A stretch of 64,000 nt of DNA from Thuidium tamariscinum (taxonomy: Eukaryota; Streptophyta; Bryopsida; Hypnales; Thuidiaceae): NCBI GenBank assembly GCA_947034885.2, contig OX344749.2, positions 51,055,682-51,119,681 on the forward strand, in the 5' to 3' direction. Positions 1 to 64,000 of the stretch are shown one piece after another; within the stretch, counting starts at the first letter, position 1; each line of letters opens with the position of its first letter. Position numbers and translations under genes: made by a program. Below the pieces are notes generated by a model, which searched no databases, was not told where the DNA came from, and worked only from the letters and a program-made list of their open reading frames with translations.

Positions 1-118
1 GATCCTACGGTTAGATCCCAAGAGAAGTATTTTTTGGTTTTCTTATAGTGAACGCAGCAAAAATGGCAGTTTTGAGTGGTTTGTAACAAAAAAATGGCCT
101 TGGTCCTTTAGGGGTTAA
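1..118. mobile_element. Right end of a TTAA-flanked element (cut by window edge)
   Basis: The stretch ends in GGTCCTTTAGGGGTTAA. Its last 100 bases (a 'tcctacggttagat' block, then 'aaaatggcagttttgagtg') match the right ends of the elements at 780-1741 and 20729-21651. The left part lies outside the window. No coding capacity is visible. Confidence 0.6.
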
Positions 119-779
119 CAATATAGGGAGAGATTTATAACCATATTTTATTGCAAGACATTCTCAACTCTCAAATTGTAACTTGTAAGGGCCTAATATT
201 TCAATTTCTAAACAAATTAGAAAAATGTATCACCATACTTTCTACAATTCTACAGTTGGAAGATGATGACATTCAAGATTGCATAAGAGGATGAGTCAAA
301 TTTGAAAATGATGCAATTATACTTGAAAAAAAAATTGAAAATGTGAAAAATTATAGAATCTTTCATTTGAATGTAAGTGAATCTGTGAATGTGAATATGA
401 AAGAGTGTACTTCAAATAATTTTATCCCTTACTAGTTTGCATTTAGAAATATGTAAAGAATATATATTTTTTCTATTAAAGTAGGGTGTATACATTTTTT
501 AAATTAATAATGTGTTGAATCCTTGGATCATTCATCAATTTACTTTCACTATTTATTATTTTATATGACACCCATAATGCAAAAATGATGAAGAAGCTTG
601 GGTTTAGGGTTTAGAATTTAGGGTTTAGGGTTTGGGCTTGTCTACACTCTACAGAAGTGGACGTCGATGCTATTCGGATAGGGTGTAGGGTTTAGGACTT
701 ACTTTCTTTAAATGTGCATAATGAAACTCAATTTTACACATACATTGAACATTGGATGCTTTTTCCAACACTTCCCATT
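119..779. other. Intergenic, no gene seen
   Basis: AT-rich sequence with no open frame of interest. The only distinct item is the telomere-like tract near 600-635. Confidence 0.6.
600..635 (+). repeat. Interstitial telomere-like tract (TTTAGGG)n
   Basis: About five units of GGGTTTA, slightly degenerate, occur in a row. TTTAGGG is the Arabidopsis-type telomere repeat of most land plants. The tract is short and internal, so it is either a relic of break repair or an isolated telo-box cluster, not a chromosome end. Confidence 0.75.
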
Positions 780-1741
780 TTAACCCTTAAAAGACCGCAC
801 TGTTTTTTTGGGATGTATAGAAATTTTGGGTAGGTACCTACGAGCGGGGACTTTTAGATCTGAGGCTGAAATTTGAATAGAATGTGGGGGCAAGGAAGAT
901 CTTTCATATGCAACAAATTTTCATGACATTTGAAAATACAAGTCAAAAGTTATAGCCTAATATGTTATTTTTTTTCATAACTGGGCATTTCATGCAAATT
1001 AGAGAAAATCACTTTTTTCATAAACAAGAATTCCACAAATTGTTTTTCTAGAATTTTGTATACGCGTGAAGTTTTGAATCATTCCATTTTGATGAATGAG
1101 TCAAAAGTTATGTGGATTTTTTGTTTTTGGTTAGTTTTGGATTTCCTACTCTAAAAATAAACTTCGAAATCCTTTATCTTACCCAATTTCCAATATTCTT
1201 GGACAAAAATAAAATCGTAGGATGTAGATACATTATTACAACATTTCAAATTTTCGACCATTGAGAATTTGGGATTGGAAATTTTCAATTCCATATTTCA
1301 ACTATAAATAATTTAGTATGTTTAATCATTCTCTACTACTACATACTTACTATTTTTTTCCTATATGTTGTACTATTCCAAATGATTTGAAAATTTTCAA
1401 GCATGTGCCCAACTTGTCTAGGAAAACAAATCCAAAGAAGCACCACCATTTAGGTCATTTTTTCATAGAAATGTGAGCTTGTGAAGTGCACCTGCCTTGC
1501 TTTTCACAGAGTCAAAAAAATGATTTTAGTTAATTTGAATGCTTATATCTTGCAATCCACTCGGTGGAAATGTTTGAAATTTTTACTACATGTTTTTGAT
1601 ACTATATAATACAATATCCTACGGTCAGATATGTCAAAAAAAGTTTTTTTCCAAAAAATTTGGTACTTGTACTAGAAATGGCAGTTTTGGTCTTTTGGAG
1701 CGCTTTTGGTGAAAGTATATTGACGGTCCTTTAAGGGTTAA
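780..1741. mobile_element. TTAA-flanked terminal-inverted-repeat element, 962 bp
   Basis: The left end reads TTAACCCTTAAAAGACCG and the right end, reverse-complemented, TTAACCCTTAAAGGACCG, so the termini match over 18 bases with one mismatch. TTAA sits at both edges and may be target duplication or part of the repeat. No transposase is visible, so it is non-autonomous. The interior is related to the other TTAA elements listed; for example, the block around 1077-1140 recurs inverted near 54245-54320. Confidence 0.7.
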
Positions 1742-2170
1742 AGCTTTAAATATGACTTCTAGGAACCCAATGTTGAGTTTGGACTCGTGGAATCCAATGT
1801 CAAGTTTTCACTTGTGGAATCCAATGTTGAATTTGGACTTGAAATCTGAGCAGTCTTCGGCGGAGGTTAGTCGGTCGGCAGGGCGGACGCCTTTGTCGGA
1901 CGCCCACTCGGTCGTTAGGGCGGACGGGCAGGGCCAAAGGGAGGACGCTGGGCGGTCGGAAGGGCGGATGGCGAAATCAGTAGGGCGGTCGGCACTCGGT
2001 AGGGCGGACGGCGAAGTCGACAAGGCGGACACTAGGTGGTGGCAAGGCGGACGAGGACATCGAAAGGGCGGATGCATAGCGGGGCTGTCAAACGCCAGGT
2101 CTGGCCGACGACTTCCGAGGCGGACGGGCCTGTCGTCGGACGACCCGAGGCGGACACCAAAGGTTCGACA
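1742..2170 (+). repeat. GC-rich array of GGCGGACG motifs, left copy
   Basis: From about 1855 to 2165 the sequence turns abruptly GC-rich. It repeats GGCGGACGG-like words at irregular 10-25 base spacing. The outer flank (about 1752-1850) holds a short degenerate tandem repeat containing 'ggaatccaatgt'. Open frames across it are repeat translations, not genes. The same motif occurs reverse-complemented at 3680-3996, on the other side of the 346-bp tandem array. Confidence 0.75.
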
Positions 2171-3569
2171 ATTGAACATATCTCCTAAATTCCTATCCTT
2201 CTCAATTTCAATTTGTCTTGAAAATCCCCAAATACTTTCAATGCATCCTAATGAAGCATATTGACATTTGAAGTTGGACAAGTAACCTCCAATTTTATTT
2301 CTTTTTGGGTTGTAAGTCAAAACCATCAAACAATTGTACAAAATTCTAAAAGTGTCCTTTGCTTTTGAAAATTTGCAAGTAGGTGTCCTACATCATGCCA
2401 AGCATGTATAAAAAAATTTAGAAAATTTTATTTGCCCATGCAAAAGTTGTGGCAAATATACTAAATTGTGACTAATGTGACTAATGCCCCAAAGAGCATT
2501 AGTCACATTAGTCACAATTGAACATATCTCCCAAATTTCTAGCCTTTTCTTTTTCAATTTTTTTTGAAAATCTCCAAATACTTCTAATGCATCCTAATGA
2601 AGCATATTGACATTCGAAGTTGGATAAGTGACTTCAAATTTTATTTCTTTTTGGGTTGTAAGTCAAAACCATCAAAAAATTGTACAAAATTCTAAAAGTG
2701 TCTTTTGCTTTTGAAAATTTGCAAGTAGGTGTTCCACATCATGCCAAGCATGTATAAAAAAATTTAGAAAGTTTTAGTTGCCCATGCAAAAGTTGTGACT
2801 AATATACTAAATTGTAACTAATGTGACTAATGCCCCAAAAGAGCATTAGTCACATTAGTCACAATTGAGCATATCTCCCAAATTCCTAGCCTTCTCAATT
2901 TCAATTTTCTCTGAAAATCTCCAAATACTTCTAATGCTTCCTAATGAAGCATATTGACATTTAAAGTTGGACAAGTGACCTCCAATTTTATTTCTTTTCG
3001 GGTTGTAAGACAAAACCATCAAAAAATTGCACAAAATTCTAAAAGTGTCTTTTACCTTTGAAAATTTGCAAGTAGGAGTCCCTCATCATGCCAAGCATGT
3101 ATAAAAAAATTTAGAAAGTTTTAGTTGCCCATGCAAAAGTTGTGGCTAATATACTAAATTGTGACTAATGTGACTAATGCCCCAAAAGAGCATTAGTCAC
3201 ATTAGTCACAATTGAGCATATCTCCCATATTCCTATCCTTCTCAATTTCAATTTTTAAAAAAAATCCCCAAATACTTCTAATGCTTCCTAATGAAGCATA
3301 TTGACATTCGAAGTTGGACAAGTGACCTCCAATTTTATTTCTTTTTGGGTTGTAAGTCAAAACCATCAAAAAATTGCACATAATTCTAAAAGTGTCCTTT
3401 ACTTTTGAAAATTTTCAAGTAGAAGTCCTTCATCATGCCAAGCATGTATAAAAAAATTTAGAAAGTTTTAGTTGCCCATACAAAAGTTGTGACTAATATA
3501 CTAAATTGTAACTACTGTGACTAATGTTTCAAAGGGCATTAGTCACAATTGAACATATCTCTCAAATTC
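2171..3569 (+). repeat. Four tandem ~346-bp units, each with a 22-24 bp-arm hairpin
   Basis: Units begin at 2171, 2517, 2863 and 3211, with a partial fifth from about 3548, so periods are 346, 346, 348 and 337. Each unit ends in an inverted repeat. In unit 1 the arms 2464-2487 and 2496-2519 pair perfectly around an 8-base loop; the arm core is GTGACTAATGTGACTAATGC. The hairpin is intact in units 1 and 3, nearly so in unit 2 and eroded in unit 4. No coding frame is shared between units. Confidence 0.85.
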
Positions 3570-3679
3570 GCTTAGGACGTTGTAGGTACACGAACCTGAA
3601 TCCAATAAATATGTGAATGTTAAAGGACACTATGAGCCCCCCTAAGACCCAAGGTTGAGGGTTGAAAAATAAAAAGGGG

Positions 3680-3996
3680 TCCGTCTAAATCCGTCCGCCA
3701 TCCCGTCCGCCGTCTTGTCCGCCAACGCACCGCCCGTCCGCCCATTCCGCCGTCCCGTCCGCCACTTGGTCCTCCCGTCCGCCGTGCCGTCCGCCAAAAT
3801 TCCTGCCGTCTGCCACAATACACACCGTCCGCCTGCCGTCCACGCAAATTCAATGCCCCCCCGACCGTCCCGCTTCCCCATACTCGACGTCCGACAGCTC
3901 GTCCGCCGGGAAAAACGCCGTCCGCCACGGTAATTTGGCCGTCCGCCATTCTACCCAACGTCTGCTGCGCCCGTTGCGTCCGGACGTCTGGACGTC
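3680..3996 (-). repeat. GC-rich array of GGCGGACGG motifs, right copy (inverted)
   Basis: On the plus strand it reads CCGTCCGCC over and over, which is the reverse complement of the left array motif at 1855-2165. It ends in 'gtccggacgtctggacgtccgg', itself partly palindromic. The two open frames through it translate the repeat and are not considered genes. Confidence 0.75.
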
Positions 3997-5400
3997 CGGA
4001 TTTTGGGTGTAATTTTACAAAAGACGTAGAGTCCGCACAACCCTGAGTGAAAGTGCCATTTTAGTAGATCGCACTAGAAACTTGGACGTAGTCACAGAGA
4101 ACCAAGGAAAGGAGTTGATCAAGGAGACTCTAAAGACGTCGCCCATGCGTGAGAAGGACATAGGAAGCAGCTGCAGCCTGAGAGGTAGGCTGCACACACT
4201 TGTAAGTAAATTCTCTTACTTGACGCCATTTGGATTATATTCTTCAAACTTCAATCCTGATTAATTGTACTAGGAGTAGGGCATAAGGAAATGGACTTCA
4301 TTTTCGGATTCAAGATTATTATCTATAACCAATTCACTTATGTATTTTTGAACATAATCTTGAATAGTTCTAGACATTTGATAGCTCTATTACAGACTCA
4401 TTGATGGTTGCTTGTCATCAATATTGTACGCTACCTCATTCAGATTCAAAACCATTTGCCATTGCAAAAATACTTCCGTAGAATTGCTTCACTCAAGATA
4501 TGTGTTGAAGTACTCCATTCTACTCATAACCTAAACCTAGAATATTAATGTCATTTGAAATGAACTCTAGGTGTAAAAAGGAATTTTAACAAAGTGTTAT
4601 CCTTCATTAATGAATTGTATACAATTAAAGAGATTGTGTGTACCAACATATAAAAAACAAATCAAAATTTGTAGGTATTATCAAAATCTAAAAGACTCTG
4701 ATAAATGCTAATTTTTCCTTAAGCCTCTGATTAGAGATTGAAGTATGCGAAGGAGTAAGGAAGAAAATCCAGAATGAATTCTTTTATATTTAATAACATG
4801 CCATATGGATTAATGTTGCTAATTGAAATACACAACTAGTCCACATATGAGAAAATAAATGATGGTAGGAGATGTGCTGTAAAATAGGTCAGTCCAAAAA
4901 ATATTAATTATTTAAACATGGTCCTTTTCAGTTCTCCTCAATAGTTTCTCTAATAACAAATAACAAAAAACCATAGAAAATTTCAAACCCTGTAGCATGT
5001 GAACTTGAATATCCAGGAATGAACGTCCCATAGTAATAAATAAACAAATTGATACAATGTATACTATAGTTCTTTTGCGATGTAGGCAAAGGAGCTAAAT
5101 ATTTTAACATGTTTCATGGCCCTGTGGCCAGAAATTTAGATTAGTTTGTCATATTTAAATGCATCATGAGAGGTGGCCACTATAATATATTTTCTTCAAA
5201 AGATAGATTGTCATATTAGGAAAATACAGTTCCAGATAAAATTATCTAATTTCAAGGAAATTTCATTTCAGTATGTATCTCAGTTCAAGCAGTATGAAAA
5301 TCAATGATGATGTTTACCTAATGATGGAAAATACTCATAAGAAGTCTAAACAAGTGACTATGACCTTAGAGCTTTCCATTACAAACAATGTGTTAGATAT
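3997..5400. other. Intergenic, no gene recognised
   Basis: A stretch open on the plus strand (about 4010-4190, followed by a possible GGTAGG donor) would encode roughly 60 mixed residues, but I recognise no family and no partner exon. The remainder is AT-rich without structure. Confidence 0.5.
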
Positions 5401-5684
5401 TCCACTGTAAAATTAAAACCTAATCACTTAAAAGACCCCAAAACCCTAGAAGAGCTTTTGCTAAGCCTGAACCCTTCTGGTCGTCTGTGTCGTATCTCTT
5501 CTTCCGCTAACCTACTCCCGTTTCTTCTAGAGCTAAAATTTCATTATTGTTGAAAGTGGAAGACTCTATCTTTGCAATATGGTATGCAGAAGACAACCCA
5601 ACTGTGAGATTCTTTGTGATAATGTGGTGAAATTTGAGCACGTATTGAGGTTCTTTGCCCTGTTTGTGGAAGGGTGAAATTGCA
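5401..5684 (+). promoter_or_regulatory. Promoter/5' leader-like stretch before candidate exon
   Basis: Base composition rises from AT-rich to balanced here. It carries AAACCCTAG (about 5440-5449), the telo-box word common in plant promoters of housekeeping and replication genes, then a pyrimidine-rich leader. It directly precedes an ATG-initiated exon at 5685. Promoter activity is inferred only. Confidence 0.35.
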
Positions 5685-5834
5685 ATGGGGACTCGGCGGA
5701 AGACGAGGAGCTCCACGCGTACTGGGGATGGCAGCGACGGCGATGGGAGTGGGAGCGAGGAGCGAGGTCCAGCCCTCGAAATACCTGCAATGGTTGCTTC
5801 AAACGATGCGGCAATGGCAACTGCTGTTATAGAG
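5685..5834 (+). CDS. Candidate first coding exon (50 codons) of the ParB/methyltransferase gene
   Basis: An ATG opens 50 codons ending GAG followed by GTATGT, a canonical plant splice donor, in phase 0. The peptide starts MGTRRKTRSSTRT, is basic, then rich in Gly/Ser/Asp, and ends AMATAVIE. The next plausible phase-0 acceptor with a long open continuation on this strand is TAG|ACC at 13694, which opens the pseudogene described there. Joining the two is an inference and would require a 7.86-kb intron. Alternatively this is the first exon of another gene. The local CpG content is higher than in neighbouring DNA, as expected at a gene start. Confidence 0.4.
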
Positions 5835-6299
5835 GTATGTAGTCTCTGAAATTTCCGTGACCTGGCACTTCAATTCCCCAAATCTGCAAGAGCAAATTTA
5901 GGTATTGATTGTGAGCTCAATCACTTCGGAAGTAGCCATCTGTCATACTCCGACTCGATTCCTGTGTGTAAGTTTGAATTTTAGGGTTCAGTTTTGGTTG
6001 CCCATAATCTCACAAAGAGTACAAACTCAGATGAGTCTCACGAGTGATGCAGGAGATCATCTTCTCCGTGGTTGCGTATTGGTATCGTCAGATAGAAATG
6101 AGGATTGAATATTTAAATTTTCGAGGGTTGCGTTAATTGAGATTCCGGATTTGGTACCTTGCGATCGAATTCGAGCTCCTTAATTTGTCACTGGATCTTT
6201 AGTCTGTGGACTTGTATAGTGTGAATCATTCAGTTGAATCCCTGTGTGATAAAAGAACAAACTAGATTCGGCTCAATGCGGGCACAAATTCCATTTCTT

Positions 6300-6790
6300 C
6301 TCCCGTGAACTAACTTCGATAGAGTCCCATCGGACTCCGTTCAGCGCCGAGGGCTCCCGCGAAGGCGCGAACTGACTTCGATGGAGTCTGATCTGACTCC
6401 GTTCGGTGTCGTGGGCTCCCGCAAACTAAATTCGATGGATTCCGATCTAATCGTAAAATCGATTTAATCTCAATCGATCTGATGTCGATCCAGTCCAATC
6501 TGATGTTAATCCAGTCCAATCTAATGTCAATCCAGTTCGATCTGACCGACAAATCAGTTTATTCTCCCACAAACTAACTTCGATGGAGTCTGACTAGACT
6601 CCGTTCGGCACCGAGGGCTCCTGCAAACAAAGTCTGATGTGTCTCCAATCGGCGCCGAGGACTCCCGCGAATTGACTTCGATGGAGTCCGCCTGACTCCA
6701 TTCGGCACCGAGGGCTCCCGCGAACTGACTTCGATGGAGTCCGTTTGACTCCGTTCAACGTCGAGGGTTTGTTCTCGGATGCCTTTGGTT
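6300..6790 (+). repeat. Minisatellite with CGGCGCCGAGGG words
   Basis: A degenerate unit of about 50-60 bases recurs six to seven times: 'cgaactgacttcgatggagt', a variable middle with 'gactccgttcggcgccgag', then 'ggctcccg'. A shorter sub-array (about 6470-6540) repeats a 24-base word with 'gatccagtccaatctgatgt'. An 80-codon frame on the minus strand follows the repeat and is not a gene. Confidence 0.75.
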
Positions 6791-7371
6791 ACTTCGCAGT
6801 GATCTCACGCTTCATTCTCCGAGCGTTTTTATCAAGTTCGAGACCGCAGATTCTTGCCATCGGCGCCGAGGGGACTCCCCTCACGTATGACTGAGTTTTG
6901 AAGATAGTCGAAGCACATGATTTACGTGATCGGGATTGTGTGTAGATTTCACAACCTGACGTTTTTGTTGTAGAGAGGCTTCACTGAAGGATTGAGAACT
7001 TAACGTTTCACAGAGCCACCATCAATGCAAATAGTAGTCATCTACCTTAGTGGACTATCTCCAGAAATTGAAACTTGACACATGGAAGTGCAAAAATCTT
7101 GAACTCTGACACTCCATTCTGTGGGAATTGGAGGCCTCAAAACATCTTGACCTTAGGTCAAGTTTTCGGGTTCGTATCTCCAATTGGGATCTACTCGTTG
7201 AACCCAATGTCGGACACCTCTTGATATAGCTCCTGAAATGCTTCAATTGACCTGTTAATCAATTTTGTAGTGTAAGCTTGATAAAATCTCTGCGAACAAT
7301 GAGTACCATTAGTACGCTAATATTGGCAAAACATTCCGAGTTAATTCCGTCGCCTTCCAATCCTCACTCAA

Positions 7372-7960
7372 ACTTGAGTCTCATCTTGAAATTGATAGTC
7401 TAACATGCGGTCTTGTATCCTGAGTGACTTTGGTGTATGGATGACACCGAAGCCCCCTCGGCGCCGATGGGACCATATCACCACGGACTGTTGACCACAT
7501 CCATGGTTAATACTGAGATTGGTAATTAGATTGGATACTTTGTGACTTCTCGGAATGATTTTAATGGGTTTCAAAAGTCGTAGTGGCCTCCCCTCGGCGT
7601 CGATGGGAGTCAGCCAGTCTTGACTGGGTGATATCCGAAATCACGAGTTTTCACAATTCGAGTCCAACCCCAGAGAAATTTGATTCGCATCTTGAAAATT
7701 GAATCTTGAGCGTATGTGGTGTTCGGGTGACACCGAAGTCCCCTCGGCGCCGATGGGACCGTATCGGCAAGGAGTATGTGACTTCACCCATCGTAGATAC
7801 AGACTTTGGTAATTAGATTAGAAACTTTGTGTCATCCGGGTTTTTTATTCCTTGGGTTTCGGGAGACATAGCAACCCCCCCTCGGCGCCAATGGTAGTTA
7901 GCCAGTATTGACTGGTTGATTTCCATAATTAGAAAATGTACACAGTTCGATTCCAGTTAG
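7372..7960 (+). repeat. Two ~290-bp direct repeats
   Basis: Two adjacent copies share landmarks in order: 'gacaccgaag' followed by CCCTCGGCGCCGATGGGACC (7443 and 7731), 'ttggtaattagatt', then a second 'CCTCGGCG' word followed by 'agccagt-ttgactgg'. Offset is about 288 bases. Copies have diverged, so the duplication is not recent. The GC-rich CTCGGCGCCGA word is better kept than the sequence around it. Confidence 0.7.
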
Positions 7961-8375
7961 ACTGGTCATTCTTTCCTGCACAATAGCATTGGTAATATCC
8001 ATTTTATATATCGGCACGGCTTGATTCAGAATGTGTCCTCGGCGCCGAGGGTATCTTTGGTCCCTGTGAGCGTTCCTAACTCCACCCTTGAGCTAAGAGT
8101 TTTTCACACGGGTTCTGTGTCTAATTGAGTTTTCTTTCTAATTGGGTATTAAAAGAAAGCCTTCCAAGCAATAAACTCTTTTAGTCACGTTTTAAAGTGT
8201 TCTTTAATCTAATTTGTGGTTATAATTTTATCTGTTCTATTCTAAAAGTCAACCAAGCAATTCTACTCTACTCTATTCTATCAATTGATATTGCCTAAAT
8301 CTAATTCCAAGCATTTGGTAAAAAGAAGCTTAACAATAAAATAATGAGGATGAAAATCAAATGTGAGCGATTTAC

Positions 8376-8471
8376 CTCCTCTGCGTAAATCTCCATGGTC
8401 CCGTCGTCAAACATCATCATGTGTAAATATTCCCCTACGACCTTGCCATCGAAATCATCCCGGCTCTCCAT
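8376..8471 (-). CDS. Exon-like block, 32 codons, unknown protein (copy 1)
   Basis: On the minus strand an ATG opens 32 codons ending GAG|GTAAAT, a good splice donor. The peptide starts MESRDDFDGKVVGEYLHMMM and continues to FDDGTMEIYAEE, so it is acidic and methionine-rich. It differs from copy 2 at a single base (Lys to Glu at codon 10), although surrounding DNA of the duplication differs by roughly 15%. I find no clear downstream exon and do not recognise the family. It could also be a conserved regulatory block that happens to be open. Confidence 0.35.
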
Positions 8472-9429
8472 CTAATCCATGATAATTCTCACGTTGTTGG
8501 TCAATTAATTCTGTCCTGTTTTAATAGAAACTAAATGTTATGTAGCGTTAATTTAATTGCGTAGGTCCTTTAATTCCTAGATCCCCGGTAATTAGAAAAT
8601 ACTGCAATTTAATTAGTCTACCTAGTTTGGTTAACAAATGTTTTATTCTAAGGAAATAAATAAAAGTTAAAGTTTAGTTGTTTTAGTTGTTTTTTCCTTT
8701 GGTTCTAGATTAATATCCAAAATCCAAATTGATTTAATTATTTAAATCGGAAATTGTCTTCAAATCTTTTCAAATCTAATTAATTTTTGGATTTGTTTTA
8801 ATTCTAAAGAAATTGGTTGGCAATTTGTTTGTTTCCCTTTTGGCTTATTAGAATATTTTAATCAAAAAATCATCTTCAAATCTTTTCAAATCTAATTAAT
8901 TTTTGAATTTGTGTTAATTCTAAAGAAATTGGTTGTCAATTTGTTTCTTTCTTTTTGGCTTATAAGACCTAATAAAACAAAACTAACAAAATCCAAACCT
9001 TCTAAGAATCTATTTAATGACTAGCTACCAAAGAATGTGGAACATTTCTAAAGAACGAGAATATTAGTAATAGTGTTATTCCTAAAGAAATTAGTTTTTT
9101 ATTCCCAAGGGTCAACCCCCAAGAATAAGAATCTAGTTCTATAGTATTATTCCAAAAGAAAATCAATTGTTTATTGTAATTTGCTTCACATGATGGGTTT
9201 CGTCACCTTAATCTTCCTAACTACATCTTCTTCTCTCTCATTCTTGCTTAGTATGTTTTTGCAAGTTTTTTGTGGAGAGATGCGGCTATGGAGTTTAGGA
9301 CGTGTAGAAGATGATAAAGTATTTTGTGACTCCCAAATGTTGGATTTTAGTTTTAAAAACAAAGGTGTGGCGTCAACTGCCAACCATGAGTGTGATTAAA
9401 ATCCAAGTTTTTGGAGTTTCAAACGTACT

Positions 9430-9604
9430 GTGAGTCCCTGGAGTGCTCCCTGTTCTCCCCAGCGACCCCCGACTATCCCCAGCGACCTCCCGACTTTCCC
9501 CAGCGACCCCGGCTCCCCTGCAACCCCGACTCCCCAGCGACCCCGACTCCCCAGCGACCCACTGGCTCCCCGATACCCGGCTGGTCCCGTACCCGGCTGA
9601 CCCC
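9430..9604 (+). repeat. GC-rich minisatellite with CCCCAGCGACCCCGACT unit
   Basis: Seven or so degenerate units of 13-17 bases rich in CCCCAGCGACC occupy a sharply bounded C-rich tract. It sits exactly before the second copy of the 1.3-kb duplication. Confidence 0.75.
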
Positions 9605-9915
9605 TTGTGAGTGCTCCTAACTCCACCCTTGAGCTAAGAGTTTTTCACACGGGTCTTGTGTCTAATTGAGTTTTCTTTCTAATTGGGTGAAAAAGAAAGC
9701 CTTCCAAGCAATAAACTCTTTGTCACGTCTTTTGAGTGTTTCTAATCTAATTTCGTGGTTATAATTCTTTCTATTCTATTCTAAATTCAACCCAACAAGG
9801 CCCTATTCTATTCTATTCTATCAAATGATGTTACCTAAACCTAATTCCAGGCATTTGGTAAGAAGAAACTTAATAATAAAACAATGAGAATAAAAATCAA
9901 ATGTGAGCGGTTTAC

Positions 9916-10011
9916 CTCCTCTGCGTAAATCTCCATGGTCCCGTCGTCAAACATCATCATGTGTAAATATTCCCCTACGACCTCGCCATCGAAATCATCC
10001 CGGCTCTCCAT
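9916..10011 (-). CDS. Exon-like block, 32 codons, unknown protein (copy 2)
   Basis: This is the second copy of the block at 8376-8471: the same length and start, the same GAG|GTAAAC donor, and one amino-acid difference (Glu at codon 10). The identity extends about 35 bases upstream of the ATG on the minus strand, so a leader may be included. No downstream exon was found in either copy. Confidence 0.35.
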
Positions 10012-11089
10012 CTAATCCATAATAATTCTCACGTTGTTGGTCAATTAATTCTATCCTGATTAAAAATTAAATGTTATATTATGTAGTGCTTAATTTAATT
10101 GCGTAATTCTGTTAATTCCTAATTCCCCGGTAATTAAGAAATACTGCAATTTAATTAGCCTACCTAGTTTGGTTAGCAAATATTCTACTCTAACGAAATG
10201 AATGAAAGTTAAAGGTTGGTTGTTTTAATGTTTTTTCCTTTGGTCCCAGATTAATATCCAAAATCCAAATTGATTTAATTATTTAAATTGGAAATTGACA
10301 TCAAATCTTTTTCAAATCTAATTAATTTTTGAATTTGTGTTAATTTTAAAGAAATTGGTTGGCAATTTGTTTGTTTCCCTTTTGGCTTATTAGAATATTT
10401 TAATCAAAAAATCATCTTCAAATCTTTTCAAATCTAATTAATTTTTGAATTTGTGTTAATTCTAAAGAAATTGGTTGTCAATTTGTTTCTTTCTTTTTGG
10501 CTTATTAGACCTAATAAAACAAAACCAACAAAATCCAAACCTTTTAAGAATCTAATTAAGAACTACCGACCAAAGAATGTAGAACATACTCCTTAGAATA
10601 AGTGCCAATTCAATAGTAAGATTCTAAAACAATTAGTTTTAAAAGGACGTGGGGTCAACGTTGAGAATAAAGAATTAGATTTCAATAGTAAGATTCTTAG
10701 GAAATTGATTTTTTAATGCCAAATCCTCTCACGTGGTTGTCTCTCCCTTAATCTTCCTTCCTTTAATTCCTTCCATCCCTCTCAATTTTGCATTTAGATT
10801 GTGCAAATTTTGTTGAGAGTTTGGCTATGGAGGTTGGAGAGAATAGAGGTTAGTCTAGTGAAATTCCAAAGTTACAAATGTTGGATTTTTGATACTAAAT
10901 CAAATGGAGAATGGGATAGTACTCTACTTCCTTTGATTTTTTATTTAAACCCAATTTTTGTAACACTACCTTAAGAGTGGAGTTTGCAAGTCAACTTTGT
11001 TAGGAAAATACTTACTTGTGTGTGTGGTTGTTGGTATTTTCGTTAGTGAGTTTGGGACTCTTAGTTTGTGAGTTTGGAACTCAAAATGG

Positions 11090-11262
11090 CCTGGCCTGGA
11101 CCAGAGCCTCAGCCCGATCGCACAGAGCCCAGCCGTCACACAGAGCCCAGTCGGCGCCACGTGGCGCGGCGCCAGTGGCCGGGTCGCCCGCCCCTTGCCG
11201 CTGGTCTCTCCCCACTCCAGGCCGCTGGTCCGCCTTCGGGCTGGTCCCTGGACTTGGAATTT
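11090..11262. repeat. GC-rich island
   Basis: An isolated GC-rich tract with repeated 'cacagagccc' and 'ggcgc' words lies in AT-rich DNA, after the second copy of the 1.3-kb duplication. Open frames across it are not supported as genes. Confidence 0.5.
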
Positions 11263-11625
11263 TTGGTTTTTTGGACTCTAATTCTTGGACTAAATCTACA
11301 CTATCTGATGGCTATTGCTAGTGTCTCCTATGTTTGCAATTGGTACTGAGTAATAATCACGGGGTCCTTACCCACCATGTACTAATCTCAATTGAAAAGA
11401 TAGATGAAGTCTCTCATGCTCAAGCGTTTAAAGAAAGTGGTATAGGCTTTCGAATTTTGAGGTTTAAAGCCTTTTTATCCTTTCTCGAGTCAACCTTGGG
11501 GTGGACCAATTGCAAGTAACTTCCTCCTTTTATTGAGGAGTTTAATTCTTCCAAGATGTGAGTGATGGTTCAAAGCTTCGCTGTCTTACGAGTTTTTCCC
11601 CGAGTATCTTAAGAATTTTATTCGC

Positions 11626-11742
11626 AAAAGGAGGTACACATGACAGTGTTTAAATCGAACTTTCACTTTAAATTCTTAAAATTTCTTAGTATTTCAAGAT
11701 CTTACAACCAAAGGAGGTACACATGACAGTGTTTAAACCGAA
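11626..11742 (+). repeat. Short direct repeat of ~28 bp, ~84 bp apart
   Basis: A 28-base word, starting AAAGGAGGTACACATGACAG and continuing to 'tgtttaaa', occurs twice, followed each time by 'cgaactttc/g'. This is a small local duplication with no coding role seen. Confidence 0.7.
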
Positions 11743-13693
11743 CTTTGGCTTCCAATACTTGAAATTTCCACGAGTTGTTGGTCCGCTAGGTGGTAGAGTA
11801 ACCTTTATAAAAAGAATGTGAATCTCATGAACTAAATGAAGGGGCCCTAAGCCTTCAAATATGTGACAATACAAAACTTGGTCCAAGTGATGCCCCGACC
11901 ACGCCAGTGGCATAAATGAAGAGAGTAACGAAGTGTCGGTGCGAGAAATAAGGGTACTGGCAACCTCGAGGGGGGCCCTTATATACCCGTGGCTGGGCCC
12001 CTCTCGGTAATTGCTAGTGAAAACACTTTGTTACTTTCTATCCTAAACTACCCTAATGTAATTCCAAAATATTAGTTGTTTAATGGTGGAAATTTTTAAA
12101 AACATCCCCATTTTGTCAAAGAAATCTTGGCCAAATCAAATCCAAGATCTTAACCCAAAATATTTTGGAATTAACCCTAATTTACGTAGATATTTTGCAA
12201 ATTAACCAAAAGTCATTTTGAAAATTGTCTTTCTTTAGCCCAAAGATGGCTTTTTACGCAAGAAAGAGATCTTGACCAAATCCAATCTTTGATTTTTCCA
12301 AGAGATATTTCCAAAATCACTTCTAATTAACCGCAATTAACGATTAAAAAGTCAAACTAAGAGCTGACCCTCTCTATCTTTTAGGGAACAACTCGAATCG
12401 GAAAACCGTCTGCGCCATTGTCTTCAGAAGACCCCAATTAGCCTAAGGGACCCTTACCCCTCACTCCTAGGCCATTTGCACGCCCAAATTGGAATTACGG
12501 TAACTCCAATTAAAAGTCAAAAATCTAACTTTTAGGATTTGCGCAATTTGATGAATCTGTCAGGCCAGGGTTGTTAGGAATGTCCGTGAGAGTAAGGAAT
12601 GACTCCTTATTTGCGACAATCGGACATCATTCGCTCCTGATACGCCGGTCAACCTGCCGCCAATTTGTAACTTCCAGTGAATTTCGATGTCGATGCCGGT
12701 TTTGGTAGTTGGGAATGTCGGAATGTCTTCAAACTTGACCGGGCGCTTATTAAGCACACAAAAACCTATCCTAATTTTTAATGAGATTTTACCGCATCAT
12801 AAGTAATTTCTATGAATTTACGAACATTTCTATGTGCGGTTGACTTCCCATGGAGTCAACGTGGAATTTCGGAAAAATCCGAAATAAATTGGGTAACATC
12901 TAGGGCACTCCTAGATTCTTGGTGTAAGTCCCACGCGACCTTGCACCTTTCTAATTTTAGTAATTTGGAATTATTTTGCCCAATTGGACAATTTAATTCC
13001 CAATGCCCGGGAATCTTGGACAATTGTTTGATTCTTGTTCGCTCCTGGCATGCTCCTACCCTTGGAACACCTCTCTGTAGTCTTCAATCTCCAATCCTCC
13101 ATCTTGTATCTCGTGAAGTTCGAATTCTCCAAATCCGTTGTAGTGGTTTTACCTTTAAATCCAACTTGTTTCAAAATTGAACTTAAGCCCTGGTAACTCT
13201 CCCACGCTCGTAGTAGACACCTTTAGCTTAGTCAGTATGTCACGTGCATCCTTAAGAGGTTGACTTTGCATAGACATTCGCTAGGACTGACTAACTCTCT
13301 ATTCCTTATTTCTCTCGGAATTACTAAATCTTTACATAAACTTGCTTTGGAGACTTAGAATGATTCAAATTTCTAGGATTAGGAATTTTCCACCTTCTAA
13401 GTTGGTTTTCCACCATTTTGGCATAGACTGACACCAAAACTCCCTCAACACTCTTTTTATGTCTTTTCCTTGAATATTTTGGCTAATTTTCGCTATTTAA
13501 TCGCGAAAAATGGACCCAAAGTCTTGAGTGCCATCTCGAGGGCTCACAGTGCCCTAGGTCAGTGATTAGAATTTACAAGAGTGTTTTATCTCAATGCAAG
13601 TATCCATATAATATTTGTTTAATTCATTAATCCTCTTAGCCAATACCTAATTATGCCTTTCGTTAACATTTATTCATTTGCATTGTTGTGTAG

Positions 13694-16600
13694 ACCCCAG
13701 ATGTAATAGCTAATCCTTCAGAAGTCCGTCCTTCGAATTCTACTCATGTATCGGGGCATGAAGACATAAAGGGGAGCGAGACTGACGAGGAGATGGAGGC
13801 CCATGAAGAAATCATGACTGAGGATGCTCTTAGAAAATCTCAGAAAGTGAATTCTAATGCATCTATTGCAGAATTGCAAATGAAACCTCATTCTATCTCA
13901 CGCCTCATGATTCCTTATTGTCGTATGGCCGTTATGCCCATGGTCAGGCCAATATTGCAATGTAATCTCACTAAGTTGGAGAACGCCTTTGTGACTGGAT
14001 ATAGAGATGGATCTACAATTTTTTATGTTTCCGTTACTAATGAGTAGGGTATGGAAGAGCAATTTTCAGATGTGGAGAAGAAATCATGGGGGCCACATTG
14101 GCATTCTGAAAATGACGTCTTCAATGACCTTTTGAGTAAATCTCCTGGCTTGGAACATCTTCAGAATTCGAAGTTTTTTGTGTGTGATGGTAACCATCGA
14201 CTTCTAGCATGGACCGCATACATCCAGAAACATCACAGTGACACGAGAGAGAAGCATATATCTGTGGACTCTATCATTCTTGATATCAAGGGCAAAGTCA
14301 GTGCTGCCATGCATGCTATGCACGACACCAACAAGTATGTCCACTTACTTATTCCATTGATCATTATAGTGTAATTTGATTGGCTTGTTATTTGTATTGA
14401 ATTATTCATCTAATTGCATTTTTTACTTGGCTTCAAGCAGACCGAGAATTCGTTCATCAAGACTAGTTTAGTCCATACACTGTATCATGTTCGTAAATAT
14501 GGAGCTCTACCTTTGGAAAGGTTCTCTGAGCACTTAAGTTCGTCTGAGAAGGCCCAATGCAAGTAGAACTTGAGGAAAAGCTGGTACTCTATGTCCATAG
14601 AGGTTTTTACATCCTTTATCTTTCGAGTAAGGCTTTTTGGATACCTTATACTTGTGCTTTCTATCATTCATCTTTACTCACAAATTGTATCTCACTTGCT
14701 TTTTTGAAATTTGAATTCATATGCAGTATGAAATTTCAGCAGTTGCTGATGTAGCGGTACGGATTTACAAAGAGGAGACAGCAGAAGATGAACAAATACT
14801 TGAAGGCATTTGTAAGGCTATGAGGGTTGGAAGCAAGGAGAAGTCATCAAAGTTGATTCAGAAGATGGGGAAGCTTGTAGCTGTTGCGAATCCTATACTA
14901 GGCAACGAATGGCTACAAGAGGTATGTTCATTGCACAGAGGTCACTTATGTTTCATCCTATCATCAAACTATTCTAATTATCTTGTCTTTTTGGTAGGTT
15001 GAACGTCATTGGAGCTCTAACATTACCCCGGAGATGGCCCTCGAGAAGCTCCAATTGATTGCAACATGCAATGTCAAGCCTGAGCAGAAGGTCAAATGGC
15101 TTCGTTGGTAGAACTCCTCAATTCAGACTAGAGAAGCACATCGGTTCCTATTGAAGCCAGTGGGTGAAAATGAGCTTAAGACCTTTCTTACAAAGGCTTG
15201 TTGGTATGCAGGGGTAAGTATTTTTATTTAATGCAAATTCATTGATGTTTTTGGTTTAATTGCAGTTTTGTTGGTATGGTGCTTGATCTTGTGTTTTCAT
15301 AAATAATTTATGTTGTTTTCCTGATATCTTTTTCCTATTCTTATAGATTGAAGATACGGGCACTGAAATGTTTGACAATTTTGTCAAGAAGGATCGACTA
15401 CACTTGACTATGGACTCTCCTCAAGAGCCAGAGTCTTTCTCTGATTACCTAGAGGGATGGAGAATCAGGGTTTGGGATCATGCTTTCTTGACGTACTTCA
15501 AAGAACATGAGGTGTTCAGGAAGTCAGATGACTTTAGGAAACACAAGGGCGCTGACCTTGTTGTTAAACGGGTCCTTTATCGGTGCATATTTCTTTCTTA
15601 ATTGACTTTTTATTTTTTGTTTTGAATTTGATCATGGTCATTGAATGCTTCATTTTGTAGCTCATGACTCATTACTTTTTTTACAGATATTTCAAGTTCA
15701 AATTATTGACAAAGGGAGGCATAGCCAAAAGTGATCTTCCGTTATTTCTTGGATTTTGGGTGGATGTTTCTTCAGAGCACTGTATTTTCTCAAGTGCCCA
15801 AATGAAGTGGTGGACAACTGCCCATCTCAAATCTTGTGCATGGTATTTAGAGTGTCCACCAGAGTACACACCACTTCCGGAGGAGCACCTCAAGCGTTCT
15901 ATCAACTCCCAAAGAGTTGAATTGGATTTGGGGCAATTTGCCGGTCTTGATGAAGATGCCAAGGCCAAAGCTATGAAGAAGAAAGAAGAATTGGAGACGA
16001 AAATTGCTCTCAAGAACTCTAAGACTGTGGACAAGGCAAAGGAGAGAAGTTCGAAGAAGTCCAAGAAAGTTGATGACTCCGAAAAGGCAACTACAGCTAA
16101 ATCGAAGGGAAAGGCTTCGAAGGTACAAGCTCCACTCCATCTACCAAGGATGAGAGTTCTCAATACCAGTAGGCTCATTCTCGTGGTACTAAGCGAGATG
16201 CGGATTATATATCTTTGAGTGAGGATGGCATGGTGCATGGTCCTTCAGCTCTGGAATTCCTCAGTGATTCGGAGATTTCTATCCATGAGTTTATTGTAAA
16301 CTCTTCCCTTGCTACAGTACCAGGAGATCCATTACCACAAGTGTATCACGACGTTCTACACTTCGTTGATCAGGTTGATATTATGTGTTTTCACAAAGTA
16401 TTTTGAGATTTTGTTTCTTTATTGAAAGTGTGCTTTTACTAATTGTGTGAATTGTTTTTCAGCACAAAAGGTCTAAGGTTAGGTTTTTCAAGGGAGTACA
16501 AAGTGAGAAGCCTCACTTGGATTTAATGATTGCAGACATGTCTGAGGGTTTACCGGTCCCAGACTTATCTTTACCTCCTACTACTATTCCAAAATGGAAT

Positions 16601-18052
16601 ATGGAGTCTCCTACTTGGCTTCAACAGGTATTTGAATTTGCAGATGGCCACCTTCATGATGATGGAGCTCTCATCATCATTCATCCCTTGATGAACACGA
16701 CTAGAGCCAACATTCTAGGATATGCAAAATCCTATTCTTTTCAAAAGAAGAAGGACTAGTGGGGGATAAATCGGCTTCATCTTACTTCACCCGTCTCTCC
16801 TTCCTCCACGGTATTCACATTGAAATTAAATGTTTTCTTCTATGAATTTCTTTTTTGATGAAATTCAAATAGGTTCCATTTTCTGTTGTTTGCAGTTATT
16901 TTTAATGTCATTTAGAAAGTAATTTTTTTAGAGTATGCTGTTTTAAATTCACTGTGATTATATCTTGATGTCATTTTCTATCTTTGTTAGTTTTGATTCT
17001 ATTATTTGTTTTTTACTTCATTTTTATAACTTTCAACCAATTGTTTTTGCAGACACAACGGTTTGGAATTGTGTTATTGGTTAGGAAGTTCGATGACGGC
17101 AAGCTTCCTAAATTCCAATTTTAAGCATGTCCAAAGTTGAAGGAATTGGGGGTGGATGTTGCTCTTGACGACATCCTTCAAAATTATATCAAGAAAGAAA
17201 CTCCAGCTATGGACACCAACTCCAAGCCTTGGAGAGGTGCATGAGAGAAGGATCCCCGTTTCCTTCAGATGTTGATTCAAGCTTCATCTCTCCCTAGCGA
17301 TGTCGTTATGGATTGTACTACAGCGACAGGTATTGTTTATGTCTTCTCAATTTCATTTTGTTCTATAAACTCTTGAAATTTAGTGCATTCTTCCCTCAAT
17401 TTCTAATTCCTTCTCTGATTCTTTATCTATTATCAGGGGCCTCTATTCATGCTTGCAGGGTTTTGAGTAGGCATATTATTGCACTTGAAGAGGACAAAGC
17501 CATCTTTGATGCGGTTTTGGCACCAATGATTCAAACAGAGTCTACTGTTATAGCTTCATCTAAAGGAGTTACAGTGATTTTAGACGATCCAGATGCAGAG
17601 GAAGTTGAAGTCCCACTCATCGTGAAGAAATCTCGTTTCAGTAAGTAAGTCTGTCCATCTATTGTACTTTTATTCTAAAATGTGAGTAGAATTCATTATC
17701 AATTTATTTGCAACCGCATTGCTTCCTTCTTTTAACATATATAAGATTTTAAAGTTGTTTCTAATTTTCTACTTTGTATTTGCAGCATGATTTCTAGTGA
17801 GACAAGTCATCGACCGTTTTTACTTTACCTGGATTTTTCCCAAGCCCGAAAAAGTCCTATGTATTGCCATCTTATGCAAAGGCATTAGCTTCATTATTTG
17901 CTTCTACAGATGACTTTTCTATAAGGAGCAAGTCTAGAACTTCAGTTCCTATAGTTTTACAGTATATGGATGTCACAGCCGTAGAATCAGAGGGCACATC
18001 ATCGACGGATAGTAGTGACCATTCTGAGTCTATGACTATATTGTCATCTTGA
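13694..18052 (+). pseudogene. Decayed gene: ParB/Srx-like segment plus beta-class DNA methyltransferase-like domain
   Basis: Exons judged from open frame and splice sites: 13694-14334, 14441-14602, 14727-14921, 14998-15213, 15347-15571, 15661-16373, 16463-16810, 17053-17329, 17437-17640, and a poorly defined last exon to 18052. About 1,050 codons are covered. The first exon encodes CDGNHRLLAW (14183-14212), resembling the GxHR signature of ParB/sulfiredoxin folds. Exon 15661-16373 has a lysine-rich, NLS-like linker. Exon 16463-16810 has IADMSEG where N6/N4 methyltransferases have DPPY, then DDGALIIIHP. The exons at 17053-17640 have PWRG, KDPRF, then VVMDCTTATG and IALEED, matching the SAM-binding motif that follows the catalytic motif in the beta class. 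Stops at 14045, 14564, 15109, 16170, 16757, 17122 and 17242, a phase mismatch at 14334/14441 and a frame break near 16115 show decay. Role when intact: unknown, presumably nuclear and DNA-linked. The family assignment is by motif only. Confidence 0.6.
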
Positions 18053-20728
18053 TTTTGTTTTTTTTATTACTCATCATTTAGCTGATATTTGCTTCTATTG
18101 TTTTGCATGTGTTTTGATTTACTTACAAAGTTACCAATTTGAATCTAAAATTGTTTTACTTTGTATTTCCTCTCTCTTTCCAATTTTAGGAATTATACAT
18201 GAATTACTATTCACCAGATTTTGAGAATACGCATTATTCAGTACATTTTTGATATTGAAGCCATCTTCTACAGGTCTTTAAATGCTATAGACATAGGTCC
18301 CTCAATAAATTCTTTCTAAATATCTCCTACCTCCAGAGTAAATAGTCATTAGAAGTTATCTGAGAACATATTTTCGGTTTTTAGCCAGATGTTCATTCTT
18401 GAAAGATTTTTTAAAATTTATAGTAAGAGCATGAAAAAATCAAGTACAATATGGGAGAAATTTATCCAGTTCTGGAATCACTGGTCATTCGTAACCACTC
18501 ACATTTTTGTCTTAGAACTAGCTTGATAAAATATTTTTCTCCAATTTCTAGATTATTTTGATCAGTCAACTTCTTGGCGCCTAAAACTACCATAGGAAAT
18601 CCTAAGGCTATGATGAATTTTTTATTTCTTAAATGGTTGTAAGTGTGGGGCTCCCCTCGGCGCCGAGGGGTACTACGAAACAAGTTACCATTAAAAAGTA
18701 AATTTACATAAAATAATGTCATATGATTTCTGAGAAATTATAATTTGTCAACAATTTTTTCCTTCTCAATATTCGGCAAAGTTCAATATAGTCCTACTAA
18801 TCCAAAAATTGGAATAAGAAATAAAAGGGTCCGAAATCATTTATTTTTCTCACTTCACATCAAAGTCTCGTCAGCAGAAATAGGTTTGAATAATATTCTT
18901 TTTATTAACACTACAATCTCCAACAAAAAAAATAGGGTATAAAAATGAAAAATGTATTCTTACAAATACAATGGCTTCCTCCTTATGAAAAGGGAATACG
19001 AAATAAAATACAACTTCGCATCTACCTATAGGTGTGAAGCAATATATAATGGTGTTATAGAATAAATATTATATTCACCAAGCACAAATATCGCCCCTCA
19101 AAGAGGGTTTCAAATGAACATTTCACTAGCACGGGTTTCAGCAGGAAATGAAATGGGGGGGAAATGGATATATCTATTCCTACTAAATTAATATCTTCTT
19201 TCTAAAAAGGTTCAAATGGAATATGAAATACAAAATAACTTCTCGTCATCTTTGGATGTGAACTTAAGAGTTCTCACAAGACTAATTAGGGTGTTTCTGA
19301 AAATAGAGATTTTTACACCAAGATTTATTTCTTTACTTTTGATTGTCAATTACTAAATTGTTCAAGGGACCACGGTGATAGGTCCACGGTAATAGGTCCA
19401 TGTTAATAGGCTATCAAATTTATTTTAAGTTAATAATATTTGGCAAAAAAATTTAGATGGAATCTTTAAAAAAGAGGTAGGCTCACAGGCTCACAAAATA
19501 GCAACCCTGATGGGAGGTGCAAATCTCAAACTTGTGTACGAATCCCCTTTGTGTGATTTTTGAAGTGGTTGTTCAATGTAGTGCATTTCATTCTCCAACC
19601 CTTGTCAATCCCCATGTATTCAAGCGTTTGGATTCCCAAGCTGGGACATGCATTGTCAATGAAGGTCACCAAATTGAGAATGGCCACATAGTCTTGTTTC
19701 AATACAAAGAGATCATGAAGGAGCCACTAGCATTGAAATTCACTAAGGTGATATGTTGGTGATCATTTATTTGAAGCTAGAGACAATTGTTGTTATCCAT
19801 GAATAGTTTTTCAAAGTTGTATCTATCCATTGCATGGATTTTGTAAATTAAAGCCAATGGCTAAGTGAATAAGTTGTTCACTATTAGTTGCAATAGTAGG
19901 TAAGAGGCACCATTGGCAATGGTAGTGCAATGGCTTTGAAACTACCTAAGATTGCATTTATAGTGAACATTTTGCAAATAAAGAGATTATTACATGAATG
20001 ATCATTTTCAAAATTGTTGTCATGAAATGTCATGAAATGAAGAGCAAATCAATTCTCTTACACTAGAAACTTTAATGTTTGGATAAGCCATGTTTCCTTT
20101 TATAAAAAGTTTAATTAACAAGTTGCATTCCAAAGATTTAGGGGCCAAAGAACTTTCTTTTAAAGATGTTTCAAATCAGCTTTGGTTTAAAATTGGTTGT
20201 GAAACCTAAACCTAAATAATTAGGAGAAGCATATAAAAGATGATAGTAACACTAAATTTGCAATAATTAAAATATTTGCTCTAAAATTATAGGACGATGT
20301 ACTTAAGTAAATTAATCAAAAGATTCTTTAGTTGAATATGTTAAAAATATAGTTGAAGACTTTAGCCTTGCTTTGAATATGAGTATTTTGAAGCAATTTG
20401 GGGTCTTTAAACACAAATGAAATTTAGGGATTAAGGAGTTACAACTCTTACTTATAAAACTTTAATCTTTTTCAAAATTATTTCCATATTATAGCATCTA
20501 TATTATATATTCTTGTGTGATTTTATTACAAGATGTACTAGTGCAAAAAAAAAAGATTTTGAACCTTTAACAAAGACATTGATGGTATTATAGAATTAAG
20601 CAAATATCATATTATTGTGAAAATATGATAATAATTTTTCAAGTACAATAGAAATAATTTAGAATTGTTGCAACTACACTTTCATTGCATAATAAATATA
20701 AAATTATCTAATTTACAAGAAATAGATT
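18053..20728. other. Intergenic, no gene seen
   Basis: AT-rich. Small items: a single CCCCTCGGCGCCGAGGGG palindrome near 18655, the same word that fills 6300-8060; three short 'ggtccacggtaata' repeats near 19375-19405; and 'ggctcacaaaatagcaaccc' near 19487, which looks like one terminus of the MULE-like family (see 30155-30385). A frame at 19517-19762 is not recognised. Confidence 0.5.
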
Positions 20729-21651
20729 TTAACCCCTATGGAATGTTGTGTCCTTACAGGACAAAATGGATTTTGTGCATGTTCCTATGACCTTAGTTTT
20801 TGGTGAAACTTTTTGAAACTTTCTCATAAAATAGAAAAATTTATTAGCTTTGTCAAAATATAATTTTTGTTTCAGTTGGTGCTTAGGAGCAAAAGTTATA
20901 CCACAAAAAGTCTAAAACTAAACTTGGTAGGCAACAATTTCTTTTTCAAAAAGACAAAATTAAATTAAAACTTTTTTTTCTAAAATAATATATTTTTGCC
21001 TATATTTAAACCTTCAATTCATTTTGTTTGGAGTAGTAATGAGAAAGTTATGGACAATATTTTTTTTCAAACAATTTCAATATCTTTTCAAAAAAATAAC
21101 TTCCATGATTAATTTGTAAATGCAATTTTAACAATTTTTCAAAAAAGCTATTGGAAAAGGTTTCATTTACTTGTTGGAACAATCCCATTGTTGGAATTAT
21201 TGTATTTCATTCCCATATTAGAACTATTATCTATTTGATATTTTGTTCAATCTTGGACCTACTTCTACTTAACAATGTCTTTTATTGAAAAACCATGTGT
21301 TTTTTTGTGATTTTTTTGTACATTCTCAACTCAATTCTTTAATAGAAAATTTTAAAAATCAAGTTTAATGATGCAAAATTTTTCCAAAAATGGTAGTCGA
21401 AGTCATCTAAAATTGTAGACTATAGCTCAAAAAAACTTTTTTTTCCAACTTTGAGTGCTCATATCTTCCAATCTATACAATCAAACTTCATGAAGTTTTT
21501 ACCACATGATTTCAAACAAATTAATGACAAGATACTATCGTTAAATTCTTTAAAAGAACGTTTTTTGTTTTTTTTTGGATGAATGTAGGATAAATGGTAG
21601 TTTTGAGTGATTGTTGACAAAAAAAAATGGTCTTAGTCCTTTAGGGGTTAA
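20729..21651. mobile_element. TTAA-flanked element, 923 bp
   Basis: TTAACCCCTATGGA at the left and, reverse-complemented, TTAACCCCTAAAGGA at the right. The right 200 bases match the right ends at 1-118 and 1540-1741; the left 200 bases match, inverted, the fragment at 40980-41187. No transposase is visible. Confidence 0.7.
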
Positions 21652-22259
21652 ATTCACAATTTTTTTCAAATTGTGCATAAAAATCTTTAAAAAAAGAAGT
21701 AAATATGTTGTTGTCCAAGCAATTGAATCCATGGCCATGGGTTTGACAAGTAAAGTAAGACCACTTATTCTTGACTAAGGACCCATGTCCAACATGTAGG
21801 GTGTAGTTATTTTCAACTAAGGCTAAAAGACATTTCCAATTGATGTTTAAATTGTATTTTTTCTTCCTTTTCAAATTTAGGCCCATTAAGATTAAAGATA
21901 CATGTCCCAAAGTAGGAAGCAAGAAAGTAAGAAGTAGGAAGTAGGAAGACACCTAGTATATAATTGAACAAGTTTAGATGTTGGGTATCTGTCCAGACAA
22001 CTTTTGGCTCCTAAAAATCACAATAAATTTAATTTTGGGAATAAAATTCTGAAAATTTGCAATCCCCAAATTTCCTATCTTCCTACATGACAAAATTTTT
22101 ACTTGCCTTGTATCATGTACAATCTGCATGAAAATTGTTTAAGTGATCAACTATGGGTACCTCTACCGTACCTGGTAATATTAATTGAATGATTGACCAA
22201 ATACAAACTGTGCAATTACGGAGGTATGGATGAATACCAAAGGTTCAAAGTTCCCAAGT
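21652..22259. other. Dispersed repeat fragment, then intergenic
   Basis: About 21690-21960 is the inverted relative of a repeat seen three times at 47150-49690. Shared words include 'tccaacatgtagggtgtag', 'aagaaagtaagaagtaggaa' and 'agatacatgtccc'. The rest up to the RPL35 promoter has no recognised feature. Confidence 0.5.
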
Positions 22260-22422
22260 GTGAACAGGGATTGAGAAATTAGGGTTAGGGTTCTGTCGTC
22301 ATCGTCCAGCTACTTGGAGCAACGGCGGAGCTTGAACAGCTCTTTTTCACCTCGACTCTGTGCGGTCGCTCCGTCAGTTGCATCACCGCTCCAGCGCTTC
22401 TAGCGTACGAATCTCTTCCGCA
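22260..22422 (+). promoter_or_regulatory. RPL35 promoter-proximal region and 5' leader
   Basis: Contains TTAGGGTTAGGGTT (about 22279-22293), a reverse telo-box; telo-boxes recur in plant ribosomal-protein promoters and support growth-linked transcription. The first intron carries a second related word, ATTAGGGTTCAGGGTTT, near 22508. No clear TATA box was found. The start site is not determined. Confidence 0.55.
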
Positions 22423-23582
<1,160 letters not shown>

Positions 23583-24804
23583 AGACCTGTGTCTAGTGTA
23601 TTTGTTGCCTTGTCGGAGTACCACCTTTAATTGATGATATATCCGAAGTGCGAAATTTAGTTTTCAGCGTCAAGTGTGTTAGCCCAATGCCCAATCGTCT
23701 TTAATGCTGATGTATTCACACAAATTCTTTGGTGGTTGAGGTTTTGGTGCTAAAGGCTTGTTTTGGCTTTGCTTGGTTTGTTTGTTGATTTATCACCGGT
23801 AAAAGGGAAGTTTTACCGATACCAATACCGCACCCGAAACGACTATTATACATTTAGAGGTCTTAGTATGGGACCGGTACTTCGGTTTGGGGTATGCCTA
23901 CCTTACTTTGGGTTGAAATTTTTGCACTAGACGTATTCGTCAATCACGTCTCTTGATGATTGTGGTTAGAGGACAGTACAATTTGTACTCTTGAGCCTTC
24001 ACTCAGTATCGAAGCTTTAGCCCGAGTTCCCAAAAGCATTTGTTCTTCAATTCTTACTTAGCCACGCGGACAAATATGATTGTTTAAATTGTGTGGAATG
24101 TTAAATATCTGTACTAGATCACGTTCAATTGGTGTTTTGAGGCGCTACTATCGAAGGACCACATTGAATCGTTCTATGAGTAGTGGACAGAAATTCTCTG
24201 CGCAATTTTGTGGTGGCATTGTTCAGCTGGAGTTCACGGTCAGGAGTAACTGTGCTTTGATTTTTCCGTTTAAGGTAGTGAGTGTGCATAATTATTGTCC
24301 TTACATGAAAAGAGAATCTGTGGAAATTCGGACAGCACACTAAACAGCTTGCACTAGTTTGACGGTTCTCTAAAAGCGTTGGGCCTGAAAGAATCCTATA
24401 CCTTGTCAGTGGGACATTTTGCTTTCTCATTGGACCAGCAATGTACGGACAGTTTCCGTTTCAGGACGTGCATGCTGTAGCCTTGAAGTGTCCACTAACA
24501 AAGGCCGTATAGAATGATTAAAGTGGTGATTGGTGGAGAGATAGGTATGGTCGAAGTTGGGTTTTCACTTCAATCGAGGCCTATGCTACTTTTCTTGACA
24601 AGCACACTTGAAATCCTATATGGCTATAGTAGATAATGTTTGGTTGGTGTTTTGGAGTTTATTTTCTTGACAAGCACACTTGAAATCCTATATGGCTATA
24701 GTAGATAATGTTTGGTTGGTGTTTTGGAGTTTATTTCTTGATCACTTCTTTGAGGTAGGCCTATTGAAATATTAGGAGACCATTAAAACCTTAAAATCTC
24801 ACTA
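23583..24804. other. RPL35 3' flank, no further gene
   Basis: The first few hundred bases are presumably 3' UTR. Frames near 24080-24430 on both strands overlap each other, lack family resemblance and are not called. A 72-bp tandem duplication lies at 24591-24734. Confidence 0.55.
24591..24734 (+). repeat. Perfect 72-bp tandem duplication
   Basis: Two head-to-tail copies starting TTTCTTGACAAGCACACTTG at 24591 and 24663 are identical as far as I can read. The lack of divergence implies a recent event. Confidence 0.9.
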
Positions 24805-25461
24805 CACTAAAAAGGGTATTTAGCGTTGGATTACATTTAGTGTAATTACCACCCTACTTGACCCTACACTAAATGTCAATTTTAGGATGATTAGTGTAGT
24901 GCTAAACTTCAATGTGCTGCCTTTGTGTTGTCTCACAAGAGGATTTCTGGCCCTGAAGAAGACTGTTTCAGGGGTATTCCCAGAAACTGATCCCATTGCT
25001 GCAGACCAGCCCCCTGCTGGTCTGAATTTTTGAATTAAAAAAAATCAAAAGATTAAAAAATTTAAAAAAATTCAGATTGTTTAAAAAATAAAGAAAATGA
25101 TTTTTTTTTAAATTTCAAGAAAATATTTTAAAAATATTAATTAATTAATTTAATTAATTAATTAAATTAATTAACATTTTTTGACGTGGCAGTCGCTTGA
25201 CCACATCAGCACTGCGTTCCTAGAGTTCTCAATGCGTTCCCAGTGTTTGGGAACTTGCAGTCTTGTAAACCAACTGAAAATCCTCTTATGTCACTTTTTA
25301 ACTTCTAACACTAAATGTAAACCTCTTCATATTTCAGATTTACCATAGAGTACTTTTAGTATTAGAAATTACATTTAGTGTTACTTACTTTAGTAGGGTA
25401 AATGATATTTAGTGTCATGGTTTGCAAATAGTGTTGCCAACACTAAATACCCTTTTTAGTG
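24805..25461. mobile_element. CACTA-like non-autonomous element, 657 bp, with nested insert
   Basis: Termini are CACTAAAAAGGGTATTTAG and its inverted match ending CCCTTTTTAGTG. The word ACATTTAGTGT/ACACTAAATGT recurs several times near both ends, like the subterminal repeats of En/Spm elements. TA flanks both sides (24803-24804 and 25462-25463); a full 3-bp CACTA target repeat is not clear, so a TA-target family remains possible. There is no transposase. Another element sits inside at 24937-25287. Confidence 0.65.
24937..25287. mobile_element. AAGAGGATTT-ended element, nested in the CACTA-like copy
   Basis: It begins AAGAGGATTTCTGG and ends CTGAAAATCCTCTT. Its right end, reverse-complemented, parallels the starts of the copies at 43231, 61655 and the far end at 29441: 'gattttcag', 'aagac', then 'agttcc' and a GGGAAC word. 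The core is an A/T-only tract of about 130 bases. There is no coding capacity. Confidence 0.6.
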
Positions 25462-26492
25462 TACCATAGATTTTGATTACTTAATTGTTTTTGTAGTTGA
25501 TAATATCAAATCTAATAAAAAATAGAAATGGCTTGGCTTTGGTCTCTTTTAGGTTTATACCAAGACCATATAAAGTTCCATTACTATTTTTTATACTAGG
25601 TTCTTGCCACATCAAGCAAACTTTTTGTAGTTTTTGGTGTTATATATATATATGAGACATTTTTTAGACATTCTTCCCTAAACATTGGTAGTAATCTTCT
25701 CTATATGTAGGTTGTAGATCCATCCATTAGGAGCTTTGAATTTAGGATGTAGTATATTTTGTCCATTGTGTACATTGTTGTGGCTTATATATTGTTAAAA
25801 GTAAAGCAACCTATAATAGGTAGAATGGTTGGTTTGTCTTGTTGTCACATTTGGAAAAAAAATTAATTTCATATATAGACAAACATCATAAATGGAGAAA
25901 GCAATTGAAATTTTATTTTTTTTGATAGAATATGAATTTGTTATGAATTTTTGAAGTGTATTCCCAATATAGTCTCTAGACTATCCTAAAACCATCAAAA
26001 AGTATACCTATAGTGATGATCAAACTATTTAAAGCAATTACAATATTTTCTAATACAGCTACAACATTTTCTAACATAGCCATAGCATAAAGGGAAGAAA
26101 AGTAGTTTATGTAACAAATTTACACCAGAAAGGTAAAAGTTCCTAAAACAATCAATAATATCTCCATCATCATCACCCAAAACGTTGACTTTTGCCACTA
26201 ACCAACTTAATGAAGTCCTAATCTCATCATTTCTTAGACAAAGTGTACCATGAGTCGATGTGACAATGTAACGGGTGGTCATCTAAGTGTTTAAATTAGA
26301 GAATTGAATTATCAAGGGTTGGTTTACCTTATATTAATTGGGGAATGCAAGAACAAATCTTATTAGAATGCTCGTAGATGCGATATACCTATACTTTATT
26401 CACAATAATGGGGTCATTTTGTTCTTTCTTTCTCCAATTATTATTGATTTGGTAATTGTATAATACTAGTAGAAACAAACAAATTTTTATAT
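25462..26492. other. Intergenic, no gene seen
   Basis: AT-rich with a short (TA)n run near 25640. An 85-codon minus-strand frame at 26025-26282 shows no recognised family. Confidence 0.55.
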
Positions 26493-27135
26493 TTAACCCC
26501 TAAATGCCCAAGACACCCAAATGTGGTGCCGAAGAAACTTTGAAGTTAAATAAAACCTTACCAAATTTTTATTTTTAGTAGTTTATATTTTTGGAAGATT
26601 CTTTTTGAAGTCGAGTTTTAGTATCAATAATCCGATTTTGAAAATAAATGATTATGATTTTTCTATTCAAGATTTAGTGCAAGGGTACCCATTGCAATCT
26701 TGACATTCTATAGTGTTAAAGACTCTTGGAAATGAGCCTCAAATACACTAGATCTTAGAGAAAAAATCACACTAAAAATTCATTTAAAAAATTGTAGAAT
26801 AGATTTTGAGAAGCCATAAATTGATTGGAGTTATGCTTGTTAGGTCCTTCGACCTCATATTTTTTTGGTGACCAAATTTTTAGATTTGACAAGTGAAAAG
26901 AGAGCTCAAAGATTTTCATAGTTTTTACACCTTCATAATCAAACATTATAATCTTTCAACCCACAAGAGATAATGTTTTTGTTTTTTTTCCTATGTCATC
27001 TCTAACATGTTTACTTTGAATTTGTATGGTTACAATTCAAAGAGATTGATTCAACTTATGAAAATGTTGGATTTTTGTTCAATTTAGAACAAATTCCAAG
27101 AAGCTCAAAACAAGCCTTGGGCATTTAGGGGTTAA
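26493..27135. mobile_element. TTAA-flanked element, 643 bp, best-preserved ends
   Basis: The left end TTAACCCCTAAATGCCCAAG and the right end, reverse-complemented, are identical over 20 bases. TTAA is the only candidate target duplication. There is no transposase. This copy defines the terminus of the family most clearly. Confidence 0.8.
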
Positions 27136-27762
27136 ATGGAAGAAAACACCTTTTGATCATTTGGTAGTATATACAAACTCCAACTTTATTTAGAGTATGG
27201 TAACAATTGTTCTCTAAATGACTCAAACACAATGATTAGCTATGCAAGGGCTGTAATAGTGCCTTGCAATATACACAACCATGTCCAAAGTATGGAAAGC
27301 TATGGTCAAATTTGAAGAATGGATGATCATATGGAGAATGTTTTTATTTTTTTCATTTTTGAAGAAGTACCATGATGGCGATATCAAATGTTATAGTGGT
27401 GCTCCAAATTGCAACATTCATCCATTTATTGGATGTATAGTATCGTTTTCATCTACAGTTAGGCAATTTCATCTAATATTTTTTAAATTTCAAAGTTGTT
27501 TGGTGATTTCATCTAAGTTTTTTGGCATTATTTTTGCTGTTTTTTAGCCAATTTTTTTTTGGTGCAATTTGGTACTAAAAAGCCAGAAAAAAAGCCCTAA
27601 TGGAGAGTCTTCGGTGTGGCTTGGTATAGAAGTTGGCCATATTTTTGACCACCATTTCAAGACCTCCCCTCCAACTAGCCTTCTAATTTCAACTTTTTTA
27701 CAAATGAAATGCTTAAACATATTTTCATCTATAGTAGAATCTTTACTTGTCTCAAAGAAAAA
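27136..27762. other. Intergenic, no gene seen
   Basis: AT-rich; overlapping frames on both strands near 27281-27781 are not supported by any recognisable family or splice pattern. Confidence 0.5.
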
Positions 27763-27952
27763 CAAGGTTGTTGTTATGTGAGCCTAAGAGTGCGAGCTTG
27801 TAAGCCTACAAGACTATATACCAATTATATAAGAGTCTATATCAAAGAAATTTTCTATAATTATAATATAACATGTAAACCTATATTACAGGTTATATAT
27901 ATACTCAAGATTCACATACTTGCATTTCCATGCTCACATACTAGCATTATTG
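27763..27952. mobile_element. MULE-like miniature element, 190 bp, 9-bp target repeat
   Basis: Flanked by AAAGAAAAA at 27754-27762 and 27953-27961. The ends CAAGGTTGTTGTTATGTGAG and, reversed, CAATAATGCTAGTATGTGAG match. The interior is AT-rich and noncoding. A 9-bp duplication is the Mutator-superfamily signature. Confidence 0.7.
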
Positions 27953-27998
27953 AAAGAAAAAGATGAAAAAATATTTCCATCTCAAATTGAATGTATAA

Positions 27999-28168
27999 GT
28001 GAGAAGTACAAGCTCACTATATCATCATAGAGTCATAGGAGGTGTCCTAATCCATGTGCAACAAATGAGATTATGAACTTGAAGGAGCTCCTTGAAGTTC
28101 ATACTTTCATTTGTTCCACATGGATTGGGACATCTCCTACCATTCTATGAGGATGCTTCACTTCTCAC
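27999..28168. repeat. Near-perfect 170-bp palindrome (foldback)
   Basis: The left arm (27999-28088) and right arm (28089-28168) meet without a loop at GAAGGAGCTCCTTGAAG. Outer arms are GTGAGAAGT and ACTTCTCAC. Mismatches are scattered. Transcription would give a long hairpin resembling a young miRNA or siRNA precursor or a MITE; neither is shown. Confidence 0.75.
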
Positions 28169-28264
28169 CTGGTAACTCACATCTTACTATATTTGCATGG
28201 GATAAATAGAGGAAATTCAACTCATATGAGATAATTAAACTTGAACTAGTTAGAGAATTAATCC

Positions 28265-29441
28265 TTAAGGGAGTTTTGGGCTTTAGAGAGACTATTGCAA
28301 GGCTATTCTAAAACATTTTCCATTGTAGTAGATTAGCATCGGTTGTTTAGAATTTTAAAATTAAAAAGAAATTAAGAATTTTTTTGAAAAAAAATTTAAT
28401 TCTTAAAAAAAACTAAAAGAATTTCAAAAAAAAATTTAAATTTTTTTCTTAAAATTTTATTTATTCTTAAATTATTTATTTTTAAATTATTTATTTTTAA
28501 ATTATTTATTTTTAAAAATATTCAATATTTAATATTTAATTAATTTAATTGATCAATTATTATTATTTGATGTGGAAGTTGCCCAACCATCTCACATTGA
28601 TGGCATAGTAGCATTCCTAGTGCTCCCAAGTGATTGCAAGAATTACTTGTCCTATTTTTTGTCCCCTTGACCTCCAACAGGTAGGTTTTTGCTCATAACT
28701 TTTTCATCTTTTCTTTTCTTGGCTTGAAATTTGTAACTAAGGTGCACAAAAAAGTTTTAGATGTTGAGTAATTTTTTCAGAATTTTTAAAATTATTTTAC
28801 TATTTTTAACCTGCCTCCAATTAGGTGTCTACTTTGGCCATTTTGGAGGTTTTTAGTCCTATTTGTGACCCAAAAATCCAATTTTAAAGCCATGAATTGG
28901 ACAAGTTGGAGGTCTACTAACATTAAAAGGGATTATGATGATTTTTTTATGAAAATAGTAACATGTCTATTGCACATATGGGATCAAAGTGACCTTCCTA
29001 CGTACAAAGGTTGTGAAGAGGGCAAAAATTTCCTAAAGGAATTTTTTGTTGCAATGTGAGCACAATTTTGTTTAGAAAAATTAATGTCTCTTGAATAATT
29101 TTTTGAATTTTTTTTGAATTACTAAAAATGAAAAGGTCCACAGACCTCTTTTTCTGCTATTTTCTACTCCCAATGGCCTCAGTAGTACTTTGTAGCACTC
29201 TGTAGTACTACATAATACTAAATCAACGGCCTAGATTTAGAGGCACTCGAAATCAACAACTAACATTGAAAGGTGTAGTACACACGTGTAGTACTAGCAG
29301 GATCGCATAGGACTGCTAGTCTTACACTCAAAAACTGTGTTTTTGAAACAAAAACATGAAGTGGTTCTTGCAACGATCCTCCCATAATATTCCCACAATT
29401 CGGGAACTCGTAGTCTTCTACAAGTACAAAAATTTCCCTAA
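28265..29441. mobile_element. Large copy of the AAGAGGATTT/AGGGGATTT-ended family, ~1.18 kb
   Basis: The left end TTAAGGGAGTTTTGGG and the right end, reversed, TTAGGGAAATTTTTGTAC resemble the two ends of the copies at 43231-43533 and 24937-25287. An A/T-only tract lies at 28360-28560. The extra right-hand part (about 28680-29300) includes a 64-codon plus-strand frame (28865-29059) that I do not recognise. The termini are degenerate, so boundaries may be off. Confidence 0.45.
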
Positions 29442-30154
29442 TGTCAAGTTTAGTTCTCCTACATGAATTGAGTTTCTTCCATTTACTCCATATAGATATA
29501 GTGAGCTTTGCCTCATTACAAATTCAAAGCGATTTTACAAACTCTTCAAGCAAAGAGAGTTACTCTCAGAGAATAAAAAAATCAATTTGATTTTGCATTA
29601 AATTTAAGGAAAAATAAATTGGATTCCTAGGTAATAGAGTTTGCCCCTCTTGAAAAGCTACTTACATGTAACTTTGAATTTTCAAGTACATGTAACTTTG
29701 AAAATTCACAATAATTTTGTATATTTGTCACAATTTATTGCATAATTCCTTAAATGATTGACTACTAGTGCTCCTACCTTAGTCGAAGGCAACCTATGGC
29801 AAATTCAAGGCATTCAAATTATATAGATACTTGTACAAAACATAGTATCTCTATAATCTTTTAGAATTCATATGGCCATAATATTTGAATTTGTTTTTTT
29901 AAGGAAGCCAATCCATATCCAACTACTCAAGCAATTGGGCATATCTAGAGCACAAGTATTTTGAGTGGAAATTTTTTTCTTTGTGCAAAAAATAGATTTC
30001 AAGAAGATTCCATCTTTTTATATTAGTGATTTTAATTTTGATTAAGAATTGGTTGCAAAATTGAGAGTTATATAACCCAATTATAATACAACATTGATGA
30101 TCATTTATTCATCTCATAATTGATTGGAAATAGACCTCTCTACAATACCCAAAT
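29442..30154. other. Intergenic, no gene seen
   Basis: AT-rich; no repeat pairing or coding frame recognised. Confidence 0.5.
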
Positions 30155-30385
30155 AAGGGTTGCTAGTATGTGAGCATAGAAGTGTAAGCTTATGAACCTC
30201 AAAGATCATGCACCTATAGTATAGGTGCTTATACTATAGAAATCTTTTATGATAAGAGTATATTTATATTATGAGTACCTATATTATAGGTATTTTTACT
30301 ATAAACATCTTCAAAGGTGGTAGTATATCTACTTATATCCGTATTAGAAGCTTGAATGTTCATGCTCACACACTAGCATTATTGG
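30155..30385. mobile_element. MULE-like miniature element, 231 bp, 9-bp target repeat
   Basis: TACCCAAAT stands on both sides (30146-30154 and 30386-30394). The termini share GCTAGT-TGTGAGCAT in inverted orientation. The interior is AT-rich with internal 'cctatagtataggt'-type palindromes. It belongs with the copies at 27763, 44679 and 46178. Confidence 0.75.
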
Positions 30386-31129
30386 TACCCAAATGTGATA
30401 GTGATCAAGAATGCATTGACTCCCATAGTGTTGCTCAACTAGGGTGGTTTCAATATAAATTATATTGTTGTTGAATTGGATTGGTTTTTATTAAGGTTTG
30501 CATAGATGTCATTTGGATCTAGCATTTAGAAGCATTCAAACACAACAAGATATAAGAAAAGATATAGTGTTTTTAAGGTAATTCAATGCCCAATTGTCTG
30601 AAAAAAATGGGTAGCTTCAACTCTATAAGAAAAAAAAGGATAAATGTGTTTTTGAATGCTAGACTATAATCATAGCCCTACACATCAATTCCTATCAAAA
30701 TGTTTTTAAAATGACATTTTATTTTTCATATAGAGCCAATGCATACAAAACATTGCATATTTACAATTGCATACTCAAATTTGACCTCCCTCAATTCAAG
30801 CTCCCAAAAAAGAAAGGAGCTAAGAAACTAAAAATCTACTTCAAAGAAAGGCCACATTACCATTGATGTGAATACCAAATAAACATTTACAAGATATAAG
30901 TGCAAGTTAGAGAACTCTAAATGTAACTCAAATTAATATCTTTTGGAGGGCAATACCAAATTACAACACTGAAATGTAAACTCTCTCTTAAAATGCTATA
31001 GATTGTCAAAGATTTTGTTTAATAAAGTGTGGTACACATTTTCATTTTCTCCCTAGAGTCTACTTTAAGCTTTCAAAATACAAATTCATTTTGCATGAAT
31101 TGTCTACCATTGATCACTTGGTTAAAAGT
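30386..31129. other. Intergenic, no gene seen
   Basis: AT-rich, noncoding; may be flanking sequence of the dead Harbinger element that follows. Confidence 0.45.
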
Positions 31130-31800
31130 CGTGCATTCTACTCATCCTTCAATTAAATGTTGCTAAACGCATCTTGTAAAGTGCTCCCACTTTTTACCTT
31201 GTGGTTGGCATATTGGTTGCAAGGAGCTTGAAGGAGATAAACCATACTTGCAAAAAGGTAATAGTTGTTGTACCAATGCCCATTCACTTGAAAAGGCATG
31301 TCATTACCTTCTATGTTGGATACTAGTGGAAAGAAGTGCAATACATCAATATTATATTACCACCTAGCAAACAAAAGAAAATGCTAAAGTCCAAAAGGAT
31401 TGATCAATAATGACCTCTAGAATAATGCTTCAAAATTCGTCATTATCTCGAAACTATCCTTACCATGGCACAAAACAATTCTTCCAACTTTAGTGTATAC
31501 AAACAATGGTGCCAAAAATTTCTAAAAAACCTGTTGCAACTTTGATGTCTAGTTGCTTCCACAAATCATCTTAAGTGAGTCGGTACAAGAAATTTGCCTC
31601 AAAATGTCCCTAAATGGCAATGGTGAGTCATTTCATCGCAAGAATAATGATGCTCTTAACTGTGCAATAATATTCATCCATGACACTTGTAGCTATACTG
31701 TATGTGAATATGTATTTTGCAACAATGTACTTCTACAAGGAAGACAATCCAAATCTTCCTATACCATCAACCTTTTCAATAAACCATAGATCAAATGCAT
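31130..31800 (-). pseudogene. PIF/Harbinger-type transposase remnant
   Basis: Read on the minus strand, several frames give, in the order expected of plant PIF/Harbinger (DDE_Tnp_4 / plant transposon protein) transposases: GRFGLSSL near 31765, ATSVMDEYY near 31690, KVATGF near 31535, SWKNCFVPW near 31475, NIDVLHFFP near 31330 and VNGHWYNNYYLFASM near 31270. Intact relatives have G-(S/T)-I-D-C-x-H-W-x-W-K-N-C; here the Asp position is Val and a stop lies just before Ser-Trp-Lys. Many stops and frame changes separate the pieces, so it is inactive. The Myb-like second ORF of such elements and the element's terminal repeats were not found. Confidence 0.7.
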
Positions 31801-33120
31801 ATACCCTTTCAACAATATGTGGGAATAAATTTGTCTTTATACGAATACAACATCTAAAGTTTGCATTATCAAAGACACAATCATGTGCAAAGTAGTCTTG
31901 AAAAGGTGATCATGGAAAATTTTCAATCTCAATAAACATACCTACACCCAAGTGTATTGCATGTAGACCTAGCTTATGTAGGAGTTGTAATAACTTTAGC
32001 TCCTACTGAAACTATCCATTGAAAAATGCTTCTTCAAATTATTCATCCAACTCTTGGACCCTATGCTGAAATTTAGTATCCAAATCATATGGCCAAGCCT
32101 TTGTAATGAATCTATAAGAATTTGCCCTCACTCTTGTACTCAAGATAAGCCATAATCAATACCAAAAATAGTTTAGGATTCAAAGTATTGACATTGCATT
32201 AAGGTAAACTATCCCATTCCATACCAAATGGAGTAGCTCCATTGTTGGCTAAATTATGTTAGTAGTATACATTCAAGTTATGAAATATACATCACTAAAA
32301 TAATTTAATCCATTGCAAGCTTGCTCCCTTTTAGTTTGTAATGAAGAAGTTTACCTCAAGTCATTGGCATCATGGAAAACAACAACAGTCTAATAAGCTT
32401 AGAGATTGGTCAATTCAGTAATTAGTACTCTATTCATATGTTGGATGTTGATTGGAGATGCTTTTATAGTTCTTAGAGCATCCTCAATCAAAATAGCATA
32501 CTGATATAGTAATGGCGAGGAGAGTAAAAACCAAAAAAATGTGTAGTTGCACTAGCTAATTGTCCATCTTTGTTTATGATAGTAGCAATGTCAACAATGT
32601 TGTCATGTAGGATATCAAGAACTTTAGAGTTTGAAGTAACATACAAAGATTGAGGTAATATGGCTAGAATTTGCCATGTTAAGAAAATGTCTACATGAAC
32701 AAACTCTACATGTACCATTGCATTACTTCAAGAATAAATTTTCTCTAACAAAAGGCCTCAACTCTCTATATAGTACCATTTAACACTTTAACATTGTTGC
32801 ATGCACTTTACATTGCGTATTTGGATGACTTCACGTAACATTATAGCATAAAACAAAATGCTTATTCATCCAATTTTTTTAGAAGTTGCTTGGATACATT
32901 TTCAATATATAGTATTATAAACTCCCTTATTATGGTATTATTGACCTTTCTAAAGAAGAAGATGGTTAATTCACCTTTTAGTGTATTTTGGTCAATTTTT
33001 TATTTTTATTCTTGATGTGAACTTTATCCATAACAATGATATTTTGTGGATTCAAAGTCCAACTATTGAAATGCAACTTATCAAGTTTTATTTCTACTTG
33101 AATTAGAGATTTTGAAATAG
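31801..33120 (-). other. Probable upstream part of the dead Harbinger element, otherwise unrecognised
   Basis: Minus-strand fragments such as the frame at 32488-32718 show protein-like composition but I cannot tie them to a family. The stretch is riddled with stops. Confidence 0.35.
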
Positions 33121-33130
33121 TTATCCCATC

Positions 33131-33185
33131 TATTATATATGTATATATATGTATATATATGTATATATATCTGTGTGTGTATATT
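33131..33185. repeat. (AT)n/(TATATATG)n microsatellite
   Basis: TATATATG-type units are followed by a short (TG)n run. Simple sequence with no further role seen. Confidence 0.9.
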
Positions 33186-33589
33186 AAAAAATTCAAATTT
33201 TTTATTATGTTCACTATTTGATATAAATTATCTTCATTTTTTTGAAGAAATTAATAGTGATTCCAAATCCCCTTTCTGAATTGAAAATTTTGTAATTTGT
33301 AGTTGAAATATGACTTCATCTCTCTCTCTATATATATTTAACTTTTCATTTCTATCTATCTAATTAGAAATTTGTAGCAAATAGAGTGATGGTTAGTGAG
33401 GCTTGAAATCAATGGGCATAGGCCCATTCTTCTAGGATTAAGTAAATAGATGAGTAGAAAATTGTAGTCATAGACTTTGAGATCAAATCATAATATTAGT
33501 AATCACCATAAGCATTTGTCTTTGGACAAAGGATAATGTCTCTTTAAAATAGACAAGCCTATCACTATCTTCATTTGGAATCTAAATAT

Positions 33590-33960
33590 TGTGTGATCAA
33601 TTCTAAGACTAGCACATATTTTTTTAAAGGTGTGCTTATTTTATGGATCAAATCCGAATGGAATTATAATTTTTCAATTAAAATTGTGAATTTTGTGAAA
33701 ATTTTGAAGCAATTTGCCTTGAAATTATACCATCGGCGATAGAATGGTGTCATAAACATCCTATAAACAATCCATAACTACCATTCCATGTATCTATTAG
33801 TACTTCAAGCTCACAAATCAAGCATTGACATGCTACCTCATTTTAGCTTCAATGTATTGACTTTGTGAGAATATTGAACACATTTGGATATTTTTTGGAT
33901 AGATTTGGATGTTTAACCAAATAGAGTTAGGATAAAAATAGGAGATGGAATTGGATAGTG
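33590..33960 (+). repeat. Dispersed repeat, related to 44320-44680
   Basis: The two regions share order and spacing of words such as 'gtgtgcttattt/gtgtgtttattt', 'tgtgaatttt', 'cataaacat-ct-aca' and 'ccataac-a'. A long noncoding element is likely; ends undefined. Confidence 0.5.
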
Positions 33961-35384
33961 GATGGAATTAAACTAGTCTACCTGGGTCGTTGCAAGAAAC
34001 ACCGTGCAAAAAGTGTAGAGTTTTCAATAGTATTTTTTTTTTCGGGAGTACTTTAAAATTAGAAAAACAAGTTTTAAAAAAAGTGAAAAATATGTTTCAT
34101 GTATAAACCTTTAAGAAGAAGGTACCCTAGAAAGGAAAGGCATAGGAAAAATCTCTAAGTAGGAAATCCAGAAAAGTGCAAAATCTCATGAAAATTAGTA
34201 CTTCCACATTTTAATTTGTAAAAAATAGGAAAATCAATTTTAAGAAAAATCTAAAAATTGGCCATTTGAAGAAAGTTGATTTTGATGAGATTTGACCAAA
34301 AGAACGATCTTAAAACCATTATCATTGTTCAAAAATTGCGTGCCACGGAAAAAAATTTGTACTCATGTGGAGGACATAAAAAAAACATATTTTTAGATTT
34401 TTATTTGGAATTTGTAGGTTTCAAACCTATACAAATAGACCATGAAAGTTTCATCTTCAAATCATTAAATTTAAACACTGTTAACGTAATGGTAACCATA
34501 AACATATTTATGTGACAACTCAACAAAAATGTTTTTTAAATATAAAATGATTTTTTTTAATTTCTGAAAAATAAGGGATCTAAGAAACTTCAAGTTAGGT
34601 ACTATAGCCACTATATGTTTTAGTACTATACTGAGTAAAGTCTTAAACAGTACTGTTTCAATGGGGGGTTTCTTTCCTGACGTACTAGGAGTAAACTTTG
34701 TCATAATTTGTATAGAATCATTGATTGGATGGCTGACTGCAAAACTGTAGAGGCATTTTCTGGTTAGGTGACTGAAAAGTTGTGAAGATGAAAAGCTGTA
34801 GAGATGAAAAGTTGTAGAGAGTCATTGGCTAGCCAGGAAGTTGCCTACCGATGTGCCCATACTTGATTTGTTGGGGAGCAAAAGGCCCCAGCATTGCTTA
34901 ACAACGTTATGATATCTTGAACTTGCATACATTGAGATTATGTCAGGTAACGGCAAAGCCCAGCACATCATGTAAGAACAAGTGCTGGTAGTGTAAGTTG
35001 TTCCGTAATGCGTGACAAGCTTCTACACCATTACAACGTTCCTGGCATGTAATCTCAACAAAATCATAGTGTGAATTACTTCACCAAACTAAAGACTAAA
35101 GAATTTCATTGCACCTTGCAGTGGAGACTCTGTGCATCTATCTTCAGTTGGCAATGAAATCTTGATTCATTTGTAAATGAAAAAATAAAATATAATATAA
35201 AATTTTAATCAACTTTTTTTAGACTTTGCACTGTGAGAGTTAAATTAGCTTATGGACTAAATCTTCCAAGAGCAAGAGCTGGAGTGCAGAGATGGATGCT
35301 TGCCATGCTAAGTTGCTAACTTACCAAGTGGAAGGTGAGAATTTATTTATCCCTGAAGCTCCACTGCAGTGGAAATTCAGCAGG
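33961..35384. other. Intergenic, no gene seen
   Basis: Includes a short tandem 'gatgaaaagttgtagaga' run near 34765-34820. No coding frame recognised. Confidence 0.5.
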
Positions 35385-35659
35385 TAAGGTAGGTACACCC
35401 AAAATGGCACCTGACCTTAAAGCGCTCTGTACAACGTGCATAGATTTTCAAAATCAGTCATGTACCCAGGCTGTAGAGGCGCTTTCAGAAACACACTTTG
35501 ATTGTTAATAACTTTTGCATACGGTATCCAAATCCACTGTTCTTTGGTGCGTTGGAACATGCTTTCACTCACCAACAAGACTGTAAAAAAATTTGAACAA
35601 CATAATAACAGGAACTAGGCACAGTAGAGAAACTGGCGCTTTTGGGTGTACCTACCTTA
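35385..35659. mobile_element. TA-flanked MITE, 275 bp
   Basis: The inverted ends TAAGGTAGGTACACCCAAAA and TTTTGGGTGTACCTACCTTA match over 20 bases, giving a possible TA target. A matching end recurs at about 51840-51862 and a weaker one at 51720-51745. No coding capacity. The Tc1/mariner-like label rests on TA alone. Confidence 0.75.
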
Positions 35660-35791
35660 CTGGCACCTGCAACTCCGGTCCTAACTTACTATGCCCGACT
35701 TCAGAAACAAAACTGGCTGAAGTTATGTTCCCTGCATCCATGCAACTTCAAGAGAACTGGTAAGAGCATCATCACCCGTTGCTCTCTAAGC

Positions 35792-36020
35792 TTAACCCCT
35801 AAACGACGAGCCGGTGGCTGTGGAATTGAGGAATTTTGATACCGTGGGAATCATTGGTTCAAAAAAATCTAAAAACACACGTTGGAAGTCAAAGCACTGT
35901 AGAAGATCTTCCTTTTCCACCCCTAATTCCGAGGATGAATGATTGCAATTCTGTCTTACACAGAAAGATTCCCTGAAGTTCATCGACCAAAAAATGGCTT
36001 GGGCATCATTTAAGGGTTAA
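35792..36020. mobile_element. TTAA-flanked element, 229 bp
   Basis: TTAACCCCTAAACGA at the left and, reversed, TTAACCCTTAAATGA at the right; 'gccat'/'aagcc' words follow. It is the shortest member of the family here. Confidence 0.65.
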
Positions 36021-37430
36021 ATGATCACGGCACCAACAAGTGGCATGTGAGATACGGAGCGTGTTAAACAATACCATCGAAACCCTCGGGGAAAAATGTT
36101 GAAATTTTTTATTTTTCGCATTTTTTATTTTTTTTCAAATTTAGAATTCAGGTTCAAAATTAGAGACCCCAAATTAGCTGCGGGGACCCTGAATGTACCA
36201 AAAAACCCAACACAAATATAAACCCCAAACCCTTGTCAACCCCTAGTAAAATGAGATTTGTCCCGCTGGACCCCCTTTCGATGGTAATCTTTAACGTTCA
36301 GCGTGAGATACTGCCTTCAATTGTTAGATAAGGTGGTGTCGTGGTTGTGCCAATGCAACATTGACAAATAAGCCCTGGAAAGGCAAATGAAGGGCCATTC
36401 CATGTTAATTGCTTAGTGCCGATTTTTTCTTTGAAAAAAATGACCTAATGCTAAGCCAACAATCCAAATGTTAGATGGACTTTTTTGTATTAGGAAATAA
36501 ATTTAAAAAAAAATCTCCATTATAAAAATATTTTCCATGAAAACAATTCAAGGGAAAGTTACATTGATTAGCACACATACCAATGCTTAACAATAATGAT
36601 TATTCCTTCAAGGGCCAACTTGCAGGTCCTCCATACATTGCATATTAAGTGATCTTGGGTGGTCACATACCAAGGCCAAGGAATTGAAGGCCCCAATAAT
36701 GGTTGTATTGGAGCCCAAGGCTATTTTTCTTTGTCAAAAACCACTCAAATTTTCCATTTTAGCTATATTCAATCAAGAGAACAAATAAAAAGTATTTTTG
36801 GGGAATCTAACCATAGGATCTTATACTTTATTTGTCTAAAATCATGTGGTAAAAATTTCATTAAGTTTGACTATATAGATTGGAAGATATTTGTGTTCAA
36901 AGTTGGAAAAAAGAATTTTTTGAACATTGCTTTGCAATTTCAGATGACTTTGATTGCCATCTATTGAAATTTTTTGCACTGTGGACTTTGAATTTTTCTT
37001 AAAATGTATTGAAGAATTGAGTTGAAAGTCTAGGAAAAAAATTTCAAAAAAAATTCTTGATTTTCATTCTTCAAAAAATTATTAAATAGAGGTGCCTTCA
37101 AGATTGAAAGAAAATCCAAATCATTAATAGCTCTAAAACGGATCAAAACGCAATAATCCCAACCATGAGATTGTTCTAGCAAGCAATTTTAACCTTGTCA
37201 AGCAATTCTTTTTGAAAAATTGTGAAAATTACATTTAGAAATAAATTATATATGTTATTTTTTCAAAAAGATGCTCAAACTACCCAAAAAACAAGATTGT
37301 TTGTAACTTTCACATAACTAATCCAAATGGAATGAATCAAAGATTCACACATAGATAAAAATATAATCTATAAGATTTAAAAACATCAATTTTAATTTCA
37401 ATTTTTTATACATTTACTTTTCTACCTACT
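36021..37430. other. Intergenic; diverged interior pieces of the TTAA family
   Basis: Blocks near 36790-36930 and 37260-37420 resemble inner parts of the TTAA elements ('ctaaccataggatcttata', 'taatccaaatggaatga'). About 36080-36330 has a counterpart near 51950-52160. The 102-codon frame at 36659-36967 lies in this repeat and is not called. Confidence 0.45.
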
Positions 37431-37461
37431 GTGAGTCCCTAGTTTGTCACTGGGGACTCAC
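37431..37461. repeat. Hairpin GTGAGTCCC...GGGACTCAC
   Basis: Nine-base perfect arms around a 13-base centre. A GTGAGTCCCTGG word also occurs near 9430, just before a GC-rich array. Function unknown. Confidence 0.7.
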
Positions 37462-39764
37462 GGGTTTTTTTTTGAATTCCTATATAAACTAAGGCGTAAT
37501 TAGGCTTATAAAACCCACAAAAGGGCATTAAACCGGTATTGGCATTATACATACCAATGTGCCATTTGGTCATTAGAGGGGGTTTAGGATAGTTTACATC
37601 CAAAACGGGCCTTGTCTTAGCTAAATAGACGCCAAACTGATAGTGATGTACAAGATTAGGGTAAGAAGCCTAAAAATGCCCTGTCTAGGCTAGGAAGTCC
37701 TCATGGGGGAATCTAGAGGGAATCCCCCACTTCCCATAGCATCGAAGAGAATACGGGCAGAATACTAACCTTGAAATGCAGGTACCGGGCGATTTTCTAA
37801 TTCTAGGAGCACGCAGTGAGGATGCAGATTTGCATCCAAGTGGGGGGATCCCATGGGTGGTCCCCTCTAAAGTTTGGGAATTTTTCAACATTGTTTGGAT
37901 ATTTTCCCAGACGGTGAACTGCGGTGGACTTTAGGTGGGAATTTGAAAGAATATCCCAAAGTGCGGTAAAATCCCAATAAAAATACGGCGAGGGGGTGTC
38001 ACACCAACGGAGCGCTTCTCCAAGTTTCAAGACAAATCGATAGTTGGAAGATCCCAAATTGGCGACATTCCTCCCCAATTGACAATTTAAATGACAGAAG
38101 CTACAATTGACCGGCGTACCGGGGCCATAAGACATCGGAACGAAGCCTATCTTGGGTCTATTCCTACCCCCCTCTATCTACTTAAGAGATTGGTGAAAGT
38201 TTGGGGTCCAAAATTGCCAAACTCCAAAAGTTGGGAATTTATCCCAACTTTGACCCCAACTTACACCAAGATTCTTTGAGAATTGGGGCATAGTGTAAGG
38301 GGTAAGGAGTTTTTCTTAGGCTAATTATGGCCTTCCGGATCGAATGGCGCAATCCGTTTGCCATTCGGAGCTAAACTCCAAAAGTTAGCCTTTTGGGGAC
38401 AGCACATGGAGGAGAAATTGGGGTTTAAATGCTTTTGGGGGGAGTTTGGGCCCCAATGGCCGTGGGGAACGTGTAGGGAACGCGTGGGGAACTCCAAGCA
38501 CATGTGGGAGCAAGTACCACCTCAAAAAGTTAGTGGAGGTGGCTCCAAGTGCTTGGAATAAGTAATTTCAAATTAAGTAGGTGGGAATACATGGGAACTT
38601 CTCCCATGTGAGAACTTGTAGATTTTGAGGAAGGTAAATTAGGTGGTTTTGCAAGTTCTTGTAAGGTTAGGTAAGATTTGAATTTCTCAATTCAAATTGT
38701 GTAGATTTTAGGTGGATAGTTAGATTTGGGATTGGTAAACATGTACGGACCTCCTAAATTCCCTCATCTAGTTATTCTTAGTAGATTAAGGGGGGGTGTT
38801 GCTCCTTTTTGAGTATAAAAGGGGCGACATTCTCCTCTCATTTTCTCTCTCTTTCACTCTCACTCCTACCCATTTAAGGGAGGAGCACTATTGGGCTTGG
38901 GTTATGCCGGATTTCTTTTGGCTTTTGATGTCAAAGGAGCCTTTGATAGTTTTGGGGTTGTTGCACCCTTGGCTCTTGTGGTTTGCACTTGGGGACTTGA
39001 GACCCCCCCCAAGTCTTGTTGGAACTTTTTTTAATTAATGGTGGTCCACCTTTTGTATTGTGAAACAAATGAAAGTTGTTGTGGAAGAGATTAGTGAGGA
39101 ACCGAGGGGTGACTTGGGAGGTGACTTTGAGAGTATGTTTGCAAATTGTATCTATCTCTTCCTCCCTTTCTCTTGTGCACAAGGCTAAGCTAGTCCCATG
39201 AGGGACGGCGGAGCCTTGACTTTCCTCTAACACTTAGTCTTAGTAAATAGGAAGCCCCCTCTCTTCTCCCTCTTCTCTTGCCCACGGGGATAGACTAGTC
39301 CCATGAGGGATGGTGGAGCTATGGCCCCCCCAAGTCTCTAGGCAAATAGAAGTCTTAGTCAAGTGTCAAAAATACCACTCTCACGGCGAAGCTTTGAACC
39401 CCCTGAGTCTTAGCGGGGTGTCAAATGCAAGTCCCCTTGAGATAGCAACAACATTTAGTTTCCAACACCTTGGAAATTAACCCAACGTTTAGCTTCTAAC
39501 AACTTAGTAAGCAAGCTCTCACTTAGATTAGGAAAACTAATGTTAAACCCAAGCACTTAGCCTAGCACCCTTGCATTGCATTGAGAGTCAAATATCAACA
39601 TTCAGCCCAAATCCAGAGCTAGCCCCGCAGAGCCAACCCTGTCGAAGCCAGCTCCGTAGAGCAGCCCCGCAGCGTGGGTATCGGGGGGGGTCCGCGGGTA
39701 TACGAGGGGGTCCGTGGGTATTGGGGGGAGGGCCGCAGGGTGGGAGGGCCACAGTGTTGGGACT
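37462..39764. other. Non-coding, balanced base content; possible decayed LTR-like promoter
   Basis: Less AT-rich than its neighbours. TATAAAA at 38814-38820 is followed by a CT-rich stretch, as in many LTR or gene promoters, but I find no matching second copy, primer site or coding region. Frames here overlap on both strands and are not supported. A G-rich irregular repeat ('ggggggtccgcgggtat') lies at 39680-39750. Confidence 0.35.
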
Positions 39765-39970
39765 AGCCCACAAATTAAACACAAATATTGGGTAGTTAGA
39801 ATTAGAATAGAGATAGGCTAGAGGGGGGTTAGCCCACAAATTAAACACAAATATTGGGTAGTTAGAATTAGAATAGAGATAGACTAGAGGGGGGTTAGCC
39901 CACAAATTAAACACAAATATTGGATAGTTAGAATTAGAATAGAGGTAGGCTAGGAAAGGATTAGCCCATG
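39765..39970 (+). repeat. Three 66-bp tandem units plus partial
   Basis: Units start AGCCCACAAATTAAACACAA at 39765, 39831 and 39897, with a diverged fourth start at 39963. Because 66 is a multiple of three, minus-strand frames show a repeating 22-residue peptide; this is a by-product. Confidence 0.9.
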
Positions 39971-40314
39971 AATTAAACGCAATTGTTAGAATGGTTTAAA
40001 GTAGGATAGCAATAGTGAGGGAAAGGTCGGGCCCAAATCAAAACCAAGCATACAACGTAGCCGGGAGTGCGAAATGGAGATGGTGCGGGACGGAGAAGGC
40101 CCGGCGTGGGACGTACACGGAACGGAGGTGGGTCTCTAAAACTCTCCCTTTGAATTAATTAGTGGATGCAATTAGGAAGTCGTTAGTAGGAAGAGACTAA
40201 CATCCCAAGTAGGATTAAGGCCCAGCGATTAGCAAAGACAAATAGGAAGATAACCCCGATTAGGATAGGAAGTAGAAGAACGAATGCGCACCAAAGAATA
40301 CAAGATGAAGAAAT

Positions 40315-40640
40315 AAGATAAAAAAATACGAATACGTAGAGTAGACTAAAACCTAGACAAATGCATAGAGTAGATTAAAGCCAAATACATAGAATAGACT
40401 AAAGCAAAGACAAATACGTAAAGTAGATTAAAGCCAAGGCAAATACGTAGAATAGACTAAAGCAAAGACAAGTATGTAGAGTAGAATAAAGCCAAGGCAA
40501 ATATGTAGAGTAGATTGAAACCAAGACGAATACATAGAGTAGAATAAAAACTAGACAAATACATAGAGTAGATTGAAACCAAGACGAATACGTAGACTAG
40601 ACTAAGACAAAGACAAATACGTAGAAGTAGGACGCAAGTA
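40315..40640 (+). repeat. ~32-bp minisatellite, about ten units
   Basis: Degenerate units of the type 'acaaatacgtagagtagatt' followed by 'aaagccaag'. Weaker traces run to about 40830. Confidence 0.85.
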
Positions 40641-40979
40641 GATTAGGATAAAAATACAAGAACGTAGAGGTAGATTAGACAAATACAAAGACGTAAAAGG
40701 GGGTCAAAATACATGCCAATACATAGAATAGGAGAAATACAAAGACATAGGGATGGGGTAGGGAATACTATACGTAACGTGGGCTAAAAGCAAGCCCAAA
40801 CACATAGAAGTAGGACAAGAGAACGAAACAAACACTGGGTAGGATAGGTAGGATAGTAAAGAAGATCCATTGCTTGGAAGGCACAATGGATTGACGCTTA
40901 GACACCCGTAGGTAATAGAATCGTTAGGACCAAAGCCTGGTTGTGATCGCTTAATTCCAAGGGTGGGAATGAAGCGCCC

Positions 40980-41187
40980 ACACCTACCAAGTTGAAATTT
41001 GAGCTTTTTGTGGTATAACTTTTGCTTCCTAGCACCGATTGAAGTAAAAAATTATATTCCCACATAGATAATCAATTTTCCCATCTTATGAGAAAGTTTC
41101 AAAAAGTTTCACGAAAAATTGAAGTCATCGGAACTTGCCCAAATTCTAAATTGTCCTCCAAGGGGACAATGGGCTTTTAGGGGTTAA
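40980..41187. mobile_element. End fragment of a TTAA-flanked element
   Basis: Ends GGGCTTTTAGGGGTTAA at 41187. Read on the minus strand it matches the left 200 bases of the copy at 20729. The other end is missing. Confidence 0.55.
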
Positions 41188-41334
41188 ATAAAAAATTGTT
41201 TGTACATGGCATAATGCCAATATTGACCCCGTTTTTAGAAGGATTGCAGATGCTCTAACCCAACTATCTCCATCAACAAGCTACTAAAATTAAATTGATT
41301 TTCATTTTTCAATTACCATCAAGGCACCAAGTCG

Positions 41335-41885
41335 GAGAGAGATGCCATTGTGATTGTGAGGCAATGACTGCCTCTTTTGAGCTCATTATTGTCATTGTCA
41401 TTGTCATTGTGACAAAACTGTCACAATGAGCTCTAAAATTTCAAAATTTCAAAATTTGTATTATTTCCACACGCACAGACAATTTGATTTAGATATTAAA
41501 ATTATTGTATTAATTTTTTATTAATTTTCAGTCCCCCTCACCCCTTCTTATAATTTTAAGAGGTTGGGCCTCCATATAATCAGTATGGAATAAGAGAATG
41601 GCACTCACATTGCATTACCATATTTGTATGCATATTCAGCATTTGTATTTGTATCAAGTTTCAATATTTATATTCAATATCCATATTTTATAATCATATT
41701 CCTATAATATATGTAATATTTGTACTCAGTTGTTGGTTTTTCTTAAAGGGGGGTGGGATTTTTTTGATTTCAAATCCAATGGCTCTTGATTTTCCGAGGG
41801 GAGGGAAGTTCCAAGAAATTACAAGCAGGCTGTGTTGCGTCTTTTCATCACATTGTCACATTGTGATGAGTTTTGAATCAATTTT
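41335..41885. repeat. Dispersed element related to 55217-55845
   Basis: Both contain, in order, a terminal inverted word (CATTGTGACA/TGTCACAATG here), a C-rich 'cccctcaccccttcttataatttt'-like block, 'aatatggaat', an array of 'catattc/gtatt' pentamers, and 'aaatccaatggct' before a G-run. Noncoding. Confidence 0.55.
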
Positions 41886-43230
41886 GGACTCTCAAAAATG
41901 TGTTTCTGAGATATTAAGAAGAATAGAAGCATTATCTTTTACATTATGCATATATATAATTATAGGATCTTTAATTTTATTTTTATATAAGAACTTTGTA
42001 CATGTCTATTACACATATATGTACTTATTAACATTTATAGAATCTTTACATTTAATTTTATATGAATTATTATATAATTTTACACTCTTGTATATATATT
42101 AATTTATTATTAAAAAAATTGTTTAGGATTTTCACTATTCTTCAAAAGTTCAAGGTGCGACATTGTGAACAATTGGTTCCAAAGCGTCAACACATACTTG
42201 GAGGTTATAGATTGGATTGAAATCTTAGTATTATTATTATCATTATTATTTATTTAGGATTCTTTTTCCCTTTAAGAATATGAGCTGTGCACTTTGAACA
42301 ATTGATTCCAAAGCATCACTGTATAATGAGAGGTTATACATTAGGAGAAGGTTTTTGAATTTGAATTTGAATTTTTTTCCCTTAAAAAATTCTTAGTGAT
42401 TAAAAAGAAATTCAAAGTACATGGATTTTTAAACTTGAAGTAGACATATGACCATTGTATCTTTGAAAATGAAATGGTAAATAGAAATGTGCAACTTTCT
42501 ATTCATCCATTGTTCAAAATTTCAACATTTGATCTTCAAGGGATTAACGTATAAATACTTATTTGAATCCTTCTGGATGAATTTAAAAGTTGGATGATCA
42601 AAATTGACAAGTCTTATTATATGCCCTATAGTTCTATTTAATTCCACTTTATTTCATTCTAATTAATATAAAATGTATTGTATTTACATAAGGATAAGTT
42701 GAATGTAGAATTTAACTTGAAATGACAATTTTATAAAATCGATGATTGGAACTAGGTGAATATCTATGGTTACAAGGGAAAATTCATTCTCTTACAACAT
42801 CAAAGAACATTTTATATTATCATTACAATCATATTGGTATTTAACTCCTAAAGGACTAAAACCAATATTCTATCAAAACCTCTCAAAATTGCAATTTTAA
42901 GTGCATTCATTTAAAAACAAAAACAAAACATTTAATAAAAATCTAACCATAGGATCTTGTACTAAACTTGTTTAAGAACATGTACAAATATTGTCTTTCA
43001 TGTCTAGTTGCTTTAATCAATGTGATGAATAAAAAAAGCACACCTACTAAATAAAACAGAATTGCTTTTCTGTTGCTTCAATAAAACCTCTACCTAATGT
43101 GAGTGAAAATAAATGTGACAAGAGGAACAGTAATTATTGTGTCATGACCAATAGTATTGGTGTGAATCCATTTGACACTAAAGAAGCACAACAAGCATTG
43201 TGTGTTCTTGCTAGAACCTTCAGAAAGACA
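41886..43230. other. Intergenic; a lone TTAA-family end at 42841
   Basis: TTAACTCCTAAAGGACTAAAACC at 42841 is an inverted right-type end of the TTAA family, followed by matching subterminal sequence to about 42975; no partner end was found. Otherwise AT-rich with no gene. Confidence 0.45.
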
Positions 43231-43533
43231 TTAGGGGATTTTTGAAGCTATTGGAAGATTGCAGGTTCCCGGATTACGGAAACACAGTTTCTACCGCGTT
43301 AATAGGAATCCTACGTGGTCAAAAGAGTGCTAATGTCATTAAATATTATTATTTTTGAAAAAATAAAAATAATTGGATTTTTTTAAATATTTAAGGACCC
43401 AATTTTTATTTATTAAAATTAATTAATTAATTTTTGGGGGGTAAATGTTGGCTTGACAACGGCCAGTAGTTACGGGAACAATTTTGGGGAACAACCCCAA
43501 AACAGCCCTTTGGAGGCCTCAAATCCCCTCTAA
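43231..43533. mobile_element. AGGGGATTT-ended element, 303 bp
   Basis: TTAGGGGATTTTTGA at the left; TCAAATCCCCTCTAA at the right. It shows the family layout: GC-moderate ends, 'gcaggttccc' near one end, an A/T-only core (43340-43435), and 'ggcttgacaacgg' after the core. No clear target duplication. Confidence 0.65.
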
Positions 43534-44078
43534 TGACTAGTGGCAATGCTCTAACACTACATGGAAGTTATCAAAAACACTATACAATATGGTGACAATA
43601 AATTGGTTGTACAATATAGTTAAATCATAAAATTGGTCCTATATTTGTCAACATGTATGAGAAGAAGATAATACTAAGAATAGAAGAAAACAAATAGAGC
43701 ATTGAACTTTATCAAACCTCAGTTTTGGTGAAACAAGGAGTTTCATCCTATCATTTCTCCAAACTCCGTTTTGTAGTCCCAAATTGCTACCACTTTACAA
43801 TTACTTGTCCTAGCTACTCAATTTCCTATCCAGAGAGGTCCATACTTTGGTCTTCCATTATTTGAGCACTAGCCCACATTCTAGCATATAAGATAGGAAG
43901 TTCATAAATGGAGCATCTATGAGATAGAATTGAATCTTAGATAGGTGAAACAGCTTGAAATATTTTATTAGAAAATTTTCCTTAAATAAAAGTAGAATTA
44001 ACATCTAATTCAAGTTATTTCATATTTTTTGCAGATTTTTGAAATTAGGTATAAAATTTTGAAATTGAAGTGGCATAG
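43534..44078. other. Intergenic; repeat shared with 51040-51200
   Basis: 'acctcagttttgg', 'ctactttacaatta' and 'gctctaaaat' words recur in the same order near 51055-51205. No gene. Confidence 0.4.
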
Positions 44079-44192
44079 GGCTCTAAAATGGAGCACCTCC
44101 TAAAATGTACATCTCTTGTACATTACTAAAGGCTATAAAAATGAAACATATACAAATAGTTTACATTTTAGGAGGTGATCCATTTAAGAGCC
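44079..44192. repeat. 114-bp inverted repeat (~31-bp arms)
   Basis: GGCTCTAAAATGGAGCACCT... pairs with the mirrored AGGTGATCCATTTAAGAGCC at the other end; inner arms CCTCCTAAAATGTA/TACATTTTAGGAGG are perfect. A solo copy of the outer word occurs near 51199. Confidence 0.7.
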
Positions 44193-44319
44193 TTAGCACT
44201 TTTTGAACCTCATACATTAATGCAAATGCAATAAGGTCAAATATGTGTTTACTTTAGCAATAATTGCAACAATGCTAAGATAGATAATCCTATTACCACA
44301 TAAAATTGTAATATGACTA

Positions 44320-44680
44320 TCTTTGGGCCAATTTTACCAAGGGTATATATTTTTTCAAAAGTGTGTGTTTATTTCACAAGTCAAACACAAGTGAATTTTT
44401 AATCAAGACTGTAATTTTTGTGAATTTTTGAAGTGGTTTGATGTAAAACTACAAAATCAAACATAAAGTGGGGGCATAAACATTCTACACACAACCCATA
44501 ACCACTCTCCTATGTCTCCATCATTTACCAATAAAATAATGATACATTATCCCTTTTGACATTAATAATCTAAGATTTTGACAAAAAAATGAGCAAATTT
44601 ATATGATGGGTTGGGCGGAATTGGGGTCAAAAGTAAGGTGATGGAATTAGGAACCAAATGGTAATGGATTGGTCCACCTT
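44320..44680 (+). repeat. Dispersed repeat, related to 33590-33960
   Basis: Second copy of the repeat described at 33590-33960; it ends where the MULE-like copy at 44679 begins. Confidence 0.5.
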
Positions 44681-44912
44681 AATGCGTGAGCATGAAAATG
44701 CAAGCATGTAAAATTTCAAAGCATATATAAGAAGATATCCTATGATCATTAATTGAAGGTGTTAAATATATGAACACTTATAATATAGGAATCTACAACA
44801 TGATTACACTATAATCATAGAAAGTTTTTTGTAATGTAGATACCTATAGCATAAGTATATAGTCTTCTAGGCTCGTGGGCTTAAGCTCTTAGATTCACTG
44901 TAATAGCAACCC
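44679..44912. mobile_element. MULE-like miniature element, diverged copy
   Basis: It opens TAATGCGTGAGCATGAAAAT and ends TGTAATAGCAACCC, as in the copy at 46178-46429; the two share interior 'cactataatcatagaa' and 'agtcttctaggct'. The target duplication is no longer visible. Confidence 0.6.
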
Positions 44913-45436
44913 TTGCAAAAATTCCAAGAACTTACCATGTTGTTTACTACTAGATGGTTCAATTTGGCAAATAAATATTCTTAGATAAACTTAATTAAAA
45001 CTTGTGACTTGAACTAGGGGTGGTAGAATAATTGACAACATTGACCAAGTATAAAAAATGATGGATATCAACTTTCACATTTATTTGGCAAGGTGAAAAA
45101 TTTGGAGGCAATTGTATGTAGGTGCATACTAATTGGGTGTGCCTAAGTATACAAGAGTTGTGATTTGCCATAGAATTCTCAAGGCTTATGCAACTAAAAA
45201 GGAGGGGTGACAATTTTTGCACTACACACTCATATAATGTGCATCTTCAATAGGAAATTTGAAATTGAGCAATGAACCAGCATTATATGAAGATGTGGGA
45301 TTCATATAAACTTTCAACATTTCAATCTAGACAAGTTTTGTTGTTCTAGCAAGTTGCATTTAGAAAAGAAGAATTTGATTATGATTGATAATGCAAGAGT
45401 TATGAGAATGGGCTTTTAACTTTGTGTACAATGATA

Positions 45437-47129
45437 TTAACCCCTAAGTGTCCAAAGTCTTATTTAGAATTGGCAATTTGGGAAAAATCATCATAAAATA
45501 CTATTTGAAAAAATATTTTGGAATTGTGATACAAATAAAAGTTAAAAATTTTGAGTTTTAGATTCCATATATATAATTATATTGACTTATGTTGTCACCA
45601 ATATTTTCTATAAATTTCTAAAGGAATATTTCAAAATTTGTTCTAATTTCAATGACAATCAAAATACTATTATTTTCTAAAAAGTTTTGGTTGGAATGGA
45701 TTTGAAATGAGGTTTTCTTGATGTAATCTTTTAGAATATTTGTATTCTTGAAATGTACAACTTCATTTTGAACGCAGTTTTGGCTTGGTCTGCATACTTC
45801 TATATTTATGATTTAGAAAAATATGTATTGTAGGAACACCAAATCCAATCATTAGATAGGACAACAACATGATAAAGTACACTAAATCAAATATAGGTAT
45901 CTAAAAGTCTACAAAAGCAAAACTTTGACATCATGTGTAATTTATCCCTATAAATTAGAATGACTTTCATCCAAACAATAATGAGAAAGGTAGTAATTTT
46001 CAATCTATATATTGTTTGAAAATTGGATGTTGGAGTACTTTAGGTTTAAGTATATACACAATAATAGAGAGTTCTACCATGGATGTTCTCTCTCGAGTGA
46101 ATATTTTAAATTATTTAATCCCTTACCGCATGGGGGACCAAAAATGCCTCCTTATTGTTTGAGATCCAATTTGAAGCAATAGTACTAGTATGTGAGCATG
46201 AAAATGTGAACATATGAACCTTGAGTGTATGAACCTTGAATATATATATATAAGTAGATATCCTACAACCATAGAATATGCTTACAACATAGAAACCTAT
46301 AATATAGATATCTACAATATAAATGCACTATAATCATAGAAGGTTTTTATATTATGAATACTTATATCGTAGGTGTAGAGTCTTCTAGGCTTATAGGCTC
46401 AGAGTCTTAAACTCATGTAATAGCAACCCTCCAATTTGAAGCTATAACTTTTGCATCTAATGTCTAAACTTAATAAATATAAGTAAGAAAATTTGAGGTC
46501 CTTCGTTTAATTTTTGTGGTAAAATTGTTAAATCGATTTAAGATGTATGGATATTTTTGAAAGTCATTCAAAGTTCAATAGCAACCAATTTGAGTTCACC
46601 AAACTAAAATTTGATGGCTGCAAATTTAGGGGCTTATATATCCTTCATCAAATTTTCATTTTCAATAGAATCTATTGAATGAAAATCCCTTTAAAGTCTA
46701 GATATTGTAATTAAATTTTCATGTCAATCCAAGTTGTTTTGAATGTTTACGAGCATTTCAAAATTCAAAATCAAGACAATTTTAGATTGCAATGAAATTT
46801 GATGTCTTATTTTTTCATAATATATTATTGTTTCCAATATTGTTTTAGAAAAAAGTTATACATATTATTCTAATTTGTGTAGTTAAAATTTCATATCAGT
46901 CCAAGAAGTAATGAGTGTCTTCAGCATCTTTTTTCAACACTCAAACATTATAATCTTGCAATCTATTTGACCAAATAACTCTAAATTTGATTCAAATCAC
47001 CTACAACACATACACTACAAGATTGTATGGTTTAAATTTCTAAACCTTGTTGACATTTAGCCTTACAACACTTCAATAACAATGATCTTTTCAAACCCCT
47101 AAGGCCCTTTGTAGGTCTTTAGGAATTAA
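45437..47129. mobile_element. Long TTAA-flanked element, ~1.69 kb, carrying a MULE-like insert
   Basis: Left TTAACCCCTAAGTGTCC; right, reversed, TTAATTCCTAAAGACC. Subtracting the insert at 46178-46429 leaves about 1.44 kb. Noncoding. The right end is diverged, so the pairing is less certain than for the shorter copies. Confidence 0.5.
46178..46429. mobile_element. MULE-like miniature element, 252 bp, inside a TTAA element
   Basis: A 13-base word, TCCAATTTGAAGC, stands on both sides (46165-46177 and 46430-46442). It is longer than the 9-bp repeats of sister copies, probably through chance matches. The termini CTAGTATGTGAGCATGAAAA and TAATAGCAACCC fit the family. Confidence 0.7.
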
Positions 47130-47149
47130 AGCAATCAAATAATTCAAAT

Positions 47150-49690
47150 CTTCTTTCATTAGAATTATTATATAGTAGGACCACCTATAGCCAAATGCTT
47201 AAGTGATTATACACATGTTCTAGAGAAGTAGAAACCAATGTAACTTTTCTATGATGTAAAAAGATGAGAATCATAGGGATTGTCTATTTTTTTTCTTTAA
47301 ATCCAAATTTCTATAAGTTTTAGAAGTCAAAAGTTGGCTTGAATTTACTCAATGCATAGAGTCTTTCAATTTGAATCATTCATTAACTACTTTCCTACTC
47401 ACTACATTGGAACATGTATCATGAACTTATTAGACCCAATCTTGAAAAGGAGTAGAAAATACATTTCAAGTTGGGGTTGAAATTTATTCAAGCCTTAGTT
47501 GGATATGACTACACCTATAGGTTGGATATGGATTCCTAGTTGGCAATGGGTGGTTCTACCATAGGTAATGCCAAAGTATACTAGTTTATCAGCTTTACTA
47601 GATTAGTATCGTTGTAGTCCTCAAAAAGGAAGGTCAAAAGTAGAAAAAAACAAAAAAACAATTAGTATTTGAAGTGATGTAGGATAGTGGTAGTAGTAGG
47701 ATTGTCTAATGCATATGTATAACAATCAAAGGAGTTGGATTTTCTTTTTATTCTTTTGGGAGGACAAGTATCAAGAATCTATTACTATTAAATCATTTTA
47801 TCAAATATCATTTACACATATATCATTTTATTGTTACCTATAAATAAAAATGTTTTTTTTAAGTGTTTATGTTAGAAGATGGTGATAGTTTTATTTTTGT
47901 GCAAATTACATGAATATTATTTAGTAGAATTGATATATTTCAATTTTCATCTTTACAACAAGACAAATATAAGGGTTGTCTCAATTTTATTGAATTAGAT
48001 TTTGTACTTGGTTATTTGTCTATGATTGCATACAATCATAGCAAAATAGCACAAAAATATTGCAATAGTAGGTCCATAGAGCCAAGGAGGATTATAGTAA
48101 GGTCATGATAGAAGCAAAGGCTTCAATACATTTGAACAAGTATCATCTATTTTAAAAGAGGGACAATTCAAATTGTATGTAATTTCTAATGAAAGATGTC
48201 ATAGTAGAATGGGCCTTGAAGTATATAAGGTGAAACCACCAATAACCAATAAAATAAGAAATTCCAAATATGATTTGGTATAGTACAAGGCAAATCAAAT
48301 TTTTTTAGGGGTGCAATTATAGAAATGGTTGAATTGGAAGTGCAAATTTTTTAGTAATATTATCACTTGAATTGAAATTTCTATGAATTTTGAAAGGCTT
48401 AAAGTGCTCCAATTGCATAGCCAATCTCTAAACTTTTCCAATTTTGATCATTCAACTACTATTCTTTCACTTAGCACTTTCTACTTTTTTATTCATTGTT
48501 TTAGAATACATGGCATGAAGTTATTAGTCCCAATCTTGAAAAGAAGAAAAAAACACATTGATTTCTAGCCTCAGTAGAAAATAATTCTAAAAACTTAAGG
48601 AAATAATATGTACATAGTAGTGACAAATTCTTGTTTACATTTGATAATTTTGTTTTAAAAATAATCATTTCTAATCATTTAAGAACATCAAACCAATTCT
48701 AGTGCTAGAATCCTAATATTGTGATCCAAAGGATATGGACAATATCAAATAGCTCAATGCGTTCACTGCAAGCTGCTTACAACTCACTCATTGCCTAATA
48801 TTGCACATGCCACGCAAACACAATGTTAATCCAAATTTCCAACTCATTCTACTAGCACACACTCCTTTTGTGACATCGGGCATATGACTTGGTAACATGG
48901 TATGGAACTTTCATCTTATTGTGTGAAGACTTGTTGTGGCACTACTCACCATAGTCCCAATAGCCCTTAAGTGTTATCCCACTCCATGCTAGCCCATTTT
49001 ATATATATTTACTACTTCCAATCTATGGCTAATTGACACTCACGATTCCAATCACATCTAAAGAGGCCTAGCAAGGAGGGGGACTCTACCCAACCACTAC
49101 CACCAGATACATATACAAATCTCTTGTAGTACCTTAGAGCAATGGTGAAGTTGTATCTAAGCAATAAAGGAAGAAAGATGATTGGATGAGAAGGTACAAA
49201 TAAAGAATCTTTTCAATAAATAATGCATCCAAGTGTTGTCTATAATAAGTTAGCCTATGAATCCATTAAGGTAAAGGCACCAATAGTCAATCACTTAAGC
49301 AATTTTTAGACAGATCTTAAGCAATATGAAGCAAGTGAGAATTTTGCCAAGTAGGAAGATAGGAAATATGGGCATTGCAATTTTTTTTAAATTTTATTCC
49401 AAAATTGAAATTAATGTGATTTTTGGAAGCCAAAAAGTTATTCGGACTAGTAGCCATTGTTTGGATTCTTCCAATTCCAATCATAGGCTAAGTACTTTCC
49501 GGCTTACTACTTCCTACTTTCTTACTCACTACTCTAGGATATGTGTCATGATCTTATTGGACCCAACCTTGAAATGGAAGAAAAAACACATCACAAGCTT
49601 TGGTTGGAAATATGTTCTATCCTTGATTGGAAATAGCTACACTCTACACGTTGGATAAGGGTCCCTAGGTGGACATTAGTACTCCTATTA
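47150..49690 (+). repeat. Three diverged copies of a ~400-bp repeat, about 1.05 kb apart
   Basis: Copies near 47170-47580, 48230-48590 and 49275-49690 share, in order, 'aacc(a)ccaatagccaat', 'ccaattttgatcattca', 'ctactttc(t)tactcact', 'atgtgtcatgatcttatt' and 'cccaatcttgaaaagga'. An inverted copy is at 21690-21960. Frames in it are not conserved between copies. Confidence 0.55.
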
Positions 49691-52178
49691 AAAACAAGTT
49701 GTCTGAAATAGATACTTCTATCTTATTTGTCTCGGGGAGGAGTCTCCTTGCATTTTAGAGACATATGTGTGGCGGAATATGTAATACATGCAATACATCC
49801 TAAAATTTCCAAAAAATTTCCAAAAAATAAATAATGAATAGATTGTACTACTTTAAAAGTTTATATTTTGAATTATTGTTATTTTTTAATGATAATAGCA
49901 ATTAGTTATAAATTTTTAAAGATAAAAGATACACTGTAAAGCTGAAAATAACTTTCACACCCCTATATTATATAAGAAAAAAAAATGAAAAAAAATTCTA
50001 TAGAATAGCTTTCTATTGAAAGTTTATTTTGGTTGAATATTGATGCAATAGTCATCTTCATGTGATCACTATAAATATTTTAATTGAAAAACATGACATT
50101 TTAGTTCATTTTTCAACCCTTTCTAGACAACATATTTTATGTTATTTGGAATTGAAATTTTTGTCAATAGAAACCTTTAGTCATTGTTAAACAAATCTCA
50201 AAATTATAGGATGAAATTATAGTTTATTCAAAAGTAAATAGGGGGTCAAAAAATCACTTCACCGCATGTGGGTACCCGAAATGCAGTGAAAGTATCCTCC
50301 CGGCGAGTTTTTTGTAGATGTAAATGCTTCATAAATTCAAAGAAGATTACAGCATCAGTAATTTGTTCTCTTAGTGAATGAGGAAAATTATTGGCCCTTT
50401 CGAAATGAGTACACATCTATGTCTTGCAATGAAATTCTACTTCATTTGTGTAAAAAAATTGAGTATCGCTACAAATTTTTTAATTTTTATAAATTTCTTA
50501 CAATATGTTATATTTCAATCTACACTAGTTTTGTTATTCTACAAATAAAGTGACTTTTCCAAATTAGTGGAATTAATTGTAAAAATAAAACAAGTTCGGA
50601 ACAGCGATATCAAAAGGAGGCGTAAAGAAGAAACATCTAATATTACACCTCTACCTTGCATTGGATCCTAGACTTATCCAATAGCATCCGTAGATTGTAG
50701 TGAATGTGTTTGCTACATACTTGACTCTAATTTTCTGATGCATATTAAGAACACATACCAAAATTTGATTGGCTCACTATTGATTCTAGTATTGTTTGTA
50801 TTTGGATGTATCTACATGACAAGTTCAATGGTCTAGGGAGCCAATACTTTTAAAAATCATAAAAATTACATACAACATCCAAAAAATCTATGTTTTTTTT
50901 TAAATATTCATAAGTTTTACTCGCTAATATTAGAAAAATATTATTTATAGAAAAAAATGCCTCCAACCATATTGAATTCTTTATTTGGACATTTTTGGGT
51001 GCTTCCACTATAACTATAAATAGTAGAACAAAAATAGGGCACCAAACTCCTTTGGACCTCAGTTTTGGCACTCCAAACAGTTTGATCAATTGGTCCTTTG
51101 ATTTTCCTGAACTTGAGCTCCTAATCCATCAAATCCACCTACTTTACAATTATTGTAGTGTGCTCTAAAATTGCCCCTCTTCTTCAAATTGTCTTCTAGA
51201 AGGCTCTAAAATGGATATGTATCGATGAAGAAAAGGACTAAGATTACGTCATGTAACATAATAAGGTTTGGTTCATAGTTCTTTAGTGGATGGTTGATAC
51301 TTTTTCAATGGTTGATTTAAGAACCACTGTGGGTGCATTTCTAATTAAACAAATAGGTGTTCATTAAATATTTTCAAGATAAGAAATGACCATCCAACTA
51401 CCTTTTTACTTAAGTATCCTAAAAAATCTGAAATTATTAATTGATTTAAGCTTTCATTTTAGTTTTAGTATGTAAGAGTCACATTTAGAAACCTTCTCTA
51501 TTACTTTACGCATGCTGCAATGCTTGTTTTTGGTGTTGTCATATCTTCTTTCAGACCACATGTGTATGATTTTTGCAAGGGCTACAAATCACAAATAGGT
51601 ACCTACCGCATAATTCTTTGAAAATTCCACATCACTTCTTCTTCAAGTGAAAAATAAACGAAAAAAAAACTTGGACATCTAAAACCCATCAAAAAATGCC
51701 CAACAGCCCTTAAAGTGTCGCTTTTAGAGCTACCTACCTTAACTCTAGTGTCAAGCACACTAAATGTCGTTACTATCTCATAAAATTGGAAAAACAAAAT
51801 ACTGTAACTTAGTCGACCTCAGTAAGGCTGCATGGCGCTTTTGGGTGTACCTACCTTAATATATAAAAAGAAGTTGACAGTAATCGCAAATGCAGGACAT
51901 TAAATCCATCAAATTTTGGGTTCTCTGGGGTAAAAGTGAATAAAAGTCCCCTATTTTATGCCGTATCTAGGGCATGGTCTAGGCCAGTTTGGTATTCGTG
52001 ATTGCGATTATGAATTCAGAATTTGCAAAATAAATTATTAGCAAGAAATAAAAAATTCTTGTATTCTCCACTAAGGTACCCCCCCCCCCCCACTAGGTCC
52101 ACTTTCAATGGTAGGATTCAACGTCTTCAATAGCAAATGATCCTACATAACACTTTAATTTGAGATAAGGTAGTGCAT
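49691..52178. other. Intergenic, no gene seen
   Basis: Contains ends resembling the TA-flanked MITE (51720-51745, 51840-51862), the repeat shared with 43700-43860 (51040-51205), and a run of about 14 C near 52079-52092. Frames on either strand are short and unrecognised. Confidence 0.45.
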
Positions 52179-52775
52179 TTAACTTCTGAAGGACTAAGGC
52201 ACATTTTGGACACAAACTATGAAAATTTGCCTCTTTTGAGGGCATTGAGAAAATAATCAAGAAAAAGTTTGTTTTTTAAAAACTCAACCACACAAATTTG
52301 TACTAAAATACTATAAAAATGTGTGGGAAAAAATTCAAAAACTTATACCATACAAATTGAAAGATTACACTGTTTAAAGTTACAAGATAAAGTTTTTTTT
52401 GTTTCTTTTATCTTGCCTAACAAGGCCATCAAATGTTAAGTCCTCCTAAAGTGAGATTTTTACACAATAGATGGTTATTTTCTTTTTACTTTTTCATCTT
52501 GTATTTTGACAATTGCATGCTTGTCAAATTCCAAAATTATAGGAAGAATTTTTGCACATATTGCTCAAAGCTACTCTAGTTGTTCTAAAAGTTCACAATA
52601 ATGTAACTTTTTATCTAGGTAGCTAATGAAAAAAAGTAATATTAGTTTTCTACTTGGAAAGCACATGCTTACACCTTATGTAAAAATTTGAACATTTATT
52701 AAGAAACAACTTTATATGCATTTATCTAAAATCTCCTACTTGCAACCAATGGTAATTTGATCCTTTAAGAATTAA
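52179..52775. mobile_element. TTAA-flanked element, 597 bp
   Basis: Left TTAACTTCTGAAGGAC; right, reversed, TTAATTCTTAAAGGAT. Its right TTAA (52772-52775) is at the same time the left TTAA of the next element. Confidence 0.55.
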
Positions 52776-53197
52776 CCCCTAACTTACAAATAATTGACTA
52801 CCGGTATCAATGTACAATGGGGGGGCAATAATCTTATAAACTAAACCATCTATATTGAAATTCAAAGAATTTTACATAACATGGAATACATTTGGTATTT
52901 TTCATCTTATATTATTAACATTATTTAATTTTGGAGTGACAATATCCAAGTTTTGCAAAATAGATATCTATAAATTTTAACTAAATTTTAAAAGGAATTT
53001 TCAATTTTTGACTTCAAATTTTATGGAAAAATATTGGTCTATGTAGTAATTGATTTAACCTTATAGATATGATCTATAGATCATATTTTACAACTGTTGT
53101 TTGAGATTCATCATCAAATTATTATTCAAAGCTCCATTTTTCAATATATCTTCACAATTTTGGAAATCTAAACTACCCTCGGTCCATAAGAGGTTAA
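52772..53197. mobile_element. TTAA-flanked element, 426 bp, abutting the previous one
   Basis: Left TTAACCCCTAACTTAC; right, reversed, TTAACCTCTTATGGACC. The termini match loosely. Noncoding. Confidence 0.45.
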
Positions 53198-53662
53198 TCC
53201 CCTTCATTTTCAATAGAGTTATTTATTTCACTTGGGCTTAATTAACACCAATGGAGGATATCTTAATCTTGATAGGGATAAAATTACTTGAGAAGAGTAA
53301 CTCTAAAAAAAGGTAGAATGAAAGTATTTGGACCACTTGATAAGATTGAGTTTATAATGAGACAAAGTGAGATTATTTTGACCACTTGATTGTAATAGGG
53401 AATTTCTTTCTTCTTGAAATTAATATATTCCACCTTGGTATGCAATTGCAATTACAACTAATGTTTTGTAGTTTACTTAGGTATGTTTCTTGCGGGCCAC
53501 ATTAATAAATTAAAACTACAAATTGGAATTAGACACATGTAACAAATGGTATAAAGTTTGGTTCAAACTAGCACATATTGGCATTGTAGAATATAAAGTT
53601 TGTAAGAAATAAGTGGTGAAATTTATTTAGTTACTTAAAAAATTCCATGTTGGATTTTGCAA
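53198..53662. other. Intergenic, no gene seen
   Basis: AT-rich; nothing recognised. Confidence 0.55.
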
Positions 53663-54625
53663 TTAACCCCTAAAGGTTTTTGACTATGTTTTCACCAAAA
53701 AACTTCTAAAACTACAATTTCTAATACAAATGCAAAATTTTAGAACTTTTTTTTTTTGACACATATAACTATAGGACCTTGTAGTAAGGTGGTTTGAAAA
53801 TATGTGAAGAAAATTTCAAAATTTTCCACCATGTAAATTGCAAAATATTGGCATTTGAATAGATAAAATTCTTTTTTCTTATCCCTGCAAAAACTTGGGT
53901 AGCTACACTTCACAAGGTCACATTTGTATGAAAAAATGTTCAAAATGGTGGTTGTTCTTTGAACTAATCCTTCAATACAAGTTGGCTACATGCTCAAAAA
54001 AATTCAAATCATTTGGAATTGTACAACATATAGAAAAAAAATAGTAAGTAGAAAAAAATAGAAAATGATTCTAAATTCTAAATTATGAACTACTTTGTTT
54101 TTATTTATGGAAATGAAAAATGCCAATCCCAATGGTTGTAATATTGTAATAAACAATATTCAATCCAATGTTTTAATGTTTTTTCAAAAATATTAAAAAT
54201 TGAATTACATAAATGATTTCAAACTTTTTGTAGAGTAGAGATTCTATAATTATCCAAAAAGTACCCCAAACTAAAACTCCTCATAACTTTCATCTCACTA
54301 ATCAAAATGGAATGATTCAAAGCTTTCCACATAGATATAAATCTAATAAACTAATTCCAAGTTTTTATTTTTAAAATAATAAATTTAAAAGAATTTTTTT
54401 AGCTACTTGGGCTGCCTCGGCTACTCGCCAAGTAAAGAAAACGACATATCATGCTAGAACTTTTTAACCATATAGTGAAAAGTTATGAAAATTGTTGGAC
54501 CTCAAAGCTACTCCCAAGGAAAATGTTCTATGAATTTTTTTTTAAAACTAAAAAATCCATTAGTAATGAGCTCCCCAAAACCACTATGTTGCCAAAAAAT
54601 TGCAATTTAGGGCTTTTGGGATTAA
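53663..54625. mobile_element. TTAA-flanked element, 963 bp
   Basis: Left TTAACCCCTAAAGGTTTTT; right, reversed, TTAATCCCAAAAGCCC. The interior near 54245-54330 matches, inverted, the block at 1060-1150 of the 780-1741 copy and the loose piece near 37310-37370. The same total length as 780-1741 (962 bp) suggests a common ancestral size. Confidence 0.65.
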
Positions 54626-54864
54626 ACTTTCTATTTTATCTCAAATTTACACTTTTAGAATGAATTCTATGAAGATAATGGCTAGAGTGCACTCAAATCC
54701 TTCAAGCAACAATTGGGTGATGAATAGAATGTTGTTCAAGTTTGGCTTAAACTAAGGTCAAAGTCCATTCTATTCTCCATTTGGAATCCTTCTGGTCTAG
54801 TCTTGTCAGTTAATAATTACTTTCAGTTTTTTAGAAATGATCCTAAATTTCAAGAAACAGTGAG

Positions 54865-55225
54865 AGATTTTGTTTTATTCAAGCCTTGACAAGTGACTAG
54901 ACATGAATAATGGACCTTGAATTTTGTCCATGATTGTGTTGATTAGTCATCAAAGAAAGATATATGAAAAATAAGGGAATCTTGAGAGATTTTGTTTTTA
55001 TTCCAGTCTTGACAAGTGACTACACATGAATAATGGACCTTGAATTTTGTCCATGATTGCGTTGACTAGCAATCAAAGAAAGATACATGAAAAATAAAGG
55101 AATCTTGAGACATTTTGTTTTTATTCAAGTCTTAATAGGTGAAAGGACATGAATAATGGACCTTGAATTTTGTCCATGATTGTTCTGACTAGTCATCAAA
55201 GAAAGATACATGAAAAAGGCCACAC
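54865..55225 (+). repeat. Three tandem ~123-bp units
   Basis: Landmark TGAATAATGGACCTTGAATT lies at 54904, 55027 and 55150. Each unit also has 'gagagattttgtttt', 'gacaagtgact' and 'catcaaagaaagata'. Divergence is modest. Confidence 0.9.
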
Positions 55226-55845
55226 GACAGTTGTGTGGCCTATCTTTTGAGTGGATAGTGGATAGTGAGGACACTTCCACCCAAAAGATAGTGCCAATTT
55301 AGATTTAGATTTAATTTTTTAGTTAGTTAATTTTTTTTATTAACCCTAGAGTCTCCCCAGGTTTCAATTGATTAATTAATTAAAATTAATTACCCCCCAT
55401 TCCCCCCTCCCATCTTTTTTTTATAATTTTGAGTAATAGTTTATAAAACAATCAATATGGAATATTGATTGTATCTTGTATCCCTTTTCATATTCGTATC
55501 CATTTCCATATTCCCTCTTGTATCTATATTCGTATCTGCTCTGTATCTATATTTGCTCATGTATTTGTATTTATACTATATTCATACCATATATGTATTC
55601 TATAATATGTCTACCATATCCATACTTGGTACCATATATGTATCATATATATATATACAATATCCATATCCATATTCTAAATTCATATTTGAACGGCTCA
55701 GATTAAATCTTCCAAAGATCAACAACATGTGATTTTTTGAGAAATCAACAGCATTTGGGAAGGGGAACATTTTTTAATTTAAAATCAATGGCTTGTGATG
55801 GGGGGGGGCACTAGGAGGTGATGCATCTTTTCAATGGATAGATAC
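55217..55845. repeat. Dispersed element related to 41335-41885, opening with a hairpin
   Basis: Starts with GGCCACACGACAGTTGTGTGGCC (about 55219-55241), a tight hairpin, followed by the same block order as 41335-41885: C-rich block, 'aatatggaat', pyrimidine-rich pentamer array (55470-55690), and 'aaatcaatggct' plus a G-run. Two overlapping frames at 55469-55732 translate the pentamer array. Confidence 0.55.
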
Positions 55846-56031
55846 ATGAAAAATAAGTGAACAAGGCTCATACATGACAAATTAATCCCAAGGTCACTCT
55901 AAAATAATTTCTCCAAATTTAGGTCTTTTATATAAGTGGAAAAGTTATCTTTAGTCAAACAACATTTTCAACCTTAAGTATAGAGGCTTGTCTCCAATTC
56001 TTAAAAACTATATGAATTTAGACAACTCTAT

Positions 56032-56337
56032 TGTTATGAACTAGTTTGTACAAACTGGTCGTAGTGGCGGTTCGGACGGTTAGGGTTAGTTATCTTTCTT
56101 CTTCCTCTTAAGAACCACAGAGGGTGTTTTGTCCCTCATGTGTTATTTTGTTAATGTAATGAAAAAAGCGTTTGATGTAAACCAAATGTGTTGTAATGTT
56201 TGCACATACATCGTTAATTAATCTCAATGCAAGAAGTGGTGAAATTTCATATGTGTAATTAGATGAATGATTGTCCAAATGTTTTGATTCAAATGGAACA
56301 TTTATCGTAATGAAGTAGGTTCTGACATAATAACACA
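56032..56337 (+). repeat. 5' LTR of the chromovirus
   Basis: About 300 bp, starts TGTTA, aligned along its length with 62979-63277. Most differences between the two are transitions. The right boundary is approximate. Confidence 0.85.
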
Positions 56338-59300
56338 TTGCTGATCGGTTTATGCTCTATGTAGTTCTGATGGAGGTTGTAATTTCAATATTAATTTGTA
56401 ATTAGCTCAGGCCAATTCAACTAGATCTTAGCTAGTATGTGATTTGGAGAGAAGGGGTAATTTCCAAGGTCAATTTTTTGCTTGCAGTCGATGGGCTCCA
56501 AAGCCTTACAACTGAGCTCCAATGGACACCGACGAGCTTCGATGTTTGACTGACGGTGCCGACACCTTGGGTCGGGGCCTGTAGCGTTGAACTGCTGACA
56601 TCTTGGGGTGGGGTTGGATTTGCGTCTATGGACTGCTCCGATGGGCTCGCCTTGGTTGGGCCTATAGCACCGGATCTCTAAGTGGGGTGAGCCATATGTG
56701 CTCTTGAGATCTTTGATTGAAGCTGAAATTAAATTTTTTTTTATTGTTGGCAATTGGTCCGCAGGATGGATCAGGAGCAGGCAGGAAGGGAGTTGGAGCA
56801 CATTGTGATGTCAGATGGAGTTGGACTGGAGTGGGTTGCCTTCATGCAACAACAAGTGCATACCGTCCTTCAAGCTGTGATACCCCACCTAGTGCATCAG
56901 ATTTCTAATTTGGCGTGGGTGGGGTCGCAACAAGGGTCTCTCTTCTTGAGAGGGAGATTGATCCCATGCATCCCAAGGTGGTGAGTCGGAATATAACAAT
57001 AAGGAGTTGAAAGTGGTGGAGCTGAAAAGATTTTCTGGGAGGAAAGGCAATGAGGTGTATCGGTGGTTTGCATGGCTGCAGTTGGTGTTTTGAGGTAAAC
57101 CACAAACTTATAGCTCAGATGTTGACAAAGTAGCTTACATATGAGCTTTTGTACATGTTTGGGGCAACATAGAATTGGGCGATGTCCCTTTTTTAAGCCC
57201 TTGATGAGGGACGATAGGACGAATTGTTAGTGGACTATGCAGCTTTTCAAGAAACAGTTATCAGAGTATGGGGATCTTGATAGAAGAAATAACGTTGAGG
57301 ATCACCTTGGAAGGCTCTAACAAATTAGCTCAATGGTGGCATATATTTCCATGTTCAATGAGTATGCAACACAAGTTGATTGGAATGAGTCCAATTTGAT
57401 GGCACAATTTTGTGGTGGGCTTAAGGGTGATATTTTTGACTTGGTGGCCACTACAGAGACTCAACCGCATCGGCTTTACGATTGGATGACGATGGCATCC
57501 TGAATCAATGAAAGATTATAGGGATGACATTAGAATTGTCGATCGCAATTGGAATTCTTCAACCTCAAGATTCCAACCCCTTCTTCCAGTGATACCTCTG
57601 GATGGTTTCAAACCAATCCCAACAACTCTAGATTAGTGCCTATGGACCTTGGGGTGGTGTGTGCTACCTTAGCATTAGTGAAAACTGTTGCTAAGAGGCT
57701 TGAATACCAGTGTCAAGGTCAGTGCTGGAGTTGTGGAGAGTTAGGCCATGTGAGGGCAATGTACCCAACTAATCCATCATGACTTCTATCAATCGCGGCT
57801 ACAGCAGGAAGATAAGAGATACTGTCGAGAAAAGGGATAGTATGGGACTAAGCAATGGGGTTCAGTGTTCGAGTGGAGGTACCATTCAAAGTGTCGATGT
57901 CTCAATGCTGAGAAGCAGTATGAATGGTACAAGGAAGGATGGGCAACAAAAATCAGAGAGCTGGCGCCATTTGCCAACCAATTCATTTTTCTCAAATCAA
58001 ATTCTTGAGGGGCTTGTAGGCCAAAAGGAAGGAATAGGATCATTGTCTCTACAAACGATGATCAATCCGGGAGACCATCTCACTTTTGAGGTTAAAGTCA
58101 AGTCCCTCGCGATTCAAGCCTTGTTGAATCTGGGGGCAATAGGGGTGTTCATGCATCCCGTATTTGACGCACGATGCAACGCTCGCATACAACCCAAACT
58201 AGTGCCGCGTGAGGTTCAAGTGGTGGACAAAAGAATAATCGACTTTGGCCTCATTATGTATGAGGCAAAGGTTGAGTTAATCATCAAGGATCATTGAGAA
58301 ATGTTAGTAGTTGATATTACCAACACTGGAAGGTATTTGTGCATCCCATGGCTGATCCATTACGATACTACTATTTGCTGGTTACAACAGAGTATCAACC
58401 TCAATTCTTGTTATTGTGAGGATAATTGCAAGGGCCATTCATCAATTCGAATAATGGAGGGACTCCATGACATCATAGGTGTTGATGGTCGAAGCCACAT
58501 GGCCGAGGATGAGCTTGCATTGATCCCAGCACCAAGAGAGGGGAAGTTGGCTCCAAAGCCATCGACAACAAGGGATTGCTCCATTGGTAGCATTGCGAGG
58601 AGGCTCATCTACTTGAGCGAAGGCGACGCAATACAAGCTGAGGTGGACTGGAAGATAAAGTGGGCGCATGTTGAAGAATTTCTTTCAAATCCAGATCACC
58701 ATCGTGGTCTCGTGGGATTCCAAGATGGCAGAGTTTGAGCTAGACTGCTAAGGCTCAGAGATATTAGAGCTTAGGGCATTGTAATGGGGCCCAAAGGTGT
58801 CAGCTCATTGGAGGTATTGGACAGCTTTGACAAGATCGAAGATGATGGGGCAAGGAAGCTGAAGTTTTCAGCGATACAAGTACCTAAACATGCATTCATA
58901 TCCGCTACAAATTTTTGACTGTCTACTAAAGAGGCAAAAATTTATGTGCTAGAAATCTTAGAGTGTAATCATGGGGTTGAGGCTACAAGCACTATGGATA
59001 CAACGATTCTAGTAGAGTATAATGACTTGAGGGGGACGTTTAGTGAAGAGGCATCAAATGAATTGCCAAACCATAATATGTTAGACATGAAGACCAAATT
59101 TAGGGAAGGACAAGAGCCTTGTAACATCGGTTTGAAACCAATGTCTCCAATGGAATTAGAAGAACTCTGTAAATATTTAGAAGAAAATTTGGGGAAAGGG
59201 TGGATTCAAAGATTGAGGTCCCCAATTTCGGTGCCCGTTGTATTTGCCTGGAAGAAAGATGGCTCCATATATAAGGATATGTGTGGATTATCAAAATTTT

Positions 59301-60924
59301 AGTAAGGTCACGATGAAAAACTCGATAATCCTTACTTCTTATTCCAGAACTTACGGATTGGCTTGCAAGCGCAACAATATTCACCGAGCTCGACATTCGA
59401 CAAGCTTATCATCGGGTGCGTATAGCGTTGAGTCATGAGTTCAAGACAATGTTCAAAACTTGATATGGTTTATTCGAATATTTGGTTATGCCTTTTGGAT
59501 TAACCAATGCACCGGCTCAATTTCAGTCCTATACGTAGAATATATTTGGTGATCTCTTAGATATTTCCATAGTGATATATTTGGATGATATTTTAATTTT
59601 TTCGAAGACATTAGAAGGATAGCGACAAGTGGTATGAGAGGTGTTACAATGACTCCAAGAGCATGGACTTTACACTAAGGAGTCAAAATGTGAATTCCAT
59701 CAGCAATCGGTAGAATTTTTGGGAATGGTGGTTTCTTCACAAGGGCTCGAGATGTGCCAAGATAAGGTTTGAACTATCCAAGAATGGCCCATTCCAAAAA
59801 CACTAAAAGAAGTCCAAGCCTTTCTTGGATTTGCCAATTTTTATTGCAAGTTTATATGTGACTATTCAAAAATTGCCATGTTGCTTACAAATTTGACACA
59901 AAAGGGACAACTATTTGTATAGACATCGCAAACTAATCTTGCATTTATAGAACTCAGATCCAAATTTCTACAAGCACTAGTATTAATTCATCACAAATTT
60001 GATCGACCGTTTGTGCTTGAGACTGATGCATCGGATATGGCAATAGGGGGGGATTTTATTCCAGTATATTGAAGATAGAAAGCTCCATCCTTGTACATTC
60101 CGCAACTCAAAGATGTCACCAACAGAACAAAACTATGACATCTATGACAAGGAGCTCTTGAACGTGGTTCTGGCCTTTCAAGATTGGCGCATCTATTTGG
60201 AGGGGTCTCCATATGAGATCTAGATATTATCTGATCATAAGAATTTGGAGTGTTTCCTGACTACTAAGCAATTGAATTGGCGACAAGAGCGTTGGTCCAA
60301 ACTTTTATCAGCATTTCATTTCGATATCCAACATCAATTGGGCTTGTTGAACGGAAGGGCAGATGTTCTCTCATGACAAGTAGATCTCATAGGAAAGCAA
60401 AGTGGAGGTAAACGCCCTCTTTTACGAATTGCAGCGCTTGAGCTTTGCCAGTCAGTGTGGAGTGATGCTTGTATTATTAAACACTTAAAGCTGTCCATGT
60501 TGGAAGATCCTACATTGGAACCAATACTTGCATTTTTTAGAAGAAGCTCCGATAAAGCTCCACCAAATATCCACCATACACTTCAAGGCTATACTTTAAT
60601 TGATGGAATTTTCCATTTTTAGAAATTGATATATGTCCTTAATGATGAAGAGTTTCGCCGTCAGATTTTGAAGTCCAGACATGATGCTCCTGCAGTGAGA
60701 CATTAAAGGCGAGTAAAAACTTAGGAACTAGTAACAAGAGTATTCTATTGGCTTACTCTCCGATGATATGTATATCATTACGTCTATGGGTGTGATACGT
60801 GTCAGCATTCAAAATATATCCATCATGCCCACTATAGTTTGATGCAACCGATTCAGGCAACTCATGCACCATGGAAATCAATCTCCACCAACTTTATTGT
60901 TAAATTACCTAATACTATAGCCTT

Positions 60925-61914
60925 AGGGCAAGATTGGCGGAAAATAATTATTTTTAAGAGTACCGAAAAATAAGTAAAAGGAAAATTGCCGAATTTTGCA
61001 GAAATTATTTGACCAAGTTGTTGTAAAATAAGAAAATATCGATGTTTAATGTAGAATTTTAGACCCTATTTTGGCATAGTAGAATTATTTTTTTTCAAAA
61101 TAATTTAAACTAAATTTAGTTGAAAAATCAATATAAATTTCACAAACAAAAATTCGTTTTTGATTTTGAGTCTCTACAAAAAAGTTATGGACAAAATTAA
61201 AAGGATGTTTGAAAATGTTAAAAGAATCCTTTCTAATCCCTCTCTGAAATTTGCTCACAACTTTTTTTATAGAGTCTTGAAATCTCAAACATTTTTTTGG
61301 AGATGAAAACTAACTTAATTTTTCATATTTACTTAGTTTAAAATGTCTTGAAAAAAATTATTTTACTATGTCTAAATGAAGTCTGAAATTGTGCTATAAA
61401 CACAATTCCTACTTTTGATGTGACTATGAAAGGTGAGATTCTACTAATCCTAACCATTTACTTATCCCACATGGTTTGTTGTGCTTCCTACTTCCCTATT
61501 GATATAAAGAGCTTGTCTTATCCTTCCTCTCACACGTTCATTCACTTGGCACTTGAAGTTAGGAGTCGAATATTTAGAAATTGTTCCAATTCAATGATGC
61601 ATTTTCGAAAATTGAATTTAAAAGTGTCAAAGCTACTTTGGGAACTTAAATCATAAGAGGATTTTCAGCTAGTGTAAAAGACCATGAGTTCCTGGACTGT
61701 GGGAACTTGCTAAAAGTTGCCACAGAGGCAATTTGATGTAGCCAAGAGATTGCCACATCAGATAATGATATTTAATTATTTTTTTAATAATTTAAAATTA
61801 TTATTATTTTAAAATTATTAAAAAAAATTTAATTTAATTTAATTTTTTTTTAAAATTATTATTTAATTTGACTGGTTCACAAACTGGGGAATAGGGCTGA
61901 AAACGGTCTCTTAG
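60925..61914. mobile_element. ~990-bp insertion within the chromovirus
   Basis: AT-rich, noncoding DNA interrupts the integrase region. AGCCTT stands on both sides (60919-60924 and 61915-61920), a candidate 6-bp target duplication. The last 260 bases (61654-61913) begin TAAGAGGATTTTCAG and end CTCTTA and belong to the AAGAGGATTT-ended family seen at 24937, 28265 and 43231. Whether the whole insert is one element or two nested ones is open. Confidence 0.6.
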
Positions 61915-62978
61915 AGCCTTGAAAAAGCTATGATTCTATTATAATAGTGGTTGACAAGAATACAAAATTAGCCCATTTTATACCTACTAATGAAACAATT
62001 GATGCTAATGAAACGGCTTCTTTATACTTGCATAATGTGTGGAAATGTCATGGAACACCAAATGAGGTTATATCAAACTGGGGCACTGTGTTTGTGTCAA
62101 AAGTTATGAGGAGATTATACAAACTTTTCAAAACCCATCCATCTCCGACAAATAGCTTTTCACCCTCAATCAGACGAGTAGATTGAAAGAGTAAACCAAG
62201 TACTAGAACAATTTCTACGAATCTTTACAACAATGCATCAAGACGATTGGGTTAACATCCTTCCAATTGCCGAATTTGCCTATAATAATGCTTCACATGC
62301 AGCAATAGGATTTTTTTTTTATGCAACATACAGGTACCACCCAATGCTATCCTTCACGACACCAACCATGTCCATGGTGCTGGGAGCGGAAGACAAAGTG
62401 CGCCATGAGCAAGTTCATGAAGAATTAAAAGCTATGATTACAATGGCAAGAGAACAAGTTAAAAGAAATTATGATAGGGGAGTATCCTTACAACCAACTT
62501 TTCAAGTGGAGGACAAAGTCCTCGTTCGCAATAATAATATTGCCACAACTTCACCGTCACGAAAATTATCCTCAAAATTTTTGGGGCCATTCCTCGTATT
62601 ATCTAAGCTTTTTGACTTAGTCTATTACCTCAAGCTTCCAAAAATCCTCCACATCCACGATGTGTTCCATGTGTCTCTTTTGAAAAGATATCACCTAGAT
62701 ACCATTCTCAGCTAACGCAAAATCTCGCCTCCTCTAATCATAACCCCCGATAGAGATATTGAATGGGAGGTTCACAAAGTTCTGAATTCAAGGTTCTTTG
62801 GTTGTTGGAAAAAATTTCAATACCTCATCACATGTGAGGGTTATGGATCGGAGGAGCATTCTTGGGAACCGGTGGCTAATTTAGAAAACACACCTGAGGT
62901 AGTTGCACAATTTCACAACCTTCATCACGAAGCATCAGGGTGAAACTACTAAAGAAACTCGACTTTGAGGGGGGGCAA

Positions 62979-63277
62979 TGTTACAAACTAGTTTATACAA
63001 ACCGGTTGTAGTGGTGGTTCAGATAGTTAGAGTTAGTTATCCTTCTTCTTTTTCTTAAGAACCATCGAGGGTTTTTTTGTCCTTCATGTGTTATTTTGTT
63101 AATGTAATGAAAAGAGAATTTGATGTAAACCAAGTGTGTTGTAATGTTTGCACATACATCGTTAATTAATCTCAATGCAAGGAGTGGTGGAATTTCATGT
63201 GTGTAATTAGACGAATGATTGTCCAAATGTTTTGATTCAAATAGAACATTTATCGTAACAAAGTAGGTTATGAGATA
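62979..63277 (+). repeat. 3' LTR of the chromovirus
   Basis: Preceded by a G-rich polypurine tract; starts TGTTA; partner of the 5' LTR. Right edge approximate. Confidence 0.85.
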
Positions 63278-64000
63278 CACCTAATTGAAACTCATTTCTA
63301 AAACCAAATCCTACATACTTTTGTCTATTATGTATATTTATGCCTAGATTTAATTTTGAATACACTTATTTGTAGTACTTTCAAAATTTATAGTTTATGT
63401 ATTTGGTGTCCAAAAAATGTGTGATAAAGGAAACTAAATCTTCTTTTGACTCTACACAAGATCCAACAAAACTAAGATACTTTGATAAAAGGATTTATGC
63501 TCAAATATTTATTTAAACAATTTTAGATAGAATTATATTCCCTCTTCATCCACATTACAATAAGTGCACCAATTGTGTTCCTTTCTGAATAGCCCCTTCT
63601 TGATATCTTTGTCTAAAATGTATTTCTACTATTTTTAAGAGCCTATGGAGATTTAAAATATACTTATTTTCAACACTTTAAAAATTCATGATTTATTCAT
63701 ACACAATAGAAAAAATACTTAAAAAGGAAGTCAAAGTACTCTTTTGAATTTCAATAAGATCTAGCAAAAAAATTAGGCAATTTAATAATAGAAACAAAGT
63801 TCAATTGTTCATTTGGGTGCAAGTAATGTAATTATGTAGTTACACTTATAATCTACTTTGCCCCAAATGCGACATCTACATTTGGACCAAAGAATGTTAC
63901 AAAAACCTAGATATTGATAATATAAGATGAATACAATCGAATGTCAAAATTTATGACATTAGACTATTGGTTTTGGATATGCCTAAAGAAAATACTTAAA
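63278..64000. other. Intergenic, no gene seen
   Basis: AT-rich with no recognised repeat partner or coding frame. Confidence 0.55.

Follow-up and report, generated by a model that had tools for sequence, protein, structure and literature searches.

A decayed accessory gene of a multicopy plant DNA transposon with a methyltransferase-like domain and a candidate palindromic binding array

The spliced gene at positions 13694-18052 of the window, i.e., of the 64,000 nucleotides that were analyzed (C1:51055682-51119681 of a genome of 363,211,507 bases in 19 contigs), is a decayed copy of the accessory gene of a DNA transposon that measures about 14 kb, has terminal inverted repeats, and is present in many copies. 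The gene encodes a segment with the motif CDGNHR, followed by a half that is related to beta-class DNA methyltransferases, and in the element it is arranged head to head with a second gene, whose product is divergent and SWIM-like. The best explanation of the whole, to which we assign a probability of about one half, is that the accessory protein would bind a palindrome array of its own element and act in a manner similar to VANC, that its methyltransferase domain would serve for binding, and that the window copy is a relic.

The exon borders of the window gene (Table 1) were derived from splice signals and homology rather than from transcripts, and most of them are approximate. All peptides quoted in the original prediction, which had been made from the sequence alone, were found (CDGNHRLLAW, IADMSEG, DDGALIIIHP, PWRGA*EKDPRF, and VVMDCTTATG joined over an intron to ...IALEED), and the proposed phase-1 intron between 17329 and 17437 has fitting GT...AG borders. 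The copy contains six in-frame stops and one frameshift and is therefore dead, in agreement with the decay that had been predicted. A blastn search of about 1.3 kb upstream, which is a weak test, revealed no coding exon 5' of 13694. The gene is not a product of chance, because the same exons recur genome-wide. The best 150 of 545 candidates for the ParB-like exon and the best 150 of 561 candidates for the methyltransferase exon were scored, with E-values of at most 4.5e-23 and 2.1e-16, respectively. For at least 70 of the 150 listed ParB-like matches, a methyltransferase-exon match follows downstream in the same orientation at a distance of up to 10 kb, based on a position list for 149 of the 150 methyltransferase-exon places. 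Intact copies had been expected elsewhere in the genome, and 128 of the 150 listed ParB-like matches have no stop inside the match.

Table 1. Features of the transposon copy in the window (positions of the window).
Feature	Position	Strand	Evidence or remark
Left non-coding part of this transposon copy, preceding the accessory gene	4045..8063	.	sibling matches
Palindrome array, 10 cores TCGGCGCCGA with 0-1 mismatch	6341..8048	.	candidate binding array
Unrelated inserted repeats, not part of the gene	8064..13552	.	gap in sibling alignments
Exon with ParB-like CDGNHR motif	13694..14334	+	homology and splice signals; stop TAG at 14045
Exon, borders approximate	14442..14614	+	74% identity to E1 homologue over 65 aa; stop at 14564
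Exon, borders approximate	14724..14923	+	66% identity to E1 over 67 aa
Exon, borders approximate	14999..15213	+	76% identity to E1 over 74 aa; stop at 15109
Exon, borders approximate	15347..15576	+	E1 homology, splice signals
Exon, lysine-rich linker, borders approximate	15685..16377	+	frameshift near 16130
Methyltransferase exon 1, motif IV position	16463..16810	+	mostly DxPE in relatives, DMSE in this copy; stop at 16757
Methyltransferase exon 2, bearing motif X and the SAM motif I	17053..17329	+	PF01555; DpnA and CcrM alignment; stops at 17122, 17242
Methyltransferase exon 3, after motif I	17437..17645	+	3' border approximate
Probable last exon	17786..18052	+	52% identity to E1 over 56 aa; no single open frame
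Single TCGGCGCCGA palindrome without mismatch, 3' of the gene	18657..18666	.	
Right terminal inverted repeat end GCTCACAAAATAGCAACCCTG	19489..19509	.	near-identical end in 6/6 E copies and 4/4 siblings
Presumed target-site duplication ATGGGAGGTG	19510..19519	.	left partner not found

The structure of the whole element was read from the young subfamily E. All six copies are about 99% identical over about 8.25 kb to a common right end, and the three copies that were read whole are about 99% identical over approximately 13,994 bp. E1 has a length of 13,991 bp; its inverted ends of 35 bp agree in 32 positions, and an identical 10-bp target-site duplication (TSD) is present on both sides. 10-bp TSDs also flank E2 and E3, in the case of E2 only if the last base is A, not G; with this proviso, terminal inverted repeats (TIRs) and TSDs were found in all three copies of which both ends were read. 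The window copy shares its right end (...AGCAACCCTG) with all four siblings, one of which reads ...CCCTA, and the flanks beyond are unrelated. At its left end, no TIR was found within 4 mismatches, only three poor TSD look-alikes without an adjoining TIR. Similarity to the siblings ends at 4045, at the border of another high-copy repeat. The stretch 4045-6110 matches upstream regions of sibling copies at 74-89%, and 7233-8066 matches parts of the siblings L002, L004, L005, and L007. The alignments are interrupted by the inserted repeats (L004 matches to 8066 and again from 13568, L007 to 8064 and again from 13552), and 10000-13549 is a high-copy repeat. Repeats of the type GCTCACA occur at element ends (L061 8185-8238; window 19480-19500) and are possible binding sites of the transposase.

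On the strand opposite to the accessory gene, E1 contains two long open frames of 693 and 445 codons, one of which has a SWIM-finger-like pattern of cysteines and histidines, with Pfam scores for the SWIM zinc finger that are both below the cut-off (E 0.95 and 0.15). The core of this second gene was scored genome-wide at the best 144 of 826 candidate places. For at least 82 of the 150 listed ParB-like matches, a second-gene match lies up to 30 kb upstream and on the opposite strand, compared to a random expectation with a mean of 1.9 and a maximum of 8 in 200 trials. Other placements among the listed matches were upstream on the same strand (4), downstream on the opposite strand (2), and downstream on the same strand (1), and 68 of the 150 ParB-like matches are without a second-gene partner among the matches listed. 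Seen from the other side, at least 101 of the 144 listed second-gene matches face a ParB-like or a methyltransferase match. In the window copy no second gene was detected. The divergent SWIM-like protein is probably the transposase of the element. Pfam yielded no match to a transposase family for this protein, and its core, which may be too divergent, did not match the MULE DDE transposase domain.

The family is under purifying selection, as indicated by low dN/dS values. The median was 0.18 for the ParB-like exon (49 of 136 pairs, dS 0.1-1.2, from 17 of 30 loci, four having been dropped for internal stops and nine as the 90-codon frame overran the exon end) and 0.22 for the methyltransferase exon (48 of 120 pairs from 16 of 30 loci, twelve having been dropped for stops and two as they lacked the motif pattern); both values are biased downwards, because only open copies were used. 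A donor of the accessory gene was not identified in the viral, prokaryotic, and phage searches: tblastn confirmed none of 278 pattern-matching stretches in viral contigs and none of 75 in prokaryotic contigs as close relatives, and a phage tblastn returned 16 records, the best of which (1e-4) was a phage of 634,780 bp with a stand-alone DPPY methylase.

From its sequence, the accessory protein is predicted to carry a beta-class DNA-methyltransferase-like domain with D-x-x-E as motif IV. PF01555 matched five of the six subfamilies (best E 4.1e-6), E1 scoring 24.6 bits, just under the curated cut-off of 26.7, and PHROG methyltransferases matched all six (best 1.4e-6). A profile of the six subfamilies found CcrM (1.5e-4) as well as DpnA (1.4e-5), the latter mainly through motifs X and I; positions 17-229 of the 277 in the query are colinear with CcrM 31-249. 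In this alignment, DPPY of CcrM lies opposite D-x-P-E of the family and motifs X and I come afterwards, which is the beta order that the original prediction had proposed. Against six phage proteins that combine ParB and methyltransferase (ParB-MTase), hhalign gave 8e-6 across the region of motifs X and I. All six subfamilies have retained the region of the SAM motif, the lysine of motif X, and the initial D of motif IV.

The catalytic motif IV of the beta class is (D/N/S)PP(Y/F/W). Motif IV was inspected in 34 copies, many of them closely related (L031-L060 and L070-L073, window included). It has the form D-x-x-E in 29 copies, 25 of these with D-x-P-E, while K replaces E in four copies and D is absent in one; an aromatic fourth residue is found in none. 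Motif IV had rightly been noticed as unusual in the window, where it reads DMSE. In contrast, DPPY is kept by all six phage ParB-MTase proteins that have a methyltransferase part, three of the nine fetched proteins having been left out as they have none.

The fusion with a ParB domain, which had also been predicted, is borne out for the methyltransferase half, while the ParB half turned out weaker than claimed. The kinship of the DGNHR segment with ParB is a lead, not a finding, suggested by one motif and weak matches. PF02195 (ParB_N) had no match in a six-frame search of the genome; control matches were obtained in 10 of 14 genomes. Weak matches to DUF1015, which we take to be kin of ParB, were seen in 4 of 15 rows (best 0.0046), to the ParB-like phrog_1033 in 3 of 15 rows (best 0.004), and to DndB at 0.077 to 0.19; they come from three libraries and lie on the DGNHR region where a position was shown. 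DndB belongs to the ParB superfamily according to the available text of the source (PMC10853773). The exon also weakly matched the unrelated Pfam families DERM (0.026) and zf-Di19 (0.045). With hhalign, DGNHR was aligned on AGHGR of phage ParB at a non-significant E of 0.29, the search of PDB sequences with the exon profile gave seven unrelated matches (best 0.056), and a phage tblastn with the exon gave none. The predicted structure had a pLDDT of 33 alone and 45 with 15 rows, and a PDB fold search with this poor model (pLDDT 45) returned nothing at E <= 0.001.

Between the two divergent genes lies an array of short palindromes, a candidate target similar to parS or to the sites of VANC. In the window the cores start at 6341, 6605, 6649, 6702, 6860, 7458, 7594, 7744, 7882, and 8039, i.e., ten in the stretch 6200-8060 versus a Markov mean of 0.04. 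In E1, 11 matches with 0-1 mismatch were counted versus a Markov mean of 0.1 for the element; ten of these precede the gene, at 7423-8643. Because the pattern was chosen for its repetition in E1, these figures describe the array more than they test it. The closer subfamilies have about ten palindromes 0.5-2 kb upstream of the ParB-like exon, with flanks that are close to CCC...GGG by subfamily and with varying spacers. Palindromes are present in the 1.5 kb upstream of 27 of the 30 ParB-exon loci of these subfamilies; the others are L006, L029, and the window copy itself (L001), in which the inserted repeats separate the array from the gene. Genome-wide, 348 cores were counted versus 42 for a reversed control and 41 spaced pairs versus 0. 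The palindrome counts are not independent, given the choice of the pattern and the relatedness of the copies. For 33 of these pairs, a listed family gene follows within 12 kb downstream, and for 32 the distance is no more than 2 kb. The remaining eight are situated away from listed family genes (C2:19094532, C2:25663650, C3:4630319, C5:19360470, C6:17322669, C7:11770717, C8:19708796, and C9:4120423) and perhaps represent non-autonomous or decayed elements. On contig C1, 12 family matches are listed, and 27 of the 47 cores are situated no more than 12 kb from five of them. No core was found at this distance from the other seven, which are more distant members of the family. This would agree with a specificity that has diverged, but it also makes the link between array and protein less certain.

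We propose that the accessory protein would bind the array that precedes its own gene, (CCC)TCGGCGCCGA(GGG), and, once bound, would act on the chromatin or the transcription of its own element. Its most likely role would be that of a sequence-specific anti-silencing or self-marking factor working like VANC, with a methyltransferase domain that may bind SAM or DNA and would not be a standard DPPY-type enzyme. A more specific version, which we regard as doubtful, is a plant transposon with a parS-like system, in which an accessory protein composed of a ParB-like module and a methyltransferase module with an altered catalytic site would read the ten-copy array and protect or mark the element against silencing, with site and protein co-diverging between subfamilies. 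It is possible, though less likely than not, that the accessory protein does something else and that the array serves as a promoter, an enhancer, or a site of the transposase, to be recognized by a factor of the host or by the transposase itself. In favor of this are the location between divergent genes and the core GGCGCC, which presumably resembles plant E2F/ERF-type sites; against it, the roughly ten copies adjoin the accessory gene, and the terminal GCTCACA repeats already offer possible sites for the transposase.

It seems unlikely to us that the protein actively methylates cytosine at N4 or adenine at N6 and so marks its own element, a role that has been put forward for the algal proteins. 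The residues kept in all six subfamilies align with CcrM and are in favor of activity, as is the prediction of 4mC or 6mA for the algal transposon proteins in the available text of that source (PMC12477816), but the aromatic residue of DPPY/F/W is lacking in 34 of 34 copies, whereas the phage proteins have retained the whole motif. It also seems unlikely that the DGNHR segment has a fold other than ParB/Srx and carries the motif by chance. The lack of any significant profile or fold match, including PF02195, and the similarly weak scores of unrelated families argue for such a fold, while the coincidence of the weak DUF1015, phrog_1033, and DndB matches on the same region argues against it, as does the existence of phage proteins and, as far as their published descriptions go, algal proteins with the same domain order. 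Last, the gene had been predicted to be of prokaryotic or viral origin and domesticated by the plant. Splicing and the low dN/dS would agree with domestication, but dispersal over at least 150 places (the best 150 of 545 candidates), inside elements with TIRs and TSDs, makes it highly improbable, and for the window copy we reject a domesticated host gene.

ParB-MTase accessory proteins have been published for transposons of brown, green, and red algae (PMC12477816). For example, the available text describes a protein of 1104 aa with ParB-like and N4/N6 methyltransferase parts opposite the transposase in the 21.5-kb element Sola1-1_Ec32 of Ectocarpus (PMC12477816). The shared features are the domain combination, the orientation opposite to the transposase strand, and the location in a giant DNA transposon. 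However, the algal elements belong to Sola-1, whereas the family described here, which was compared with the algal set by description, has 10-bp TSDs, a SWIM-like second protein, a plant host, the D-x-x-E motif IV, and a palindrome array. The phage ParB-MTase proteins (L084, L085, L087, L088, and L090) likewise have the ParB-like segment N-terminal to a beta-class methyltransferase, but they comprise only 415-504 aa and have DPPY, in contrast to the long middle region and the absence of DPPY in the family described here. Mutator-like elements, as far as described in the available text (PMC6446971), have TSDs of 8-11 bp (10 bp in three of three copies here), a SWIM-type finger (below the cut-off here), and extra open reading frames that are sometimes antisense, but a MULE transposase domain was not detected here and the inverted ends have only about 35 bp. 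The bacterial-type N4-cytosine methyltransferase of bdelloid rotifers and the one mentioned for Marchantia sperm are host genes according to the accessible part of the source (PMC8885841). In a partial coverage of the literature by titles and beginnings of abstracts, no land-plant case of a ParB-MTase transposon protein was found. The family described here is a plant variant of this transposon gene with an altered motif IV and, as a new feature, the candidate binding array, while the architecture itself was already known.

How transposons escape from silencing is an open question, and VANC is a plant transposon protein that has been shown to do so; its anti-silencing was demonstrated for VANDAL elements in Arabidopsis (PMC10398659, PMC13317346), and its targets form tandem repeats (PMC10398659), as stated in the accessible parts of these sources. 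Both VANC and the protein described here are accessory proteins of plant DNA transposons with short repeated motifs in the non-coding parts of the element, but anti-silencing is demonstrated for VANC and only inferred for the family described here. If the proposal is true, this would be a second anti-silencing accessory protein, and the candidate site together with the near-identical young copies would make it directly testable. In addition, the range of ParB-MTase transposon proteins would widen beyond algae to include a plant, which is probably a moss, and the conservation of a methyltransferase domain that lacks DPPY raises the question whether this domain binds instead of methylating.

Several minor observations were made. 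Among the 26 stops listed in copies of the ParB-like exon, 20 are TAG, and decayed palindromes of the array are often altered at CpG; both would fit deamination of methylated cytosine, although they stand without a control. The window did not yield an Rfam match at the gathering level. Positions 1-4045 of the window are a high-copy repeat that includes a tandem array (347 bp, 4 copies) at 2168-3547, and the open frames at 57779-62715 presumably are retrotransposon pieces, which they resemble. Contig C11 (17.5 Mb) harbors 44 of the 150 listed ParB-like matches and 35 of the 144 listed second-gene matches, compared to 7.2 and 6.9, respectively, expected by length, and could be a sex chromosome.
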